The translations under genes and the position numbers were made by a program. The notes beneath the pieces are model-generated. The model saw only the letters and a program-made list of their open reading frames with translations. It searched no databases and was not told where the DNA came from. Source: a virus. Taken from it: DNA of 64,000 nt. Position 1 is the stretch's first letter. Every line of letters begins with the position of its first letter. The stretch covers positions 124,001 through 188,000 of the IMG/VR virus record IMGVR_UViG_3300028569_002417. One strand, given 5' to 3'. Positions 1 to 64,000 of the stretch are shown in pieces.

Positions 1-558
1 AACTTCCCTGATATGGTCCAGCTTTGGAGTCGCTGCAAGATTGATCTGGCGTAGTGCTTCACTGTTACCAACGCCAACCCTTCCAGTCGCCTGAAGATCT
101 TGCTGCGCTTGTCGATCTAGACGAAGCTTCCAATAGCTTTCCTGAGCATTATCAATTTCTTCTCGTGTATATTTCTTGGGAAAACTTTGATAAATCTTAT
201 AAAGAGCATCCAATTCTCTTAAAGCGCCTAGCACGGCATAATCTTGTTCTTGAAGGTCAATTCTTTTCAAGTCTGCATCAATCTGATCAATTTCAGTTCC
301 CTTGTCTTCAAGTTCTTTAATTTGAATTTCGATCCTTCTTTTTCCTAGTTTCGCTCTTTTCAAATTAGCAACTTTTATTTGTATCTCAAGGACACACTGG
401 CTAAATTGCATTTCAATTGTATCGTGCTGACCAACTACAAATTTTTCAATTACATATGATGTTCTTGGCTGTTGGATCTCAAGAAATGATTGTTCCAATT
501 CCTCAATAGCTTTTACTGCTTCATTTACTCTTTCATCAATCGTAGTCAATTCGTTCAT
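1..558 (-). CDS. Coiled-coil protein, 3' end beyond window
   Basis: This minus-strand frame opens with ATG at 558-556 and stays open for 186 codons to the left edge, so only the N-terminal part is seen. GAGG lies about 7 nt before the start. The protein begins MNELTTIDERVNEAV and is rich in Glu, Lys, Gln and Ile with heptad-like spacing around residues 5-35 and 55-115, which suggests a coiled coil. I see no enzymatic motif and do not recognise a family. It diverges from the glycosyltransferase cassette on the other strand. Confidence 0.75.
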   Translation of the reverse strand, partial: MNELTTIDERVNEAVKAIEELEQSFLEIQQPRTSYVIEKFVVGQHDTIEMQFSQCVLEIQIKVANLKRAKLGKRRIEIQIKELEDKGTEIDQIDADLKRIDLQEQDYAVLGALRELDALYKIYQSFPKKYTREEIDNAQESYWKLRLDRQAQQDLQATGRVGVGNSEALRQINLAATPKLDHIREV

Positions 559-571
559 TTTTAAGCCTCAT

Positions 572-600
572 TTGAAAAAATAAATCTATTACATTATAAT
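572..600 (+). promoter_or_regulatory. Sigma70-like promoter for the glycosyltransferase/methyltransferase cassette
   Basis: TTGAAA (572-577) is followed after 17 nt by a perfect TATAAT (595-600), about 40 nt before the first gene of the cassette. A small inverted repeat (CAATG/CATTG) lies just downstream, in the presumed leader. Confidence 0.6.
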
Positions 601-638
601 GTCAATGACACCATTGTCAAAATAAATGAGATTCAATT

Positions 639-1292
639 ATGCCGGGATCATGGGAACTTATCAATCAAAATCGTGTCCTATGTTGCATTTTAACGAGAGA
701 ATATGCACCAGTTGCATGGGCTTTCGGACTCAGAAACCTGCAAATTCCCGGTGCAGTCACAGCACTCCAAGGAATGCCATATGACCATGCACGAAATACA
801 GGATGCTTAAAACTACTCGAACTCGGCTGGGAATGGCTATTCTTTCTCGATGACGATGTCATTCCTCCTCCTGATGCAATCATAAAACTAATGTCTCACA
901 AGAAACCAATCGTAAGTGGCTTGTACTACAGAAGATACGAACCACTTGCCCCTGTAATGTTGAGAGAATCAGAAAATGGTCCTCAATGGATTCAAGAATT
1001 TAATGCTCCTGACCTTCTGGAAGTCGATTATGTAGGAGCAGGATGCCTTCTCATACATCGTGATGTTATCAAACAATTACCTCCACTCAGCAATCGTTGC
1101 CAATGGTTTGAATGGCGATGCGATAGAACTGATCTTCCTCATCTTGAAAAAACAAGCGAAGACTTTACTTTCTGCAAACATGCCAGAAATCATGGATTCA
1201 AAATTTATGTTGATACCAGTGTGCAATGCCGACATGCAGGATTGGGACAAAGTGAAATTGGCGGATTCAAACCATTGGAGATCAGAGCCTGA
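639..1292 (+). CDS. Glycosyltransferase, GT-A fold (GT2-like)
   Basis: A 217-residue protein with an acidic metal-binding motif, FLDDDVIPP, at residues 69-77. This is the DXD-type site of GT-A glycosyltransferases that binds a metal and a nucleotide sugar. The stretch VSGLYYRR and the following 'DYVGAGCLLIHRDV' segment are typical of small GT2-like enzymes in phage and capsule loci. It is first in a run of sugar and methyl transferases, and its TGA overlaps the next ATG (ATGA). Donor and acceptor cannot be told from sequence. Confidence 0.8.
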   Translation: MPGSWELINQNRVLCCILTREYAPVAWAFGLRNLQIPGAVTALQGMPYDHARNTGCLKLLELGWEWLFFLDDDVIPPPDAIIKLMSHKKPIVSGLYYRRYEPLAPVMLRESENGPQWIQEFNAPDLLEVDYVGAGCLLIHRDVIKQLPPLSNRCQWFEWRCDRTDLPHLEKTSEDFTFCKHARNHGFKIYVDTSVQCRHAGLGQSEIGGFKPLEIRA

Positions 1293-2350
1293 TGAAACTT
1301 ACATACTTGCCAACAACTCCAATGAAAAAGTTAAAAATCTGTGTCATATCCAGCACAGTCCTACATTGCCCCCCAAAGGGCTATTCTGGACTAGAAATGC
1401 TGGCTTGGCAAATAGCTGAAGGGCTTACAGCCAAAGGTCATGAAGTAATGCTTGTTGCACCAAGAGGATCAACAAGTAGTTGTGAAATTCATGAAACAAC
1501 ACAATATGAACCAGAAGGACAAGCCTACAGCGGTTATTGGCACAAACTACCAAGCTTTGATGTGATCATCGATCATAGTTGGGAAAAATGGAGCTACATC
1601 CTGAAAATGGAAGGTAAGCTTCCACAACCAATCCTTGGCGTTCTACACGCTCCTGTAGACACTATGTACAGCACAGCACCATCAGTCCCATTCCCATGCT
1701 TTGTTTGCATCAGCAAAGACCAATCAGATGGTTGCTCCGCACACCTGAAAGTCGCTTCCCGTGTCGCTTATAACGGAGTTGATGTTAATTTTTATAAAAA
1801 CACAGGATTAACAAGAAACGACCGTTATCTCTTCCTCGCCAGAATAAGCACAATCAAGGGTCCACATATTGCTGTTGATGTGGCCAATACTTGTAAAATT
1901 GGACTTGATCTCGTAGGAGATGACAGAATCACAGGAGAACCAGAACTTCTCAACAGTATTAAATCTAAATGCTCTGTATCGCCCAATCTTAGGTATGTAG
2001 GGCATCAAAACCGTGATGAGTGCAGTGTATGGTTTAATACAAATAAAGCCCTCCTACACCCCAACAAACACTTCCGTGAGCCATTCGGACTTGCACCAGT
2101 CGAAGCTCAACTATGTGGAATGCCTGTTATTGCATGGAATCATGGTGCCTGCAAAGAAACAATCAAGCATGGCGAGACAGGATTCCTTGTCAATAGTCAA
2201 GAAGAAATGGAAAAACTTATCAAAGACGATGCTGTTTCAACAATTAAATCAGAAAACTGCATTGAATGGGCAAATCAGTTTTCTTATGACAACATGATTA
2301 AAAGATATGAAGATCTTTGTTTTGAAGCAATAGACACAGGTGGCTGGTGA
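1292..2350 (+). CDS. Glycosyltransferase family 4 (GT-B)
   Basis: A 352-residue GT-B protein. The N-terminal half has the Rossmann start 'ICVISS' and 'GHEVMLVAP'. The C-terminal half has EPFGLAPVEAQLCGMPVIA followed by ETIKHGETGFLV, the GT4 donor-sugar-binding signature with its E-x7-E pair. The ATG at 1292 overlaps the upstream stop. A second in-frame ATG at 1322 is possible, but the first has GGAG about 11 nt upstream. It acts on an unknown nucleotide-sugar donor. Confidence 0.85.
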   Translation: MKLTYLPTTPMKKLKICVISSTVLHCPPKGYSGLEMLAWQIAEGLTAKGHEVMLVAPRGSTSSCEIHETTQYEPEGQAYSGYWHKLPSFDVIIDHSWEKWSYILKMEGKLPQPILGVLHAPVDTMYSTAPSVPFPCFVCISKDQSDGCSAHLKVASRVAYNGVDVNFYKNTGLTRNDRYLFLARISTIKGPHIAVDVANTCKIGLDLVGDDRITGEPELLNSIKSKCSVSPNLRYVGHQNRDECSVWFNTNKALLHPNKHFREPFGLAPVEAQLCGMPVIAWNHGACKETIKHGETGFLVNSQEEMEKLIKDDAVSTIKSENCIEWANQFSYDNMIKRYEDLCFEAIDTGGW

Positions 2351-3051
2351 AAATACATATTTCTTATACTTATGGCTGTCCTGATGAAACAATTCTTCGT
2401 GAATTGATGAGCTATGACATTCAATGCCCAGAATGCACAATTTTAGAGCCACATGAAAATGCTCCACTAAACTTTGAGGTTCCAACTAGCTTTACAAGTT
2501 TGCACTGGAGCAGACAATACGAATATCCTTGGGCAATTATGCATAGTAATTTGAAGCCAAGCGATGTTTGTCTTGATGCTGGTGGAGCATATGCTGTTTT
2601 CAAGTATGCAGTTGCCAAAAGATGCGCCAAAGTAGTCACGATTGATATGAATCAAGACTATCTTGACAAATCTATAAGGTCAGCAAAAAGACTTGGTTTC
2701 AAAAACATTGAGTTTTATAATTCTAAAATTCAAGATTATAGAAGTGAAGAAAAATTTGATAAAGTCTATTGTATATCTGTTCTAGAACACATACAGAGTA
2801 GTAGTGAAAGAATTGAATGTATTGAAAACATGATAGGAATGCTAAAGAAGGATGGAGAGCTTTATTTAACTTTCGATTTTATCATAGAAGAAGGTGAAAA
2901 TCAGTTTGATTTTTACATGGGAAAAAATGAAGCAGCAGAAATATTAAATTATTTTGGCGTATCTGAATTTAATGATGAAAAATATTATTCTGCGAGTTTC
3001 CCCGGTGGTTGCGTTCTTGCAACAATATGTTTGAAAGTGTGGGAAATATGA
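2347..3051 (+). CDS. Class I SAM-dependent methyltransferase
   Basis: The gene starts with GTG, overlapping the upstream stop as GTGA. The 234-residue protein has motif I 'VCLDAGGAYAVF' (a DxGxG-like SAM loop), an acidic residue after the second strand (VVTIDMN), and 'CISVLEHIQ', a motif common in small-molecule and sugar methyltransferases. The N-terminal 60 residues precede the SAM fold and may bind substrate. Cassette position suggests a sugar or glycan acceptor; this is inference. Confidence 0.75.
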   Translation: MKIHISYTYGCPDETILRELMSYDIQCPECTILEPHENAPLNFEVPTSFTSLHWSRQYEYPWAIMHSNLKPSDVCLDAGGAYAVFKYAVAKRCAKVVTIDMNQDYLDKSIRSAKRLGFKNIEFYNSKIQDYRSEEKFDKVYCISVLEHIQSSSERIECIENMIGMLKKDGELYLTFDFIIEEGENQFDFYMGKNEAAEILNYFGVSEFNDEKYYSASFPGGCVLATICLKVWEI

Positions 3052-3707
3052 GGATACCTGACCATATTATTCAAGAATATAAAACCTTTGATCCAGAATC
3101 AAGATTATTTTTTGCTGATTTTGATGAGCCACAAGGTTCAAAAATACTTGAAGTTGGATCTCAACATAGTCCTATAGCCAGCATGATGGCTAAGTGTGGA
3201 TTTCATGTTACAGGTGTTGATTTAAGAGATTCTGATCAAGAATTAAACTATAATCACATTACTGCTGATTTCTGCCGATTACCATCTTACTTCCTTCGTG
3301 AAAACATAGGAACTTTTGATGCTGCTGTTATTGTCTCTGCCATTGAACATTTTGGTTTGAATACTTATGGAGAAGGCAAGATACATGAATATTATGATGT
3401 TATTGCCATGCGATATATTTATGATTTATTGAAACCGGGAGGAACATGTTATTTGACAACACCTTTCGGTGGTAAATTTGTTGTACACAAGCCTCATTGG
3501 CGTGTTTATGATTGGGCTAATCTACTTGAACGAATTGTTCAAGACTTTAGAACAGAAGTGTTTAATCTTGGTGTTTGTGAAGAAATAACAATCAACGGTA
3601 AGGTTTTTCCTGTTGGAAGCCCAATATCAATGAACGAGGCTATACTGAATACAATTGGATTACCTCATGTTTCTTGCTATGTAAGATTAAGAAAACCATT
3701 GGATTAA
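3048..3707 (+). CDS. Class I SAM-dependent methyltransferase
   Basis: The likely start is the ATG at 3048, which overlaps the upstream TGA as ATGA; an in-frame ATG 39 nt earlier lies inside the previous gene. The 219-residue protein shows 'ILEVGSQHSP' (SAM-binding motif I), 'VTGVDLRD' (motif II acidic end) and 'VSAIEHFG' (the usual xxEHxx after strand 4), then 'LLKPGGTCYLTTPFG'. This is a complete Methyltransf_11/25-type fold, coupled to its neighbours. Confidence 0.8.
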   Translation: MRIPDHIIQEYKTFDPESRLFFADFDEPQGSKILEVGSQHSPIASMMAKCGFHVTGVDLRDSDQELNYNHITADFCRLPSYFLRENIGTFDAAVIVSAIEHFGLNTYGEGKIHEYYDVIAMRYIYDLLKPGGTCYLTTPFGGKFVVHKPHWRVYDWANLLERIVQDFRTEVFNLGVCEEITINGKVFPVGSPISMNEAILNTIGLPHVSCYVRLRKPLD

Positions 3708-3710
3708 ATC

Positions 3711-4718
3711 ATGTTTTTATTTGTAACAAATGATAAAATCGGTTCAGAAACAGGAGGCGGTCAAGTAACCGCACATGAATTTGAAGCGTTAAATCAACTT
3801 GGTCCTGTTGATGTCATCAATCCCGCACCAACCAATAATCCTTTTGATTCAGAAAAGTCTATTCAAGAAATTGATTTCAGTAAGTATAAGCTTGCACACT
3901 TCTATGCTGGCACATTCCCAGAACTAACCACCAAATTAAAAGCAAATGGCGTAAAAATAACTTACACTGTTGCTGCTCATGATGTTGACATCAGCAGAGA
4001 AGAATTTTTAGGATTAGGTGCTTCCTTTGATTTTCCACACTTAAATGATCCAAATTTATTTCAAAAATATATAAGCTGCTACAAGAATGCTGATGTTGTA
4101 ATATGTCCATCAATGGTTGCAGAAAAAACCAATAATAAATATGGAATAAACAATACAAAAATAATTCCACATGGTCATGTTCCCGTCAGGAACAAGAAGA
4201 TTCCAAATAAGTTTGCAGTTGGGTATCTTGGTCAGTGTGGACCTGATAAAGGATTGAGATATTTGTTAGAAGCTTGGTCTATTCTAAATTACAAAGATGC
4301 CATATTGAATCTTGCAGGAATTCAAACTCCCAGATTGTTGCCTTTAATTAGACATTTTGGAAAAGGCAATATCAATATTCAAGGCTGGGTTAAATCGACA
4401 GAAGATTTTTACAATAGTTGTTCTGTTTATGTTCAGCCAAGCGCAACAGAAGGATTTGGCATTGAAGTTCTTGAGGCTATGAGTTCTGGCAGACCTGTTG
4501 TTGTTTCTGATGGTGCTGGAGCATCCGATTGCATTGAAGGTTGCGGTTTTGTATTTGAGAAAAAGAATGCTAAGCAGCTTGCACAAATGATCGACACATT
4601 GAAAAACAATCAAAATCTTTGTGAAGAGTTTGGCAAAAATGCGGAAACAAAAGCGAAAAATTACACTTGGGACAAGGTCAAAGAACAATACATCCAATTG
4701 TGGCGGGGCATGATATGA
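3711..4718 (+). CDS. Glycosyltransferase family 4 (GT-B)
   Basis: A 335-residue GT-B enzyme. It has an N-terminal Gly-rich loop (ETGGGQVTAHEF) and the C-terminal GT4 signature 'SATEGFGIEVLEAMSSGRPVV', then 'DGAGASDCIEG'. It starts four bases after the previous stop and overlaps the next gene by ATGA. It differs clearly from the GT4 protein at 1292, so the two probably add different residues. Confidence 0.85.
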   Translation: MFLFVTNDKIGSETGGGQVTAHEFEALNQLGPVDVINPAPTNNPFDSEKSIQEIDFSKYKLAHFYAGTFPELTTKLKANGVKITYTVAAHDVDISREEFLGLGASFDFPHLNDPNLFQKYISCYKNADVVICPSMVAEKTNNKYGINNTKIIPHGHVPVRNKKIPNKFAVGYLGQCGPDKGLRYLLEAWSILNYKDAILNLAGIQTPRLLPLIRHFGKGNINIQGWVKSTEDFYNSCSVYVQPSATEGFGIEVLEAMSSGRPVVVSDGAGASDCIEGCGFVFEKKNAKQLAQMIDTLKNNQNLCEEFGKNAETKAKNYTWDKVKEQYIQLWRGMI

Positions 4719-6289
4719 GTTATTCATTTCCATTTAGTCAAAATGATAAAGTAATTGAATTGGGAGGAGGAGATAGACCATATTTCCGCCCAAATCTCGA
4801 TGTTCGTTCAGGAACAAGCATTGACATAGTTGCTGATTTTAATGAACCATTGCCAATACCAGAAAATGAATACAATGGTGTATTCAGTCAATTTTGCATT
4901 GAACATCTTTCTTGGCGTAAAGTAAAACTATTCATCAGTGAAGTTTATCGTATTCTCAAGAACAATGGTAAAGTTGTTTTTATTACAGCTAATACCGAAA
5001 AGCAAATGCAATATGTTCTTGATCACGATGAGTGGAACGACAACTGTTCTTGTATTATTTTCGGTGACCAAGATTATCCAGAAAACACTCATCGCAATAG
5101 CTTCAGTCCAAAATATGCAATTAAGTTAATGACTGATGCTGGATTCACCAATGTTATTGTATTGCCTTTTGGGGAATTACAAACAGATATGATTATTGAA
5201 GCAACCAAAAAAACCAATAAAATTGATTTTGATAGAGAGTATTTTGATAATCCTCATTTTTATGGTGAGAATACTGGATTCTATCGTGATCATCCAAGCA
5301 ATTGGATTGTTTTCAATAACATCATGAAGAAGAATCCAACTTCTGTTTTGGAAATTGGTTGTGGTAGAGGATATTTGCTTAAAAGACTTGAAGTAAATGG
5401 TGTTCCATCCAGAGGATTAGAAATATCCAAGCATTGTTTTCTAACAAGAGTGAGTGATTCTGTTGCTGAATTTGATGTGAGGCAAACACCTTGGCTATTT
5501 GAAGACAATCAATTTGATTTGTGTGTGTCACATGGTTTTTTTGATTTTATTGAAGCTGAATATATTCCTGTTATTCTTAAAGAAATAAATCGTGTTTGTT
5601 CAAGAGGAATGCATGGAGTAAACACAAATAGTCTAAATCTTTCTTGGAGCAATCAGGAATTTATCGACAACAAGCATTTAACAGAAGGATCTCTTGCTCT
5701 GAATATACCTGCTGGAGATGGTAGGCTTAAACTCAATATTGGTAGCTTCACGGTGATGTTACATAATGGCTGGATCAACACAGACATTGTAAATCTGAAT
5801 GATTATGCTGCTCAAAATCAATACAAATTCCTTCAGATGGATTGTAGGCATCCGCTTCCATTTGAAAAAAGTACTGTTGATTTAATTGTTTCCAGTCACA
5901 TGTTAGAGCATCTTGATTGGAATGAAGGATTGAATTTTCTTAAAGAGTGTAATCGCATTATGAAACCAAATGCGACCATAAGGATCGCTGTTCCAGATGC
6001 AGAAAAATTAGTTAGTTATTATAAGGATAACAATCTTGAATTTTTAGATCAGATGAATGTTACTGCTGCTCAAAATAAAGCGCAATCATTCAAGTTATGG
6101 TCATTCTTATTTGATGGTCACAAGATTGCATATGATTTTAGTAGTTTAGAGCAGATTGGAATGGAAGCTGGATTCCGTGTTGAGAGAAGGAATTTTAATG
6201 AAGGTAATTTACAGATAATCAGGGAGACGATGGATTATCTCCCTGAAATTAGCATATATGTTGAAATGACTAAGAATTCCAATGTCTGA
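4715..6289 (+). CDS. Protein with three tandem methyltransferase-like domains
   Basis: The start is the ATG at 4715 (ATGA overlap with the glycosyltransferase). The 524-residue protein carries three SAM-fold units. About residues 1-140: 'VIELGGGDRPYFRP' and 'FCIEHLSWRK'. About 205-330: a canonical motif I 'VLEIGCGRGYLLKR' with 'GLEIS'. About 340-520: 'LKLNIGSF' followed by 'VDLIVSSHMLEHLDW'. Units 1 and 3 resemble 'predicted SAM-dependent methyltransferase' domains with modified SAM loops; the middle one looks fully competent. Fused units often act in sequential O-methylation of glycans, but the substrate is unknown. Confidence 0.75.
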   Translation: MSYSFPFSQNDKVIELGGGDRPYFRPNLDVRSGTSIDIVADFNEPLPIPENEYNGVFSQFCIEHLSWRKVKLFISEVYRILKNNGKVVFITANTEKQMQYVLDHDEWNDNCSCIIFGDQDYPENTHRNSFSPKYAIKLMTDAGFTNVIVLPFGELQTDMIIEATKKTNKIDFDREYFDNPHFYGENTGFYRDHPSNWIVFNNIMKKNPTSVLEIGCGRGYLLKRLEVNGVPSRGLEISKHCFLTRVSDSVAEFDVRQTPWLFEDNQFDLCVSHGFFDFIEAEYIPVILKEINRVCSRGMHGVNTNSLNLSWSNQEFIDNKHLTEGSLALNIPAGDGRLKLNIGSFTVMLHNGWINTDIVNLNDYAAQNQYKFLQMDCRHPLPFEKSTVDLIVSSHMLEHLDWNEGLNFLKECNRIMKPNATIRIAVPDAEKLVSYYKDNNLEFLDQMNVTAAQNKAQSFKLWSFLFDGHKIAYDFSSLEQIGMEAGFRVERRNFNEGNLQIIRETMDYLPEISIYVEMTKNSNV

Positions 6290-6389
6290 TGCAATTTGCC
6301 ATGACGAAACCACATGTGATAATGTTTATTATCCAAAAGAATGTGCGAATGATGGCTCCTATGTGACATTCAATGTCATCATACATTAA
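6282..6389 (+). CDS. Possible 35-residue Cys-containing ORF
   Basis: A short frame opens at ATG 6282, overlapping the end of the methyltransferase gene, and stops at TAA 6387-6389. It begins MSDAICHDETTC and has three Cys. No Shine-Dalgarno is visible, so the call rests only on position and coupling. Confidence 0.25.
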   Translation: MSDAICHDETTCDNVYYPKECANDGSYVTFNVIIH

Positions 6390-6436
6390 GTCGTCACCCA
6401 TGGCTTTACGCCAAATTGACCAGAATTTTTTCAACA

Positions 6437-6751
6437 TTAGTCAAGAACACCTTGAGTTTTTCCAATATTACCAAGAACATCAACTGCATTCCATACGGCG
6501 TTGTAGACAGTTTCGTCTGTAGCGGTGTAAGAAAAAAGATCTCTCATGTGAAGTCTTCTTCTTTCTGTTGGATGAAAGTTTGGTTTTCCATTTTCATCTA
6601 GGTAGCATAATCTGTAGTCAACAACCAGAATTGGTTCTGGGCTAGAGGTGAGTGTTGCATCAAGAGTAAGGTTTTCGACCCACCAAACATTATAGATTTT
6701 TTCAATTGTTGCAGGCTCTATGATTGGATTTTCTTTTGTGATTAAGGCCAT
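6437..6751 (-). CDS. Hypothetical protein (104 aa)
   Basis: The frame has a strong AGGAGA ribosome site 6 nt before its ATG. The sequence is MALITKENPIIEPATIEK and continues with Trp-rich 'VWWVENL' and a conserved-looking 'RRRLHMRDLFSYTATDETVYNAVWNAVD'-type segment (described in parts: RRRLHMRDLF near residues 64-73). No family recognised. It is the last gene of a minus-strand block that includes glycosyltransferases; the plus-strand cassette ends convergently just beyond it. Confidence 0.65.
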   Translation of the reverse strand: MALITKENPIIEPATIEKIYNVWWVENLTLDATLTSSPEPILVVDYRLCYLDENGKPNFHPTERRRLHMRDLFSYTATDETVYNAVWNAVDVLGNIGKTQGVLD

Positions 6752-6766
6752 TTTTTCTCCTATACG

Positions 6767-6913
6767 TTATTTAATAAATTCACTTGTTTCGACGCATTCT
6801 TTTTGAGCTTGATTATATCCATTATAGTAACCTATTAGATAACCACACGATAAATAAATCATACTTAAAATTAAAAGCATGATGAAATAAGGTATTTTTT
6901 TCAAGAATGACAT
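6767..6913 (-). CDS. Small single-pass membrane protein
   Basis: A 48-residue frame (49 if the adjacent upstream ATG at 6916 is used). AGG sits 5 nt before the ATG at 6913, which favours that start. It has a basic N-terminus (FLKK), a hydrophobic stretch of about 20 residues (YFIMLLILSMIYLSCGYLIG), then a short polar tail. Topology suggests an inner-membrane peptide. It fits exactly between its two neighbours on the same strand. Confidence 0.5.
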   Translation of the reverse strand: MSFLKKIPYFIMLLILSMIYLSCGYLIGYYNGYNQAQKECVETSEFIK

Positions 6914-6923
6914 CATGACCTAT

Positions 6924-7610
6924 TTAGAGGATTTTGCCACAAATTCTTTGATCTTCAGCGGATTTATTTCTCTTTATCACTGATTCACTATTCTTTTTGT
7001 CATATGCAAAAATGCCATTTTGAATTTGAGTGAATATATCTGACCTCATATAAACATCTACGCTTTTGTTTATTCCTGTTACGATAACGCTTGATAAAAG
7101 CCTTCTTGCGATGAAGGGATCAATACTATAAGCGTGTGCTCTGCACAAACAGCGTAGTCCTTGCCATTGCATCATGATTGGAACAGGATTACAGATGAAA
7201 TTATTTTCAACTTGCTCATGGCTTCCTAAGTATATGATTGCGTTTATTGCTGAGTGTTGTGTGATTTTTTGTAAAAGTATTGCATCATGTTCAAGAATAA
7301 CAATTGGCTTATCTTGTTCGGCACACTCTGCCCAAAGGCTTATGTGTGTTAAAAAAATTGAAATTTCTGTTTTATCTAAGGTTGGATTTGAGCATTTGAT
7401 CCACTTCAGCCAATCTTTTCTTTTCAAGTGTTCTGGTTCTTTTATTTCATCGCCTGTGCCATCAAAAGCTGGCCACATTTTGTAAGACATTCCTACATCT
7501 TCACATGATTTGGCGCATTCATTTGCGTACTGACATGATTTTTCATTGTCGGGCAAATAGATGATATAAGCTGAATCAACTCCAATTTCATATTTGTAAT
7601 GTAAATTCAC
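6924..7610 (-). CDS. Glycosyltransferase family 25-like
   Basis: A 228-residue protein with the GT25 layout: N-terminal 'SAYIIYLPDNEKS', 'MWPAFDGTGD', 'EISIFLTHISLWAEC' (the family's 'Gc..SH...w' helix) and 'PIVILEHDAIL', matching the 'i.i.EDDa' strand with the acidic motif as EHD. GT25 includes LPS galactosyltransferases and eukaryotic collagen galactosyltransferases. It overlaps the upstream paralogue by 4 nt. Such enzymes use nucleotide sugars; acceptor unknown. Confidence 0.75.
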   Translation of the reverse strand: MNLHYKYEIGVDSAYIIYLPDNEKSCQYANECAKSCEDVGMSYKMWPAFDGTGDEIKEPEHLKRKDWLKWIKCSNPTLDKTEISIFLTHISLWAECAEQDKPIVILEHDAILLQKITQHSAINAIIYLGSHEQVENNFICNPVPIMMQWQGLRCLCRAHAYSIDPFIARRLLSSVIVTGINKSVDVYMRSDIFTQIQNGIFAYDKKNSESVIKRNKSAEDQRICGKIL

Positions 7611-8287
7611 TTTTCTTTTCCTTTCTCTGGAATTGTTGATTCACTGGGAACATCCATGGCATATATCCCGAAACACAACATTGAAAAACGATTTAGACTT
7701 ATTGTTACATCAGCAGAAGAAAATATTCCTTTTTCCAATATATGGCTAACTAAATTTTTTGCCATAAAAGGATCAATGCTATAAGCATGTGTTCTGAGTA
7801 TGTGTCTATAATCTGGATTAAGTTGTGCATGAGGAGGAATGATACTCCAAAAATTATTTCTTACTTGTTCATTACATCCCAAATAAATGATCGCATTTAC
7901 TGCTTGATGTTCTGTAAAAGGCTGAAGCATCACAGCGTCATGTTCTAATACAATTAAAGGTCTGTTTTGTTCTATGCACTTGCACCACAAAGAGAAATGA
8001 CTTAACAAGCAGCATACTTCTGGCTTTGTCAATTCGTGATTTACAAGACGAAGCCATTTAAGCCATGTGGCTTCTTGGCAATGTTCTGGGACTTTGATAC
8101 CTTCAACATGAGGGTCAGTTCCATCAAAAGCATCGTAGATTTCGGCTTTTTGACCTACTCTTTTGCAAGATTCAAGGCATCGAGATGCTAATCTCTCTGA
8201 TAATTCATGACCACGAATGGTGATGATATATGCTTTTCCCACTGCTAAATCATATTTTGGATGAAGGGTTTCATTTAATATTTGCAT
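7607..8287 (-). CDS. Glycosyltransferase family 25-like (paralogue)
   Basis: This 226-residue protein is a tandem paralogue of the next gene downstream. Shared landmarks are 'KAYIITIRGHELSE', 'IYDAFDGTDP', 'VCCLLSHFSLWCKC', 'PLIVLEHDAVML', 'NAIIYLGCNEQV' and 'AYSIDPFMAKNLV'. Its ATG shares an A with the upstream stop (TAATG) and its stop overlaps the downstream ATG. Divergence between the copies suggests different acceptors or linkages. Confidence 0.75.
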   Translation of the reverse strand: MQILNETLHPKYDLAVGKAYIITIRGHELSERLASRCLESCKRVGQKAEIYDAFDGTDPHVEGIKVPEHCQEATWLKWLRLVNHELTKPEVCCLLSHFSLWCKCIEQNRPLIVLEHDAVMLQPFTEHQAVNAIIYLGCNEQVRNNFWSIIPPHAQLNPDYRHILRTHAYSIDPFMAKNLVSHILEKGIFSSADVTISLNRFSMLCFGIYAMDVPSESTIPEKGKEK

Positions 8288-9078
8288 TAGTACACCAGAT
8301 TAAATTGATTATAATGTTCAGTCAAATATGGCCCAAGTATCTCATCAGGAGGAGTGCTTGTCTTCTTCAAAATTGTTCTAATCAAATGTAAATTTTCTAA
8401 TCCCCAAGCAGCATCTTTTTCTTCAGCGCAAAAATTATGAATGTTTTCATAAAGATGACCCAAATGATGAGGCAATCCTAAAAAGTCATAAATTTCTTTC
8501 AACACAATATCAGGTTTGTTTACCAAGTTTTCATATTCAACAATATGCAAATTATCTCTATAATTTTTCAAACCAAACTTCATGCTTTCATATGGAGATA
8601 TGATGTATTCTTCCCACAAACATTTAGCACGATTGCCAATGTTAATTGGTATTTTTTTTGATTTCAAATGATTGTCAATAAAGTTATCAGATTGTTTGTT
8701 TTTTTCAATTAATTTAATATAAGAAGCAATTATTTCTGAAACTGGACGAACAGTGCAAATTATTTTAGGTTCATCTGTTACAAATCTTTTCAAAGGAATC
8801 AAATTTCGTGGATGACCACGATGTTTATCTAAAATGTATTTCTTGTCTATATGCTTGTAAAAGCTTTCGATAATACCTTTATAAACATTGGCAGAAACCA
8901 CATCTTTATCATAAGTGTATTTTTGGTCCAACAAGTTGAAATTTTGGTTGGTGAAACAAAGTAAATCTAAAAGAGGACTAGTTGGAGTGACATGAAAATC
9001 TGGGTTTTGACCTATGATCGAACCTAAAAGTGTAGATCCAGATCTTGGAAGACCAGACAAGAAAAATATCGTTTTCAA
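8287..9078 (-). CDS. Sulfotransferase family protein
   Basis: A 263-residue protein. It opens with 'FFLSGLPRSGSTLLGSII', the 5'-phosphosulfate-binding loop of PAPS-dependent sulfotransferases (residues 6-23). Later it has 'IICTVRPVSEIIASYIK', the 3'-phosphate-binding Arg/Ser region, and 'IVEYENLVNKP' as in Sulfotransfer_3 proteins. The chemistry is transfer of sulfate from PAPS to a hydroxyl. Location inside a glycosyltransferase operon suggests glycan sulfation. Confidence 0.85.
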   Translation of the reverse strand: MKTIFFLSGLPRSGSTLLGSIIGQNPDFHVTPTSPLLDLLCFTNQNFNLLDQKYTYDKDVVSANVYKGIIESFYKHIDKKYILDKHRGHPRNLIPLKRFVTDEPKIICTVRPVSEIIASYIKLIEKNKQSDNFIDNHLKSKKIPINIGNRAKCLWEEYIISPYESMKFGLKNYRDNLHIVEYENLVNKPDIVLKEIYDFLGLPHHLGHLYENIHNFCAEEKDAAWGLENLHLIRTILKKTSTPPDEILGPYLTEHYNQFNLVY

Positions 9079-10475
9079 TTCAAATCCCCTAACAAATCTT
9101 TAAGCTTTGCCATGGGTTCATCCCAATTTCTTGGTTTTATTTGCCTTAGCAGTGTTACATTTTCACCATACCAAGGGGTTTTCTCTGTTGAGTGACACCA
9201 AGTGTAGTATGCTGAAATTGGAATGAAAATATAAACCTTTTTGCCTTGTGATGCAGCCATATGAGCAATACTTGTGCATGATGTAATGACAATGTCAAGA
9301 TTACTGATTAGGGCAAAAGTATCTTCAATTGTTTCTAGCTTATCATTATAATCAACAATATTAGGGAAATCAACAGTTTCTTCTACTCCATCATCTCTTT
9401 GCAGACTAATGAAATGAGCATCAATATGACCAATATTTGAATAAAGCTGAGAGACAGGATAGGATCGATGTAGATCTTGTTCGTAATTCTTACTTCCCTT
9501 CCAACGAATACCGATTTTCGGCTTATCTGTTTCAATTTTCCATTTGTTCTGGAATTCTGGACAAGGTTTTAGATATGGTTCTTTCCATAAATCTGCATAT
9601 CCAAGATTCAAATAAATTGGTAATTGCATTGAATATGTCCACATGACATCAGGCATATGCAATGCTTCTTCCAAATCTTGAATGACAGGATAACCATTTT
9701 TTACAAAAAGGTCAGTTATTCCTTGTCTATCATTTTTTTTATTTTTCTGTGTAGCTTCATACCAATAGGCATTAATGCCACGTTCTTTCAAATGATTCAT
9801 AAATCGAATATTGATGATCTCATCGCCGATTCCTGCTTCGGCATAAACAACAAGGTTTTTTACATCTGGAGAACCTTGCCAAAATGGCAGATTCAAAGCA
9901 TTATTTTTTGCAAATATTGTTTGTGTATTCCAAAGTTTCATCTTGGCTCCACCCAAGAGAAATTGTCTCATTCCTTTTTGGAATTTATCTTCATAAAGAT
10001 AATATGTCCCCAAGTTGAATTCAATCTTATCACGAATTTCTTCAGGAATATCATCGCTCAACAATGCTTTTTCAAGTATTTTTTGAGCTTCAGGTTTTCT
10101 GTTTAGCAAATAAAGAGCATAAGACTTATGAAGTTCGATTTCACCAGATGATCCTGCTCCTTCATTGAAGCCAATGTATATCATTGCCTCTTCTGGCATA
10201 TTGGCGCTGTTGTAAACATTTATAAGATTGCTTCTTGTTACAAATACATGTTGTGCTGTTGGAGCAACAATTAAAGATGCCTTACCATGCTTTATTGATT
10301 TCTTATATTCTTTTATCTTAAAATAACATTTAGATAAATTATCATGTTGACCAAATAGTGAAGCTGATTCGGCAAAAGCATCAAGACATTGAACTGCAAG
10401 GTCTTTATGCCCAATTTTTTCAAGAGCAATTATAAATGGCTCTAGATCGCTTATGCCTTGTGGTTCTTGGCTCAT
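9075..10475 (-). CDS. TPR protein with C-terminal GT-B glycosyltransferase domain
   Basis: A 466-residue two-part protein. About residues 1-170 are helical TPR-like repeats (LAVQCLDAFAESASLFG, 'KCYFKIKEYKKSIKHGKASL'). About 195-460 resemble a GT9/GT41-type GT-B half: 'VVYAEAGIGDEIINIRF', 'PKIGIRWKGSKNYE', 'HFISLQRDD' and 'VITSCTSIAHMAASQGKKV'. The combination resembles bacterial TPR glycosyltransferases that modify proteins, such as flagellins or adhesins. It overlaps both neighbours by 4 nt. Confidence 0.75.
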   Translation of the reverse strand: MSQEPQGISDLEPFIIALEKIGHKDLAVQCLDAFAESASLFGQHDNLSKCYFKIKEYKKSIKHGKASLIVAPTAQHVFVTRSNLINVYNSANMPEEAMIYIGFNEGAGSSGEIELHKSYALYLLNRKPEAQKILEKALLSDDIPEEIRDKIEFNLGTYYLYEDKFQKGMRQFLLGGAKMKLWNTQTIFAKNNALNLPFWQGSPDVKNLVVYAEAGIGDEIINIRFMNHLKERGINAYWYEATQKNKKNDRQGITDLFVKNGYPVIQDLEEALHMPDVMWTYSMQLPIYLNLGYADLWKEPYLKPCPEFQNKWKIETDKPKIGIRWKGSKNYEQDLHRSYPVSQLYSNIGHIDAHFISLQRDDGVEETVDFPNIVDYNDKLETIEDTFALISNLDIVITSCTSIAHMAASQGKKVYIFIPISAYYTWCHSTEKTPWYGENVTLLRQIKPRNWDEPMAKLKDLLGDLN

Positions 10476-10777
10476 AGGTTCCTGATATATTGTTCGACTT
10501 TGTAGAAGTCTCCTACAATTCTACTGATACGGGAGTCTTTATCTTTTTCAACTAGTTCTTTTGATGGAACATTTTCACCCATATCTTGAATGAACTTCTC
10601 CAATCCAACTAAGTAAGACCAAAACCAATATTTTCTATTCCTAAGCCTTTTTTGAACATCCTTAACATATGTCTTCCAAGGAATTTTCCATTTTTTGAAA
10701 ATAACTACATATCTTTCCATCATCATGCGATTCTGTTCATCATAAAATTCAGGTTCAAAATCAGGACTGTCAAGCAT
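10472..10777 (-). CDS. Hypothetical protein (101 aa)
   Basis: The frame starts after AAGGATTTT and overlaps the TPR glycosyltransferase by 4 nt. It is rich in aromatic and basic residues (KKWKIPWKTYVKDVQKR, 'YWFWSYLVGLEKF'). No signal peptide or known motif. It is first in the operon reading into the glycosyltransferases, so it may be an accessory subunit; this is inference only. Confidence 0.65.
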   Translation of the reverse strand: MLDSPDFEPEFYDEQNRMMMERYVVIFKKWKIPWKTYVKDVQKRLRNRKYWFWSYLVGLEKFIQDMGENVPSKELVEKDKDSRISRIVGDFYKVEQYIRNL

Positions 10778-10836
10778 AAAATCCTTATTGATAAATTTAA
10801 CCCATTGCTATCTCGACACCGATATGATTTTCAATT

Positions 10837-11520
10837 CTAGACTTGCCATTTTTTTTTGTAAACACCCTTCATGTCATGAGTCATCTCATTTAATCTGTCG
10901 CCCATAAGTCTATGTGAGGCACTAAACTCATGATAAACATGGCTACCATTTACAAGAAAATGTTTTATATTCAACTTTTTCAAGGAATTAGCATAATCGT
11001 TGTCTTGATACCAGAATAAAAAATTCTCATCTAAAATTTTATTTTCACATAACATTTTTCTTTCAGCACAAATACACCAACCAACTAAATATTTTTCTAC
11101 TTCATATCCTTCCAAAAATTGTGATTTATATTCATCTGGAGTTAGTATTACCTTATGACGATTTGGCTCAAGAGGAGAAGCACTCTTCATATTATGAAGA
11201 ATCATGGTCTGAAGAAGAATCTCTGCTGAATTAGGACCAAATATCAAATCATTATTGCACATTAAGACAAAATCAGACTCGCAATATTGTAAACCTATGT
11301 TAAGGAATTTATTGTAATTAAAATCCTCACAAGGATGAATAACTTTACATCCATTATAGAAAAAAGAATCATTGTCTGAAGAACTGTTTGTTTCAACAAT
11401 TATTACATTTAACGACAAATTAGTATTGTTGCGAAACAAAGATGAGACACATCTTTGTGTAAGACCATAAAAAGACAAGTCTTTCGTGTAAGAAAGAATT
11501 ATAACATCTAATTTTTGCAT
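10837..11520 (-). CDS. Glycosyltransferase family 2
   Basis: A 227-residue GT-A protein. 'LDVIILSYTKD' is the GT2 N-terminal strand, 'VIIVETNSSSDN' the nucleotide-binding region, and 'DFVLMCNNDLIFGPNSAEIL' holds the ND-type metal site. 'DENFLFWYQDNDYANSL' matches the 'de.fF.y.eD.dl..r' acceptor/base motif of rhamnosyltransferase-like GT2 enzymes. AGGTGG precedes the start, inside the end of the helicase gene. Confidence 0.85.
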   Translation of the reverse strand: MQKLDVIILSYTKDLSFYGLTQRCVSSLFRNNTNLSLNVIIVETNSSSDNDSFFYNGCKVIHPCEDFNYNKFLNIGLQYCESDFVLMCNNDLIFGPNSAEILLQTMILHNMKSASPLEPNRHKVILTPDEYKSQFLEGYEVEKYLVGWCICAERKMLCENKILDENFLFWYQDNDYANSLKKLNIKHFLVNGSHVYHEFSASHRLMGDRLNEMTHDMKGVYKKKWQV

Positions 11521-11523
11521 GAA

Positions 11524-12975
11524 TCAACCACCTAATTCCAACTCCTTAATTTCAACATTATGGCCTTCTTTCTTCAAAATATCAATTCTTTTGTTGCTAT
11601 GATCTTCCAGATAATCATTAATTTCAAAAACAAAGTCAAAATAATTCAATCTTTCTTTGTCATCTGCCGTTCTTAGTCCACGACCCATACGCTGAATAAT
11701 CATGTGATCAGCCTGACCACCAGCAGCGTTAATTAAATTGTTTGGATGGACGTTGATTCCAGTATTGAAAATTTGCTGAGTCGCAATTGCAATTAAATCG
11801 CCTTTAGCCTTCTGCAATTCTTTAATTACCGACTTTCTGGTAACGGCATTATCCTTGCCTTGAACCCAAAGACTATTGGGAAGAAGCTTATTTAGAGCAT
11901 CTCCATGGGCAATCCTATCAACTAGAATAAGAGTTCTTCCTCTTAGACTCTTAGCAAGACGAGTCACGACATCATGAAAATGAAAGCTTTCGGCAATTCC
12001 ACGAGTTACTGCATCGATATAAATATCATGTGGAATTTTTGGTTCACGGATTGGATAAAATATACACTTGCTCTTTGCCAAAATTCCACGGTCTTGCAAT
12101 TCAGAAGTAGTTAGAACTCCACCTTCTGCTGACTTAATCTTCAATATTGGCCCAAAGAAACCACGAACATAAAATTTTTGAACTTGATCTTTGCCACCAA
12201 ATTTGAAAGGTGTAGCACTTACTGCAACACGAATATCAGCAGACTTGAGACGACGATAAACAGCTTTTGGTAAAGCACTCATCATATCATGAATTTCATC
12301 GACAATAAGAACTTTTATTTTGGGTAATACTTTTTCCATTTTGGCAATAGATTGAACAGTTGCGACTGTGATCATACTGGGATTAACACTTCCTCCCCAT
12401 AATGAACCAACATTCGGCAATCCCCATTTAACAAACTCATCATAATTTTGCTGAGCCAAACTAGCTCTGTTCTGTAAAACCAATGTAGGTGTATTAGGAG
12501 CAATAGTTTTAAGGATACCGAGCATTACCAATGATTTTCCAGCAGAAGTAGGAGCATAAATCACACCTCTTCTGTGCTTAACAACTTGATTTATCATTTC
12601 AACTTGATAATCATAAAGTTCAAGAGACTTGATCTTGTCGCCAATACTGTTCGTTTCTGGAAGCCATTGATTAAGAAAAAGTTTGTCAACTTCTTGATAG
12701 GCGAAAAGGCTCTTAGTTCTTAAGTCTTCAACTGTATATTCTGTCTTGAAATGATTCAAAACAGCACTGACTTCAGGAAGCAAGCCAGTCAAAAATTTAC
12801 CTGTTTCTAATGCGAAAAAATTGATGAAGCCATCCCATTTCTTCATCTTATAAGCACGGTTGTGAAAATAATTTTTATCACGAAAACGCAATCTGTCCCA
12901 TAACTCTGTTCTAATTTTCATATCATCAGACAAGAAAAAAGAATAATCATTGTTGATTCGGAGGATGTTGGTCAT
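11524..12975 (-). CDS. uvsW: UvsW-like superfamily 2 DNA helicase
   Basis: A 483-residue helicase, close to T4 UvsW in length. It has an N-terminal substrate-binding region (about 1-110), a Q-motif-like 'YDYQVEMINQ', Walker A APTSAGKS (141-148), Walker B 'LIVDEIHDMM' with DEIH at 226-229, motif III 'VSATPF', and motif VI 'QRMGRGLRT'. UvsW-type enzymes branch-migrate recombination intermediates and unwind R-loops, moving T4 from origin- to recombination-primed replication. A DEDDh exonuclease lies immediately upstream. Confidence 0.85.
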   Translation of the reverse strand: MTNILRINNDYSFFLSDDMKIRTELWDRLRFRDKNYFHNRAYKMKKWDGFINFFALETGKFLTGLLPEVSAVLNHFKTEYTVEDLRTKSLFAYQEVDKLFLNQWLPETNSIGDKIKSLELYDYQVEMINQVVKHRRGVIYAPTSAGKSLVMLGILKTIAPNTPTLVLQNRASLAQQNYDEFVKWGLPNVGSLWGGSVNPSMITVATVQSIAKMEKVLPKIKVLIVDEIHDMMSALPKAVYRRLKSADIRVAVSATPFKFGGKDQVQKFYVRGFFGPILKIKSAEGGVLTTSELQDRGILAKSKCIFYPIREPKIPHDIYIDAVTRGIAESFHFHDVVTRLAKSLRGRTLILVDRIAHGDALNKLLPNSLWVQGKDNAVTRKSVIKELQKAKGDLIAIATQQIFNTGINVHPNNLINAAGGQADHMIIQRMGRGLRTADDKERLNYFDFVFEINDYLEDHSNKRIDILKKEGHNVEIKELELGG

Positions 12976-13060
12976 CTTTTTTTAACTTCTCCTGAGATTG
13001 CTCTTTTGCACGAGACTTAATTAACCCAGATCTTGGGCCTGTAGTCTTCCTCTTTTTCAC
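12947..13060 (-). CDS. Possible 37-residue basic ORF coupled to the exonuclease stop
   Basis: A GTG at 13060 overlaps the exonuclease TGA as GTGA, the arrangement used elsewhere in this window. The 37-residue product starts (V/M)KKRKTTGPRSGLIKS, is Lys/Arg rich, and overlaps the start of the helicase gene by 29 nt. T4 also has a small uvsW.1 gene next to uvsW, but I see no specific similarity. Confidence 0.3.
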   Translation of the reverse strand: MKKRKTTGPRSGLIKSRAKEQSQEKLKKDDQHPPNQQ

Positions 13061-13686
13061 CTTTTTTCTTCCGCAACACATTCTTTATTTATCAACTTGT
13101 GTCTCAATAATTTAACCACTACTAAAGCATCTTCGATTGCTGTATGAGCAACTTCTCCTGCGATGCCTGCTCTTTCCATACACTTTTTCATGTCAGGAAG
13201 AGAATCATCATTTTCCAAATCAAAATACAATATAGCAGGATCTATAGAACGATTTAGAAAATAAATGCTTCCCCAATCCTTAATTTTTGATTTAAGGAAA
13301 GGAATGTCGAAAGAAGATAAATTCTTACCTGCTGGATTTATATAAATATTGCCATTTTTATCATTTTGATTATAACCATTTTTGAGAAAAAAGGCGGTAA
13401 GAGCAGTTGGTAAATGGTCTATCGCTATAAAATGAATGTCTTGATTTGGACAATATTCCATATTTTTCTTTTTAGCCATATCAATTTTTTTGAATATTTC
13501 CGAATGCATGCTTAAGGCAAATGGATTGCCCTTGTAGTTGTCCTGCATAAATATAGCTTGGAATCGAGGAAGTTCTTCAAGTGGCTTTGGGTTTTTCAAA
13601 TCATCTAAAACAACAGCAAACTGTAATATATCGCTGTTTTCCTGAGAAAGACCTGTTGTTTCAATGTCAATGCTAGCAAATTTCAT
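13057..13686 (-). CDS. DnaQ-like DEDDh 3'-5' exonuclease
   Basis: A 209-residue protein with ExoI 'SIDIETTGLS' (Asp7, Glu9), ExoII 'LSSFDIPFL' and ExoIII 'AHTAIEDALVVVKLL', giving the full D-E-D-H-D set. It may be a DexA-type exonuclease or a stand-alone proofreading unit. The second idea is attractive because the phage polymerase at 25297 has lost exonuclease residues. GAGG lies 8-9 nt before the ATG, behind a sigma70-like promoter. Confidence 0.8.
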   Translation of the reverse strand: MKFASIDIETTGLSQENSDILQFAVVLDDLKNPKPLEELPRFQAIFMQDNYKGNPFALSMHSEIFKKIDMAKKKNMEYCPNQDIHFIAIDHLPTALTAFFLKNGYNQNDKNGNIYINPAGKNLSSFDIPFLKSKIKDWGSIYFLNRSIDPAILYFDLENDDSLPDMKKCMERAGIAGEVAHTAIEDALVVVKLLRHKLINKECVAEEKR

Positions 13687-13721
13687 GATTTTGACCTCAT
13701 CAGAACGGTCTCCAAGTGCTT

Positions 13722-13750
13722 ATTGTACAGGAGTTTTTGGGAAAATTCAA
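13722..13750 (-). promoter_or_regulatory. Sigma70-like promoter for exonuclease-uvsW
   Basis: On the minus strand TTGAAT (13750-13745), a 17-nt spacer and TACAAT (13727-13722) precede the exonuclease start by about 35 nt. Confidence 0.5.
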
Positions 13751-13772
13751 GAAGAATAAGTTTTGTGGCATG

Positions 13773-13797
13773 AAGTGCTAAATATATAAGGAGAAAA
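13773..13797 (+). promoter_or_regulatory. Late-type promoter element AAGTGCTAAATA plus strong RBS
   Basis: AAGTGCTAAATA (13773-13784) is followed by TATAAGGAG and then the start at 13805. The same 12-mer lies upstream of the gene at 20861 on the minus strand. CTAAATA resembles the gp55-type late octamer TATAAATA of T4 and variants reported for relatives. Confidence 0.45.
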
Positions 13798-13804
13798 GTC
13801 AAAT

Positions 13805-14344
13805 ATGGCTGATGATTACACAATACTTAATCCCGGCGTTGGCGGGGATGTCATGGATGAATCACTTGTGGTTTATCCATCGTCTCCCACTAATCGCAAA
13901 AGACCCCGTGTTGTCATTACAGGGGAAGGTATTGATGATATAGTCCCAGCGCAAGTGACGAACCCTGTTGGAGATGAGTTCGGTTTAGTAACTAGACCAA
14001 TAGTTCCTAGCTACCCCGGAACTGAAGCAAATACGTTTGGAGATGTAGCTCTTGTTTTAACATCAACCGAAACAACAGTTGTCACTTATACTGTTCCAGC
14101 AAACAAAACATTTTATTTTATTGGATTTGTTGTTAGCGGAAATGCCAATGCTCTTTTTAAGCTTTATGTTGATGGAGTTGCAGTATTAGCTGGTCGTAGT
14201 TCAGTAGCAAATTTAACACTCAATTTGACTTACAGCTATTCTCCAATCAAAGTCCCAGAAGGAGTTACAATCGTTTTGAAAGTAACTCATGAGGTTTCTG
14301 TTGGTTGTGACTTTGAAGGAACAATACTAGGCTATATTCTGTAA
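13805..14344 (+). CDS. Putative virion protein (beta-rich, 179 aa)
   Basis: The start has AGGAG 10 nt upstream, behind a late-type promoter element. The first 75 residues are Pro/Gly-rich and low in structure. About residues 80-179 alternate hydrophobic and polar in beta-strand fashion ('TTVVTYTVPANKTFYFIG', 'ALFKLYVDGVAVLAG', 'VPEGVTIVLKV'), suggesting a jelly-roll-like domain seen in phage decoration or fibre proteins. It is convergent with the collagen-like fibre genes. Role inferred from context. Confidence 0.6.
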   Translation: MADDYTILNPGVGGDVMDESLVVYPSSPTNRKRPRVVITGEGIDDIVPAQVTNPVGDEFGLVTRPIVPSYPGTEANTFGDVALVLTSTETTVVTYTVPANKTFYFIGFVVSGNANALFKLYVDGVAVLAGRSSVANLTLNLTYSYSPIKVPEGVTIVLKVTHEVSVGCDFEGTILGYIL

Positions 14345-14347
14345 AAT

Positions 14348-17300
14348 TTAGCCTTCTCTCCATCTACTCCAGAATGTATTATTCCTAACCATTTCTTCGT
14401 AGGTATGGGTTGCAAATCTCTTATGTGCAGCGCCAGCCCTTATTCCAGAAAGTCTTACTACGACTTCAATTTCATTGTCGATAATCTTATCACTTTCCAC
14501 ATCAATGATAATAAGATTGTCTCTCACATAAGCTCCGACACTAACTGGCATAGATGGAACAACACTTACAGGTTTTATTGTGTTAAAGGCACAAACTTGT
14601 AACAACCGATCATCAATAAATTTTGAAACATTTTCTGTTTTATGTCCTAATCCACCAACCTTGAATATGACGATATCCTCAAATCTAACTTCTGGCATTT
14701 CTACACAGATAAGTTCAACATATTCAGTTCCTTGTGAAGTAACAACAGGAAGAATCGCATACTTATCACCTTGTGGACCTTGAGGGCCTTGAGATCCTTG
14801 TAATCCATCTGCCCCAGCAGAACCTTGGAATCCTGCTCCTTGAGATCCTTGAGCTCCAGTTGGACCTGTAGGTCCAGTAGCGCCATTTGATCCTGCGGGT
14901 CCCGTAAATCCTATATCCCCTTGATATCCTTTTGTTCCACTTGGAACAAAAATTATGCTCAAAGATTCTTCGTTAAAAGGTGTTATTCCAGAAAGAGGTT
15001 GGACAACAATTTCATAAAAAACTCCATGATCTATTAAATAACCATTAACCGCCATTGTACAAATAGTTGATCCTGCGTTGTTGCCATTGATATAAATCAA
15101 ACCTGTAAAATTAGATCCATCATATAGATCATCAAAATAACTAATCCATAAACTTTGGTCAATACTATTAGCGTCAAATGCAGAAATATAAATTCTAGTA
15201 ACAGAACCTATCGAAAAATCGTTAAAACGAATTTTTCCACTACCGGGAGGAGTAGTTGGCGCATTAGTTACATCAGGATTAAATATATACTTTACACCAC
15301 CTTTATCTCCAATTCCTTGATTTCCTTGTAACCCTTGAAATCCGTCTGCTGGTCCTTGAAGACCTTGATTTCCTTGATTTCCTTGATATCCAAATCCTTG
15401 CAATCCTTGAAAACCTTGAAGACCTTGAAGACCTTGAAGACCTTGAAGACCTTGAAATCCTTGAAATCCTTGATGTCCTTGATTTCCTTGATTTCCTTGG
15501 TAACCTTGATTTCCTTGTTCTCCTTGAAATCCATCTGCTGGTCCTTGAAGTCCTTGATTTCCTTGATTTCCTTGGTAACCTAGACCTTGATAACCTTGAT
15601 TTCCTTGATAACCTTGATAACCTTGATAGCCTTGATTTCCTTGGAATCCGTCTGCTGGCCCTTGGAACCCTTGTCTTCCTTGATTACCTTGGAATCCTTG
15701 GAATCCTTGGAACCCTTGATTGCCTTGATTACCTTGATTTCCTTGGAATCCTGCACCTTGATTTCCTTGATTTCCTTGATTTCCTTGCTCTCCAACATCT
15801 CCTTGATAGCCTTGTTCTCCTATTCCTTGCCATCCTTGATGACCCTGTTCTCCCTGATGACCTTGTGGTCCTAATTCTCCTTGACTTCCTTGAACTCCTG
15901 TAGGTCCAGTATTGCCAGTATCTCCTTGGACTCCCTTAAATCCTTGTTCTCCTACACGTCCTTGACTTCCTTGATGTCCTTGTTCTCCTTGAGGCCCAAT
16001 CTCTCCTTGACGGCCTTGATGGCCTTGATAACCTTGATATCCACGATCTCCTTGATAACCTGCTCCTTGTCTTCCTTGATATCCTTGTTGACCTTGATAT
16101 CCTTGAAATCCTCTTGTTCCTTGAATTGGTCCTACGTTTTCCCATTGCGATCCGTCCCATATAATTCCATCTCCAACTTGTGCTGGGCTGGTATCTGCCC
16201 TAATTGGGGCAGGTACTGGACCAGATCCACAATCAGCATTTGCAGTATCAATCAAAATATACATGTCGCCAAAGCTTGGCGCTAAAATAACACAATTAAT
16301 ATATTGCCATGATTCAGAACCTCTTATTGCTATAGAAGGTCCAATTTCACCTTGATTTCCTTGATTTCCTTGATAACCAATATCTCCTTGATTTCCTTGA
16401 TAACCTTGTTCTCCTTGATATCCAGAACCTTGATATCCTTGATAACCTTGGTTTCCCTGATTTCCTTGATATCCTTGTTCTCCCTGATATCCCTGATCTC
16501 CTTTAGATCCTACTACTCCTTGATGTCCTTGTCTTCCTTGAAGTCCTATTGGCCCTGTATCTCCTAATTCACCTTGTGGTCCTTGTAAACCCGTTCTTCC
16601 TGTTGGTCCTTGTAGACCATCTCTCCCTTGTTGTCCAACACCTCTTTCTCCTTGACGACCCTGAGAACCCTGAGGTCCAGTATCGCCAATATCTCCTTGA
16701 CTTCCTTGACTTCCAATATCTCCTTGGCTTCCTTGGCTTCCAATATTTCCTTGATTTCCTTGATAACCAATATCCCCTTGATTTCCTTGGAATCCTTGAT
16801 TACCTTGTTCTCCCTGATTTCCTTGATTTCCTTGATAGCCAATATCTCCTTGATTTCCTTGGAATCCTTGATCTCCTTGATTCCCCTGATTACCTTGTTC
16901 TCCCTGATTTCCTTGATTTCCCTGATAACCATATCCTTGATATCCTTGATTACCTTGAGATCCTTGATCTCCTTGATCTCCTTGAGCGCCAATAACTCCT
17001 TGGGAACCTTGAGATCCTTGATTGCCTTGATAACCACGTTCTCCTTGATTTCCTTTTTCTCCTTGAGCACCAATTTCTCCTTGGCGACCTTGACGACCTT
17101 GATTTCCTTGTAATCCTATATCGCCCTTTTCTCCTTGAACTCCAATTTCTCCTTGGCGACCTTGACGGCCTTGATTTCCTTGATATCCTTCGCCTTTTTC
17201 TCCTTGTGATCCTTGCGCTCCTGTCAGTCCAAGATCACCTTGATTTCCTTGCAGGCCAATAATGCCTTGCAATCCTTGATATCCTGCTCCTTGTGTTCCT

Positions 17301-18094
17301 TGTGCTCCTGTTAGTCCAAGATCACCTTGATTTCCTTGATTACCTTGATTTCCTTGATATCCTGCTCCTTGTGTTCCTTGTGCTCCTGTCAGTCCAGCAT
17401 CACCTTGATTTCCTTGCAGGCCAATAATGCCTTGCAATCCTTGATATCCTGCTCCTTGTAGTCCTTGCAGTCCTTGTAATCCTTGTTCACCTTGAACTGT
17501 ACTTGGAGAACCTTGAGATCCTTGTGCCCCACGACCTCCTTGGCGACCTTGAAAACCTTGTAGTCCTTGTAATCCTTGAGTTCCATCAATTCCTTGATAA
17601 CCTATAACGCCTTGATATCCAGCACCTTGAAGACCTTGATATCCCTGAAGGCCAATAACGCCTTGATTTCCTATGATTCCTTGATATCCAGCACCTTGAA
17701 GACCTTGATATCCAGCACCTTGATTGCCTTGAAGTCCTTGATCTCCTTGATAGCCTGCTGGTGTTCCTTGATATCCTACAATTCCTTGTAAACCCTGATT
17801 GCCTTGAACTCCTACAATTCCTTGTAAACCTTGATTTCCTTGTGGACCCTGAACTGTACTTGGAGAACCTTGAGCTCCTTGCGAGCCTGCTCTTCCCTGC
17901 GGACCTTGAAGTCCTGTTGTTCCCGGAGTTCCTTGGCTACCTTGTGGACCTTGTTTTGATGCGTCAACTTGTGCGGAAACGACAAAGTCACGAATGTCTT
18001 GTGCGGTAATGCCACCTTCACTATTGTCGGCAAATATGCACAACAATTCTTCTTCTGTTCTTAGTGTTCCCGACTGGTTACATTGATTTGCCAT
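14348..18094 (-). CDS. Giant collagen-like fibre protein 1 (1248 aa)
   Basis: The head, residues 1-47 (MANQCNQSGTLRTEEELLC...), is nearly identical to that of the neighbouring fibre and probably anchors it to the virion. Hundreds of Gly-X-Y triplets follow, mostly with Gln in the third position (GNQ, GYQ, GLQ, GFQ). Two non-collagenous inserts interrupt them: one around 'ESWQYINCVILAPSFGDMY', one around 'GKIRFNDFSIGSVTRIYI'. The C-terminal ~110 residues (from 'KYAILPVVTS') form a globular tail similar to fibre 2. Proline is scarce and Lys triplets are few. The DNA is a mesh of short TTGATTTCC-like repeats, which explains the long spurious frames on both strands. Confidence 0.85.
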   Translation of the reverse strand: MANQCNQSGTLRTEEELLCIFADNSEGGITAQDIRDFVVSAQVDASKQGPQGSQGTPGTTGLQGPQGRAGSQGAQGSPSTVQGPQGNQGLQGIVGVQGNQGLQGIVGYQGTPAGYQGDQGLQGNQGAGYQGLQGAGYQGIIGNQGVIGLQGYQGLQGAGYQGVIGYQGIDGTQGLQGLQGFQGRQGGRGAQGSQGSPSTVQGEQGLQGLQGLQGAGYQGLQGIIGLQGNQGDAGLTGAQGTQGAGYQGNQGNQGNQGDLGLTGAQGTQGAGYQGLQGIIGLQGNQGDLGLTGAQGSQGEKGEGYQGNQGRQGRQGEIGVQGEKGDIGLQGNQGRQGRQGEIGAQGEKGNQGERGYQGNQGSQGSQGVIGAQGDQGDQGSQGNQGYQGYGYQGNQGNQGEQGNQGNQGDQGFQGNQGDIGYQGNQGNQGEQGNQGFQGNQGDIGYQGNQGNIGSQGSQGDIGSQGSQGDIGDTGPQGSQGRQGERGVGQQGRDGLQGPTGRTGLQGPQGELGDTGPIGLQGRQGHQGVVGSKGDQGYQGEQGYQGNQGNQGYQGYQGSGYQGEQGYQGNQGDIGYQGNQGNQGEIGPSIAIRGSESWQYINCVILAPSFGDMYILIDTANADCGSGPVPAPIRADTSPAQVGDGIIWDGSQWENVGPIQGTRGFQGYQGQQGYQGRQGAGYQGDRGYQGYQGHQGRQGEIGPQGEQGHQGSQGRVGEQGFKGVQGDTGNTGPTGVQGSQGELGPQGHQGEQGHQGWQGIGEQGYQGDVGEQGNQGNQGNQGAGFQGNQGNQGNQGFQGFQGFQGNQGRQGFQGPADGFQGNQGYQGYQGYQGNQGYQGLGYQGNQGNQGLQGPADGFQGEQGNQGYQGNQGNQGHQGFQGFQGLQGLQGLQGLQGFQGLQGFGYQGNQGNQGLQGPADGFQGLQGNQGIGDKGGVKYIFNPDVTNAPTTPPGSGKIRFNDFSIGSVTRIYISAFDANSIDQSLWISYFDDLYDGSNFTGLIYINGNNAGSTICTMAVNGYLIDHGVFYEIVVQPLSGITPFNEESLSIIFVPSGTKGYQGDIGFTGPAGSNGATGPTGPTGAQGSQGAGFQGSAGADGLQGSQGPQGPQGDKYAILPVVTSQGTEYVELICVEMPEVRFEDIVIFKVGGLGHKTENVSKFIDDRLLQVCAFNTIKPVSVVPSMPVSVGAYVRDNLIIIDVESDKIIDNEIEVVVRLSGIRAGAAHKRFATHTYEEMVRNNTFWSRWREG

Positions 18095-18118
18095 TTTTTA
18101 TTCTCGCTCTTTATTAAG

Positions 18119-20509
18119 TCAGCTTTTTTTCCAACTATCCCAGAATGTATTGTTCTTTATCATGTTTTCATATGTGTGTTGTGCGAACCTTCTACCAGCA
18201 TTGCCTATTCTAATGCCAGAAAGTCGAATATTTACAGAAACAAATTCATCAATTAAACAATCATCTTTTGCCCTTACATATATTTTATTATTTGAAACTT
18301 CAGCGCCGATCAATATTGGTCTGGAAGGCATTGCGCTAACAACTTGTATTGAATCATATTCACAAACCTTGATAAAATTTTCATCTATGTTGAAAACAGA
18401 AAGTACATTATTTTTACCTTCTCTACCAATATTAACAACAATTAAATCTTCAAATCTTACTTCTGGCATTTCCATACATGCCAATTCAATATATTTTTCA
18501 GAAGATCCATCATAAACAGGCAAAATAGCATTTTTAGAACCCGGCTGACCAGTTTCCCCTCTTTCGCCCTGATCTCCTTTTCGACCTTGTTGCCCTTGTT
18601 GGCCTGTAGAACCTTGATTCCCTCTATCACCTTTATCGCCTTTTACTCCTTGACGACCTTGTTCACCTTTTGGTCCTTGCAGTCCTTGATTTCCTTGACT
18701 TCCTTGATTTCCTTGTTCGCCTTGTTGACCTTGCTCACCTTGATCGCCTTGTTCGCCTTTTTCTCCTTGATGTCCTTGGTTTCCTTGATTTCCTTGATGT
18801 CCTTGATGTCCTTGATGTCCTTGGCGACCTTGATGTCCTTGATGTCCTTGGCGACCTTGGTGTCCTTGATGTCCTTGATGTCCTTGGTGTCCTTGGCGAC
18901 CTTGGTGGCCTTGATTGCCTTGGTGGCCTTGATTGCCTTGGTGGCCTTGATTGCCTTGGTGTCCTTGATTGCCTTGGTGTCCTTGATTTCCTTGATTTCC
19001 TTGATTGCCTTGATTTCCTTGATGGCCTTGATTTCCTTGGTGTCCCTGATTGCCTTGGTGTCCTTGATTTCCTTGATTTCCTTGGTGTCCTTGAAAACCT
19101 TGAAAACCTTGAAATCCTTGATTTCCTTGAAAACCTTGAAATCCTTGGTTTCCTTGAAAACCTTGAAATCCTTGGTTTCCTTGAAAACCTTGAAATCCTT
19201 GTCTACCTTGAAAACCTTGTCTTCCTTGAAATCCTTGATATCCTTGAAATCCTCTTTCTCCTTGAAAACCTTGTCTTCCTTGATATCCTTGATATCCTTG
19301 ATGACCTTGAAATCCTCTTTCTCCTTGAAAACCTTGTCTTCCTTGAAATCCTTGATTACCTTGATTGCCTCTTTCTCCTTGATATCCTTGCCTTCCTTGA
19401 AATCCTTGGCGACCTTGAGATCCTTGATTGCCTTGATAACCACGTTCTCCTTGATTTCCTTTTTCTCCTTGAGCACCAATTTCTCCTTGACGGCCTTGAC
19501 GACCTTGATTTCCTTGTAATCCTATATCGCCCTTTTCTCCTTGAACTCCAATTTCTCCTTGGCGACCTTGACGGCCTTGATTTCCTTGTAGTCCTTGATC
19601 GCCTTTTTCTCCTTGTGGACCAGTAGTTCCTATTACTCCTTGTCGTCCTTGATTGCCTTGATTTCCTTGAAAACCCTGACTACCTTTTTCACCTTGATAT
19701 CCTGATCCTTGATTTCCTTGATTTCCTTGATTTCCTTGATTTCCTTGAAAACCTTGACGGCCTTGATTGCCTTGAAATCCTGATCCCTGATTACCTTGAA
19801 ATCCTATTGATCCTTGACGACCTTGAGATCCTTGTGTTCCAAAAGCGCCTTGAAGTCCTTGAAAACCCGCTCCTTGAGAACCCGAAGATCCTTGTCGTCC
19901 TTGTTGACCTTGAACTCCAGTTGTTCCTTGCTGTCCTTGAACTCCTTTTCCTCCCTGTAATCCTTGTAGTCCTTGAACTCCTTGTAATCCTTGAGAACCA
20001 TCAAGACCTTGCAAACCTTGATATCCAGCACCTTGTAAACCTTGTAAGCCTAGATTTCCCTGAAGTCCTTGATATCCAGCACCTTGTAATCCCTGTAAAC
20101 CTTGTAGGCCAAAGCCTTGTTCGCCTTGTTCACCTTGTTCTCCCTGATCTCCTTGCGATCCTTGATAACCTGCTGGAGTCCCTTGATAACCAATAATTCC
20201 TTGATTACCTTGAACTCCAATAATTCCTTGTAAGCCTTGATTGCCTTGTGGACCTTGAACAGTACTTGCTGATCCTTGAGAACCTTGAGCTCCTTGTGAA
20301 CCTGCTCTTCCCTGTGGACCTTGAAGTCCTGTTCCCCCAGATGAACCTTGGCTACCTTGTGGACCTTGTTTTGATGCATCAACTTGTGCTGAAACAACTA
20401 AATCACGAATATCTTGTGCGGTAATACCACCTTCGCTATTGTCGGCAAATATGCACAACAATTCCTCTTCTGTCCTTAGTGTTCCCGACTGGTTACATTG
20501 ATTCGCCAT
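18119..20509 (-). CDS. Collagen-like fibre protein 2 (796 aa)
   Basis: The start is set at the ATG at 20509, because the shared MANQCNQSGTLRTEEEL head begins there and AAGG lies 7 nt upstream; an in-frame ATG 30 nt earlier would sit outside the conserved region. Residues ~55-690 are almost uninterrupted Gly-X-Gln triplets (GNQ, GHQ, GFQ, GRQ), ending in a Lys-containing block (GEKGEQGDQG). The last ~105 residues are a globular domain similar to fibre 1 (LACMEMPEVRFEDLIVVN). It lacks the two inserts of fibre 1. Likely a trimeric, Gln-stabilised collagen-type tail fibre. Confidence 0.85.
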   Translation of the reverse strand: MANQCNQSGTLRTEEELLCIFADNSEGGITAQDIRDLVVSAQVDASKQGPQGSQGSSGGTGLQGPQGRAGSQGAQGSQGSASTVQGPQGNQGLQGIIGVQGNQGIIGYQGTPAGYQGSQGDQGEQGEQGEQGFGLQGLQGLQGAGYQGLQGNLGLQGLQGAGYQGLQGLDGSQGLQGVQGLQGLQGGKGVQGQQGTTGVQGQQGRQGSSGSQGAGFQGLQGAFGTQGSQGRQGSIGFQGNQGSGFQGNQGRQGFQGNQGNQGNQGNQGSGYQGEKGSQGFQGNQGNQGRQGVIGTTGPQGEKGDQGLQGNQGRQGRQGEIGVQGEKGDIGLQGNQGRQGRQGEIGAQGEKGNQGERGYQGNQGSQGRQGFQGRQGYQGERGNQGNQGFQGRQGFQGERGFQGHQGYQGYQGRQGFQGERGFQGYQGFQGRQGFQGRQGFQGFQGNQGFQGFQGNQGFQGFQGNQGFQGFQGFQGHQGNQGNQGHQGNQGHQGNQGHQGNQGNQGNQGNQGHQGNQGHQGNQGHQGNQGHQGNQGHQGRQGHQGHQGHQGHQGRQGHQGHQGRQGHQGHQGHQGNQGNQGHQGEKGEQGDQGEQGQQGEQGNQGSQGNQGLQGPKGEQGRQGVKGDKGDRGNQGSTGQQGQQGRKGDQGERGETGQPGSKNAILPVYDGSSEKYIELACMEMPEVRFEDLIVVNIGREGKNNVLSVFNIDENFIKVCEYDSIQVVSAMPSRPILIGAEVSNNKIYVRAKDDCLIDEFVSVNIRLSGIRIGNAGRRFAQHTYENMIKNNTFWDSWKKS

Positions 20510-20519
20510 TTTAGCCTTG

Positions 20520-20861
20520 TTATTTGAAACTACTTGCAAATGATACGTTGAACTGTTTGTTTGTTCCGCCTATAGAATCTTGCTTTGCATTTTGACATTT
20601 TCGATAAGCCTTTAGATAAGGAATTGGATATGAAACAAATGCTCCATCACTTCTATTGGCTACGCAAATCTCAATATTTTTATAAGGAGGACACGAAAAA
20701 TAAGACTCTGGCTTGAGACAACAATCAACCAAGCCTGCTGGAATTTGACAAAAATTAGTATTTATGTTTGCCATATTGTTTACTTGAGTTAAATCCTGAC
20801 CTTTTTCAATTTGTTTAAGAGCAACATCTGGTACTAAAGCACCTTTCAAATAAGTATCCAC
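20520..20861 (-). CDS. Cys-containing small protein upstream of the fibres (113 aa)
   Basis: A strong AAGGAGG lies 5 nt before GTG at 20861, which decides the start against an ATG ten codons earlier that overlaps the RBS. The protein begins (V/M)DTYLKGALVPDVALK and has a Cys-rich centre with FCQIPAGLVDCCLKPESYFSC and a later 'NIEICVANRSDGAF' (each under 21 residues). No family recognised. Co-directional with the collagen-like fibres, so a virion or assembly role is likely. Confidence 0.65.
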   Translation of the reverse strand: MDTYLKGALVPDVALKQIEKGQDLTQVNNMANINTNFCQIPAGLVDCCLKPESYFSCPPYKNIEICVANRSDGAFVSYPIPYLKAYRKCQNAKQDSIGGTNKQFNVSFASSFK

Positions 20862-20881
20862 AACAACCTCCTTGATATAGG

Positions 20882-20893
20882 TATTTAGCACTT
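20882..20893 (-). promoter_or_regulatory. Late-type promoter element AAGTGCTAAATA
   Basis: On the minus strand this exact 12-mer lies about 20 nt upstream of the GTG of the gene at 20861. It matches the element at 13773-13784 in front of another virion-type gene, which suggests shared late control of the fibre region. Confidence 0.45.
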
Positions 20894-20901
20894 AAAGTCA
20901 T

Positions 20902-21195
20902 CTATTTTTTAGCCTCTTTTGCCATAAGCCTTATAATGTCTTCCAAAGTACCATCTCCACTCGATATTTTATCTTTCACTTGCATCTGAACATCATCATT
21001 CAAATCCCTAAACTCGCCCAAAACTTCAAGAGAACTAATTAAATTTTCTGGAGGTTTCCACATATTCAAAGACGTTGATATATCATATTTTTCAGATTTA
21101 TCATTAGAATTAAGCTTTCCAATCACTAAATCCTTATAAAACTCATAATCTTTCTGATCATCTTCGAGCCAAATTCTAAAAGATAATTTATTCAT
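20902..21195 (-). CDS. Small protein with capsid-targeting-like leader (97 aa)
   Basis: The N-terminus MNKLSFRIWLEDD belongs to the aromatic leader family described in the findings ([L/T]-S-F-x-x-[W/F]-L). The rest is helical and charged, ending in ...DIIRLMAKEAKK. The ATG follows GGAAG at 8 nt. It is divergent from the leader-bearing gene at 21244. Candidate internal head protein; function unknown. Confidence 0.6.
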   Translation of the reverse strand: MNKLSFRIWLEDDQKDYEFYKDLVIGKLNSNDKSEKYDISTSLNMWKPPENLISSLEVLGEFRDLNDDVQMQVKDKISSGDGTLEDIIRLMAKEAKK

Positions 21196-21231
21196 AATCG
21201 ACTTCCGGTAAATAGTATTGATGCTTGTTCA

Positions 21232-21239
21232 TATATAGA
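21232..21239 (+). promoter_or_regulatory. TATATAGA late-type octamer 4 nt before a start codon
   Basis: TATATAGA ends 4 nt before the ATG at 21244, and no Shine-Dalgarno is present. The AT core is near-palindromic, so the minus strand offers CTATATAT about 40 nt before the gene starting at 21195. See the leaderless-mRNA finding. Confidence 0.4.
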
Positions 21240-21243
21240 TTTA

Positions 21244-22056
21244 ATGAACAGATTGTCATTCTCTTACTGGCTAGTCAATGAAATGGCTGATTATGGATTT
21301 GAAGGCGTATCCAGTCAAATCATGGGCGGAACTGATATCATGAAAGGTGACGAACTTTTCAAAATAATCAAACCAAGCGTTATAATTAGTGAACTTTTGC
21401 AAATGCCTTCCTTAGGACAACTTGAAGGTGTTCAACTTTATAATGATGAAATTCAATGGGGAACTGAACCCGGAGCACTAAAAATACAAATGTCTCCTTT
21501 AGGTTCCATGAGAGTGGTAACTAGAAGATTAACCAAAGACCTAGAAGGCAATAATGCTTGGGTTTGCAAAAAAGTTCATCCAATTAACGATTATAAAGAC
21601 CAAGACCATGAATTAAAAATAGCAAATCATGTCTATGAGAACTTAACAAAAATTAATGAAGAAGATATTGATTCACCAGATAAAGATTACAACGAAATTG
21701 AACGACTTGCACAAAAATTGTGGTATACAACTAAAAAGCAACATCCTTCTTACATTATGTTTCCAACACAGTTAAGGAAACAGGATGAAAATTATTACAA
21801 GCTTGTCTATGAATTCAGAGGCCAAGGTGTTGGATCTCCATATAACGGAAAAACTGGAAGGGCTGAACAGTTCGACATTGATTTGATCTACTATCCGAAA
21901 AAAGGCATGATTAGATGCTTTGGCTACGATATTGACAGTAGCTCTAGAGAAAGAAAGTTTTATGTTCAGCCTTCTGAGTGGGATGAAATGTTTTCCCCAA
22001 AGCAAGAAGACAACGATATAGTTGAAAATATTGTTAAACTTTTCTTGCAGTACTAA
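21244..22056 (+). CDS. Protein with capsid-targeting-like leader (270 aa)
   Basis: It begins MNRLSFSYWLVNEMADYGF: the leader is followed by a VNE site similar to the T4 prohead-protease preference ([L/I]-x-E). The body is a mixed alpha/beta domain with a basic centre (MRVVTRRLTKD), 'YIMFPTQLRKQDENYYKLV' and a C-terminal 'FDIDLIYYPKKGMIRCFGYD'. I do not recognise the fold. No RBS; a late-type octamer lies directly upstream. Possibly packaged in the capsid and delivered with DNA. Confidence 0.6.
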   Translation: MNRLSFSYWLVNEMADYGFEGVSSQIMGGTDIMKGDELFKIIKPSVIISELLQMPSLGQLEGVQLYNDEIQWGTEPGALKIQMSPLGSMRVVTRRLTKDLEGNNAWVCKKVHPINDYKDQDHELKIANHVYENLTKINEEDIDSPDKDYNEIERLAQKLWYTTKKQHPSYIMFPTQLRKQDENYYKLVYEFRGQGVGSPYNGKTGRAEQFDIDLIYYPKKGMIRCFGYDIDSSSRERKFYVQPSEWDEMFSPKQEDNDIVENIVKLFLQY

Positions 22057-22072
22057 ATTCTCAGCATATAAT
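22045..22072 (+). promoter_or_regulatory. Sigma70-like promoter for pyrB
   Basis: TTGCAG (22045-22050), a 16-nt spacer and TATAAT (22067-22072) lie 35 nt before the pyrB start. The -35 sits inside the end of the upstream gene. Confidence 0.5.
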
Positions 22073-22107
22073 TAATTGTCAAGCAAAAAAAATTACGAGA
22101 TGAACAA

Positions 22108-23040
22108 ATGCGTCATTTCCTGTCTATTTCCGACTTCACTAAAGATCAAATTGAAACTGTTTTAGAAATTGCGACAGACATTGAAAAGAATTGGGAATTT
22201 TGTCGCCAAATGAACAACAAATGTATTTCTTCGTTTTTTGCAGAACCTTCTACTAGAACCAGATTTTCATTCGAGAGAGCAATGCATTGGCTTGGAGGAA
22301 GATGTGTCACAGCTGCTGATGCATCTTCAAGTAGCAGTTTAATCAAAGGCGAAAGTCTCAAGGACACATTTCGCACTCTTGGTCAGTATTCTGACGCTAT
22401 CATTATGCGTCATGGTGATTCAAGCTGGCCAGAAATAGCAAGAGCATATTCTCGTGTTCCAGTAATTAATGCAGGAAGTGGATCTGGAGAACATCCAACA
22501 CAAGCACTTCTTGACCTTCATACAATTAAACAAAAATGGAAAGATGTCAGTAATCTCAAGGTTATGTTGTGTGGAGATCTTAAAAACGGAAGAACAATAC
22601 ACAGTCTTATTGAACTTCTTCACATTTATGGTTGCAAAATATATTATTGCGCTGCCACTGATCATGCAGATTGTGATTTGAGCATACCTGAAAAATACCT
22701 TGCAAATATTCCTTGTAAAAATGTTGAAATATGTGACGCAAATGACATTCTTCCAGAAATCGATGTCATTTATATGACCAGAATCCAAAAAGAAAGATTC
22801 AAAGGTGTCAGTGGTTCTCTAGATTTCTTTAAGATTGACAAAACCAATATCAATAAAATCAAAGAAAACGCTGCTATTCTTCATCCTCTTCCTAGAAACG
22901 AAGAAATTAGTGAAGATATAGATGATGATTCTCGTGCTGACTATCACGAAAGACAAGTCAGAAATGGTCTTTATATAAGAACTGCTCTTTTAGATTATAT
23001 TCTTTACACAAGTCCTTTACACAGATACTACAGATCATAA
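22108..23040 (+). CDS. pyrB: Aspartate carbamoyltransferase
   Basis: A 310-residue protein, the usual length of the PyrB catalytic chain. All active-site landmarks are visible: carbamoyl-phosphate loop STRTR (48-52), Lys80 in 'LIKGES' (from the 80s loop), Arg101 in 'MRH', 'GEHPTQALLDL' with His129, 'KNGRT' with Arg162, 'MTRIQKERF', and 'HPLPRNEEI' near the C-terminus. It makes N-carbamoyl-aspartate, the committed step of pyrimidine synthesis. No PyrI partner is visible, so it may escape CTP feedback. It has its own promoter. Confidence 0.92.
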   Translation: MRHFLSISDFTKDQIETVLEIATDIEKNWEFCRQMNNKCISSFFAEPSTRTRFSFERAMHWLGGRCVTAADASSSSSLIKGESLKDTFRTLGQYSDAIIMRHGDSSWPEIARAYSRVPVINAGSGSGEHPTQALLDLHTIKQKWKDVSNLKVMLCGDLKNGRTIHSLIELLHIYGCKIYYCAATDHADCDLSIPEKYLANIPCKNVEICDANDILPEIDVIYMTRIQKERFKGVSGSLDFFKIDKTNINKIKENAAILHPLPRNEEISEDIDDDSRADYHERQVRNGLYIRTALLDYILYTSPLHRYYRS

Positions 23041-23045
23041 TCATA

Positions 23046-23063
23046 AAAACAATTAATTGTTTT
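23046..23063. terminator. AT-rich palindrome between convergent genes
   Basis: AAAACAATTAATTGTTTT is a perfect 18-bp palindrome between pyrB and the minus-strand gene, overlapping the stop of the latter. The flanking A and T runs could serve as a weak bidirectional terminator. Confidence 0.4.
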
Positions 23064-23772
23064 CTAAAGGGAATAACTGACGGAATTTTTGCTCAACATC
23101 TTTGTTGATGCATGGCAAATAAACTTTGATGTCGAAATTAATTTTTTTATAATCATCTTCAGTGAAGATTGATTTCATGAATGGTGAAATAGCAATGTAA
23201 TATGGAGATATTTTAGCAAGGTTTATCCAACGGAAAATATTATTGTTGATATAACATTCTCGATATTTTTCAATTGTCAGTTCGGAACCGAATGTTTTAA
23301 CTAAAAATTCTTTTGTCTTTTCAATTCCATCAATTGCTTTTTGGAATCCGATTCCACTTGCAACAGATTCTGCTGGTTTATTTTTGACTGAATCGTATCT
23401 TTTCTTCCAAAGCTTCCATCTTTTCCAAGCTTTTTCACCAACTAGACAATTTGGGTCAATAAGAGGATGATCTTTGCCAGAATTGATATATTTGAGAACT
23501 TCTAACTGAGCACGGATATAAAGTGGATATTCATTATTCTCAAGAATTCCCTGAGTTTCTCTTGCAAGCTTATATGCTATTTTGAATATAAGAGACTTTC
23601 TAGGGTCACCCTTTCTCATTGTTGAGTGACGATAATCAGGAAATGTTTTTCTGCTTTGTTCAAGCCACATTGCAGAAAGATTGCAAGCTTTTGCCTCAAG
23701 ATCGTCCATATTGTACTTTTCAACTGCATCTAAAAGCCACATGTAGTCATCCTCTTTTTTTTCAGACTTCAT
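23053..23772 (-). CDS. Hypothetical protein (239 aa)
   Basis: AAGGAG lies 5 nt before the ATG at 23772, which fixes the start nine codons inside the longest frame. The sequence (MKSEKKEDDYMWLLDAVEK) is helical with many Lys and Trp, including KAWKRWKLWKKRYDSVKNK, a strongly basic patch that could bind nucleic acid. No catalytic motif seen. It is divergent from the glycosyltransferase at 23812, with only about 40 nt between starts. Confidence 0.65.
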   Translation of the reverse strand: MKSEKKEDDYMWLLDAVEKYNMDDLEAKACNLSAMWLEQSRKTFPDYRHSTMRKGDPRKSLIFKIAYKLARETQGILENNEYPLYIRAQLEVLKYINSGKDHPLIDPNCLVGEKAWKRWKLWKKRYDSVKNKPAESVASGIGFQKAIDGIEKTKEFLVKTFGSELTIEKYRECYINNNIFRWINLAKISPYYIAISPFMKSIFTEDDYKKINFDIKVYLPCINKDVEQKFRQLFPLENN

Positions 23773-23811
23773 GATACTCCTTTGAATTTGTGAAAGCAAG
23801 GTATGTATTAA

Positions 23812-24699
23812 ATGAAAATAGCATTTTGCCCATTAGTTAGTCGTGATATGGACAAGGCAATTCGTGCCACAAATTCTTGTCGTAATCAATTTCCAACCGA
23901 ATCCATTGAAATAGAAACAGTTGCAATTATCAATTCTCAGAATCAAGAATTTGTTTCTCAGTTTTCAGAATGGTGTGAAAAAGAGAATGTCAAATATAAA
24001 ATTACTCAGTCAAATGGTACTCCGAGTAAGGGAAAAAATTCTGTATTAAATTTTTTACAAAACTCAAATTATGATGGTCTGAGTCTTACTGATGGAGACG
24101 ACCTATTTTACCCAACAGGTGCAATTCAAATTGAAAAACATATGAAACATCACCCCGGAACTGATGTTTTGATTGTTAAACCTGCCGATCATGTTTCAAA
24201 TGAAAAAACAAATACTTCTAAGGAAGTTGGAGAAAATAAATATGCAGTATGCTGGGGTATGAATGTTGTTAATCTTGGATATAAATATGGACCCGGAAAG
24301 CACGATATATTTACATCTGGACACAAAGCAGCAAGAAATTTAGGTGGACATGTCTTTTATAGCAAAAAATTAAGCAATATGATAAGATATGACGAAGAAC
24401 AGGTTTTAGGAGAAGATTTACTTCTTGAATTTAATCTTCTTAAACTTCATCAACAAAATAAAATATCATTTTGGTTAAGTTTTGCTAGTGATGTTCAGAT
24501 GTTAGACAGAACAAAGCAAGAAAGCATACAAAATCTTAAGAATGAAAGTTTAGGTAAAATTTGTTTTGAAAGATTGATTAAAAAAGTAAAAGAAATATTA
24601 CCTGAAGATAGAAGTTCATTTAATGAATTGCCAGTAGAGTTTCCCGAAATTATTTTTAATCATGATCGAAAAATTGAATGGTTGAAACAAGTCTTTTGA
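23812..24699 (+). CDS. Glycosyltransferase-like protein, GT-A fold
   Basis: A 295-residue protein. 'MKIAFCPLVSRDMDKAIRATNS', described as an opening beta strand plus helix, is followed by 'NGTPSKGKNSVLNFL' and 'GLSLTDGDDLFYPTGAI', where DGDD supplies a DXD-like site. 'GHVFYSKKL' and 'VLGEDLLLEFNLLKL' resemble GT2 acceptor-side motifs (ED). Its coding region ends just where the promoter of the structured RNA begins. Confidence 0.65.
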   Translation: MKIAFCPLVSRDMDKAIRATNSCRNQFPTESIEIETVAIINSQNQEFVSQFSEWCEKENVKYKITQSNGTPSKGKNSVLNFLQNSNYDGLSLTDGDDLFYPTGAIQIEKHMKHHPGTDVLIVKPADHVSNEKTNTSKEVGENKYAVCWGMNVVNLGYKYGPGKHDIFTSGHKAARNLGGHVFYSKKLSNMIRYDEEQVLGEDLLLEFNLLKLHQQNKISFWLSFASDVQMLDRTKQESIQNLKNESLGKICFERLIKKVKEILPEDRSSFNELPVEFPEIIFNHDRKIEWLKQVF

Positions 24700-24723
24700 C
24701 ATTCCCATAAAAGATGGTATAAT
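24696..24723 (+). promoter_or_regulatory. Consensus sigma70 promoter driving the structured RNA
   Basis: TTGACA (24696-24701) and TATAAT (24718-24723), both perfect, are separated by 16 nt. This is the best promoter match I see in the window. It directs transcription from about 24730 into a 560-nt gene-free stretch. Confidence 0.75.
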
Positions 24724-24729
24724 AGATAT

Positions 24730-25290
24730 GGCAGTCCCAAGCTTTGGCGTGAAAGGTCTCGTACTACCTTGAATGTTGAAGTTGCTAAACCTGTGAGGCT
24801 CTCACCAAGAGCGGGTCTTTGTAGTTGTTTCTACAACAAATGCTGTAACGGGCAGCATTGTTCTCACAAGCAACATAGGTCAAGCCAGATAGCATCGATG
24901 CTGACTTCTATGACTATAGTGTATCCCACTAGCAAACACTCATGTCATAGACTATCTGGTTTTAAGATTGTTGCAAAAGAAAGTACGCTACTCTTCATCA
25001 CCACTAATCTTTTTGCTGGAGTAAGTAAGATTAAAGAACAAAAACAAAGCTTAAACGCTAAATTTTTGCTCTACTAATCTTGTTTACTCAATAAGTCATT
25101 ATTCTTAATGATTTATACAGTAATAACCATTAGGGTCAGCATCCCGTTCTGGAATTTGATTGTAAATAAAAGTTTCTCAAAAATATTTTCATGTTGTTAA
25201 TGAAGAATTTGTTTAGTATGACATTTGTAAATCCGTTCATCAATGAATGAAGGGATAAGGCTAGAAGGCTCAAAATTGACTTAGGAGTGA
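24730..25290 (+). ncRNA. Large structured non-coding RNA (~560 nt)
   Basis: No convincing gene lies here, but complementary arms follow one another closely. Helices seen: CCAA/TTGG 24737-24747; AAGGT/ACCTT 24753-24770; outer GTTGC/GCAAC 24781-24785 with 24870-24874; TGTGAG/CTCACA 24792-24797 with 24863-24868, enclosing hairpins 24798-24812, 24819-24836 and 24839-24859 (a four-way junction); 24882-24892 with 24952-24962 (11 bp) enclosing 24907-24914 with 24944-24951 and 24917-24931; AAGATT/AATCTT 24964-24969 with 25006-25011; 25019-25033 with 25075-25089 (15 bp, two G-U), with CAAAAA/TTTTTG inside; 11-bp hairpin 25091-25116; 25231-25256. Size, phage setting and ornate layout recall GOLLD and ROOL RNAs, but I cannot assign a class. 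The 3' end is not defined by a terminator, so it may also act as leader for the polymerase mRNA. Confidence 0.72.
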
Positions 25291-25296
25291 TTATCT

Positions 25297-26631
25297 ATGA
25301 ACTTTGAGTCTCTGGCCAAGTTGCTTACAGAAATCGACCACAAGACCCTATTCTTGCGATTTAATCCTGAGGTTCTTGATTTCACAGACAAGGAATCGTC
25401 TTGTGAGCTTCAGTTCTTTATTCCTGATGGTCGAATCTTCAAGATTGAGTTGAAAGATGAGACTATGCCTTTGATTCTAAGCTTCTTGGGTATATCTTTG
25501 TTTGAAAAAGATTGCAAAATATTTACTTGGAATTGGAAGTGTTTTGCTTCTTATGTTTTTGCTAAGAAGAACAAGTTTTATGACATAAAGGCTTCTATTG
25601 TTGATATCAAGATAATTGAGTCATTTAGCGGTATAAAGAAGAATGCTCCTGAAAGTTATGTTGAGGCTTTCAATAGAATAAAGAATTTAGTTTCTTCTGG
25701 TTTGTGGAAGGAAAGTGAGAATATTTACAAGAACATTCATCTTCCTTTGATGACAACAGTTATACCAGCATTGGAGAAGATAGGTATTGTTGATTCTTCT
25801 TTGCATTCTAAGGTTCATGCTTATTACGAGATTGATGGGCAGGACAATGGTCGATTGAAGTGTTTCGGTGCCTTCAAGAATTCTTATGTTCCTCACACAA
25901 TGGGATCTGAACTGAAAGAAGTTTTGAGGCCTGTTGGTTACGATAATTTTTTTATGAGTTTTGACTTTAAGGGGATGGAAGTATTTGTTTTGGCGCATTT
26001 GAGTAAGGATCGAAATTTATTGAGACTTTGCGATCAGGAAGACATATATCTTTCCTTGTATAGGGTTTTAATTGGACAGGAGAAGGAAAAAAATGATAGG
26101 GAATTGGCAAAAAAATGTTTTTTGCCGGTTATATATGGACAGTCAGCCCGATCACTTTCTTTGAGATGTGGTTTGGCGGCTGATGTGGCCGAAAAAGTGG
26201 TGGAACGAATTAGTTCTTTGTTTCCTGCTGCTATTTCATTTGTTGCCGATTGCGAAAGCAAAGTTAAAAAAGATGGATATGCAAAGGATTTCTTCGGTAA
26301 GAGAAGAACAAACTTTGAGGTTGGGAAGGAATACCTTGCCAGAAATTTTGCAGTGCAGTCTCCTGCTGCGACGATATGCCTAGAGAAACTTATCAGTTTA
26401 TATTTTTGTTTGCAAAAACTCAATGAGTCATTGAAAGATAAAGCTGAAATTGCTTATACTGTTCATGACGGATATGTTGTTTATGCCACAAAGGAAAACT
26501 GGAAGCAAGTTTACAAAAAATGTATGGATGCTTTGACTAGTGAATCTGAGTTGTGTCCCGGCCTTAAGCTGAAAGTTTCATGCAAAGGAGGACGCAATCT
26601 AAATGATCTAAAGGTTATAAAAAACGGCTAG
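25297..26631 (+). CDS. Family A DNA polymerase with degenerate exonuclease region
   Basis: A 444-residue protein, far shorter than Pol I. Motif A is 'SFDFKGMEVFVLAHLSKD' (Asp of the metal site), motif B 'RELAKKCFLPVIYGQSARSL' (the O-helix Arg, Lys and Tyr-Gly), and motif C 'YTVHDGYVV' (HD kept, the usual Glu replaced by Gly). The N-terminal ~130 residues resemble a 3'-5' exonuclease fold but lack its acidic residues; no 5' nuclease is present. AGGAG precedes the ATG. T4 itself uses a family B polymerase. A sigma-like gene and the helicase follow. Confidence 0.85.
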   Translation: MNFESLAKLLTEIDHKTLFLRFNPEVLDFTDKESSCELQFFIPDGRIFKIELKDETMPLILSFLGISLFEKDCKIFTWNWKCFASYVFAKKNKFYDIKASIVDIKIIESFSGIKKNAPESYVEAFNRIKNLVSSGLWKESENIYKNIHLPLMTTVIPALEKIGIVDSSLHSKVHAYYEIDGQDNGRLKCFGAFKNSYVPHTMGSELKEVLRPVGYDNFFMSFDFKGMEVFVLAHLSKDRNLLRLCDQEDIYLSLYRVLIGQEKEKNDRELAKKCFLPVIYGQSARSLSLRCGLAADVAEKVVERISSLFPAAISFVADCESKVKKDGYAKDFFGKRRTNFEVGKEYLARNFAVQSPAATICLEKLISLYFCLQKLNESLKDKAEIAYTVHDGYVVYATKENWKQVYKKCMDALTSESELCPGLKLKVSCKGGRNLNDLKVIKNG

Positions 26632-26642
26632 AGGATTAAGAA

Positions 26643-27194
26643 ATGCTTGATATTGTACACAATTTCCCCATTACTGAAGCTGAATTTTTTGATTTGGATA
26701 AGAAGTTTTCAAAGCTTTGCTGGCATGCTGCTCATGAATTGAAGAAAAAGAATACAAACAATAATTTTCTTGATGATGCAGAAGACATCAAACAAGAATT
26801 ACAAATGAGTATGCTTCGTGCTGGAAGTTATTATAAGCGTCAGGTTTATATCGAGAAATGCTTTGAAATTGCCAAGAATTATGTGAGTGATCAATTCATC
26901 ATGAAGGTTCTTAAAGAGCTTGAGAATCTTTGGAGCAATAGAACCAGACATGGTGCAAATAGGCAGAAGTATGGTCATTTCCAAGAAAAGATACTTGACA
27001 GAATAATTAACAAGTTTGTGCCTAAAGAACATAGGCCTAAGAAGGATGCTCCTTTGAAGATTGACAGTAAGTTTACAACATATTGCAAGGCAATTGTGTG
27101 GAACGGTCAGAAGAGCATGGGCAAAAAGATTACCCGTGAAAAATCGATTCGTAGCGGTATGGTTTCACTAAGCGAGTTTGATTTCTTACATTGA
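26643..27194 (+). CDS. Putative sigma-like transcription factor (gp55-like?)
   Basis: A 183-residue basic protein. 'FLDDAEDIKQELQMSMLRA' is laid out like sigma region 2.1-2.2 ('D.eDl.QE...gl.rA'), and 'DSKFTTYCKAIVWNGQKSM' followed by a basic helix resembles the 2.3-2.4 segment ('F.tYa...i...i'). T4 gp55, the late sigma subunit, has a similar minimal region 2. This is pattern recognition only; another helical DNA-binding protein is possible. The gene lies 11 nt after the polymerase. Confidence 0.4.
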   Translation: MLDIVHNFPITEAEFFDLDKKFSKLCWHAAHELKKKNTNNNFLDDAEDIKQELQMSMLRAGSYYKRQVYIEKCFEIAKNYVSDQFIMKVLKELENLWSNRTRHGANRQKYGHFQEKILDRIINKFVPKEHRPKKDAPLKIDSKFTTYCKAIVWNGQKSMGKKITREKSIRSGMVSLSEFDFLH

Positions 27195-27206
27195 GATTAA
27201 TATAAT
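27178..27206 (+). promoter_or_regulatory. Sigma70-like promoter of the small RNA
   Basis: TTGATT (27178-27183), a 17-nt spacer and a perfect TATAAT (27201-27206). The predicted start falls at 27212-27213, exactly the first base of the long closing stem. Confidence 0.6.
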
Positions 27207-27211
27207 ATCTT

Positions 27212-27317
27212 GAGCAGCATAGTTCGCCGTCCTGACCATATTTTATAAAATACATTTAATTAATTTACATAGTCCGATCTAATGGCTGAGTTTAACGGCG
27301 TGCTGCTCATTTTTTTC
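27212..27317 (+). ncRNA. Small RNA (~105 nt) with 5'/3' closing stem and T-tract
   Basis: GAGCAGCA (27212-27219) pairs with TGCTGCTC (27301-27308), and CGCCGT (27225-27230) with ACGGCG (27295-27300), with a 5-nt bulge on the 5' side. Seven T residues follow at 27310-27316. A promoter ends 5 nt upstream, so the whole unit is promoter, closed RNA and intrinsic terminator. The AT-rich interior contains the palindrome TATTTTATAAAATA. It lies between the sigma-like gene and the replicative helicase. Confidence 0.65.
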
Positions 27318-27378
27318 AAATCAATCTGGATCATTCCATATTTTGTGCTATTCTGGTGTGAGCCTATAGGAATCATAG

Positions 27379-28908
27379 ATGCGTGAACTCACACCAGAAG
27401 AACAAGCCCAACTTGAGTCAATGACTGACCCAGAGGTGGTCAAATCAAAGTTTGCATGGGACGATACTTTTCAGCGCAGACTCTTAGCAATGCTTTTAAC
27501 TGATGATTACATGCTTATTCAGTCGATGGATAAAATAAAGCCAGAATATTTCAGCAATGAATCTCATATTCTTATTTGTCGAATTCTTTTGACTTATTTT
27601 ACCAAAGAAAAATTTAGACCTAAAGATTGGATCATATCTCAAGAACTTACCAATCTTCTAAAGGATCGTGATCGCACAATTCAGTTGCATTATCAGGCCG
27701 AACTCAAAAGCATATATGACTATTACGTTCCGGGAGTTGATTCCCGTGAATACTTGATCGACAAAGTAACATATTTCGCTAAAGTTCAAGCTGTAAAGCT
27801 TGCTTTCCATTCTAGTTTGGAAAAAATGCAAGAAGCTCCTGAGGATGAAAAGACATGGAGTTTTGTTTACGAAAAAATGCGTGAAGCAATGCTTATCGAC
27901 AGGAGCTACGAACCCGGTCTTGAATACTTCATGAACATTGATGAAATGTTTCGTCGTATGGACGATGTATTTGTCGGTAAAGACAGATTCACATCAGGTT
28001 TCCCAGCAATTGATAATGCTTTAACTGGTGGTGGATTATTTGCTGGTCAGATAGCAAGTTGGATTGGTTTGCCGGGAACTGGTAAATCATTAGCCTTAGT
28101 AAAGGCGGCTGTTGAAAATGTACTCTTGGGCCATAAGGTTCTTTATATCACGTTGGAAATGGATGAACTTGGCATTGTGCAGCGTTTTACAAGTCAGTTC
28201 GCAAAGAAGGACATCAATAATCTTCGTGACATGAAAGATGAAATCAAAGCAACTATCGAAGAATTCAAGAAGGACAAGGCAGATCCTAACCTTTTGCATG
28301 TCAAGCAGTTTCCCGGTGGTCAGATTGATGTTAACGGCATAAGAGCCTACATGGCTCAGTTGGAGCTAAGAGGATGGAAACCTAATGTTTTAATTGTTGA
28401 CTATGTTGGTGAAATGAAAGACGATCCATCAGTTAAAAAATATGAAAGTGCCTATCGTATTTTGCGTGATCTTCGTGGTTATGGAGTTGAAAAAGGTCAC
28501 TGCACTTTCACATGCGTTCAGCCAAATCAAACAGCCGCAAAGCTTGAAATTGGACAATTTATTGATGAGTCTAATATCGGCACAAGCTTTGATCAGTTCA
28601 AGCCTCTTGATGCTTTTTGGTCAATTAATCAGCAGGTTTTGGAGAAGGATGCTGAAGTTGGAAGGGTTTTTGTCATTAAGCATAGGAATGGTAGATCAAG
28701 GTTCGCATTCAAGATTGGCTTTGATTATAAGATTGGTACTCTTGATATGTTTGAAATATCGAAGGATACATATCGTGAAAGAATGAACTTGGTTCAAGAA
28801 AAGAAAGCTGAAGAAGTTACTATGGACAATGTAGGCGATGCTCCTTCGGGTAAGAGGCAGCGCAGTAAAAAGGGATTTGTTCCAGAAGAAGACACCTACG
28901 AGGCATAA
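27379..28908 (+). CDS. Replicative DNA helicase, DnaB/gp41-like
   Basis: A 509-residue protein with an N-terminal helical domain (about 1-170), then a RecA-type core: 'TSGFPAIDNALTGGGLFAGQ', Walker A 'GLPGTGKS' (230-237), 'VLYITLEMDE' and Walker B 'NVLIVDYVGEM', 'FTCVQPNQTA' and 'VIKHRNGRSRFAF'. This matches SF4 hexameric helicases (T4 gp41, DnaB), which unwind the lagging-strand template 5'-3'. It follows the small RNA terminator, so it probably has a separate transcript. Confidence 0.88.
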   Translation: MRELTPEEQAQLESMTDPEVVKSKFAWDDTFQRRLLAMLLTDDYMLIQSMDKIKPEYFSNESHILICRILLTYFTKEKFRPKDWIISQELTNLLKDRDRTIQLHYQAELKSIYDYYVPGVDSREYLIDKVTYFAKVQAVKLAFHSSLEKMQEAPEDEKTWSFVYEKMREAMLIDRSYEPGLEYFMNIDEMFRRMDDVFVGKDRFTSGFPAIDNALTGGGLFAGQIASWIGLPGTGKSLALVKAAVENVLLGHKVLYITLEMDELGIVQRFTSQFAKKDINNLRDMKDEIKATIEEFKKDKADPNLLHVKQFPGGQIDVNGIRAYMAQLELRGWKPNVLIVDYVGEMKDDPSVKKYESAYRILRDLRGYGVEKGHCTFTCVQPNQTAAKLEIGQFIDESNIGTSFDQFKPLDAFWSINQQVLEKDAEVGRVFVIKHRNGRSRFAFKIGFDYKIGTLDMFEISKDTYRERMNLVQEKKAEEVTMDNVGDAPSGKRQRSKKGFVPEEDTYEA

Positions 28909-28910
28909 AA

Positions 28911-29084
28911 ATGGCTAAATATAAAGTTTTTGAAAATGTTCTGAATGAATATGTCAATCATCCAACTCAAGTTTTGGTTGACGAAGTTGAGGCTAATTCC
29001 CCAGAAGAAGCGGCTAATATTATCCGTATGATCCACCCAAATAAAGGTTCACTGACAATCAATGGTCAGCAATTCGAGGGATAA
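28911..29084 (+). CDS. Small acidic protein after the helicase (57 aa)
   Basis: ATG at 28911, two bases after the helicase stop, to TAA at 29082-29084. The product MAKYKVFENVLNEYVNHP continues into a PEEAANIIRM helix and a C-terminal NGQQFEG. It has clean protein-like composition and fills the gap to the next gene. Not recognised; possible helicase-associated factor by position only. Confidence 0.6.
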   Translation: MAKYKVFENVLNEYVNHPTQVLVDEVEANSPEEAANIIRMIHPNKGSLTINGQQFEG

Positions 29085-29086
29085 TC

Positions 29087-29821
29087 GTGAGAAATTTTGA
29101 AAAATCCATTTTCTCGCAAAGAGGACAAGATGGAATCAATGAGATCTTGGTTCATAGAATTTACAGTGACCCAAGATCTCATTTTTTTGTCGAAATAGGA
29201 ACTCAGGATGGAGGAGAATGCAATACACGATATTTTCGTGAAGCATATGGATGGAATGGATTGTTGATTGATGGAGAATATGAAAATCCTAAAATTAATT
29301 TACATAAACATTTTATAACTGTAGAAAACATCGTTGGTATATTGCAGAAATACAATGTTCAACGTGATTTTCAGTTGTTGTCTTTAGACATTGATCAAAA
29401 CACATTTTATATTCTTAAAAAAATCATGACATCTTTCAGGCCTGATATAATTGATGTTGAATACAATTCAACTCATAGTCCAGATGAAGACAAAGTTGTT
29501 TTTTATTATGATCATTCTAAGTGGGATAAAACAAATTATTTTGGTGGATCACTTTTAAGTTTTTATAATATGTTGAAACCATTAGGTTATTCGTTGGTTT
29601 ACACAGAAGTGACTGGAACAGATGCTTTTTTCGTCAAGAACGAAATAATCAGTAAGAAAAATTTATATTTTGAAAATATAAACGATGTTGCTAAAATCTA
29701 TAATAGTCCAAAATATGGACTTGGTCCTGATGGAGGTCATCCTCCAGATCAATTTGATCGTAGTTATTTTACCGCTGATCAGGCTTGTTTTTTTATTGGA
29801 GAATCATTATATGGCCAGTGA
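29087..29821 (+). CDS. FkbM-like methyltransferase-fold protein
   Basis: The start is GTG at 29087 with GAGGG about 8 nt upstream. The 244-residue protein has 'FFVEIGTQDGGECNTRYF' (SAM motif I of FkbM-type proteins, which typically read 'vDiGa.dG..s..l'), 'WNGLLIDGEY' (motif II) and 'FQLLSLDID', then 'DIIDVEYNST'. FkbM-type enzymes O-methylate sugars and other small molecules. It sits alone among replication genes. Confidence 0.65.
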   Translation: MRNFEKSIFSQRGQDGINEILVHRIYSDPRSHFFVEIGTQDGGECNTRYFREAYGWNGLLIDGEYENPKINLHKHFITVENIVGILQKYNVQRDFQLLSLDIDQNTFYILKKIMTSFRPDIIDVEYNSTHSPDEDKVVFYYDHSKWDKTNYFGGSLLSFYNMLKPLGYSLVYTEVTGTDAFFVKNEIISKKNLYFENINDVAKIYNSPKYGLGPDGGHPPDQFDRSYFTADQACFFIGESLYGQ

Positions 29822-30299
29822 TGCACCTTTGGAAAAAGTTCGAGTAACAGTTCAGGGTAAAGAGATCATTCTCGACCCTGATAACATGAAATATAATGAA
29901 AATAATCTCCCAGAATATATGAGTAAAGAATATGGATGGGTTGATTATTTGGGCAAACAACTGGAATATGCTCAGAAAGAATTATTGATTGCAGAAGTTG
30001 ATTCGGAAGCGATTTATAGTTTGAGATTCATTGAGTCAAAAGACGCTGGAAATTCAGATAATTATGCCAAGGCTTATTCAACAGCAAATGTTGATGTTGT
30101 TGCTGCAAAAAGACATGTTATCGATAGGAAAGAAGTTGTCGGGCATATTAAGGCTCATTTGAAAGCATGGGATAAGAATCATGAAAATGTACAAAATAGA
30201 GGTCATTCTTTAAGACAAGAAATGAAAGTTCTTAATCGTGATATTTATGATACTGATTCATCTAAAAATTCTTGTACATTTGAGGATTATCTGAAATAA
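29811..30299 (+). CDS. Possible UvsY-like recombination mediator
   Basis: The ATG at 29811 overlaps the end of the FkbM-like gene. The 162-residue protein resembles T4 UvsY in layout: an N-terminal 'YMSKEYGWVDYLGKQLEYA' helix, a long central helix, and a C-terminal 'VVGHIKAHLKAWDKNHENVQ' plus 'NRGHSLRQEMKVLNRD', which recalls the UvsY C-terminal 'SRGFAIKHIQDM'. UvsY loads UvsX onto gp32-coated ssDNA; both partners are present in this window. Similarity judged by eye. Confidence 0.45.
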   Translation: MASDAPLEKVRVTVQGKEIILDPDNMKYNENNLPEYMSKEYGWVDYLGKQLEYAQKELLIAEVDSEAIYSLRFIESKDAGNSDNYAKAYSTANVDVVAAKRHVIDRKEVVGHIKAHLKAWDKNHENVQNRGHSLRQEMKVLNRDIYDTDSSKNSCTFEDYLK

Positions 30300-30301
30300 G
30301 A

Positions 30302-30330
30302 TTGACATTTATTATTTTTTTTTGTAAAAT
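30302..30330 (+). promoter_or_regulatory. Sigma70-like promoter before the acetyltransferase
   Basis: TTGACA (30302-30307), 17-nt spacer, TAAAAT (30325-30330), about 26 nt before the ATG at 30356. Confidence 0.6.
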
Positions 30331-30355
30331 AACTTCAGGCAAAAGGAGACAAGGA

Positions 30356-30880
30356 ATGTCAGAGTCGATTATGCGCTGGATGCGTCAAAGTGATATGCCT
30401 GAAATTGTTAAAATTGAAAACCAGTGTTTCCCCCATCCTTGGGATCGTGATGATTTTGATATTTGTCTTAAAAAGAAAGATCACATTGGAGTGGTCTTAA
30501 CCATAGACAAGAAAATTGTCGGCTATATGATTTTTAACTTTAATAAGAGTTCTTATAACATATTAAGCATAGCTGTTGACCCAAATCATTATAAAAATGG
30601 ATTTGGACGAAGAATGATAGAATACTTGAAGACAAAGATAAGGTCTTCAGCAGAAGGTCCAAAAGATAAGATTCATTTAATTGTTAGTGATCAGAATCTT
30701 AATTGTCACAATTTTTTGAAAGCTTTGAAATTTAAGGCCATTAGAATTCATAAGAGATATTTTGGACCAGAACATGATGCTTATGAATTTTTCCTTGACA
30801 TGAATGAGAATAAAGTCGAAGTCAAGAAAGTAAAAAATAGGAAACCAAGGAAAATAAAAGATGGCGACAGATTGGAATAA
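30356..30880 (+). CDS. GNAT-family N-acetyltransferase (RimI-like)
   Basis: The ATG at 30356 has AAAGGAG about 10 nt upstream; the longer frame starts within the promoter. The 174-residue protein has 'MRQSDMPEIVKIENQCFPHPW', read in two parts as the GNAT N-terminal helix (DMPEIVKIENQ and CFPHPW), then 'VGYMIFN', 'NILSIAVDPNHYKNGFGRRM' (acetyl-CoA-binding Q/RxxGxG/A) and 'NFLKALKFKAIRIHKRYF'. The C-terminus is Lys-rich. RimI-type enzymes acetylate protein N-termini; target unknown. Confidence 0.8.
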   Translation: MSESIMRWMRQSDMPEIVKIENQCFPHPWDRDDFDICLKKKDHIGVVLTIDKKIVGYMIFNFNKSSYNILSIAVDPNHYKNGFGRRMIEYLKTKIRSSAEGPKDKIHLIVSDQNLNCHNFLKALKFKAIRIHKRYFGPEHDAYEFFLDMNENKVEVKKVKNRKPRKIKDGDRLE

Positions 30881-31289
30881 ATGGTTTCTTGGTCTTGCTG
30901 AATATGTTTCAACTGCATCAAAAGACCCTTCAACAAAAGTCGGTGCTGTGATAGTTGACGATGAACGCCGTGTGGTATCACTTGGATACAACGGTCTTCC
31001 TCGTGGAGTAGACGACACAGAAGAAAGACTTAACAATCGTGACCTTAAATATCGCATCATTGTTCATGCTGAGAGGAACAGCTTGTTGTTTGCAAGAGGT
31101 TCCGTTAAAGGATGTACAATTTACACATATCCCATGATGCCATGTGCTGTGTGTGCTTCTATGATTATTCAATCTGGAATTAAAAGGGTTGTTGCTCCAA
31201 GAAGCGATAACCCTCGTTGGCAGTCTGACATAGAACTTTCAATGCAGTTGTTTGGAGAGGCAGGAGTGGAAGTTGAATTTGTTGATTAA
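30861..31289 (+). CDS. dCMP deaminase
   Basis: A 142-residue zinc deaminase with catalytic HAE (69-71) in 'IIVHAERNSLL' and the second zinc motif PCAVC (94-98). The 'DPSTKVGAVIVDDE' and 'GYNGLPRGV' segments are typical of phage and ComE-type dCMP deaminases. It converts dCMP to dUMP, feeding ThyX (51355) and the dNMP kinase (47184). The allosteric insert of T4 Cd is not evident. The gene overlaps the acetyltransferase end by 20 nt. Confidence 0.9.
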   Translation: MATDWNKWFLGLAEYVSTASKDPSTKVGAVIVDDERRVVSLGYNGLPRGVDDTEERLNNRDLKYRIIVHAERNSLLFARGSVKGCTIYTYPMMPCAVCASMIIQSGIKRVVAPRSDNPRWQSDIELSMQLFGEAGVEVEFVD

Positions 31290-31879
31290 GAAGACCAAAT
31301 ATTGATCTGTTTTTCAAATTTACATATTTGCTTTTTATAAAATAAATCAACTCTTTTTTTCAGTTGAGATTCCCAATCTTCTTGACATTCTGAAGTAAGA
31401 AGAAATTTCTTGTTTTTATCTTTTATTTGAAGTTGTCCATATCCAAGAGCTCCAATTGTGAGATTATTCCAGTCTAATTCACAAATATTAAAAACCTTTA
31501 CATCTAAAATTTCCACTAAATCTTTATTTCTTTTGTAATCAACAAAAATATAATTTAAGCTTTGGTTTTTGTTTTGGAAAAACTTTTTGAGTCTTTTTAC
31601 CGATATAAGGTTTGGCATCGAAAATCCAGCTTTTTCTTGGACATGATGTGTCTTGACATCGTAGAAAACATATTTTTTTTCAAATGGAATTATAAAGTCT
31701 TCTATTGATCTTTTGCTTTTGGCGGGGGAGAATCGTTCTTTGAATTGATATTCAACTATTTTAGAGCAAAGATTTTCTATCTTATCTCCTACAGCACGAT
31801 GAGAAAAAGTCTCGTCAATTGTGAAATTTTTGAGATTTTCAGCGATTATATTTTTTATTTCTAAATTCAAAATCATCAA
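31286..31879 (-). CDS. Putative PD-(D/E)XK nuclease
   Basis: A 197-residue protein. 'SIEDFIIPFEKKYVFYDVKTHHV' in the centre offers an acidic residue followed by a D-x-K pair on adjacent strands (IEDFI and FYDVKTH), the core of PD-(D/E)XK nucleases, then 'NLISVKRLKKFF' and 'NYIFVDYKR'. No cognate DNA methyltransferase is adjacent, so host-DNA degradation or repair is more likely than restriction-modification. It overlaps the GT9-like gene by 4 nt. Moderate confidence. Confidence 0.5.
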   Translation of the reverse strand: MMILNLEIKNIIAENLKNFTIDETFSHRAVGDKIENLCSKIVEYQFKERFSPAKSKRSIEDFIIPFEKKYVFYDVKTHHVQEKAGFSMPNLISVKRLKKFFQNKNQSLNYIFVDYKRNKDLVEILDVKVFNICELDWNNLTIGALGYGQLQIKDKNKKFLLTSECQEDWESQLKKRVDLFYKKQICKFEKQINIWSS

Positions 31880-32883
31880 ATGATCTCTTCTTTTATCAAT
31901 TCTAAATTTGTAGATGAAATAAGTCCAGCGATAGGATATTTTCTTATGAGATTTTCAAAACCTTGAATAATTTGATCAGATTTAAGTTCTGTGATGCAAG
32001 GTTTTTGCATCTCTTTGCTTTTTGGGCAAACAATGCAAAGATAACATGGTCCGCATTCCCAATCGCCGTTATCACGATGTTTTTGCACAAGCTCAAAATC
32101 GTAATGTCTACCGTAAACCTTTCCATCAGTGAAAGAAAAAACACCAACTAGAGGTTTTTTTAACGCACCAGCAAGATGAAATGTTCCAGTATCAATTGAT
32201 ATTACATAATCTGCCGCTGCAACTAGCCCTTTCCAAGATTCAGGTTCAATTTTTATAAATTGTGGAATATTTATGCTTGTAAAAATTTCAAGAGGTTCAT
32301 TGTGAATGGTATAAACAAAAAATCCTTTATCACATAGTTTTTTGCATACTTCATATATTTGTGTGTCTGTTAAGCTTTTTGATTGTCCAAACATACATTT
32401 GGTTGATTTGGCCGCAACTAAAACCATTGGAAGCTTTTTAGTGTTTATTTCATATAATTTTTCAATATAAAATTCTTTTTCTTTGCATTCCATGAAGCAG
32501 TTATGGTTTGAAAGCTTAACACCACAATGATTGGCCCAGATATCGCTACGGTGAATGGTGTTTTTACCTCCCATTTTACTTTCATGCACACGACACACTG
32601 TCGTTATGTCATATGATGCTCCATATGTTCTTTCATTGATTTCTTCTATTGCCACTGTTTTTGCATAAGGATGATCTTTAGCAAATTCTAAATATGTTCT
32701 AGGACAGGCATATGTTAAATTAATTTCAGGCATTACCTTATGAAAATCTTCAAACATCATTCTTTGCATAATGATGTCGCCATATCCACCTGCTTTTCTC
32801 TTGATGAGGACTTTATTCCTTCTGAGAAAATGTTCTTTTATCGTGATTGGACAAATAGTTTTTTTCTTAACGTAAGGAAACAT
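31876..32883 (-). CDS. Glycosyltransferase family 9-like (heptosyltransferase type)
   Basis: A 335-residue GT-B protein. 'KVLIKRKAGGYGDIIMQRMM' (Gly-rich acceptor-side loop) and 'DYVISIDTGTFHLAGALKKP' (the family's 'DTG..HlAaalg.P') are diagnostic of GT9, followed by 'VGVFSFTDG' and a Cys-rich segment 'WECGPCYLCIVCPKSKEMQ' found in several heptosyltransferases. With the HldE-like gene at 52357, an ADP-heptose or related donor is plausible. Confidence 0.8.
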   Translation of the reverse strand: MFPYVKKKTICPITIKEHFLRRNKVLIKRKAGGYGDIIMQRMMFEDFHKVMPEINLTYACPRTYLEFAKDHPYAKTVAIEEINERTYGASYDITTVCRVHESKMGGKNTIHRSDIWANHCGVKLSNHNCFMECKEKEFYIEKLYEINTKKLPMVLVAAKSTKCMFGQSKSLTDTQIYEVCKKLCDKGFFVYTIHNEPLEIFTSINIPQFIKIEPESWKGLVAAADYVISIDTGTFHLAGALKKPLVGVFSFTDGKVYGRHYDFELVQKHRDNGDWECGPCYLCIVCPKSKEMQKPCITELKSDQIIQGFENLIRKYPIAGLISSTNLELIKEEII

Positions 32884-33057
32884 ATATATCTTGTCTCTTT
32901 TTTACTACCTCAGTATTACAATTATACAAGTTCCAGCTGTCTGCATGGATGTTTGATCTTTATGTAATGCTTGAAACCCTAATGCAGGAAAAGGATGCTT
33001 CAAGGCACTTTTCAAAGGTAATTCAACTAAGTTTAATTGAAAACTTGAAATTGAGAC

Positions 33058-33089
33058 AGAGAGGTTAACCTTGTTGGTTCAACCTCTCT
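33058..33089 (-). terminator. Stem-loop at the end of glf
   Basis: AGAGAGGTT (33058-33066) pairs with AACCTCTCT (33081-33089), with an inner AACC/GGTT. It overlaps the glf stop codon. The minus-strand sequence beyond is only moderately T-rich. The remaining ~170 nt up to 32884 hold no gene I can support; a minus-strand TATAAT (32926-32921) may belong to the GT9-like gene. Confidence 0.5.
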
Positions 33090-34212
33090 ATACAAATGTT
33101 CTAAACTTAGTTAATGCCGAAGCAATTGTCTGGTCGATGTCCAGATATTTATATTCACCAAGCCTTCCTCCAAAAGTAATTTCTTTGTGATTTGTTTTAA
33201 GATTGGCATATCTGTTGTATAAGTCACTGTTTTTATCATCTCTGATTGGGTAGTAAGGCTCAGGATGATCTTTGAATGCAACTGGGATGTCATAGGAAAC
33301 AACAGTTTCTTCTTTTGAATGTGGTTTTACTTCATAGTGTTTTGGAGCATTTTTGTAAAAATGCTTGTGTTCTATTGTTCTTATGTGTGGCACAGACATA
33401 TCTGTGTGGTTAAAAACAGCATTTCCTTGATAGTCACCATATATTGTTTTGTGTTCAAATCTTAAAGTGTTGTATTCCAAAGATCCAAACTCATAGTCGT
33501 AAAATTTATCTATCGGTCCTGTGTAAACCAGATGTTTGGCATAATCACGCCATTTGTTTCTAATTGTGAAAAAATCAGTGTTGAGTTCTGTTTTAATTCC
33601 ATCAAGCATATTTTTTATTGTTGCTGAGTATCCTTCATTTGGAATGCCTTGATATTTTGTTGTAAAATAATTTTCTTCATAAGTGAGTCTGATTGGCAGT
33701 CTCTGAATTATTGAGGATGGAAGATCTCTAGGTTCTTTCATCCATTGTTTTTTAGTGTATCCATAAAAGAATAATTCATAGATTTCCTTGCCAACTCTGT
33801 CTAAAGCCCATTCTTCAAAGTTTCTAGGATTTTCGCATGGTATTCGCACATCTTGTAGTTTGCGGTATGCTTCTTCTGGAGTGACAACTCCCCATAGTTG
33901 ATGAAGAGTCATCATGTTAATTGGAAATGAATAAACATTTCCTTGAGACAAAACTTTTGGTTTATTGATGAAAGGGTTGATTTTCGTGAATTTATTGATG
34001 AAATCCCATACTTCTTCGCTTTGAGTGTGGAATATGTGTGCTCCATATTCGCTTACAATGATGCCATTGTCCCATTTTCGGTCATATGTCGCACCAGCAA
34101 TGTGATTATTTTTATCAATTACAAGGCACTTTTTACCAGCATCTGCTGCTTTTCTTGCAAAGGTAGCGCCAAAGAATCCTGATCCCACAATCATGAAGTC
34201 AAATTCAGGCAT
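33088..34212 (-). CDS. glf: UDP-galactopyranose mutase
   Basis: A 374-residue flavoprotein, the typical bacterial length. It begins 'FDFMIVGSGFFGATFA' (FAD-binding GxGxxG, 10-15), then 'CLVIDKNNHIAGATYD', 'YGAHIFHT' (the conserved substrate-side motif), 'NVYSFPIN', 'YTKKQWMKEP', and the C-terminal 'YPIRDDKNSDLYNRY' and 'FGGRLGEYKYLDID'. It interconverts UDP-galactopyranose and UDP-galactofuranose, giving the phage a Galf donor for its glycosyltransferases. Confidence 0.95.
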   Translation of the reverse strand: MPEFDFMIVGSGFFGATFARKAADAGKKCLVIDKNNHIAGATYDRKWDNGIIVSEYGAHIFHTQSEEVWDFINKFTKINPFINKPKVLSQGNVYSFPINMMTLHQLWGVVTPEEAYRKLQDVRIPCENPRNFEEWALDRVGKEIYELFFYGYTKKQWMKEPRDLPSSIIQRLPIRLTYEENYFTTKYQGIPNEGYSATIKNMLDGIKTELNTDFFTIRNKWRDYAKHLVYTGPIDKFYDYEFGSLEYNTLRFEHKTIYGDYQGNAVFNHTDMSVPHIRTIEHKHFYKNAPKHYEVKPHSKEETVVSYDIPVAFKDHPEPYYPIRDDKNSDLYNRYANLKTNHKEITFGGRLGEYKYLDIDQTIASALTKFRTFV

Positions 34213-35038
34213 TTTTACTCCCAGCTAGATGATCACTCAAACATCCTGCTAAGTATGCGTCACAGTATTCTTTTTGTGAACTCCAACCGTATTTGTAATA
34301 ATTCCTATTTCCAAGAAATCCAGTAACCCAAAAATCGATGTTATTTTCCATCCTATAGCCCCATGCTGTAAATGTTGGTATTTTTGCAGCAGGACCCCAT
34401 ATAGCACTCCAACTGTCACAAGCAAGAACAATATCAGCACGATAAATTGTAAAGGCTAATGCTTCTAATATCGACCAAGATCCAATTTTATTGATTGTTT
34501 TTTTAATGCTCTCTTTCTTCATTGTTCTTTCTATTGGATCATTTGGACCACCAACCATGTAAATGCTATAACCCTTTTCGTGCAATAAGTTTATACATCT
34601 GTCCCATATTGGTATATACCAATCTATAAATTGTTGTGGTTTTAGATCGATGCTTACTGGTTGAAGAACTGCTATTTTTTCAGTTTTTTCAGTTAAAGGA
34701 ATGTATTTTTTAAGGTCAACCCATGATTTCATGTCATTGTTTTCACGCAAAATCATTGGTTGAAGTATAGAGCAGTTGTGTTTTTTACTAAAATAGAAAG
34801 ATTCTCTGATGTCATAGTCAATGTCGTATTCTACGGATTTTATAAAATTACAAGATTTTATGATTTCTACGACATTTGGACATGATTGCTTTATCTTCCC
34901 GTGAGATTTGAAAATAGGAGATGTGTGAACAATAGCCGCATCATGTCCTAAAGCTTGCATTGCTATGTTTGCACGGCAAATATTTAGGCCAGTATCGCCT
35001 ATTGCTCCGGTTTCAAAATAAATATGTAAGTCTGACAT
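34205..35038 (-). CDS. GT9-like glycosyltransferase
   Basis: A 277-residue protein overlapping glf by 8 nt. 'IYFETGAIGDTGLNICRANI' resembles the N-terminal Gly-rich loop of GT9 enzymes, 'IAVLQPVSIDLKPQQFID' the linker and nucleotide side, and 'RADIVLACDSWSAIWGPAA' the donor-site region in place of 'DTG.mHlA'. Compared with canonical GT9 it is short. Coupling to glf suggests a galactofuranosyl or other hexofuranosyl transfer, which is inference. Confidence 0.6.
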   Translation of the reverse strand: MSDLHIYFETGAIGDTGLNICRANIAMQALGHDAAIVHTSPIFKSHGKIKQSCPNVVEIIKSCNFIKSVEYDIDYDIRESFYFSKKHNCSILQPMILRENNDMKSWVDLKKYIPLTEKTEKIAVLQPVSIDLKPQQFIDWYIPIWDRCINLLHEKGYSIYMVGGPNDPIERTMKKESIKKTINKIGSWSILEALAFTIYRADIVLACDSWSAIWGPAAKIPTFTAWGYRMENNIDFWVTGFLGNRNYYKYGWSSQKEYCDAYLAGCLSDHLAGSKNA

Positions 35039-35052
35039 TACTCTTATTCAGT

Positions 35053-35685
35053 GTGAATATAAAAAATTATAATCTTATTGATTTGAAATGCAAGATTGAT
35101 TCTGATTTGCAAAAGCAAACCATAAGTGGTAGAGTTTTGCTTGATCGATTTTGCATGATTGATGAAACATCAAGAAAATCACCTTCATATACAGATCCAA
35201 ATTACGCTGGATTTTACTACCATTTTGGCAAATACATAGAACCAAATTCAATATTTGAATTCGGATTCGACCTTGGACTTTTTCCAGCAAGTTTCATGAT
35301 TTCATGTAAAACAGTTCAAAGATTTCTTGGTTTTAGAGAAAAAGATGGAGATTTTTTCTCTGAAAGAATAGGAGCGAGAAATATAAAAAAATCATTCAAA
35401 GGAAAATCTGATTATTACCATGGGACAATTTATGACAAAAAATTTGATAAATTTTTGATGAATTCTTGGGATATGATTATATTTGCCACTGAATATAAAT
35501 ATGATAAACAACTTGAATATCTTGATTTTATATGGCCTCATGTAAGTGATTACGGTATAATTGTTTGCGACAACTTAAACAGGCATTCTCCAACAAAAGA
35601 AGCTTTTAATGCATTCGCACAGAGTAAGAACAGGGAGCCTATTCTCTTTTCAACTCGTCACGGAACAGGATTGCTGCAAAAATAA
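35053..35685 (+). CDS. Putative methyltransferase-fold protein
   Basis: GTG at 35053 is the most plausible start: earlier in-frame ATGs lie antisense inside the neighbouring gene. No good RBS is visible. The 210-residue product has 'SIFEFGFDLGLFPASFM' (SAM motif I-like), 'FLGFREKDGDFFSERI', 'WDMIIFATEYKYDKQLEYLD' and 'YGIIVCDNLNRHSP', the strand order of Methyltransf_24-type proteins. Substrate unknown; it diverges from the glf operon. Confidence 0.55.
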   Translation: MNIKNYNLIDLKCKIDSDLQKQTISGRVLLDRFCMIDETSRKSPSYTDPNYAGFYYHFGKYIEPNSIFEFGFDLGLFPASFMISCKTVQRFLGFREKDGDFFSERIGARNIKKSFKGKSDYYHGTIYDKKFDKFLMNSWDMIIFATEYKYDKQLEYLDFIWPHVSDYGIIVCDNLNRHSPTKEAFNAFAQSKNREPILFSTRHGTGLLQK

Positions 35686-35728
35686 ATAAAAGGCAAGACT
35701 AATTTAAGTTGATGAACAGGAGGCTGTT

Positions 35729-36496
35729 GTGGGATTTGAATGTTGCTATTATTATCACGAAAAAGTAGATGGTGAATATAACAAAGAGGAGACAAAAACT
35801 TTCAAGAAGAAAGTTGGAGATCCTTTTGATGATGTTCCTCTTGAAAAAATAGCCGCATCAATCATGGCTCAGATGGCAAGAAGAGACATTTGGATCATTG
35901 ATGTTGAGATATTTGAGTTGAGTAAAAAACAAGTTAGTTTCAAAGAATCAAAGGGCGGAATTATAATCAAGAACAAGAAATTTTCCTTTGATGGTGGGGA
36001 AGATGTTTTTGTTGCCGTTGAAGAATTACCTCAGATATGTCAAGCCACTCCTTCCACGAACTCTCAATACACTGTTACGGAATTTCAGCAGACCAATTCT
36101 GTCAGTATGCCAGCACAACAGCTTTCTGCCGCTGCTCATCCCCACAATGTAAGTAAAACAGCTACTCGCAGGGTAGTTGATCAGATGGTTTTTTTGCCTG
36201 AACCTTTACATCTTCATCAAGCTAGACAGAAAAACATGAAGTTTACTGTTAATAAAAAGTATTTAATTTTTGAAAAGAGACTTGCTGCAAATGGAGTTGG
36301 TCAGGTTTTTGTAACACAAGATGATACAGGAAGAGATCAGATTGTGTCTGACATTTATTTTGTGCCAGCAAGTATAAATTTGGTTGCTGATAAAGAATTG
36401 AATTTTAGTGAAACCCCTGAAGAAAAAGATGGCGGTAATCTTTACTGGGGTAAAGCATCTAGTGAACCGGGAATGCCTGATCTTAGAAGGAGATGA
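35729..36496 (+). CDS. Hypothetical protein (255 aa)
   Basis: The start is GTG behind AGGAGG. The protein has an acidic/basic N-terminal domain (MGFECCYYYHEKVDGEYNK), a low-complexity linker rich in Ser, Thr, Gln and Pro around residues 105-150, and a beta-rich C-terminal part (KFTVNKKYLIFEKR, 'GQVFVTQDDTGRDQIVSDIY'). No known motif. Its stop overlaps the start of the coiled-coil gene (ATGA), upstream of the ssb gene. Confidence 0.65.
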   Translation: MGFECCYYYHEKVDGEYNKEETKTFKKKVGDPFDDVPLEKIAASIMAQMARRDIWIIDVEIFELSKKQVSFKESKGGIIIKNKKFSFDGGEDVFVAVEELPQICQATPSTNSQYTVTEFQQTNSVSMPAQQLSAAAHPHNVSKTATRRVVDQMVFLPEPLHLHQARQKNMKFTVNKKYLIFEKRLAANGVGQVFVTQDDTGRDQIVSDIYFVPASINLVADKELNFSETPEEKDGGNLYWGKASSEPGMPDLRRR

Positions 36497-36963
36497 CGAA
36501 AATGTCTTTATCTAGAAAAGAAATTCAAAAGCGTAAACAACGTCAAGAATCTGTGAGAAAAAAACTCACAGAACAAAGGGATGAAATACGCAAAGAACGC
36601 AAGTTAGTAGAAGTAGAAAGAAATAGGGAAAGAGAAATGTGGAAACTTGAACATGGAAGAACTCCTCCAGCTTTGCCCGGAAATCCTGAATTAGCAGCGA
36701 TTAGGCAGGCTGAAAGAGACAAGAGGATTTCAGAAAAATTAAATCATAACTTAGAAATTTTGAGAAATCTTGAGCAGGAATACGAGCGTGAACAAGCATC
36801 TCGTAAAGAAATCAATGATCGTCTTGAGTCAGAAGGCTATATGACAATGAAAGATAAGATGGATGCTCTTCACGAAAAAGCACTCAAAATGCAAAGAGTC
36901 GCAGACGATCTTGAAGAAGCAGCAAATATGAGTGATGTAAATAAAAATTGTGATGTAAAGTAA
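36493..36963 (+). CDS. Highly charged coiled-coil protein (156 aa)
   Basis: The frame overlaps the preceding stop by ATGA; a second ATG at 36502 is possible. Nearly the whole product is Glu/Lys/Arg-rich with heptads (KRKQRQESVRKKLTEQRDE, 'LNHNLEILRNLEQEYEREQ'), so two long coiled-coil helices are likely, joined by a Pro-rich break near 'HGRTPPALPGNPE'. Function unknown. Confidence 0.65.
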   Translation: MTKMSLSRKEIQKRKQRQESVRKKLTEQRDEIRKERKLVEVERNREREMWKLEHGRTPPALPGNPELAAIRQAERDKRISEKLNHNLEILRNLEQEYEREQASRKEINDRLESEGYMTMKDKMDALHEKALKMQRVADDLEEAANMSDVNKNCDVK

Positions 36964-37016
36964 AAATAAAATATTTTTGTATTTGGGCTAAAGTTTTTTG
37001 TAGTTTCATGTGATAA

Positions 37017-37058
37017 TAATACGGCGATGCCAACAAAGACATCGTCGTATTACTTTTT
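37017..37058 (+). terminator. Hairpin with T-run in the ssb leader
   Basis: A 13-bp stem (37017-37029 with 37040-37052, one G-U) with a 10-nt loop is followed by CTTTTTA. It ends 15-20 nt before the ssb start. It can be a terminator for upstream transcription or an element of the ssb mRNA leader; T4 gene 32 has an autoregulatory leader structure at a comparable place. Confidence 0.6.
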
Positions 37059-37072
37059 ACTATGAGGCCACT

Positions 37073-38071
37073 ATGTCACTTGACTTTGAACCACTTGATC
37101 TGTCTGAGATTAACAAAGAGGCTAAAAGAGTCTCTGAAGAAGGCGCAGCCGCTGGAAACAGTGGTGATTATCTTGATAAATTCGTCAAGATGCCTGACCG
37201 TGATGGGTTTGTAATCATGCGTGTTCTTCCCCGCAAAAAGGGTGGAAGCGTATGGTGTGCAACTCGTGTACACACTCTCACTAATCCTGATACACGCAGC
37301 AAAAAGACCTACCATTGCCCACGCAAGTTGGTTGAAACCGACAAGGGTGAAAGATGGATGGGCGATTGCATTATTTGCAAGTATTACAGTGATTTGTGGC
37401 AGAAGTCTGAAAGTCTTTCTGGTAAAGCCCAAGAGGATCTTCAGAATCAAGCCAGAGCAATCAAGCCTGTAGAACGATATTACTACAATGTAATTGTTCG
37501 TTCTGAAAAGGACAAAGAAGGCAACATTAAAAAGAATGTCGGACCCAAGATATTCTCTTGCGGTAAGACAACCCACGCCAAGATCATGCTTGCCATGCGT
37601 GGAGACGAAGCAGCTGGTGAAAAGCCACTTGGAGACATCACTCATCCAAAGGATGGACGTGACTTCAGAGTCGTTAAGAAAGTTATCAAGGGTGGTGGAG
37701 GGATGGAATATCCCAACTACGATAACAGCAAGTTTGAAGAACCAACACCTGCTGGAAACCTTGATGAATTGAAATCATGGATGGAAAGCATTCATGATCT
37801 TCAGGCTCTTCGTGTGATCAAGACTTCAGATGAATTGAAGCAAGCACTTCGTGTTCATCTTGGCATGGTCAAAGAAGGACCAGCTGCCAATGATACAGAA
37901 CTCGATGAATTCAGGAAAGCAGGATCTGCTACTCCTTCCAAACCTAAAGCAGTTGAGACAATTCGTGAAGAATTAGTCGTCAGCAGCACTCCTCCTGTTG
38001 CTAAAGAAGAGTCAAAACCAAGCGATGATCTCGCCGATGACGACTTCCTGAAAGAACTTTCAGGCATGTAA
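37073..38071 (+). CDS. Single-stranded DNA-binding protein, gp32-like
   Basis: The ATG at 37073 has GAGG at 8 nt. The 332-residue protein has a basic N-terminal arm, an OB-like core with a zinc site in the gp32 style (YHCPRK with His81/Cys82, then GDCIICKYY with Cys99 and Cys102), and an acidic tail (SDDLADDDFLKELSGM) used by gp32 to contact replication proteins. It coats ssDNA for the helicase, polymerase and UvsX. It is flanked by hairpins, so it is probably a discrete transcript. Confidence 0.85.
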   Translation: MSLDFEPLDLSEINKEAKRVSEEGAAAGNSGDYLDKFVKMPDRDGFVIMRVLPRKKGGSVWCATRVHTLTNPDTRSKKTYHCPRKLVETDKGERWMGDCIICKYYSDLWQKSESLSGKAQEDLQNQARAIKPVERYYYNVIVRSEKDKEGNIKKNVGPKIFSCGKTTHAKIMLAMRGDEAAGEKPLGDITHPKDGRDFRVVKKVIKGGGGMEYPNYDNSKFEEPTPAGNLDELKSWMESIHDLQALRVIKTSDELKQALRVHLGMVKEGPAANDTELDEFRKAGSATPSKPKAVETIREELVVSSTPPVAKEESKPSDDLADDDFLKELSGM

Positions 38072-38079
38072 TCAAAACA

Positions 38080-38119
38080 GAATGGGTGTCCAGAGCATAA
38101 TCTGGACACCCATTCTTTT
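38080..38119 (+). terminator. Strong intrinsic terminator after ssb
   Basis: A perfect 15-bp stem (38080-38094 with 38101-38115) with a 6-nt loop is followed by TTTT, directly after the ssb stop. Confidence 0.85.
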
Positions 38120-38146
38120 CATTCTCTCAACATAAGGTGGTGTACT

Positions 38147-39364
38147 ATGGCAAAGAAAAAGATAAGCGAAGGCGTGGATGATAATTTTTTTGAAAATCTC
38201 GCAGAAGAAACCGGAGGCGATGTTCTTGATGCAATCGACTCAGTCAAGTATTTTGTTGACACAGGAAGCTTAGCACTTAATTATATTTGCTCAGGTCAGT
38301 TCATCACTGGAGGAATTCCCGGTGGTAAGTTGACTGAAATATATGGTCCAAACAGTTCATCCAAGTCTCTTCTTGGTGCCAATATTTTGTTTGGCACACA
38401 GAAAGTCAAAGGCATTCCTGTCCTCATGGATTGTGAAAATAGCGCCAACAAAGAATTCATTCAGATTGCAAGCCATTGTAATTTGAAGCGAATAGTAAGA
38501 CATACTCCAGAAACACTGGAAGCAGTTTTTTCAACAATGTACAGGGTTATTGAAAAAGCCCGTGAAAAAACAAGCAATGAAGTTCCTATCGTCATTGTTT
38601 ATGACTCGATTGGAGTAAGCCCCTCTGCCCGTGAACTTCGTGAAGTTGCTCTTCCAGAAAACTACACGAAAGAACAGTTCAAAAAGATTGTAGGGGGAAA
38701 TGAACAACCCGGTGAAAGAGCTAAAATTTGCTCAAGAGAATTAAGAAAACTCAACACGGTTATGGAGAAACATAACGCAACAGTTGTGATTCTTAACCAG
38801 ACTCGTGATAAAATTGGAACTTACATCCCCACCAAAACAACTGCTGGTGGTGGAAATGCCCTTCCTTTCTACGCATCTTGTCGTCTTGAAACCAAGACAA
38901 TGCAGAAAATAGAAAAGAAGATAAGCGCCAAAAAGAAGAAGATTCTTGGGATTAATGTGAAGCTCAAGAATGTTAAAAATAAGACTCACAGACCTTTTGT
39001 TGAGTCTGAGAATGTTCAGCTTCTTTTTGATAAGGGAATCAATCCAATTAGTGGACTTCTCTCTTGTTTATTAGATGCTGATAGGATTGAAATATCAGGA
39101 ACAGGATCATTTAAGGTTAAGCCTGCTTTTTCTAATGGTGAAGAAGTTAAATTCCGTGCAAGCATGGATCGCAATGATGTTCCTATGGACATTTTGCTAA
39201 AATGCCCAGCACTCATTGATGCCAGCACATCTGAACAGGTTGAGACTTATCTCGAACCTTATAAGCTGGCAATTGCTAGTAGAGCAGAAGATGATTCTGA
39301 TGTTGAATTGAGTGAAACTGATTCTTACGACGATGAAAACATCGACGAAGAATTAGAAGGATAA
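38147..39364 (+). CDS. uvsX: UvsX/RecA-like recombinase
   Basis: A 405-residue RecA-fold protein. 'GGIPGGKLTEIYGPNSSSKS' carries Walker A (GPNSSSKS, 67-74), 'VLMDCENSAN' is the catalytic Glu region, 'VIVYDSIGVSPSARELREVA' is Walker B, and 'VVILNQTRDKIG' the L2-side Gln/Asn motif. The C-terminus is very acidic. Length and the 'NSSSKS' loop fit T4 UvsX more than bacterial RecA. It drives strand exchange with gp32-like SSB and, possibly, the UvsY-like protein. Confidence 0.88.
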   Translation: MAKKKISEGVDDNFFENLAEETGGDVLDAIDSVKYFVDTGSLALNYICSGQFITGGIPGGKLTEIYGPNSSSKSLLGANILFGTQKVKGIPVLMDCENSANKEFIQIASHCNLKRIVRHTPETLEAVFSTMYRVIEKAREKTSNEVPIVIVYDSIGVSPSARELREVALPENYTKEQFKKIVGGNEQPGERAKICSRELRKLNTVMEKHNATVVILNQTRDKIGTYIPTKTTAGGGNALPFYASCRLETKTMQKIEKKISAKKKKILGINVKLKNVKNKTHRPFVESENVQLLFDKGINPISGLLSCLLDADRIEISGTGSFKVKPAFSNGEEVKFRASMDRNDVPMDILLKCPALIDASTSEQVETYLEPYKLAIASRAEDDSDVELSETDSYDDENIDEELEG

Positions 39365-39372
39365 TCAAAAAA

Positions 39373-39404
39373 GTTTGAGGGGCATGAAAAAATGCCCCTC
39401 AAAC
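39373..39404 (-). terminator. Intrinsic terminator for the minus-strand gene
   Basis: A perfect 13-bp stem (39373-39385 with 39392-39404), followed on the minus strand by TTTTTT (39372-39367). It lies between convergent uvsX and the glycosyltransferase gene, overlaps the latter's stop, and may also stop plus-strand transcripts. Confidence 0.75.
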
Positions 39405-40430
39405 CTCTATCATGCTATATTCTTCATGTGTGAATTTGTCTTTTTGAAAAACAATAAGATTGTTGTGTACTTCATGTATGATTACGATCTTATTGTTTCT
39501 CACACACCAAAGACCAATTGTACGAATAAACTCTTCATCTTTTGAATTATCATCAAAAACTTTGATTCTATGATCGTCGCAAAATTCAACCAATTCTTTG
39601 TTTTCGTTGCTTCCAAATAAGAAAGTTTTATTTTTTAGTTCTTCGCATGGACTATCATTGTAAATTTCCATCCAGTCCATGAATTGTGGATTTTTATCTC
39701 TTCCAACCCAGTGAATGTGATTGAGATGACCACTGAAAATGCTATGATGACAAATGCTAGACTCATGTGTCAGGAATGGCACTTTAGTACCATAAATTTT
39801 ACACATGCGAAGACCATATGAAAGACCATGATCTCCATATCCTTCTGCAAATTCTTTTCTTATGTTAAAGTATTTCTTTGCATCGGTATTTTCAACGAGT
39901 CTGTTGATTGCAGCAAGGCTTGTTATCCCTACTTCTTGCTCATGTGCTGGAGCTTCCATGAACTCCGTTGATTTGCTTGTTCTGTACCACCATCCATATC
40001 CCATTTTTGTCAATATTCTTTGATCAGTGGCAAAGATGTCATATAAGAATCTTGATCCTAAATGGTATTCACGATTGTGATCGAAGTCTCTTTCAAGATT
40101 AGCCATCAATCCGCCAAGATCAGTGATGCTGTCCTCGTCCATTCTGATGTACCATTTGGCAAAATCCTTTTGTATATGCTTGCTGTAATAGTTGTAAATT
40201 CTTTGTGCTGTAAATGAATAAGGACATATTATGACATCAACATCAATATTTGATGGCCAATCATTTTTTAGAAAATCAGCACTTTCACCGCAATTTTTTG
40301 TGCCAAGAAATGATATGTGAATCCGCAAATCCTTAGTGTTCAAAAGACCATATTTTTTGAAGTCTTCTAATCTCATCTTGATTTGCGGACGTGTTGTGTC
40401 TGATGGTACTGCTATTTCAAAATCATACAT
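39399..40430 (-). CDS. Glycosyltransferase-like protein (GT-A)
   Basis: A 343-residue protein. 'FEIAVPSDTTRPQIKMR' (first strand), 'RIHISFLGTKN', 'AKWYIRMDEDSITDLGGLMA' with an acidic MDEDS motif in the place of DXD, and 'FAEGYGDHGLSYGLRMC' with a D-H pair. This is consistent with an animal-type or LPS-type GT-A enzyme, though no standard family stands out. Its ATG shares an A with the upstream stop (TAATG). Confidence 0.55.
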   Translation of the reverse strand: MYDFEIAVPSDTTRPQIKMRLEDFKKYGLLNTKDLRIHISFLGTKNCGESADFLKNDWPSNIDVDVIICPYSFTAQRIYNYYSKHIQKDFAKWYIRMDEDSITDLGGLMANLERDFDHNREYHLGSRFLYDIFATDQRILTKMGYGWWYRTSKSTEFMEAPAHEQEVGITSLAAINRLVENTDAKKYFNIRKEFAEGYGDHGLSYGLRMCKIYGTKVPFLTHESSICHHSIFSGHLNHIHWVGRDKNPQFMDWMEIYNDSPCEELKNKTFLFGSNENKELVEFCDDHRIKVFDDNSKDEEFIRTIGLWCVRNNKIVIIHEVHNNLIVFQKDKFTHEEYSMIEV

Positions 40431-40888
40431 TAGGCAATCCTATATGAATCTTTATCGACTTTGGCAAAACTAAAGCCTCTGGCTGATAGTTCAGCTTTAA
40501 TTTCTTTCATGTAACTGCAAAGATTCGATGAATTAATTCCATATTTTGAGTATTTTTCCTCAAGCTGCTTGATGTTTACAACTTTTTTGGACAAAAAGGC
40601 TCGACGTATTGAATTTTTAATTTTATTGGGAACGGTTTGTTTTAACTTTTTACTTGGCTTGGAAATTATTTTATTTTCAATAACGACATAATCATAATCT
40701 TGCTTTTTTTGTTTCTGATTACAAAGGACAGGCGCAAGTTCGTCTAGATCCAACAATTCGCCATTTTTAAGCTTTACTGTTGATAAATTTGCTTTGAAAC
40801 TGTTACAAAATTCAATCAACTGGTCAAAATTTTTCTCATCCGTGAAGAATTTTCTTTTATCCTTAAGTTCGATTAAAAGGCACTTCAT
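40430..40888 (-). CDS. Putative winged-helix-like regulator (152 aa)
   Basis: AAGGAG lies 7 nt before the ATG at 40888, which decides the start. The N-terminal 50 residues (MKCLLIELKDKRKFFTDEK) form an alpha/beta unit. The C-terminal ~70 residues are basic with 'NIKQLEEKYSKYGINSSNLCS' read as a possible helix-turn-helix (NIKQLEEKYSKYG then INSSNLCSYMKEI), closing with 'GFSFAKVDKDSYRIA', a wing-like hairpin. DNA binding is inferred. Confidence 0.5.
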   Translation of the reverse strand: MKCLLIELKDKRKFFTDEKNFDQLIEFCNSFKANLSTVKLKNGELLDLDELAPVLCNQKQKKQDYDYVVIENKIISKPSKKLKQTVPNKIKNSIRRAFLSKKVVNIKQLEEKYSKYGINSSNLCSYMKEIKAELSARGFSFAKVDKDSYRIA

Positions 40889-40948
40889 TGATTGCTCCTT
40901 GTGTCTTGATGACACTTGTCTAAATAATTATAGGGAAATGCAAATAAA

Positions 40949-40977
40949 TTGCCACTCATCTTGGCTATTCTTATAAT
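40949..40977 (+). promoter_or_regulatory. Sigma70-like promoter for the amidoligase gene
   Basis: TTGCCA (40949-40954), 17-nt spacer, TATAAT (40972-40977), 20 nt before the ATG, with GGAGG between. A CTAAATA element at 40920-40926 lies a little further upstream. Confidence 0.55.
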
Positions 40978-40996
40978 GTAATATGGAGGCATTTCG

Positions 40997-42019
40997 ATGG
41001 ATTCTTACAAAGAACATATCAACTTAAACTGCCTCCGCAGGTTTGGTTCAGAAATTGAAATCAATGCTTTTGATTTTCGCAATAGACCAGTAGGTCATAA
41101 TGAGGGCAGAATGCCCGAAGGCACACACTATATAGCAAACTTAGTGCAAAAGTCATCTGGTAAAATTGTAAAAATACACAAGTGGTCTTATGATCATAAC
41201 AACAGTAATTGGATTATAAAGCCAGATAGCAGTTGCGGAATTGAAATATGCACACCAGTACTTAAGGGCTGGGTAGGTCTTATGGAGACTTGTAGGGTAA
41301 TTGATGCCCTTGGGAACGATAATAAAGTTCATGCCGATGATAGATGCAGTTTTCATGTTCATGTCGATGTGAGCGATCTTAGCGAGCAAGAATTGGCAAC
41401 GGTTATCACATGGTGGATTAAATGTGAACCTGTTTTTATGGATTCAGTTCCAATCAACAGGAAGAGAAATCAGTATTGCCAGCTTTTGGGACAGTCTGAA
41501 ATATTTGAAAATGTTGAGGACGGATTCCATCCAAATGATTATCTGATCAGAAGACTTGGCTCTTGTAAGTATTACACGATTAATACTTATCATTATCACA
41601 ACAATAAGCGTAAAACAATTGAATTCAGAATAATGGATGGAGATTGCTGTCTTGATCCTTGGATAGCTAAAAATTACATCAGACTTCTTCTCCATTTTAT
41701 TGATAGATCATTGAAGTATGGAATGCCTAGTTCATATTATCCGGGTGATAAGTGGTCTGGTTATTGTTGGCTTGATCCAAGAGATGTGTTAGATTTTCTT
41801 GGATTTAATGAAAAACATGTTCTTTCACCTGCATGCAAACAGGTTCATGAATGGTTTTTAGATCGTTTGCATATGAATTGTAATTACTCTAATAATCATG
41901 GGATTATGGGAAATAATGCAAGAAGATATGCTTATAAGGAAATAGAAGATCTTTGCGCTGAATATGGTGATATAAACATAAATCATGATGATATATTCAG
42001 CGATAAGTTTCGCACATAA
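40997..42019 (+). CDS. Amidoligase-family enzyme (COOH-NH2 ligase)
   Basis: A 340-residue protein matching the Amidoligase_2 pattern: 'RRFGSEIEINAFDF' (first metal/ATP Glu pair), 'WIIKPDSSCGIEICTPVLKG' (the family's 'k.D.S...EivtP.l.g'), 'CSFHVHVDVSDLS' (the HvHvd motif) and 'RKTIEFRIMDG' (the E-FR strand). These ATP-dependent enzymes form amide or peptide bonds and are thought to attach amino acids or peptides to proteins or small molecules. GGAGG precedes the start. Confidence 0.8.
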   Translation: MDSYKEHINLNCLRRFGSEIEINAFDFRNRPVGHNEGRMPEGTHYIANLVQKSSGKIVKIHKWSYDHNNSNWIIKPDSSCGIEICTPVLKGWVGLMETCRVIDALGNDNKVHADDRCSFHVHVDVSDLSEQELATVITWWIKCEPVFMDSVPINRKRNQYCQLLGQSEIFENVEDGFHPNDYLIRRLGSCKYYTINTYHYHNNKRKTIEFRIMDGDCCLDPWIAKNYIRLLLHFIDRSLKYGMPSSYYPGDKWSGYCWLDPRDVLDFLGFNEKHVLSPACKQVHEWFLDRLHMNCNYSNNHGIMGNNARRYAYKEIEDLCAEYGDININHDDIFSDKFRT

Positions 42020-42031
42020 ATTTAAGGTGTT

Positions 42032-42499
42032 ATGTATTTTTACATACAATCAAAACTAGATGATATTGTAAAAGAAATGAAATCTCTTGGTGAGGTTCTC
42101 GTTCCTTTTAACTATCCATTGAAACCGATTAGTAGTTGGGAAGACGACTTGGCAATTTTCAAAATGCGAGAAGTAACCATAGATGGTTATCAAATTTTCA
42201 TTCATTATCAAAAATCAGATTATACAGAATATTTGATTGAAACATTACAAATTCATAATATGAAACATCCATTTTTACCATTTTACATAGTTTCAAAGCT
42301 TGGTAAAAGGTTCTTTGGCAAAGATTATCTTTCGCTTATTGAAATTTACAAAGAACATCGAAAAATTTATATTTGGTCTGTTTGTTCAGATAGAAATGGC
42401 AATAAAGTGCCAATTCCTAATCAAACTGACACTGAAATGTGTGAATTTGAGGGACTTCAGTATCTTTATATGCAACCCAAAAATATAGATTTTTTCTAA
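42032..42499 (+). CDS. Hypothetical protein paired with the amidoligase (155 aa)
   Basis: It starts 12 nt after the amidoligase stop. The protein is rich in aromatics (MYFYIQSKLDDIVKEMKSL, 'YQIFIHYQKSDYTEYLIETL', 'IYKEHRKIYIWSVCSD'). Amidoligase genes are often paired with small partner proteins, but I see no gamma-glutamylcyclotransferase motif here. Function unknown; co-transcription likely. Confidence 0.6.
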   Translation: MYFYIQSKLDDIVKEMKSLGEVLVPFNYPLKPISSWEDDLAIFKMREVTIDGYQIFIHYQKSDYTEYLIETLQIHNMKHPFLPFYIVSKLGKRFFGKDYLSLIEIYKEHRKIYIWSVCSDRNGNKVPIPNQTDTEMCEFEGLQYLYMQPKNIDFF

Positions 42500-42518
42500 T
42501 TCGCATGGTGAATATATA

Positions 42519-42556
42519 CCTCGTAGCGTCACTCTTGGCGCTTTCCTTTAACGAGG
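42519..42556 (+). promoter_or_regulatory. Leader hairpin burying the ribosome-binding site
   Basis: CCTCGT (42519-42524) pairs with ACGAGG (42551-42556), and AGCG (42525-42528) with CGCT (42539-42542). The GAGG at 42553-42556 is the ribosome site of the gene at 42566, so it is closed when the hairpin forms. Confidence 0.5.
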
Positions 42557-42565
42557 TGTCCAAAC

Positions 42566-42865
42566 ATGAAAAAACGAAAAATTCAGGCTCTCATCGTAGA
42601 GCATCTTCTGAAACATGGACAATTGGAAATTCTTCTCCCTGATGGAGTTAAGCTGGAAATAGGCACTACTCAGGAAAATCAGAATGGTAAACTTGTAAGG
42701 AAAGATGATTATTGTTGGGTTATTGCATCAAGAGACGATAGGTCAACAAGTCTAGACGCTTATAACATGGGTCTTAGATTTTCTGATGACGATAAGATAT
42801 TGGTTTTTGAAGATAAATTCATTGATCAGGATGGCGAAAACATTAGAAGACTTGATGTTGTCTAA
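42566..42865 (+). CDS. Hypothetical protein (99 aa)
   Basis: It starts MKKRKIQALIVEHLLKHGQL, then a beta-rich domain with 'LEILLPDGVKLEIG' and 'DDYCWVIASRDDRS'. GAGG is 9 nt upstream, within a hairpin. No known family. Convergent with the minus-strand gene that overlaps its stop by 4 nt. Confidence 0.65.
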   Translation: MKKRKIQALIVEHLLKHGQLEILLPDGVKLEIGTTQENQNGKLVRKDDYCWVIASRDDRSTSLDAYNMGLRFSDDDKILVFEDKFIDQDGENIRRLDVV

Positions 42866-43188
42866 ATGATATTACCATTCATTGACATGAAATTAAATTG
42901 TCCTTGTAAATCCAAAAGAAGCTCCATAGTTCCCTCAACATAGTTGTTGGGAACTAGAGGAGCATTGAATTCAACCCATATAATAAAACCATGAGGATTA
43001 AGGCTAAACCTTGATAAGGTCATCTTTACACCTTTGTTTTTTATTTTTTCTGGGGATATAATATCAAGGCTGCTGGCATTTTCTTGTATTTTTTGTAATA
43101 CATAGGCCATCAGTTTTGAACTGTCCAGAAAGTGTGTCCAGTTGGCAACAAGGATTTTTTCCAATTTGTCAGCATCAAAAATATTCAC
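42862..43188 (-). CDS. Hypothetical protein (108 aa)
   Basis: The sequence MNIFDADKLEKILVANWTHF leads into a helical N-terminal half and a beta-rich C-terminal half ('KMTLSRFSLNPHGFIIWVEF', 'GTMELLLDLQGQFNFMS'). The gene is alone on the minus strand here. No RBS is obvious; GAGTGTG lies upstream. Family unknown. Confidence 0.5.
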   Translation of the reverse strand: MNIFDADKLEKILVANWTHFLDSSKLMAYVLQKIQENASSLDIISPEKIKNKGVKMTLSRFSLNPHGFIIWVEFNAPLVPNNYVEGTMELLLDLQGQFNFMSMNGNII

Positions 43189-43212
43189 ACTCGTGTCTCT
43201 GTGAGGATTAAA

Positions 43213-43467
43213 ATGAAGAAACCTGAAGTATATCTAAGAGAGTTCTGTCTTAAGCTTTCCGACGACAATCTCCGTTCAATTCACGGAAGATTAAGTCAAC
43301 GTCTTGGTGGCGATATGGCAGAAGCTGTTGACTTTTTGAGCGGAACTCGTGAAATTGACAAGTGGCTATCGTCAGCTTCTGACTGCAATGAATTTTATGA
43401 CATGATTGACCTGATTTATTTTGCAGTCAATAAGGAGCACGAAAAGAGGTCTGGAGTTGTTGTTTGA
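43213..43467 (+). CDS. Hypothetical small helical protein (84 aa)
   Basis: The ATG at 43213 has GAGG about 8 nt upstream and excludes a longer frame antisense to the previous gene. Sequence MKKPEVYLREFCLKLSDDNL, all helical and charged. Its TGA overlaps a TTG start of the next gene. Unknown function. Confidence 0.6.
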   Translation: MKKPEVYLREFCLKLSDDNLRSIHGRLSQRLGGDMAEAVDFLSGTREIDKWLSSASDCNEFYDMIDLIYFAVNKEHEKRSGVVV

Positions 43468-43685
43468 TTAAGTACGCATTACATTTAATTCCAATGAGCC
43501 TTGCTGGTATTACCTGCTTGGCTCTTGGATTTTGTTGGGGAAGATCTCACGGTTATCGTGAAGGCGCAGCAGACGCCATCATTATGTTTGATAGCTTTGA
43601 TCGATCAACAAATAGAAACGATGGACAACGATTCAAAGAGAACAAAAAAATCCTTGATATGTTCAATGATAAAATTCCATATTGA
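43464..43685 (+). CDS. Small membrane protein (73 aa, TTG start)
   Basis: TTG at 43464 overlaps the upstream stop (TTGA); an internal ATG at 43494 is an alternative. A single hydrophobic span (LIPMSLAGITCLALGFCWG) is followed by GRSHGYREGAADAI and a charged tail. This small 'TM plus GxxxGYxxG' form is common in T4-like phages. Likely inner-membrane; function unknown. Confidence 0.55.
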   Translation: MIKYALHLIPMSLAGITCLALGFCWGRSHGYREGAADAIIMFDSFDRSTNRNDGQRFKENKKILDMFNDKIPY

Positions 43686-43709
43686 AAACCTTGATTGATT
43701 TGCTATAAT
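43682..43709 (+). promoter_or_regulatory. Sigma70-like promoter for the Ski2-like helicase
   Basis: TTGAAA (43682-43687), 16-nt spacer, TATAAT (43704-43709), 22 nt before the helicase ATG; AAGAGG serves as RBS. Confidence 0.6.
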
Positions 43710-43731
43710 CAAAAAAAATCAAGAGGTCTTC

Positions 43732-45756
43732 ATGCCGCCCATCATCAAAGTATCAGATCAAGATGTTTGCGTAGCCACATCAGAATTTCCATTCGCCAAA
43801 TGGAAATTTGAAAAATTCAATCCTGTCCAAAGCAGGATCATGGACTTCTACAATCAAGACTGCAATACACTTGTCGCAGCAAGGACAAGTGCTGGGAAAA
43901 CCGTAATTGCAGAGCAGTTCCTCTCTCAAGAAATTCGTGAAAGAGGAGGAAAAGGAATGTTCCTTGCCCCTCTCAGAGCTTTAGCCCGTGAAAAGGTAAC
44001 TGATTGGACAAATCCAGAATATCACCTCTCTGACCTAAAAATAAGCATCTGCACAGGTGACTACAGGTTAACCAAAGAAAGAACTCAAGAACTTGATGAT
44101 GCTGATATTATCATCATGACAAGTGAAATGCTTAGTCATCGAAGCAGGTCACACAATTCAGAACAAAGTCAATTTCTTAAGAAAATTGGTACTCTTGTCA
44201 TTGATGAATTCCACACAATTGGAGTTCATAATCGTGGAGATCACCTTGAAGTTGGATTGATGAAATTCACTCAAATCAATCCAACAGCAAGACTTGTTCT
44301 TCTTTCCGCAACAATGCCGAATGTAGAACAACTTGCAGAATGGGTTAGTTATAGCCTTAATCAAAAGCAAACATTTGTTCTAAGGTCAGAATATAGACCT
44401 GTTCCTCTTACAATCCATTATGAAACATATGATGACAGTATAAGAAGATATGATCTTTTAGAACAAGAAAAAATCAATAAGGCAATGGATATTGTTGAAT
44501 GGTATAAAGATGATAAGTTTATCGTCTTTACTCATACCAAAAGAACTGGCGAAATGATGAAGAAAGAACTTCAATCAGCAGGGATTGATTGCCAATTTCA
44601 TAGCTCTGACCTTGAATCAGCAGAAAGAGCAAAGGTAGAAGATAAGTTCCGTAACGATCCAAAATTCAAAGTAGTTGTTGCAACAAGTACTTTGGCGGCA
44701 GGTCTTAATATGCCTGCTAGAAGAGTAATTATTTTAGGTGTCAATCGTGGTGTTGACGAAGTAGAATCTCATGAAATTATTCAGATGTGTGGGAGATCAG
44801 GAAGATATGGCATTGATCCTATGGGAGATGCTTACATTCTTGTCCCAGAAAGCCAAGTAAATTTATATAAGCAAAAATTCAATAAGCCTAACAGGATTGA
44901 GTCTCAGCTTCTTGAAAAATCTGGGAATAATCATAAAACATTAGCATTTCATTTAGTTAGTGAAATTTATTTTGGTGGGATCGAAACAACAGATGATGTT
45001 CGCAAGTGGTTTAAGAGATCATTGGCTTATTTTCAGAACAAGGTATTTGATGATAGTGTTGTTGATTCTACTCTTGAGTTATTGAGGAAGTGTGGGGCTA
45101 TTGGTTTAGATGATGATAAGTGGAATGCCAGAACAATTGGCAAAGTTTCCAGTATGTTTTACATGAGTCCTTTTGATGTAAGCGATTTGTATTTTAACTT
45201 TAAGTCTTTGTTTGATTCTGGAAAAGAGAATGATGATCACATTCTTTCTTTGGCATTAGGCAATATTGACAGTCAAAGGTGTAATATTGTCAATAAGGCA
45301 GAGAAAGATGAAATGAGTTTGTATGCGAATCAGGCTAGATTGAAGTTTACTGGTAAGTTTTTGGCTGATGGAGCTATTAAGGCTGGATACTGTTATTATT
45401 CACTTTTGAATGGTACTAATTCACAAGCTTTGGCTAGTTTTCAAAGAAATTTACAGTTTGATTTCAATAGATTATCTCAGATTTTGATGGCTTTGGATAG
45501 CATAGGAGGTTCTTGGAATCGTTCTGGTTGGTTAAAAACTCTTGAGGGAAGAATCGCTTATGGTGTTCCTGTACACTTGATTGATTTGTGTCGAATTCCT
45601 AATGTTGGAAAAGTTAGAGCAAATAAGCTTTATGATGCAGGAATAAAAAGCATGAAACAGTTTCAATCTTGTGAAATTGGAAAACTTAAATCTCTTTTGA
45701 ATATGAAAGAAGATGCAGTTAAAAAAATGTTAGAAAAATCCTCTGATTTGAAGTAA
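43732..45756 (+). CDS. Ski2/Hel308-like superfamily 2 helicase
   Basis: A 674-residue helicase. Q-motif-like 'FEKFNPVQSRIMDF', Walker A 'AARTSAGKT' (49-57), motif Ia 'LAPLRALAREK', Walker B 'VIDEFHTIG' (DEFH 158-161), motif III 'LLSATMPN', motif IV-V 'VVVATSTLAAGLNMPARRVI', motif VI 'QMCGRSGRYG'. The C-terminal 'LIDLCRIPNVGKVRANKLYD' is a helix-hairpin-helix as in Hel308. Such enzymes (Ski2, Hel308, HelQ) unwind forked DNA or RNA in archaea and eukaryotes and are uncommon in phages. Confidence 0.85.
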   Translation: MPPIIKVSDQDVCVATSEFPFAKWKFEKFNPVQSRIMDFYNQDCNTLVAARTSAGKTVIAEQFLSQEIRERGGKGMFLAPLRALAREKVTDWTNPEYHLSDLKISICTGDYRLTKERTQELDDADIIIMTSEMLSHRSRSHNSEQSQFLKKIGTLVIDEFHTIGVHNRGDHLEVGLMKFTQINPTARLVLLSATMPNVEQLAEWVSYSLNQKQTFVLRSEYRPVPLTIHYETYDDSIRRYDLLEQEKINKAMDIVEWYKDDKFIVFTHTKRTGEMMKKELQSAGIDCQFHSSDLESAERAKVEDKFRNDPKFKVVVATSTLAAGLNMPARRVIILGVNRGVDEVESHEIIQMCGRSGRYGIDPMGDAYILVPESQVNLYKQKFNKPNRIESQLLEKSGNNHKTLAFHLVSEIYFGGIETTDDVRKWFKRSLAYFQNKVFDDSVVDSTLELLRKCGAIGLDDDKWNARTIGKVSSMFYMSPFDVSDLYFNFKSLFDSGKENDDHILSLALGNIDSQRCNIVNKAEKDEMSLYANQARLKFTGKFLADGAIKAGYCYYSLLNGTNSQALASFQRNLQFDFNRLSQILMALDSIGGSWNRSGWLKTLEGRIAYGVPVHLIDLCRIPNVGKVRANKLYDAGIKSMKQFQSCEIGKLKSLLNMKEDAVKKMLEKSSDLK

Positions 45757-45763
45757 ATAAATT

Positions 45764-46768
45764 ATGAAAGAATATAAGATTAAGCTTCCAAGAAATTGTT
45801 GTAGAGGAAGTAAAATTTTGGAAAACAATCCTGTATTAAAATTGCAGAATGATCTTTTCGCTAAATTAAATAAAAATAAAGATTCAATAGAAAATAAAGA
45901 TTCAATAGAAAATAAAGATTCAATAGAAAATAAAGATTCAATAGAAAATAAAGATTCAATAGAAAATAATAGTAAGGTTCAAATTCTTACATCGTCTGGA
46001 CCAAGATATCCAATTGCTTGCTATACTGATGCGATACCTCCATTGCCGCCGGGTCAGTGTCAATATCAAAATACTTGCGATCAAGCTGTACCATATTTTT
46101 GTATTCAAAGTTGTTGTCAAAAATTCAAAACTAGAATTTATTATGACTGGCGTGGAACAGGTAGGCGAGATGTAGATACTGCGACTAAGGCATATTACGC
46201 ATTCCGTATAGAGGATGACGGTGGAGCAGATTATTTTCCAGAAGTAGTGGGTTATTCTTGTGGGGCAACGCCAAACAACGAGGGTCAGGCTCAATATTTG
46301 CAATGGTATGGAGACAATACAGGTACTGATGGTTATGAAATTGTTGATATTTATCAAAGTAAAGTTTACAGAGATGGTTTTTCTTGTAGATACAATCAAG
46401 GCTTGGGTGGTCATGTCTCTGTCGAATTGCATGCAGGGTTTTATCCTAGAGGAGTGTCATCAGGAACAATCAAATTAATAATTTACGCTAATGTTCCTGA
46501 AGATTATGGGAATGTTAGTGATATCGATACAACACCGCCGGGTGCAAGAAAAAAAACTTTTAATGATTTTTATATTAATTCTACATCTAGATGTTATGTA
46601 GAATCCCCTGTTTATGAGGGATTGCAAAATAACGGAAGCTATTTTACTTTATCAATTCCAACTAATATTTTTGGTGATAGGAGGGGTAAATTGATGGTGT
46701 ATAGAAATTTCGGAACTTTTGGCCCAAGTAGTCCTTATCCTTATGATTATGGACCTTGGCTTGTTTGA
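45764..46768 (+). CDS. Putative virion protein with KDSIEN repeat (334 aa)
   Basis: An N-terminal Lys-rich region (MKEYKIKLPRNCCRGSK) leads to five exact copies of KDSIEN, then a beta-rich domain with many Tyr, Gly and Cys (YPIACYTDAIPPLPPGQC, 'CQYQNTCDQAVPYFCIQSCC'). The Cys-rich linker plus beta-rich end suggests a disulfide-stabilised or metal-bound surface protein. It follows the helicase by 8 nt but ends in its own terminator. No family recognised. Confidence 0.6.
   Translation: MKEYKIKLPRNCCRGSKILENNPVLKLQNDLFAKLNKNKDSIENKDSIENKDSIENKDSIENKDSIENNSKVQILTSSGPRYPIACYTDAIPPLPPGQCQYQNTCDQAVPYFCIQSCCQKFKTRIYYDWRGTGRRDVDTATKAYYAFRIEDDGGADYFPEVVGYSCGATPNNEGQAQYLQWYGDNTGTDGYEIVDIYQSKVYRDGFSCRYNQGLGGHVSVELHAGFYPRGVSSGTIKLIIYANVPEDYGNVSDIDTTPPGARKKTFNDFYINSTSRCYVESPVYEGLQNNGSYFTLSIPTNIFGDRRGKLMVYRNFGTFGPSSPYPYDYGPWLV
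45878..45967 (+). repeat. Five exact tandem copies of an 18-nt unit
   Basis: AAAGATTCAATAGAAAAT is repeated five times without change, in frame, encoding KDSIEN. Identity at synonymous positions points to recent slippage expansion. Confidence 0.95.
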
Positions 46769-46772
46769 ATAC

Positions 46773-46798
46773 CACGACCTTAAAAATCGGTGTTTTTT
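46773..46798 (+). terminator. Intrinsic terminator
   Basis: CACGA (46773-46777) pairs with TCGGTG (46787-46792, one bulged G) and six T residues follow, just after the stop of the preceding gene. The remaining gap to 46880 shows nothing I can name. Confidence 0.55.
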
Positions 46799-46880
46799 GA
46801 CAAGTTAATTTATGAAAAACAATAAGCATGATCAATATTGATAGATGAAACTAATTGCATGTAAATAGCAAACAATTATT

Positions 46881-47144
46881 TCACTTTTCGCCGAAGAAAT
46901 CTTTTGGGTATTCTATTTTTACGACACCAGAACCTTCTACTTTATTTCCTTTTTCGTCTTCGACCCACCAGCGAACTTGTTGGACTGGAATATTTAGTTC
47001 ATCCATATGACATTTGTCACGAGGAAAAACAGGAAGGTGATATTCTTTTCCTTCTACTAGAACTGCAATTTTGCATTCTTTTTTTTCATTATTGTATAGA
47101 AGGCAGTTGCCACAGATTTTTTCTATTTCTTTTTTCTTAGTCAT
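46881..47144 (-). CDS. Small CxxC protein (87 aa)
   Basis: MTKKKEIEKICGNCLLYNNE contains CxxC (Cys11, Cys14), with further Cys at about 24 and 45 ('KKECKIAV', 'RDKCHMDEL'), giving four potential zinc or iron ligands. AGGAG lies 8 nt upstream within the shared palindrome. Function unknown; divergent from the dNMP kinase gene. Confidence 0.65.
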   Translation of the reverse strand: MTKKKEIEKICGNCLLYNNEKKECKIAVLVEGKEYHLPVFPRDKCHMDELNIPVQQVRWWVEDEKGNKVEGSGVVKIEYPKDFFGEK

Positions 47145-47152
47145 GGTCTAGA

Positions 47153-47174
47153 CTCCTATAATCTATTATAGGAG
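47153..47174. promoter_or_regulatory. Perfect inverted repeat between divergent genes
   Basis: CTCCTATAAT (47153-47162) and ATTATAGGAG (47165-47174) are exact reverse complements around a CT centre. Both strands carry TATAAT-like cores and an AGGAG that serves as ribosome site for each divergent gene. Confidence 0.6.
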
Positions 47175-47183
47175 TAAGGATTT

Positions 47184-47828
47184 ATGAAGGTAATTGCAGC
47201 ACTCTCGCAAATGGCTCATGGAAAAGATGTTTTCTGTGATTATCTTTGCGAATGTCTTAATGATATTTCTTCTAAAAAAGAATGGACAAGAAGCGCATTT
47301 GCGAATGCAGTTAAAGATACTTTCTGCAACGCTTTTAATGTAGATCGTAATTTTATTGAGAATTGGAAAAGAAATTCTGAGGCTCCTGATGGATTTCTCA
47401 TGCCTATTCGTCAGTGTCTTCAGTTTATTGGAGATGGATATCGCAAAATCCGTGAAAATATTTGGATTGAAATTGCACTTAAAGATAATGGCAAAAACAT
47501 TATCATAAGCGATGGAAGATATTTCAATGAAGCAGAAGCAGTCAGAGAAAAGAATGGATTGATGTTTTTAATTTACAGACCCGGATTTATCAATGATGAT
47601 CCTAATCCAAGTGAATCACAAGTAAAACCATTGCTTCAATGGGCTTCTGGAAATTTGAAAGAAGGTCCTGTTGATTATTCAAGCAACATAATGAGATATG
47701 GAATAACTGTCCCACATGAATTGAGATATTTTGATTATTTCATCAAGAATGATGGAAGCATTGAGGATTTGCACAAGAAGATAAGGGAAGATGTTGTTCC
47801 TTTTGTGCTGAAAAAAATTAAAGGATGA
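47184..47828 (+). CDS. Deoxynucleoside monophosphate kinase (T4 gp1-like)
   Basis: A 214-residue P-loop kinase. 'VIAALSQMAHGKDVFCDYL' provides the nucleotide-binding GK-D (a relaxed GxxxxGK), 'WTRSAFANAVKDTFCNAF' the lid/substrate helix, and 'IIISDGRYFNEAEAVRE' the catalytic Asp-Gly-Arg region as in T4 dNMP kinase ('v.D.R...E'). It phosphorylates dTMP, dGMP and similar substrates, downstream of ThyX and dCMP deaminase. AGGAG at 10 nt; ATGA overlap with the SET gene. Confidence 0.8.
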   Translation: MKVIAALSQMAHGKDVFCDYLCECLNDISSKKEWTRSAFANAVKDTFCNAFNVDRNFIENWKRNSEAPDGFLMPIRQCLQFIGDGYRKIRENIWIEIALKDNGKNIIISDGRYFNEAEAVREKNGLMFLIYRPGFINDDPNPSESQVKPLLQWASGNLKEGPVDYSSNIMRYGITVPHELRYFDYFIKNDGSIEDLHKKIREDVVPFVLKKIKG

Positions 47829-48313
47829 TTATTTTTGAAGAAAAAGATGATAGGTTTTATATTGCAGAATCCAAGATAAAGGGTGCTGGTAGGGGAGTTT
47901 TTGCTTCTAGGAATATTAAAAAAGACGAATTTATTTTTATAAGTGGAGTATTAGTTGAAATAGGAAGCGAGTCTGATTCGACTACTTGTTTTATGAATAA
48001 CTATAAATTTGCTGCTGATCCAAAGTGGAATGGAAATTCTGTTGATATAGGCAAGTATGTGATATGTCCTTTGGGTTATGCTGCTTTGGTTAATCATAGT
48101 AATAGTCGTGAGGAGCAGAATGTTGAGATTAGGTATTTGGGTGAGAATTCTAAAAAGAATCATCATGGCAAGGCTGTTTATTGGTTCTTGAGGGATGTTG
48201 AAAAGGACGAGGAGATACTTGGAAACTATGGACCTATATGGTCAGGTTTCAAGAAGAAGATAAGATGTTATCGTCCTTTTTTCAGGATTGTGGGCAAGAA
48301 TGGTTCCTTGTGA
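47825..48313 (+). CDS. SET-domain protein (putative lysine methyltransferase)
   Basis: A 162-residue minimal SET domain: 'KIKGAGRGVFASRNIKKDEF' (GxG region 20-24), 'GYAALVNHSNSREEQNVEIR' (NHS at 90-92, SAM-binding RFxNHxxxxN-like), and 'RDVEKDEEILGNYGPIW' (the catalytic E-x-x-x-NYG). No pre-SET or Cys-rich post-SET follows. SET enzymes methylate Lys side chains, in eukaryotes usually histones, in bacteria and viruses other proteins. Coupled to the dNMP kinase by ATGA. Confidence 0.8.
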   Translation: MIIFEEKDDRFYIAESKIKGAGRGVFASRNIKKDEFIFISGVLVEIGSESDSTTCFMNNYKFAADPKWNGNSVDIGKYVICPLGYAALVNHSNSREEQNVEIRYLGENSKKNHHGKAVYWFLRDVEKDEEILGNYGPIWSGFKKKIRCYRPFFRIVGKNGSL

Positions 48314-48551
48314 ACTTTTGAACAGTTTCGTAGCCATTTTTGCCTTCGATTATTGTTCCCATTTCGGGATGTGCTCCTTGAAGCCAGCGTATTCCGCTTT
48401 CTCGAATTGAGCATTTGTATGTGACTATTTCGTCGAGGATTTTTATCGATGAAGATTTTTGATTCTTTGTTTCAGTTTGCCCATACCCACTTCCGTCAAA
48501 ACCATAAATCCTAATCCTCTCTGCTGGCAATACTGGTTGCATGCTGTCCAT
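48282..48551 (-). CDS. Possible hypothetical protein (89 aa), start uncertain
   Basis: The frame occupies the gap between convergent genes and looks protein-like in its C-terminal half (ILDEIVTYKCSIRESGIRW, then LQGAHPEMGTIIEGKNGYET). The only upstream ATG overlaps the nuclease gene by about 110 nt in another frame, and no better start is visible. Without it, 48314-48442 holds nothing. Confidence 0.3.
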   Translation of the reverse strand: MDSMQPVLPAERIRIYGFDGSGYGQTETKNQKSSSIKILDEIVTYKCSIRESGIRWLQGAHPEMGTIIEGKNGYETVQKFTRNHSCPQS

Positions 48552-49114
48552 TTCGCATTATTCCTTGGCAATGTTGTTTGGTTTGCCGGTTTGATTTCCC
48601 AAATTTCAATTCTTCCGTCATCGAACATAACTTTTAGATCAGGGTTATATTCATGAATATTCCCTTCAAATGTATATTGGACTTTAAGTGGTTCCACTTC
48701 ATATCCAATAACTTCTGGCATTGCTTCCAAGCATTCGTAGACATCGCATTCCATCCCTGATCGATAATGCATTTCCTTGCCGCCGTTCTTGTTGGACATC
48801 ATGTATCCTTCTCTGAACTTCGGCTTGCGTTGTTTAAGTTTACCAGTTTTTGCGGACTGGTCTTTCCATATAATAGCCTTCATCTGTCCGTTTTTCGGTA
48901 TATTTTTTTCATGCGGGTGTTTCGCTCTGTAATGAGTTCGTACACAACGAACGGGACAACCACAACGAGCAAGAGGACATAAAATGTATTCTCTGCCTTC
49001 TTCATGAGATTCAATGATATGTGTTTTATAGTCTTCAAAATTTTCATGAACAACTCCACACACAAAGCATGTGTATTTTCTTAGGCCATTATCTTTCGGG
49101 AATGGTAGCGTCAT
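48443..49114 (-). CDS. Zinc-finger PD-(D/E)XK nuclease (TnsA/gp4-like)
   Basis: The ATG at 49114 overlaps the upstream stop (ATGA). Of 223 residues, the first ~70 hold two zinc-finger-like units: 'TCFVCGVVHENFEDYKTHII' (Cys16, Cys19, His32, His37) and 'CPLARCGCPVRCVRTHYRAK' with a following His. The C-terminal part is a nuclease core: 'YRSGMECDVYECLEAMPEV', 'HEYNPDLKVMFDDGRIEIWE' and 'EIKPANQT', the D...E-x-K set of TnsA-like and T4 gp4 head-completion nucleases. It may trim DNA ends at head completion or act in recombination. Confidence 0.7.
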   Translation of the reverse strand: MTLPFPKDNGLRKYTCFVCGVVHENFEDYKTHIIESHEEGREYILCPLARCGCPVRCVRTHYRAKHPHEKNIPKNGQMKAIIWKDQSAKTGKLKQRKPKFREGYMMSNKNGGKEMHYRSGMECDVYECLEAMPEVIGYEVEPLKVQYTFEGNIHEYNPDLKVMFDDGRIEIWEIKPANQTTLPRNNAKWTACNQYCQQRGLGFMVLTEVGMGKLKQRIKNLHR

Positions 49115-49779
49115 AATAATTTCTTTCTTCCTTCTTTCCATCTTTCAAAATCATGTGGATAATCGAAGTCTTCAGTCCAATCGTCGATATGTGCTACATT
49201 TGGATGATATTTTACTTCTTCTATATCAGTGCATCCTGCCAAGTCAATGATTTCTTTATTTGTGAGCTTGGCCATGAGGTGATAATTCGACAGTCTCATG
49301 ATCTTTTTTTCAATAATTTCATCGATATAATTTGATATTATTTTATTCATATCTTTTTTGAAAGACAGGGCGAATGTTTCTTTATATTCGCATCCTGTGA
49401 AGCTTGATGGTGACAATCTGGCAACCCATCTCCAATCTAGTTCGTGATTAAAAATAAGATCAATTGCATTATCGGTGTAGTAGGCATCACCAGCCATGAG
49501 AACAGTTTCGCTGTCATTTGACCAAAGGAATTCTGAAGATTTGAAAATTGAACAATCTTCCCAATTTGGGTCTTGATGTGGTATTAGTAAATTGCATCCT
49601 TCAATTTTATATTTTTCATCAGATCCTACGATGTGAATGTCGTTGGTGTATTTTTTAACTTGTCGAACAATTCTTTCGATTAAAATTTCGCCTTCTATTT
49701 CAATGAAATGTTTTTTAACACAGAGATAATTATCCCATCTCTTTCCGTCTCCTCCAGCTTGTATTATGATTCTTTTCAT
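49111..49779 (-). CDS. Nucleotidyltransferase (sugar-nucleotide pyrophosphorylase-like)
   Basis: A 222-residue protein. 'RIIIQAGGDGKRWDNYLCVK' with 'KHFIEIEGEILIERIVRQV' is the NTP-transferase/MobA-like signature (xxAGGxGxR...K), and 'VLMAGDAYYTDNAID' is the metal-binding Asp strand ('...GD..y'). It probably activates a sugar-1-phosphate or related compound, supplying the glycosyltransferases. It is coupled to neighbours on both sides by 4-nt overlaps. Confidence 0.8.
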   Translation of the reverse strand: MKRIIIQAGGDGKRWDNYLCVKKHFIEIEGEILIERIVRQVKKYTNDIHIVGSDEKYKIEGCNLLIPHQDPNWEDCSIFKSSEFLWSNDSETVLMAGDAYYTDNAIDLIFNHELDWRWVARLSPSSFTGCEYKETFALSFKKDMNKIISNYIDEIIEKKIMRLSNYHLMAKLTNKEIIDLAGCTDIEEVKYHPNVAHIDDWTEDFDYPHDFERWKEGRKKLL

Positions 49780-50168
49780 TTTTTCTTTGATTTCTTTTTG
49801 GAGAATTTTATCATATTATCAACAGCTTCTTCACGGGTGCAGACACTGATTTTCGGTAGATCTTTGATTCCGAATACACTTTCTGTTGATCTTTCTGGAT
49901 CATTACTTAAAAATTTAATTAAATTAAATGCAGGAAATCGTGCTTCTTGACGAAATCCGGGCATCATTGGGTCATCTTCAGTGTCCGTTTTTAGTTTCGC
50001 AAATACAACCCTGCTGTCTTCAGGAGCTCCGAAGTAGTCATCTCCTTTTTTGAAGAAAAGTATCAATTCGTGTTTGTCTAGAAGGTCGTTCATTGAATCA
50101 ATATTTTCAAGATGGATATCCCAGCGATCCATTAAGTCACGAAATGATGAAAAAGCAGGATATTTCAT
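49776..50168 (-). CDS. Hypothetical protein (130 aa)
   Basis: The ATG has GAGGAAT about 10 nt upstream. Sequence MKYPAFSSFRDLMDRWDIHL, mid-region 'KGDDYFGAPEDSRVVFAKLK', a poly-Lys C-terminus (KKKSKKK). First gene of the minus-strand operon running into the nucleotidyltransferase and the zinc-finger nuclease. No motif recognised. Confidence 0.65.
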   Translation of the reverse strand: MKYPAFSSFRDLMDRWDIHLENIDSMNDLLDKHELILFFKKGDDYFGAPEDSRVVFAKLKTDTEDDPMMPGFRQEARFPAFNLIKFLSNDPERSTESVFGIKDLPKISVCTREEAVDNMIKFSKKKSKKK

Positions 50169-50200
50169 TTTTTTTATTCCTCATATGGTCTTTCAATACA

Positions 50201-50208
50201 TATATAGA
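50201..50208 (+). promoter_or_regulatory. TATATAGA late-type octamer 3 nt before a start codon
   Basis: TATATAGA ends 3 nt before the ATG at 50212. No Shine-Dalgarno is present. On the minus strand the same AT core lies about 30 nt before the gene starting at 50168, so it may be bidirectional. Confidence 0.4.
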
Positions 50209-50211
50209 ATT

Positions 50212-50667
50212 ATGCGGTACAGTTTGAGTGGATTTAAGAAATTCTTTGAAGAGATGGACCCATCTCAAGAGAAAGATATTTCATCTAGCGGAGGCGGTAA
50301 AAAGCAAGATTATTGGGATTCATTGGAAGACGAAGAAAAGCTGACATGGGATGATATTAAGAATACATTCCAGTCAGAGCCATGGGTTTCATCTCACTTC
50401 CCTCTTGGTCAGGGAAAGAAAGAAATTAAATATAAGTTGCAACCATGGAAGATTGTGAAGGGTTCAATGGGGCCATCAGGAGCAGATATAGAACTTATTC
50501 ATAACCAAAACGATAAGAGTTATTTGAAGGGAAATAAATTAAATAAAGGTTATAGAGACACAAAGCGATATTTTGTAAAGAGAAAAGATTTACAGGATTT
50601 CCAGACAGGTGGTTGGCAACCAGCAGTTCAGGGAGCAGCAGGAGGCGGTGGCGCTCCACCGATGTAG
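50212..50667 (+). CDS. Protein with capsid-targeting-like leader (151 aa)
   Basis: It begins MRYSLSGFKKFFEEMDPSQE: the aromatic leader (GFKKFFEE) then a disordered Gly/Ser linker and a domain with 'SLEDEEKLTWDDIKNTFQSE', 'KKEIKYKLQPWKIVKGSMG' and a Gly/Ala/Pro-rich tail (GGGGAPPM). No enzymatic motif. No RBS; octamer immediately upstream. It starts a tight three-gene set of leader-bearing proteins. Confidence 0.6.
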   Translation: MRYSLSGFKKFFEEMDPSQEKDISSSGGGKKQDYWDSLEDEEKLTWDDIKNTFQSEPWVSSHFPLGQGKKEIKYKLQPWKIVKGSMGPSGADIELIHNQNDKSYLKGNKLNKGYRDTKRYFVKRKDLQDFQTGGWQPAVQGAAGGGGAPPM

Positions 50668-50668
50668 T

Positions 50669-50842
50669 ATGAAATTTAGTGAATGGATTAAATTAAGAGA
50701 AGTTGGAACAAGCACAGCTAGTGTTGCGAATGTTCCCATGAGACTCTTTGGTGGTGCTGTGCAAAGGATGTACCCAGAGCCAGTCATTATCGGTGGAAGA
50801 GAAGTTAAACATAAGAAAAAGAAGAAAGATCATAATTCTTAA
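50669..50842 (+). CDS. Small protein with capsid-targeting-like leader (57 aa)
   Basis: ATG at 50669, one base after the previous stop. Sequence MKFSEWIKLREVGTSTASVA: leader plus an L-R-E site matching the T4 prohead-protease rule ([L/I]-x-E). It ends in a basic KHKKKKKDHNS tail that could bind DNA, as do T4 internal proteins. Confidence 0.6.
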   Translation: MKFSEWIKLREVGTSTASVANVPMRLFGGAVQRMYPEPVIIGGREVKHKKKKKDHNS

Positions 50843-50855
50843 TGAAAGGTAAATC

Positions 50856-51275
50856 ATGAATTACACAATGCGCTACACACAATATTTATCTGGCATCTTG
50901 TCAGAAGCTGATTTTCATGAAATGAGCCCTGATCAAATGTCCAATGCGGCTGCACCAATGGCTCCTCAAATGGGTGGTCCTTCTCCAGTTGTTGATGATC
51001 AGGGTCTTGGTGATGATCAGGGTCTTGGTGATGATCAGGGTCTTGGTGATGCACAAGGTGGTTCAGAACCAATTGCGGGGCTTTCTAATACTACTAAAGG
51101 TCTTTTGGATAGATTGATTGCTCAGTTGTCAGCAGCTAAGAATTTACAACCAGTTGCTTCTCAAGAAATTCTTAATCGATTTATGAAAGCGTTGCCAAAT
51201 CTTAAACGTGATAAATCACTTGCAACAGTTCAAAATCGTTTCAAACCACTCAAACCATTCAAACCACTACAGTAA
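50856..51275 (+). CDS. Protein with capsid-targeting-like leader and DDQGLG repeats (139 aa)
   Basis: AAAGG precedes the ATG. The leader MNYTMRYTQYLSGILSEADF contains ILSE|A, the closest match in the window to the T4 CTS end (IAEA), with L15-S16-E17 as predicted cleavage site. Then an acidic, Pro/Gly-rich linker with three DDQGLG repeats, a helical segment 'TKGLLDRLIAQLSAAKNLQP', and a basic end (FKPLKPFKPLQ). Candidate scaffold-like or internal head protein. Confidence 0.6.
   Translation: MNYTMRYTQYLSGILSEADFHEMSPDQMSNAAAPMAPQMGGPSPVVDDQGLGDDQGLGDDQGLGDAQGGSEPIAGLSNTTKGLLDRLIAQLSAAKNLQPVASQEILNRFMKALPNLKRDKSLATVQNRFKPLKPFKPLQ
50994..51047 (+). repeat. Three exact tandem copies of an 18-nt unit
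   Basis: GATGATCAGGGTCTTGGT occurs three times without change, encoding DDQGLG in frame. Synonymous identity suggests recent expansion. Confidence 0.95.
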
Positions 51276-51294
51276 TCATTTAGAGATTACCGTC

Positions 51295-51323
51295 TTTACA
51301 GTTGAAATCAATTAGTTTATAAT
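51295..51323 (+). promoter_or_regulatory. Sigma70-like promoter for thyX
   Basis: TTTACA (51295-51300), 17-nt spacer, TATAAT (51318-51323), about 30 nt before the thyX start. The -10 region (GTTTATAATTTGA) and upstream AATCAAT recur at 62282-62301. Confidence 0.6.
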
Positions 51324-51354
51324 TTGACAGGATCACATTTCAAGAGGTTCTGTC

Positions 51355-52263
51355 ATGTCTGACATTATGGATTCTGTTGTCAATAAGACAATTAATTGCC
51401 TTGATAAAGGGCATGTGACTCTAGTCGATGTAATGCCAAGGAATGTTCCTGAAGGTAAAACTGCTGATTATGCCATTGTTCAGGCTGCGAGAGTAAGCTA
51501 TGGAGATGGAACTAAAACTGTCAATGAAGACCGTGGACTTATTCGTTACCTTCTCAGGCACCAACATACCACTCCATTAGAAATGGTAACCCTGAAATTT
51601 CATTGCAAGATGCCTATCTTTGTTTGCCGTCAATGGGCAAGGCACCGTATGAGTTCAACAAATGAAATTTCAGGTCGTTATTCGGTTATGAAAGACGAAT
51701 TTTATTTTCCTCAGGCCACTGATCTAAGATCCCAGTCTCAAATAAATAAACAAGGTGGAGAAGGCACTGTTGAGGAAATAACAGCTAACTATTCAGCAGG
51801 TAAAATTGCCGATAATTGCAATTCAGCTTATGATTTTTATGAATATATGATTCATGCAGGTGTTTCAAGAGAACAGGCAAGAATGGTTCTCCCTCTCAAC
51901 TTATACACAGAATTTTATTGGAAAATTGATCTTCACAATCTTTTTCACTTTTTGGCGCTAAGAGCAGATAGCCATGCCCAAAAGGAAATCAGAGTTTATG
52001 CAGAAGCAATTATTGAGATTTTACGCCAAATTGTTCCAGTAGCACTTGAAGCATGGGAAGATTATCATCCTATGCGTGGAGCAATAAAACTCACAAGACT
52101 CGAAACAGAAGCACTAAAAAGCTACATCCAGAAATTTCAATCTTTTGCTCATGCCGAATTCCAACATGTTGTCAGCGACAACAAGCGTGAACAGTCTGAA
52201 TGGATTGAGAAAGCCAAGATTCTTGGAATCAATGTTCCTCCGATAAAACAGAATGAGGCTTAG
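51355..52263 (+). CDS. thyX: FAD-dependent thymidylate synthase
   Basis: A 302-residue ThyX. The signature RHRMSSTNEISGRYS (96-110) matches RHRxxSxNExSxRYS exactly. 'LLRHQHTTPLEMVTLKFHCK' and 'LPLNLYTEFYWKIDLHNLFH' hold the conserved folate- and dUMP-side residues, and 'RADSHAQKEIRVYA' the FAD/dUMP Arg. It makes dTMP from dUMP with FAD and NADPH, without DHFR. It takes dUMP made by the dCMP deaminase at 30861. Confidence 0.95.
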   Translation: MSDIMDSVVNKTINCLDKGHVTLVDVMPRNVPEGKTADYAIVQAARVSYGDGTKTVNEDRGLIRYLLRHQHTTPLEMVTLKFHCKMPIFVCRQWARHRMSSTNEISGRYSVMKDEFYFPQATDLRSQSQINKQGGEGTVEEITANYSAGKIADNCNSAYDFYEYMIHAGVSREQARMVLPLNLYTEFYWKIDLHNLFHFLALRADSHAQKEIRVYAEAIIEILRQIVPVALEAWEDYHPMRGAIKLTRLETEALKSYIQKFQSFAHAEFQHVVSDNKREQSEWIEKAKILGINVPPIKQNEA

Positions 52264-52275
52264 GATCAACTAATT

Positions 52276-52334
52276 GAAAGCCATGACTGGCTATGATTTG
52301 TAATGTTAGAACAATCATTGTGATCATGGCTTTC
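52276..52334 (+). other. Long stem-loop between thyX and the HldE-like gene
   Basis: GAAAGCCATGA (52276-52286) pairs with TCATGGCTTTC (52324-52334); inside, ATGATT pairs with AATCAT. There is no T-tract (CTCCC follows), so it is more likely an RNA processing or leader element than a terminator. Confidence 0.5.
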
Positions 52335-52356
52335 TCCCTTGTGGACATTATAACAG

Positions 52357-53748
52357 ATGAAAAGCATTTTGCAATTTCTCGAAAGTGATAAAAAAGGCCA
52401 AACTCTTAATATTGGAGTAATTGGCGATGCAATGATTGATGAATACTATGATGTTAAAATTAAAAGAATAAGTCCTGAATGCCCAATTCCCATCATGCAT
52501 AGCAAAGAACATGAACCAAAAATTCTTCCCGGCGGAGCCGCAAATGTCGTTCATCAATTCAAGAATTTTAATGCTAAAGTCAATCTTGGTTGCTTGTTAG
52601 ATTATAAAGCGAAAAGTATATTTGAAGATGCAAGAATCAATACTGATTATTCAGTAAATATTGCTCATGATATTTCTAGAAAGAGAAGATATTACAGCGA
52701 ACATATTCAGGTTGCAAGAATTGATATAGAAAAAAATAATTATGGTTTTAATGATGATGATTTGTTCTTAAAAACCGAATCTTTGTTTGATAAATTTGTT
52801 TTGAATGATTTTCAGGCTGTTATATTTTCAGATTATGGCAAAGGAATATTTAATTTTTTCAAAAATGAATATCTTAAAAAATTCCCAATCACAGTTGTTG
52901 ATCCAAAAAATGGTGATTTGACTCGTTGGCGTGGATGTACTGTTCTGAAACCAAATCAAGAAGAAGCATTGAAATTAAGTGGTAAAGATAATGTTCGTGA
53001 TGCTGGTCTTTATTTATCAGAATTATTGGAATGTTCTGTTGTCATTACTCAGGCAGCACAAGGAATTAGTGTTTTTGAAAAAGGTGGAATAACTGAGATA
53101 AGACCAACAGTAAGTCCTGCTGTTGCCGAATCTGTAATTGGCGCTGGAGATGCCTTTATAACATTCTTGACAATGGCAATGTGTAGGGGATTTTCTCTTC
53201 AAGAATCTGCTGATATTGCATTTAAGGCTGGAACATTATACGTTTTGAATAAGCATAACAAACCTTTAGATAGATTTTCCATTATTCACTCTATTGATTC
53301 AATTGGTGCAAAGGTTATACCTTATGATGAAACTAATATGTTTTGCAATAGAGATTATAAATTGGTTTTTACTAATGGCTGTTTTGATATCATGCATATG
53401 GGGCATATTGATTGCTTGAAATTTGCCAAATTACAAGGCGACAAACTTATGGTTGGATTGAATTCAGACGAGAGTGTCTCAAGATTAAAGCCCGGAAGAC
53501 CGATCATGTCGGTTAAGGATCGTGCCTCTGTTCTTGCAGCATGTGAATATGTTGATTATATTGTTGTTTTTGATGATGACACACCATTAGAACTTATCAA
53601 AAAGATCAGTCCTGATGTTTTAGTAAAGGGTGCAGATTATAAGGAAGAAGATGTTGTTGGTTATGGAATTGTCCCAGAAATAAAAAGATGTCCTCTTGTG
53701 GAAGGCATCAGCACAACAAACATTATTGAAAAAATTAAAAAACTTTAG
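52357..53748 (+). CDS. hldE: Bifunctional HldE-like heptose kinase/adenylyltransferase
   Basis: A 463-residue fusion. About residues 18-320 are a PfkB/ribokinase-type kinase: 'IGVIGDAMIDEYYD', 'PGGAANVVHQFKNF' (substrate Gly-Gly motif) and 'VIGAGDAFITFLTMA' (catalytic GAGD). About 340-463 are a cytidylyltransferase-like nucleotidyltransferase: 'LVFTNGCFDIMHMGHIDCLK' (HxGH as HMGH), 'VGLNSDESVSRLKPGRP' and 'EGISTTNII'. In bacteria HldE makes ADP-heptose precursors of the LPS core. GmhA, GmhB and HldD are not in the window. Confidence 0.88.
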   Translation: MKSILQFLESDKKGQTLNIGVIGDAMIDEYYDVKIKRISPECPIPIMHSKEHEPKILPGGAANVVHQFKNFNAKVNLGCLLDYKAKSIFEDARINTDYSVNIAHDISRKRRYYSEHIQVARIDIEKNNYGFNDDDLFLKTESLFDKFVLNDFQAVIFSDYGKGIFNFFKNEYLKKFPITVVDPKNGDLTRWRGCTVLKPNQEEALKLSGKDNVRDAGLYLSELLECSVVITQAAQGISVFEKGGITEIRPTVSPAVAESVIGAGDAFITFLTMAMCRGFSLQESADIAFKAGTLYVLNKHNKPLDRFSIIHSIDSIGAKVIPYDETNMFCNRDYKLVFTNGCFDIMHMGHIDCLKFAKLQGDKLMVGLNSDESVSRLKPGRPIMSVKDRASVLAACEYVDYIVVFDDDTPLELIKKISPDVLVKGADYKEEDVVGYGIVPEIKRCPLVEGISTTNIIEKIKKL

Positions 53749-55004
53749 CGTCTCCTTCTTCTTTTCAGATTATCTTCTGCTTGTTCAATTGTCAAAACAC
53801 CAGAAAGAACTAGAAGCTGCTCACTCATGTTCAAGCCGGGATGGAATCTTCTTTCTAATTTGGAGCCTTGAGTAAGGCCTGTGCTAATTGACGTTGCGTC
53901 ATCAGGATTGACATTTACAATACCTCCTGACAACATAGTATCAAATTTGGTGTCACCAGTTTGAGGCATCGTTGTTCTTGTATTTGCTTGATCCGCTCCT
54001 GCTTTTAATTCTTTCACAATCATGGCATTTTTTGCAATATAATTTGCAACATCTTGTGGGCTTGCGGTTTTTGCATTAGGTAGTTTTTCTTCAGGAATGT
54101 TGTCTCTAAACATCTTCAAAATTGGTTGTTGATTTTTTGCAAGTGAACCTTTGACAGGTTTATTTTTTTCATCTCTTTCCATGGTTGCTGTTTGAGTGTT
54201 TTCATTGCCCAATAGTCTCAAAACATGTTGTGAAACTTGTTCTTCACTTAAATCAAATAGATTGCTTTTTGCATCGCCACCTTCTGATGGAACTGACCCT
54301 TTTTCTGCGGCAATAGCTAAATGTACTGCTTTCAATGACTTTAGGGCGCTTGGCAAACCACTTATTATTTTTGCGCTAATTTGTTGATCTGGATTAAAAC
54401 AACAGAATTGTGACCATCTATGATGTCCATCAATGATATGATATTTGTCTCCGACTTTTGAAACTATTATAGCTCCAGCAGCATTAGGGTTTGTTCCCTT
54501 GAGCATATCTGGCGTGCTTCCGTATTGGTCTTTTATTCCGGCATCAACTGAATTTTCTAGAAAAACTTCTGCTTGGGTTGGAACAACTGATCTAATACTA
54601 ACATTTGCACTTGTTACTGATAGCTTATCATTTTCGGAACCATCTTTAATTGTGGCTTGAAATTTTGGATTTGATATATACTTGTTAAGCTGTGACCAAA
54701 AGTTTCCTAAGTCGGTGCCATCATTCATCATATTCTTGAGAATTTCTAAATATTTTGGGTCAGCAGGTGCTTTTCCATAACCGCTGACAGAAGAACCGGC
54801 AGGTTGATTATTTGGTTGATTAATTGTTAGTGGGTTTGCATTAGCGGTAGAGGCTTTATTGGAAGTATTAGTGCCTGTAAAACTATATCCACTTGGAACA
54901 GAGCCGCTATTGTTTGGAATTTGGGTTATTGGCCCCTGCATAGATTGATTGTTTATTTCCTCTTCTTCTTTCATTTGCTGATAAAACTCAAAAAATGTCT
55001 TCAT
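53745..55004 (-). CDS. ParB/Srx-like protein with capsid-targeting-like leader (419 aa)
   Basis: The leader MKTFFEFYQQMKEEEE is very like T4 MKTYQEFIAEA. A ~65-residue low-complexity linker (Ser, Asn, Gln, Pro) follows. Around residues 138-210 sits a ParB/sulfiredoxin-fold signature: 'SIRSVVPTQAEVFLENSV', 'GAIIVSKVGDKYHIIDGHHR' with IDGHHRW at 191-197. This fold includes CTP-binding ParB and some nucleases and phosphotransferases. Later regions are helical, ending in a poly-Arg tail (LKRRRRR). AAAGGAAAA is the RBS. Confidence 0.65.
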   Translation of the reverse strand: MKTFFEFYQQMKEEEEINNQSMQGPITQIPNNSGSVPSGYSFTGTNTSNKASTANANPLTINQPNNQPAGSSVSGYGKAPADPKYLEILKNMMNDGTDLGNFWSQLNKYISNPKFQATIKDGSENDKLSVTSANVSIRSVVPTQAEVFLENSVDAGIKDQYGSTPDMLKGTNPNAAGAIIVSKVGDKYHIIDGHHRWSQFCCFNPDQQISAKIISGLPSALKSLKAVHLAIAAEKGSVPSEGGDAKSNLFDLSEEQVSQHVLRLLGNENTQTATMERDEKNKPVKGSLAKNQQPILKMFRDNIPEEKLPNAKTASPQDVANYIAKNAMIVKELKAGADQANTRTTMPQTGDTKFDTMLSGGIVNVNPDDATSISTGLTQGSKLERRFHPGLNMSEQLLVLSGVLTIEQAEDNLKRRRRR

Positions 55005-55016
55005 ATTATTTTCCTT

Positions 55017-55247
55017 TTATTTGCAAAAACAGTCTGTTTTTCCACATGATTCGCAGCAAGTGCAAAGATCGCAGCAAGAACCTTTTAATTCACAGCAACC
55101 TTCAACAGCACAACAGGAACAACCACATTGGCAAATGCATTTTTCGCACAAGCATTTTGTAGATGATTTTACAAAACCAGCGCAAATAAAACCTGTAATT
55201 ATAATTACAGCAATTGCTCCAAGTAACGAATCAATCCAATTAGACAT
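55017..55247 (-). CDS. Membrane-anchored Cys-rich (metallothionein-like) protein
   Basis: A 76-residue protein: MSNWIDSLLGAIAVIIITGF begins one transmembrane span (about 8-27), then a ~46-residue tail with 18 Cys in C-x-C, CC and CxxC arrangements (KCLCEKCICQCGCSCC, 'GCCELKGSCCDLCTCCESCG'). AAAGGAG lies 6 nt before the ATG, and a CTAAATA/TATATA late-type element lies upstream (55276-55260). The tail could bind several metal ions or form a disulfide-dense patch. Confidence 0.7.
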   Translation of the reverse strand: MSNWIDSLLGAIAVIIITGFICAGFVKSSTKCLCEKCICQCGCSCCAVEGCCELKGSCCDLCTCCESCGKTDCFCK

Positions 55248-55299
55248 GTTTGCTCCTTTAATATATAATTATTTAGGCTATTACAGTTATAATTACATT

Positions 55300-55551
55300 A
55301 TGAGTAAGAAAAAAATTAACAAAAAATATGTTAAGTTGTCTTATGGAAAATGCCCTTCTTGACTGCCACAAAATAATCGAAGGAAACAAGAAGGAAGGAC
55401 CGGGTTATGTGAAAGAAAATGTAGTTGTTTGCTGCGCTCTTTGTCACAGAAAATACATGCAAATATAATTAAAATCGATAGATATTACACAACAACTTTA
55501 GGAAAACAGATTTTGCACTATTGGCTCGATGGAGTTGAACATTGGGATTGA
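55300..55551 (+). pseudogene. Frameshifted small Cys-containing gene, or two small ORFs
   Basis: Frame 1 gives MSKKKINKKYVKLSYGKCPS and stops at TGA (55360-55362). Shifting +1 at TCT TGA C continues as DCHKIIEGNKKEGPGYVKEN and CALCHRKY to a TAA at 55466-55468. The original frame then reads on as KIDRYYTTTLGKQILHYWLD to TGA at 55549-55551. All three pieces look protein-like, and CP.. plus CALC would complete a zinc ribbon. An alternative is an independent 41-residue gene at 55343-55468. Confidence 0.35.
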
Positions 55552-55559
55552 TATATAGA
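55552..55559 (+). promoter_or_regulatory. TATATAGA late-type octamer 2 nt before a start codon
   Basis: TATATAGA ends 2 nt before the ATG at 55562, with no Shine-Dalgarno between. Third case of this arrangement in front of leader-bearing genes. Confidence 0.4.
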
Positions 55560-55561
55560 TC

Positions 55562-55750
55562 ATGCTTACTTTTCAACAATTTCTAGAATCTAGAAAAAGT
55601 GCCACAGGAACTTTTGGAATGGGTACTGGACAGAGTCCAGCAAAAATCATGGCCAGAGGAGCAGTTAGTCCTGCAAGTCCTACTCGTCCAAAATATCATG
55701 GATTAAGTGTTGCAAAATCTTATCCTGTTGCTAAAATTGGTAAGGTTTGA
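55562..55750 (+). CDS. Small basic protein with capsid-targeting-like leader (62 aa)
   Basis: MLTFQQFLESRKSATGTFG carries the T-F-x-x-F-L-E leader. The remainder is basic, Gly/Ala/Pro-rich and probably disordered (KIMARGAVSPASPTRPKYHG), resembling DNA-binding internal peptides. No RBS; octamer upstream. Confidence 0.55.
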   Translation: MLTFQQFLESRKSATGTFGMGTGQSPAKIMARGAVSPASPTRPKYHGLSVAKSYPVAKIGKV

Positions 55751-55780
55751 TCGGTAATGGCTAAAGATAGAGGGTTTTTT

Positions 55781-56191
55781 ATGCGTACATTTCATGAGTT
55801 TTGCGAGATTAAGAAAAATATTTTGAATGAATCTGATCTGGATCATTATGCACAAATTAGTGATGAAGCATTAGATAATGCTTACCATTATGGGCGTTCA
55901 AAGCCGGGCACTTTTGGCTACGAAGCCAACAAGGGAAGTGCTAAGTTTGCTTTAGATCTAATGAAAACAGGCGAGACAGATATAGAAATGATTGCAGATG
56001 CTATCCACAAAGGCTGGGCAAGTGTCGCAACTACATACGATGATCCAATTTACGCTGTCAAGCCTGAGAAAAAAGCCAATAGATTAAATTTGGCTGATAC
56101 ACATTATAGTCAGCTTTCTGAAGAAGAAAAAGAAAAGGATAGAGTTGTCGCAAGAGCGTTGTTACAGGCCTATCAAGCAGAAAATGAATGA
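55781..56191 (+). CDS. RyR-domain-like protein with capsid-targeting-like leader (136 aa)
   Basis: AGAGGG 6 nt before the ATG at 55781 favours this start over one eight codons upstream. The leader MRTFHEFCEIKKNILNESDL ends in an L-N-E|S site. The C-terminal part, 'IEMIADAIHKGWASVATTYD' and 'HYSQLSEEEKEKDRVVARAL', is a good match by eye to the RyR domain ('iA.aiH..W', 'y..L.e.EK..DR...') found in ryanodine receptors and many phages. Candidate packaged protein. Confidence 0.65.
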   Translation: MRTFHEFCEIKKNILNESDLDHYAQISDEALDNAYHYGRSKPGTFGYEANKGSAKFALDLMKTGETDIEMIADAIHKGWASVATTYDDPIYAVKPEKKANRLNLADTHYSQLSEEEKEKDRVVARALLQAYQAENE

Positions 56192-56222
56192 TGGAATTAA
56201 TATACAGGCACTATGTTAAGGC

Positions 56223-56816
56223 ATGGCTGTATCAAGTATTGGAAACGGACTTACTGTTGTAATTGAATGTGATTTTTTACCACATCATGAGTGGATGTCC
56301 TTTCTGGCATATTGGTCACTTAAAAATAACTTGCCAGAAGCAAAAGTGATAGTTACATGTGTCAGAAGGGACATGAATATTGATATATTAAATTGGCCAA
56401 GGAAGTGTAACGTCCCAATTCTCTTCCACAAGCCAATGGATCAAGATAATCTTAGTCATTTTGTTGCAACTCATCCAAAAATAAAGGTAACACAAGATTT
56501 TGTCTTTATAAAACCTACAATTGTTTTTCTTCGTGATTTTGAAGAATCTTCTACAAATCCTGATGTTTTTGAAAGAGGAAAAAATATTTCTGAAATACAA
56601 GGAATTGTCTCAAAAATAAATTCTGAAAATCCTACCATTTGCTGTGATTATTCTGAAGGATGGGGTAAGTTTGTGACTTCAGATTGGATAAATAAAAAAA
56701 GCATACCCTTCTCGTCAGTTAATTTTGTCGATGCAGATATGAGCTTAAACGAGAATAGGCTTGCTAGGCTTTGGAAGTCAGCTACGAAAATATACCCAAG
56801 TGTATCAAGGGGATAA
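56223..56816 (+). CDS. Hypothetical protein (197 aa)
   Basis: AAGG is 1-4 nt before the ATG. MAVSSIGNGLTVVIECDFLP and 'MSFLAYWSLKNNLPEAKVIV', then 'QDFVFIKPTIVFLRDFEESS' and 'NFVDADMSLNENRLARLWKS'. The strand-helix alternation and DFxP/ VDAD motifs suggest an alpha/beta, possibly GT-A-like domain, but this is weak. Adjacent to the coiled-coil gene at 56818. Confidence 0.6.
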   Translation: MAVSSIGNGLTVVIECDFLPHHEWMSFLAYWSLKNNLPEAKVIVTCVRRDMNIDILNWPRKCNVPILFHKPMDQDNLSHFVATHPKIKVTQDFVFIKPTIVFLRDFEESSTNPDVFERGKNISEIQGIVSKINSENPTICCDYSEGWGKFVTSDWINKKSIPFSSVNFVDADMSLNENRLARLWKSATKIYPSVSRG

Positions 56817-56817
56817 A

Positions 56818-57096
56818 ATGAGACATTTCAATTACGACGACAATGATGAATTTCACGAAGACATTGATAAGTTTTTCGATAATGAAGATTCAGGCGGCTA
56901 TGACGATCTCATTAAAGAAGAATTTGCTCTTCAAGAAGCAAGACTTGATGTTCAACATCGTGAAATCAACTATAAGATGATGAGAACAGCAATCAGGTTT
57001 TGTGAAAAAACTTTTCTTTGGTCTTTTTATTCAATACCTACTCGTTTGAAGATGATCTCTGAAACTTATAAAAGACTTCGCAAATTAGAGGAATGA
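56818..57096 (+). CDS. Hypothetical acidic/helical protein (92 aa)
   Basis: AGGGG precedes the ATG at 56818 by 6 nt. Very acidic N-terminus (MRHFNYDDNDEFHEDIDKFF) and a helical basic C-terminus ('TRLKMISETYKRLRKLEE'). Ends two bases before the zinc-ribbon gene. Not recognised. Confidence 0.65.
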   Translation: MRHFNYDDNDEFHEDIDKFFDNEDSGGYDDLIKEEFALQEARLDVQHREINYKMMRTAIRFCEKTFLWSFYSIPTRLKMISETYKRLRKLEE

Positions 57097-57097
57097 A

Positions 57098-57433
57098 ATG
57101 CCAACTTATCAGTTTTCCTGTAAACAATGCAATACCGTTTATGAGGAACTTTGTTCACATGATCCTAAGGGCAAATATAAAGGCGTTATTTGCCCAAAAT
57201 GTAAAAGTAAATCAAAAACAAAATTGATGTCAGCTTGTAGTTATCAATTTTCAAACCCAGAAGGTACTGATCGCTGGAATAACGAATCCAGCGGTCATGA
57301 TTATAGATTCAATCATAATTTGCCCAAGGTTCTGTCAGAAAGACAACGTGCCGAAGAAGCTGGTAAAAATCCAAATCCCTATAATAATATCAATGATATT
57401 GCTAATAATGACGCTTGGGGCGATGTTAAGTAA
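57098..57433 (+). CDS. FmdB-type zinc-ribbon protein
   Basis: A 111-residue protein that opens MPTYQFSCKQCNTVYEELC, the FmdB family start, with Cys8/Cys11 and Cys32/Cys35 (CPKC) as a zinc ribbon. The C-terminal ~70 residues are polar and Asn-rich. FmdB-type proteins are predicted regulators; in phages they may bind DNA or RNA polymerase. Confidence 0.8.
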   Translation: MPTYQFSCKQCNTVYEELCSHDPKGKYKGVICPKCKSKSKTKLMSACSYQFSNPEGTDRWNNESSGHDYRFNHNLPKVLSERQRAEEAGKNPNPYNNINDIANNDAWGDVK

Positions 57434-57437
57434 TTAT

Positions 57438-58526
57438 TTATTTTCTTTTCAGCAAGCGACTTTCCTGATAAAACCATTCTTTGAAATTTAACTTTTGTTC
57501 TGCCATTTTGCCTAAATTTCTCTGACCGACTAACGATCTTATTGATTTAGCATATCCTTCAGGATCTCTATTGTAACTGGGATTTGAGAATGGTAAATTT
57601 TCTTTTCTTGGCTCATTACTCATTGGAACGCCTTGAGTAGGATGATATCGTACTTGTTTAACTAAAGAAGCAGCACCACTCATTACGTCTTTTATTGGAA
57701 CAGTTCCTAAATCAGGTGTTGAAACATATACTTCTAACGATCTTTTTGTTTCTAAAAGTTTTCTTCTCTCTGCTTGCAGATTGTCTATGCTCTGATTGAT
57801 TTTTTCGTCAATGTTTAGACCTCTTGGGTCTTTTTTTCCTAATTGTTTCTCAAGATCAAGTACCCACTTGTCCAATTCACTAATTCTATCAAATTTGGTT
57901 CTGTCTAAACTTATAATTTGATCATATTCATTTTGTAAATTTTTTATACTTGATCTGATGTGTTCTTCGCTGTCGTATTTGAATTCTTTATTTTTTAATT
58001 TCTCTTCTTGAGAAGATATCCATTTTAGTAATTCTTGTGTTCTTATATATTTTTCTTCATCCAAACCTGATTTAATCTTATGATTATCTAAGCTTATAAG
58101 CTTTTCATTTATCAATGCGTTTAAGCAAGGAATTAGTTCTTTTTTCAACATGTTGCCAGAAGCAGATTTTTCGTCCCAAAAACTTACAATAATTTTATTT
58201 ATACTTCTATTACCATAGCCAATTCTTCCCATCACCATATGATCATATATGTCTTTATTGTTTCGATAGCTTGCTGCTAAATCTTTTTTTCTATCTTTTA
58301 CAGAAGCTAATCCTTTTTTTCTTAAATCTTTTTCAAGCTCATCTTCAGATAGTTCTCCATATATCTTTTTAAGTTCGTTAAGAATAAATTCATTATCTTT
58401 AATAATATGGACGTGAGTGTCGGAGGATATTTTACTGTAAAATAACCTATTCTTAAACCATATAAAAGTAATCATGTTGTCATAATCATTATGGTAATCA
58501 TACATTTCATCAGGACTTTTGTACAT
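57438..58526 (-). CDS. Hypothetical protein, paralogue of the upstream gene (362 aa)
   Basis: AAGGAAAA precedes the ATG. N-terminal ~150 residues share landmarks with the gene at 58613 ('IIVSFWDEKS' versus 'TIVSFWNSNS', and 'LIPCLNALI' versus 'LIPCLNDMV'), then a long coiled coil (about 160-280, 'EEKLKNKEF', 'LDLEKQLGKK'). The C-terminus, KLNFKEWFYQESRLLKRK, repeats the aromatic leader motif at the opposite end of the protein. Confidence 0.6.
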   Translation of the reverse strand: MYKSPDEMYDYHNDYDNMITFIWFKNRLFYSKISSDTHVHIIKDNEFILNELKKIYGELSEDELEKDLRKKGLASVKDRKKDLAASYRNNKDIYDHMVMGRIGYGNRSINKIIVSFWDEKSASGNMLKKELIPCLNALINEKLISLDNHKIKSGLDEEKYIRTQELLKWISSQEEKLKNKEFKYDSEEHIRSSIKNLQNEYDQIISLDRTKFDRISELDKWVLDLEKQLGKKDPRGLNIDEKINQSIDNLQAERRKLLETKRSLEVYVSTPDLGTVPIKDVMSGAASLVKQVRYHPTQGVPMSNEPRKENLPFSNPSYNRDPEGYAKSIRSLVGQRNLGKMAEQKLNFKEWFYQESRLLKRK

Positions 58527-58536
58527 AATTTTTTCC

Positions 58537-58611
58537 TTAAATTTCTCTTATACGATCTGGCGTTATAGCATAAATAACGGGTCCCAAATTTCTTCCTAAT
58601 TTATCTTTTCT
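58537..58611 (-). pseudogene. Remnant of a paralogue C-terminus
   Basis: A start-less minus-strand frame between the two paralogues encodes KDKLGRNLGPVIYAITPDRI plus REI before its stop (58539-58537). It resembles the end of the gene at 58613 ('LLGAQGHITTPEKIALM'). It looks like the tail of a third, largely deleted copy. Confidence 0.35.
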
Positions 58612-58612
58612 T

Positions 58613-60007
58613 TCACATTAATGCTATCTTTTCTGGAGTAGTAATATGACCCTGAGCTCCTAGCAGATCGTTTGTGATAATTATTTGTTTTCCGTTAAAA
58701 ATGCCGCCGGATAATGTCCCATTCCTTTTCATTTCATAGAATGCTTTGAATTTTTCTTGAGAATAATTTCCGTAAAATGTGGCTAATGGCCTATTTTTAA
58801 GTTCTTTTGCGAGTTGTTCTTTATCACATTTTTTTGCAAAATCAGAATTTTCAATTACTTTTTCAACAGATAAGCCATCAGGAACAATTCTGCCAACAAT
58901 ATCTTCATTGCCCCCTCTTGATAGCGCATACCAAGCTTGCTGCGCTCTTTTTGCAGCACCATATGAAATTTTGTCAAGATAGGTGATGTAGTCGGAATGA
59001 CTCATATTATATCTGGGTGCTATTCCTAAACCATCAGTAGTTTTTTCACCGTTTATTTCCTTGTCGCCATTAAAGTAAAAAAATGATTTGTGAGAATTTG
59101 CCATCTTGCCATCAGATATTGCTGATGGATTAAGTAGTTGTTTTTTGAACAACTCTACAATAATTTTTTTCATATATGAGCTTATTTCCCAATCTTCCAT
59201 TTTTTCAAAATTTACTTTTTCCGTTTGAATATTATTGTCAGATGCAGGAATTGCACTAGGTGCGTAGCCAAGTTTTTTACCTAGTTCTTCTTTTTCAGAT
59301 GGCGTCATAACTTTTCCATTTGGCCATCTACCTTGATGAAAAGCAAGCATTTCTGCCGTTTTATCTTTTTCATCTTCTTTGTTATAAGTCATTGATCCGC
59401 CACCAATGTAATAAGTGATCGGACGCAATGGTTCATTTGGTATTGCAACAAATATATTTTCAATTTTACTAAAAAATACCTTGCCACCTTGATTAACCAT
59501 ATCGTTCAGGCAAGGTATAAGAAGAGTATCATATAGTTTTTTGCCCGTATTTCTCAATCCTTTTTTATGTAAATAGCCACTTTCTTTTTGCTGTTCATCA
59601 GAATTACTATTCCAAAAAGAAACAATTGTTGCATATTCTTTATTGTCTGCTCCTAATTTTGAAAGAGCTTTTAATATTGGTTCATTTTTTTGATAAGGAT
59701 TATCTTTTATATGCTTTTTATAATTTTCTAAAGGAAGATAAGAATATCTTCCAATTAAGCAAAATTGCATCAAATCATCATTAAAGTCAGCCCACAAATC
59801 ATCGCCATATTCTTTTTTTAATGATTCGTAATTGTAAGCCATGATATCTTGGTGCGTTCCTCCTTCATAGTATTTATTTCCTATGGTGTAAACAAATCCT
59901 TTTTTTCTCATTCCTTCTATATCAAAAGACAATGCTTCGAGTGTGTGAGGGCTTATATTGCTGCTTTCCTCACTTAACAACCATTTTCTAAAACTTAAAT
60001 TAATCAT
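58613..60007 (-). CDS. Protein with capsid-targeting-like leader (464 aa)
   Basis: The leader MINLSFRKWLLSEESSNISP has an L-S-E|E site at 11-13. The body includes 'KGFVYTIGNKYYEGGTHQDI', 'ATIVSFWNSNSDEQ', 'LLIPCLNDMVNQGGKVFFSK', 'NMSHSDYITYLDKISYGAAK' and a C-terminal 'IIITNDLLGAQGHITTPEK'. It is paralogous to the downstream protein in its first half. No RBS; TATACATA lies 5 nt before the ATG. Possibly an ejected enzyme, but no catalytic signature is recognised. Confidence 0.6.
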   Translation of the reverse strand: MINLSFRKWLLSEESSNISPHTLEALSFDIEGMRKKGFVYTIGNKYYEGGTHQDIMAYNYESLKKEYGDDLWADFNDDLMQFCLIGRYSYLPLENYKKHIKDNPYQKNEPILKALSKLGADNKEYATIVSFWNSNSDEQQKESGYLHKKGLRNTGKKLYDTLLIPCLNDMVNQGGKVFFSKIENIFVAIPNEPLRPITYYIGGGSMTYNKEDEKDKTAEMLAFHQGRWPNGKVMTPSEKEELGKKLGYAPSAIPASDNNIQTEKVNFEKMEDWEISSYMKKIIVELFKKQLLNPSAISDGKMANSHKSFFYFNGDKEINGEKTTDGLGIAPRYNMSHSDYITYLDKISYGAAKRAQQAWYALSRGGNEDIVGRIVPDGLSVEKVIENSDFAKKCDKEQLAKELKNRPLATFYGNYSQEKFKAFYEMKRNGTLSGGIFNGKQIIITNDLLGAQGHITTPEKIALM

Positions 60008-60045
60008 GAATTTATGTATAGGTTTTCAAAAAAATATTCTCAGAT

Positions 60046-60074
60046 TTGTTCTTGATTTGTTGTTATCTTATAAT
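60046..60074 (+). promoter_or_regulatory. Sigma70-like promoter for prkA
   Basis: TTGTTC (60046-60051), 17-nt spacer, TATAAT (60069-60074), 49 nt before the prkA ATG, with CGGAG as RBS. Confidence 0.5.
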
Positions 60075-60122
60075 TAATCTGGGAAGCCGTGGAAACCCAA
60101 AAAGCCGACAATCGGAGTAATC

Positions 60123-62201
60123 ATGACAAGCAAACTTAAAAAAGCAATTGTAAATTTCAATCGGGATCAATTCCGTGCAATTAACACAGAAATGTCATTT
60201 GGCGAATATCTTGACTTGTGTTATGAAAATCCAAAACTTCTTCGTAACTCATGGCAAACCATTTATGACATGATTATGGATAAGGGCAGCTACACAATCG
60301 AAGAGTATCGCAAGACTTATGTGAATTATAAGTTTTTCGATGATCCAGATTGTCCAATCGTTGGCTTGGCTCCAATGAAAGATGCACTCGTTAAGTTCAT
60401 CAAGGGTGCAGCTGGAGGATATGGCACAGAACGAAGAATCCTTCTTCTCCACGGTCCTGTTGGCTCAAGTAAGTCCACAATTCTTCGTCTTTTTAAGCGC
60501 AGTATGGAGAAATATAGCCATACAGAAGAAGGATCTTGGTACAGCTTCAAATGGGTAAACCTACCTACAGGACCAGATGGCATTTATAATGATCCTGAAT
60601 GCGAATGCCCAATGCATGAACAACCTCTTAAACTTTTGCCTGTTGATATTCGTGGACCAATTCTTTTTGAACTAAATAAAATTCACGAACAACAGACATC
60701 AGAAGAACAAAGATCTGATATTTATACACTCAAGTGCGCTGATGAACTTGATCCTCTTTGCAAAAAGTTCATGACTGTTCTTCTCAAGAAGTATGACGGC
60801 GATATTGAGAAGGTCCTAGAAAATCACATCAGAGTTATCCGCAAAGTCTACTCAGAAGCTGATCGTTGCGGAATTGCAACATTCCAGCCAAAAGATGAGA
60901 AAAATCAAGATAGCACCGAACTTACAGGAGATATAAATTTCCGTAATATTGGTAATTTCGGTAGCGATTCTGATCCAAGAGCATTCAACTTTGATGGTGA
61001 ATTTTGTGTCGGCAACAGAGGAATCATCGAGTTTATTGAAGCTCTAAAGCTTGATACTGCTTTCCTTTATGATCTTCTTGGTGCTTCTCAAGAACAAAGC
61101 ATCAAGCCTAAGAAGTTTGCTCAGGTAAGTATCGATGAGGCAATCTGGTGCCATACCAATGATCCAGAATTCCAGAAGTTGAAATCAAATCAATACATGG
61201 AAGCTTTCCGTGATCGCACGACAAAGATTGATGTTCCTTACACTCTGAGGTGGAGCGAAGAGCTTAGAATCCTTGAGAAGGATTACGGTCCCGGTAAGGT
61301 TCGTCAGCACATCGCCCCTCACACTCTTGAGATTGCCGCTCTTTGGAGCATTCTCACTCGTCTTGCTGATGACAAAGATGGCAAACTCAGCTTGGTCGAG
61401 AAGGCAGAACTTTATGACGGCAAGCTTCTTCCCGGTTGGACAGAAGACAGTGTTAAAGAACTAAAGGACAAGTATCCTGATGAAGGTATGAACAGTGGAG
61501 TATCAGTTCGATACCTTCAGGATAAGATATCCAACTGTCTTGCGAATAATCATGATTATGTGAATATGTTCATGGTTTTGAACGAACTTCGTGATGGACT
61601 TGAAAATAGTAGTCTTCTTACCAATAAGGAACAGGTGAGTCGATACATTACATGTGTTGATTTGGCGGTGAAAAAGTTGACAGAAATACTTAAAAATGAG
61701 GTTCAAAAAGCTCTTGTCGGCGACAAGGAAGCTGTTAAGCGTCTTTGCACAAATTATATTGACAACGTGATGGCTTATATCAATAAGAATAAAATTAAGG
61801 ACCAAATCACTGGTCAAGATCGCAAGCCAGATGAAAGGCTTATGCGTCAAATCGAAGAAAAGATTCAAATCCCAGATACTGGATGCGATGACTTCCGCCG
61901 CCAAATCGCAGCTTTCATTGGTCATCTTGCTCATGAAGGCAAGACATTCGCTTGGGACAGTAATCCAAAGCTAAGGAAGGCTCTTGAGGCAAAGCTCTTT
62001 GAAGATGTCCGTGATACTATCAAGCTTTCTGCCTTGACAATGAGTGGAGCAGCAGTCGTTGATAAGGACTTGCAGGAAAAGATCGATGCAGTCAAGACAA
62101 GACTTGTTAAGGATTTTGGATATAACGACAGGTCTGCCACAGACGTTTTGGACTTTGTTTCCGGTATATTCTCCAGAGGCGACTTAGCCGAAGACGAATA
62201 A
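60123..62201 (+). CDS. prkA: PrkA/YeaG-type serine protein kinase
   Basis: A 692-residue protein, slightly longer than bacterial YeaG/PrkA. It begins with the typical 'FNRDQFRAINTEMSFGEYLD', then an AAA+ domain with Walker A HGPVGSSKST (110-119), 'SWYSFKWVNLPTG', 'CECPMHEQPLKLLP' and 'GNRGIIEFIEALKLDTAFLY'. The C-terminal third (from about 'APHTLEIAALWSILTRLAD') corresponds to the PrkA kinase-like domain. In bacteria it works with YeaH and SpoVR/YcgB in starvation and stationary-phase adaptation. Both partners follow here. Confidence 0.9.
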   Translation: MTSKLKKAIVNFNRDQFRAINTEMSFGEYLDLCYENPKLLRNSWQTIYDMIMDKGSYTIEEYRKTYVNYKFFDDPDCPIVGLAPMKDALVKFIKGAAGGYGTERRILLLHGPVGSSKSTILRLFKRSMEKYSHTEEGSWYSFKWVNLPTGPDGIYNDPECECPMHEQPLKLLPVDIRGPILFELNKIHEQQTSEEQRSDIYTLKCADELDPLCKKFMTVLLKKYDGDIEKVLENHIRVIRKVYSEADRCGIATFQPKDEKNQDSTELTGDINFRNIGNFGSDSDPRAFNFDGEFCVGNRGIIEFIEALKLDTAFLYDLLGASQEQSIKPKKFAQVSIDEAIWCHTNDPEFQKLKSNQYMEAFRDRTTKIDVPYTLRWSEELRILEKDYGPGKVRQHIAPHTLEIAALWSILTRLADDKDGKLSLVEKAELYDGKLLPGWTEDSVKELKDKYPDEGMNSGVSVRYLQDKISNCLANNHDYVNMFMVLNELRDGLENSSLLTNKEQVSRYITCVDLAVKKLTEILKNEVQKALVGDKEAVKRLCTNYIDNVMAYINKNKIKDQITGQDRKPDERLMRQIEEKIQIPDTGCDDFRRQIAAFIGHLAHEGKTFAWDSNPKLRKALEAKLFEDVRDTIKLSALTMSGAAVVDKDLQEKIDAVKTRLVKDFGYNDRSATDVLDFVSGIFSRGDLAEDE

Positions 62202-62217
62202 TAAAATAACTAATATT

Positions 62218-62261
62218 AAAAATAATTGACGGTAATGTTAAAGTTACCGTCAATTATTTTT
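62218..62261 (+). terminator. Strong intrinsic terminator after prkA
   Basis: A perfect 18-bp stem (62218-62235 with 62244-62261) ending in TTTTT. The A-run on its 5' side makes it bidirectional in form. Confidence 0.85.
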
Positions 62262-62269
62262 AGCTAGGT

Positions 62270-62298
62270 TTGCTTTATCGAAATCAATGGTTTATAAT
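62270..62298 (+). promoter_or_regulatory. Promoter for the DUF444-SpoVR transcript
   Basis: TTGCTT (62270-62275), 17-nt spacer, TATAAT (62293-62298). The -10 surroundings (AATCAATGGTTTATAATTTGA in two parts: AATCAATG, GTTTATAATTTGA) nearly repeat the thyX promoter. Confidence 0.5.
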
Positions 62299-62342
62299 TT
62301 GATAAAGGCCAATCTTTGGCTTATCCGCTAAGAGGAATTATC

Positions 62343-62558
62343 ATGCAAAACCATTGGTTAGGTACTGCCCAAAGCAGGCAACTCATGAAAGAAATTGATG
62401 ATGTTGCTTTGGATATTTGGGCTCAAGATGGCACTCTTGGCGATCTTTTAGCAGCACTTACTGATGATCATACTGACCTTTTATTCGCAATGAAAATTAA
62501 AGATTTTACAAGTGATTCAAATAATGTTACTTGTGGAATCGAACTTATTTCTCCTTGA
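62343..62558 (+). CDS. Small hypothetical protein inside the PrkA module (71 aa)
   Basis: AGAGGAA lies about 5 nt before the ATG at 62343. MQNHWLGTAQSRQLMKEIDD, helical with an acidic centre (DDHTDLLFAMKIKD). It lies between prkA and the DUF444 gene, a place where bacterial operons have no such gene. Function unknown; possible phage modulator of the module. Confidence 0.6.
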   Translation: MQNHWLGTAQSRQLMKEIDDVALDIWAQDGTLGDLLAALTDDHTDLLFAMKIKDFTSDSNNVTCGIELISP

Positions 62559-62599
62559 ACATTAACAAGTACTGAGAGCTAAAAAAATAGAGGTGATTC

Positions 62600-63826
62600 A
62601 TGCCAAGAAGAATAGAGGAGGATTGGTCACATTTTCGTGATGTTGTTTCTGGACGAATCCGTAAGGCTCTCAAGAAATTTATAAAAAGTGGACAAATTGT
62701 AAAAAATCGTGGGAAAAATGGCAAAATTTCCATCACAATCCCAAAGATTGATATCCCTCATATTGTCTACGGAAGCAACGGTGAAGGTGTTGGACGTGGA
62801 CAAGGCAAAGAAGGCGATGTTATCGGTAAAGATCCAAAGAACGGAAAAGGAAAAGGAAATAGCGCAGGACAAGGTGAATCAGAAGGAATCACCATCAACC
62901 TCGATCTTGATGAAGTCCTAAAATTCATGCAGTATGAGCTTCAACTTCCTAATCTGAAGAAGAAGCCTAATGAAATTTATGATGAAATAAAAATTAAATA
63001 TAACAATATTTCTTTGATTGGTCCTGAGTCCCTCAGACACAATCGTCGTACTCTTATGCAAACACTTAAGCGTCAGGCTGCTGAAGGAACTCTTGATAAG
63101 ATGAAGTATGTGGCAGGAGTCAAAGATCCTGTTCGTGTTCTTCAGCCAATCAATGAAGATAAGCGTTACAGACAGTTCAACGAAATAAAGATTCCAAGCA
63201 GCAATGCACTTATTGTTTTCGCCCGTGATGGATCTGGATCTATGGATCAAGCTAAATGTGAAATCGTAAGCGATATGGCTTGGTGGATTGATGTCTGGAT
63301 TCGTCGATTCTATGACAGAGTTGATCGCCTCTACGTCTGGCATGACAGCGAAGCAATGGAAGTAGATGAGCAAAAGTTTTATAAGTATCGATTCGGAGGA
63401 GGAACAACTTGTTCTTCAGCATTAAAATTTGTCACTAAACAATTTGAAAACAGATATCCTCCAAATAAATGGAACATTTATGTTTTCTATTTCACAGATG
63501 GCGAAAATTGGGGTGAAGATAATCAAATATTCATCAATTCTTTAGCTGAAGATTTCAAACCTCATGTAGTTAATTTTACAGGAATCACTCAGATTCTTGC
63601 TTCAAGTTATAATGATTCAGTCAAATTTCATGTTGATGAAGCAATCAAATCAGGAAAATTAGATAAAGAATGCGTTCGCACAGTTGCAATTGGAGGAAGC
63701 CCCGATGGAAAATCGATGTGGTCTGCCCCAGCTTTGAGCGAAGAAAATAGAAACGAACAAGTAATTGAGGCTATTCAACAATTATTGGGCAATTCAAATA
63801 AAATAGTTCAGGATTACAAGGATTGA
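62600..63826 (+). CDS. yeaH: DUF444 (YeaH/YhbH) von Willebrand A-like protein
   Basis: A 408-residue protein, near the family length. N-terminal 'RRIEEDWSHFRDVVSGRIRK', a Gly-rich linker (GVGRGQGKEGDVIGK) typical of DUF444, then a VWA domain with MIDAS 'FARDGSGSMD' (DGSGS at 210-214), 'FGGGTTCSSAL' and 'FYFTDGENWGEDN'. Bacterial YeaH/YhbH is co-expressed with PrkA and SpoVR. GAGG precedes the ATG. Confidence 0.9.
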   Translation: MPRRIEEDWSHFRDVVSGRIRKALKKFIKSGQIVKNRGKNGKISITIPKIDIPHIVYGSNGEGVGRGQGKEGDVIGKDPKNGKGKGNSAGQGESEGITINLDLDEVLKFMQYELQLPNLKKKPNEIYDEIKIKYNNISLIGPESLRHNRRTLMQTLKRQAAEGTLDKMKYVAGVKDPVRVLQPINEDKRYRQFNEIKIPSSNALIVFARDGSGSMDQAKCEIVSDMAWWIDVWIRRFYDRVDRLYVWHDSEAMEVDEQKFYKYRFGGGTTCSSALKFVTKQFENRYPPNKWNIYVFYFTDGENWGEDNQIFINSLAEDFKPHVVNFTGITQILASSYNDSVKFHVDEAIKSGKLDKECVRTVAIGGSPDGKSMWSAPALSEENRNEQVIEAIQQLLGNSNKIVQDYKD

Positions 63827-63835
63827 GGACTCATC

Positions 63836-64000
63836 ATGTCAAGTAAATTCTTTCACGGCTCAAGTCTTCTACTTGGTGATAACACCGTTCCCGGTGTTCA
63901 ATTATCAAAAGAACTTAAAGAGTATATCCCTGTAATTCTTAAAGCCTGCCGTGATTGGGGACTCGATTTCTATCCAACCGTTGTTCAACTTCTGACATAT
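63836..64000 (+). CDS. spoVR: SpoVR/YcgB family protein, 5' part only
   Basis: The ATG at 63836 follows TTGAGGAC. The 55 residues seen (MSSKFFHGSSLLLGDNTVPG, then LSKELKEYIPVILKACRDWG, LDFYPTVVQLLTY) match the SpoVR N-terminus, where a helix is followed by 'GLDfyP...e'. The gene runs off the right edge. It completes a PrkA-YeaH-SpoVR set. Confidence 0.75.
   Translation, partial: MSSKFFHGSSLLLGDNTVPGVQLSKELKEYIPVILKACRDWGLDFYPTVVQLLTY

Follow-up and report, generated by a model that had tools for sequence, protein, structure and literature searches.

A structured noncoding RNA of roughly 450 nt, which the data support as a new class belonging to no known family, lies between a host-type promoter and a family-A DNA polymerase gene in the 64-kb stretch of phage DNA analyzed here (the window; the virus record it comes from measures 225,527 bp), and occurs in a wide group of large and huge phages. 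That the class is real is beyond reasonable doubt, and the statistical evidence supports the location of its site, hereafter the slot, at a bidirectional replication origin. In other lineages, protein genes replace the RNA at this site. We tentatively hypothesize that this new RNA, expressed from its own promoter, opens and/or primes the phage origin, a proposal that we would place just short of probable; with moderate confidence, an origin role is the best supported function of the RNA.

Promoter, gene neighborhood and distribution of the RNA

The RNA is preceded on the plus strand by a sigma70-type promoter (24696-24723), composed of a -35 box TTGACA (24696-24701), a spacer of 16 nt and a -10 box TATAAT (24718-24723). 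This perfect pair, already pointed out in an earlier note made from the window sequence, outscores 200 of 200 shuffles of its own region, and L001, L003 and L010 keep it at an unchanged distance. Early expression by the host polymerase, which the note supposed, would be in keeping with such a promoter. The equivalent promoters of L001, L003 and L056 also outscore all 200 shuffles, and those of L010, L061 and L066 nearly do so. The RNA itself (24730-25180, plus strand) was delimited on the basis of fold, covariation and conservation, its start being placed about 7 nt past the -10 box and its end where conservation is lost. The earlier note had proposed a structured RNA of about 560 nt extending to 25296; this description stands from 24730 to about 25180, but the remainder, 25180-25296, is poorly conserved. 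The same note found no credible gene in the region, and we agree: the coding potential of the sole long open reading frame (24769-25077, 102 aa, TTG start) was rejected since stops and 1-nt indels break it in every relative, and the check for a coding signature came out negative.

The order of genes around the RNA is the same in nearly all lineages: a divergent gene of 230-290 aa, the RNA, the polymerase, a 183-aa protein and a DnaB-like helicase. In the window, these correspond to a divergently transcribed 248-aa gene left of the slot (23053-23799, minus strand), conserved in nearly all loci and without family match, followed on the plus strand by the 444-aa family-A DNA polymerase (25297-26631; PF00476, E = 4e-29), the strongly conserved 183-aa protein (26643-27194) and the replicative helicase (27379-28908). 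The 183-aa protein outranks the polymerase in conservation, with relatives on 154 viral stretches; it matched no Pfam family at cut-off, and a single member gave a non-significant hint of sigma-70 region 2. A phage aspartate/ornithine carbamoyltransferase gene (22108-23040, plus strand) is likewise found in several relatives, including the 595-kb phage LR756511.1.

Relatives were searched for with the 444-aa polymerase and the conserved 183-aa downstream protein, and the locus was recovered from many viral contigs of up to 436 kb, with polymerase identities from 95% down to about 35%. The identity of the RNA to that of the window is 93% in L001 and 74-78% in L003, L010 and L024, farther members being recognizable by motifs and structure only. 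The slot is noncoding in 34 of 41 polymerase lineages. A covariance model built from the core alignment described below backs 19 of these, with the RNA upstream of orthologous polymerases, at E up to 0.01; the remaining 15, whose noncoding slots are of similar size and in several cases have motifs in common, are candidate rather than proven homologues; their structure z-scores, where measured, lie mostly between -2.5 and -6, with -1.7 in L080 and -0.5 in L246. The model also detects sequences outside its build, namely L060 (E = 1e-5), L089 (1e-20), L185 (5e-21), L197 (1.5e-5) and L199 (0.006), each of which has the RNA in the usual position before the polymerase. When 84,980 prokaryotic genomes were scanned by pattern, 42 matches turned up, but the covariance model supported none of them, and named phages queried with the RNA at the DNA level returned chance matches only.

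In every lineage found the RNA adjoins the polymerase operon, and in 33 of the 34 noncoding lineages the slot immediately precedes the polymerase gene and runs in its direction. Such an arrangement would suit a long leader acting in cis on the expression of the polymerase operon, by autoregulation or attenuation. Nevertheless, promoter-like sites are present between the RNA and the polymerase, for example in L024 and L060 (with modest p values), and in L080, a 436-kb record assigned to the class by motifs and not by the covariance model, an inserted sequence (4400-5989) that includes a TnpB-like fragment separates the two by about 1.6 kb, so that the RNA is not a polA leader in all members. 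Neither the replacement by primase genes nor the position at a strand switch, both described below, is expected of leaders, and we regard this explanation as improbable.

No match at gathering score was obtained with Rfam 15 in the window or in the loci of eight relatives, and at relaxed thresholds five slot regions gave chance matches only, none of them to GOLLD, ROOL, OLE or HEARO, the families that the earlier note had singled out for comparison. ARAGORN called neither tRNA nor tmRNA in the 64-kb window, which hence has no tRNA island, and no Rfam similarity to ColE1 RNA II or its antisense regulator RNA I was found in it. No description of the RNA was found in the literature searched, which consisted mainly of open-access papers. 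Membership in GOLLD or ROOL, one of two possibilities raised by the earlier note, is not supported, there being no Rfam match at either score and no tRNA island, and its second possibility, a large phage RNA of a new class that has a promoter of its own, is supported by the covariation, the many homologues and the absence from Rfam. Group I and group II introns, RNase P and tmRNA were rejected for want of a covariance-model match or an ARAGORN call. A known catalytic RNA or intron of these kinds that diverged past recognition would be of comparable size and pseudoknotted layout, but the searches at relaxed thresholds gave it no meaningful match and no split gene is found at the slot; it is largely excluded, and the least probable of the explanations weighed here.

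Fold and covariation of the RNA

The minimum free energy of the RNA is -161.9 kcal/mol, against -125.5 +/- 7.0 in dinucleotide shuffles (z = -5.21; none of 100 shuffles as good). Homologous phages provided two alignments for the covariation check, and two-sided changes were found in both. A core alignment of 16 sequences and 25 pairs, its structure hand-drawn from the helices in common, has 91% of its cells paired and two-sided changes in 17 of the 25 pairs (67 cells), a result matched by none of 500 shuffles and lost when the partners are slid out of register. A full-length alignment of nine relatives and 79 pairs, which includes helices E, F and G, was also equaled by none of 500 shuffles.

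The core contains a four-way junction (24793-24867, plus strand, as are all elements that follow), present in both alignments and described by the earlier note at 24792-24868, for which the core alignment provides the covariation just given. It is formed by helices A (24793-24797/24863-24867), B (24799-24802/24808-24811), C (24824-24827/24834-24837) and D (24839-24845/24853-24859). Upstream of it, a hairpin seen in the full-length alignment (24754-24757/24766-24769) carries in its loop one side of a long-range pairing. Downstream, helix E (24870-24875/24969-24974) shows two-sided change in four of six pairs with 77% of cells paired, and encloses helix F (24882-24892/24952-24962) and helix G (24908-24914/24944-24950), both from the full-length alignment; helix F is the 11-bp stem of the earlier note, and six of its 11 pairs have two-sided changes. 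Two other elements of that note received partial support. The 15-bp stem (25019-25033/25075-25089) forms all 15 pairs in L010 using a different sequence, but L056 and L062 keep only 5-8 aligned pairs, and the 11-bp hairpin (25091-25116) covaries but aligns poorly in distant members. A hairpin with a conserved UUAAAC loop (25048-25059) has 96% of cells paired and two-sided change in two of three pairs.

Added to these elements are three covarying long-range pairings, which are absent from the earlier description. Pseudoknot 1 joins 24789-24792 with 24877-24880 (ACCU/AGGU), is found in the core and the full-length alignments, and shows a CG to UA exchange in L035, L065, L066 and L068. Pairing 2 (24760-24765 with 24982-24987, CGUACU/AGUACG) and pairing 3 (24899-24905 with 25135-25141, UGCUGAC/GUCAGCA) were spotted by reading conserved segments and are also present in the nine-sequence full-length alignment. 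Because these segments were hand-picked, each was tested by comparing a sequence's own partner with the partners of other phages: 108 of 114 cells over 19 sequences are paired for pairing 2, versus a permuted mean of 87, and 107 of 126 for pairing 3, versus a permuted mean of 92 (p<5e-5 in both).

Covariation of these pairings is blind to whether a contact is made within one molecule or between two, and pairing 2, often a palindromic GUAC, could serve as an intermolecular kissing contact. It would do so in a large trans-acting RNA, be it a ribonucleoprotein scaffold, a ribozyme or an RNA-only multimer of the GOLLD/ROOL type, which lies near the origin through the clustering of early genes. OLE and GOLLD have intermolecular palindromic loops (PMC12286853), which counts for this alternative, as do the RNA's own promoter, its compact multi-pseudoknot design and the intervening sequence of L080, from which RNA and polymerase appear separable. 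On the other hand, pairing 2 of L024 is CGCAC/GUGCG and not palindromic, the RNA keeps to the polymerase operon throughout, and it sits at a strand switch where it is exchanged with primase-type genes. A trans-acting RNA near the origin is the main rival to the origin role, and we consider it unlikely.

The fold could also act as single-stranded DNA, as an origin hairpin or a packaging signal, and its location at an origin-like strand switch would agree with this. However, a strong promoter is directed into the element, wobble pairs recur at helix positions (pair 15/30 of the core alignment is G-U in 10 of 15), and complex pseudoknots are typical of functional RNAs, which leaves the DNA explanation very improbable.

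Strand composition and protein genes at the slot

The GC-skew minimum of the window is at 21 kb, but gene direction confounds uncorrected GC skew, and for this reason the origin was searched for by the T-A difference at fourfold sites, with separate means per gene strand and the best-fitting single step. With gene direction controlled for, the top strand becomes richer in T from left to right across the slot, and the step has the same direction at the slot in all six RNA-bearing genomes tested, being the sharpest or nearly so in three; gene-controlled G-C gave no consistent step across genomes. The best step coincides exactly with the slot in G003 (rank 1 of 110) and G017 (1 of 75), lies at a distance of 2 kb in G009, and is one gene off in G010 and G012, whose slot contains the type A protein described below. 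G001 shows a weak step, G018 one blurred by the end of the contig, and the type B genome G014 none. G000, the genome of the window, was analyzed from stretches and has its best step about 10 kb left of the slot. The G000 step adjoins two very large minus-strand genes (window 14348-20539), and a recent rearrangement is possible there. When all third positions are used, the best step is at most 4 kb from the slot in seven of nine genomes, and other settings agree; Fisher combined p values are 2e-4 for the nine genomes and 2e-3 for the six with the RNA. Leading strands are usually rich in T and G, and the sign of the step therefore indicates an origin rather than a terminus, and the RNA runs the same way as the rightward leading strand. 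Nearness to an origin is by itself no proof of a role, because replication genes often lie near origins.

In seven of the 41 polymerase lineages the slot directly before the polymerase is occupied by a protein gene. The type A protein (387-394 aa; LR756511.1, L219, L221 and L244) overlaps the polymerase gene by 4 nt and is encoded at 4784-5947 in L055, 3476-4660 in L219, 3499-4662 in L221 and 3483-4658 in L244; LR756511.1, a named record of 595 kb, thus shares the locus but lacks the RNA. Inspection by eye shows a winged-helix-like N-terminus in type A, together with motifs resembling those of family A (IDIxNSQPL, FFRExFFGK and HDSI), but no tool confirmed the polymerase motifs, for which a profile comparison with the polymerase gave a probability of 2.8%; database searches returned no match, and its predicted structure resembles winged-helix folds weakly, with nothing solid. 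Type B (427 aa; L201/L202, partial in L200 and L233) weakly resembles archaeo-eukaryotic-type (AEP) primases, by a match to PF22548 that is below cut-off (E = 9e-5), and its AlphaFold model has a pLDDT of 38, too low to use. The slot protein of L247 (249-1460) unites in one open reading frame a Prim-Pol domain (PF09250, E = 2.5e-23) and a DUF559-type nuclease-like domain, and that of L240, type C (2317-4578), is not a primase but an IscB-like HNH domain fused to an SF2 helicase.

In the polymerase tree type A forms one clade and type B another, with L247 and L240 apart, and several exchanges between RNA and protein are therefore likely. None of the RNA-bearing genomes searched yielded a type A or type B protein. 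Conversely, the protein-type genomes gave no convincing match to the RNA model, which is insensitive to distant groups. Some of the records compared are fragments. Matches of the model in G003 (18429-18502, 18 bits) and in G010, G013 and G014 (about 15 bits) were treated as chance.

A proposed role in starting replication

We infer that the RNA is transcribed by the host RNA polymerase from its own promoter, and we hypothesize that the transcript would fold into a compact multi-pseudoknot shape which opens the origin and/or leaves an extendable 3' end. The fold may hold or position the 3' part of the RNA on the template, where the phage family-A polymerase encoded next to it would extend the 3' end as the rightward leading strand, as happens with ColE1 RNA II. 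In a primer of that type, a Pol I-type enzyme extends a processed RNA 3' end within a persistent hybrid, and the polymerase gene next to the slot is circumstantial evidence for such extension here. The swap with primase-type proteins would fit an action of the RNA at the origin. A fuller version of this proposal, in which the structured RNA is both initiator and leading-strand primer and has repeatedly changed places with primase-type proteins at the locus during evolution, is possible, though we are inclined to doubt it somewhat more. A separate Toprim primase is present in the RNA-slot genomes G003 and G004, and also in the type A phage LR756511.1; the RNA can therefore not replace all priming, the idea that it stands in for a sole primase was rejected, and the slot would serve initiation or the start of the leading strand.

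ColE1 RNA II, a noncoding transcript of about 550 nt whose host promoter precedes the origin and which the family-A DNA polymerase I extends (PMC5043065), resembles the phage RNA in size and in its host-type promoter, and the phage RNA lies at an origin-like switch next to a gene for a family-A polymerase. As for the host promoter a few hundred nucleotides before an origin that characterizes ColE1-type systems, the promoter is present in the phage, and in most genomes tested the strand switch coincides with the slot or is close to it, but in G000 it is about 10 kb off. In contrast to RNA II, to which it has no sequence or Rfam similarity, the phage RNA has three covarying long-range pairings and belongs to very large genomes with a bidirectional strand signal and a polymerase of their own. 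The origin R-loop transcripts of phage T4, which come from host promoters and prime phage leading-strand synthesis, are likewise comparable as host-promoter transcripts that act as leading-strand primers; they are not known, however, to form pseudoknotted folds of deep conservation.

Among large structured RNAs, OLE is bacterial and has different gene neighbors; the phage RNA shares with it the character of a large conserved structured RNA and, unlike OLE, has no Rfam match. GOLLD and ROOL are also phage-borne, several hundred nucleotides long and folded into ornate, multi-branched and pseudoknotted shapes; homo-oligomeric RNA cages are a feature of these two families. They are often found near tRNA islands (PMC12286853), whereas the RNA described here matches no Rfam family, is not accompanied by a tRNA island, has a fixed place at the polymerase operon and is exchanged with primase-type genes. 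The strand switch and this exchange suggest a role unlike that implied by GOLLD and ROOL.

Very few classes of large structured RNA are known in bacteria and phages, and those of phages have no assigned function. In the present class a strong functional clue is provided by the fixed place at an origin-like strand switch together with the exchange with primase-type genes, which makes the way in which huge phages start their replication directly testable. The quality of the covarying model suffices for designing tests of the fold and for finding more members. If the proposed role is true, RNA and protein would have been exchanged at a replication origin, and the RNA would be a phage counterpart of the RNA primers of plasmids.
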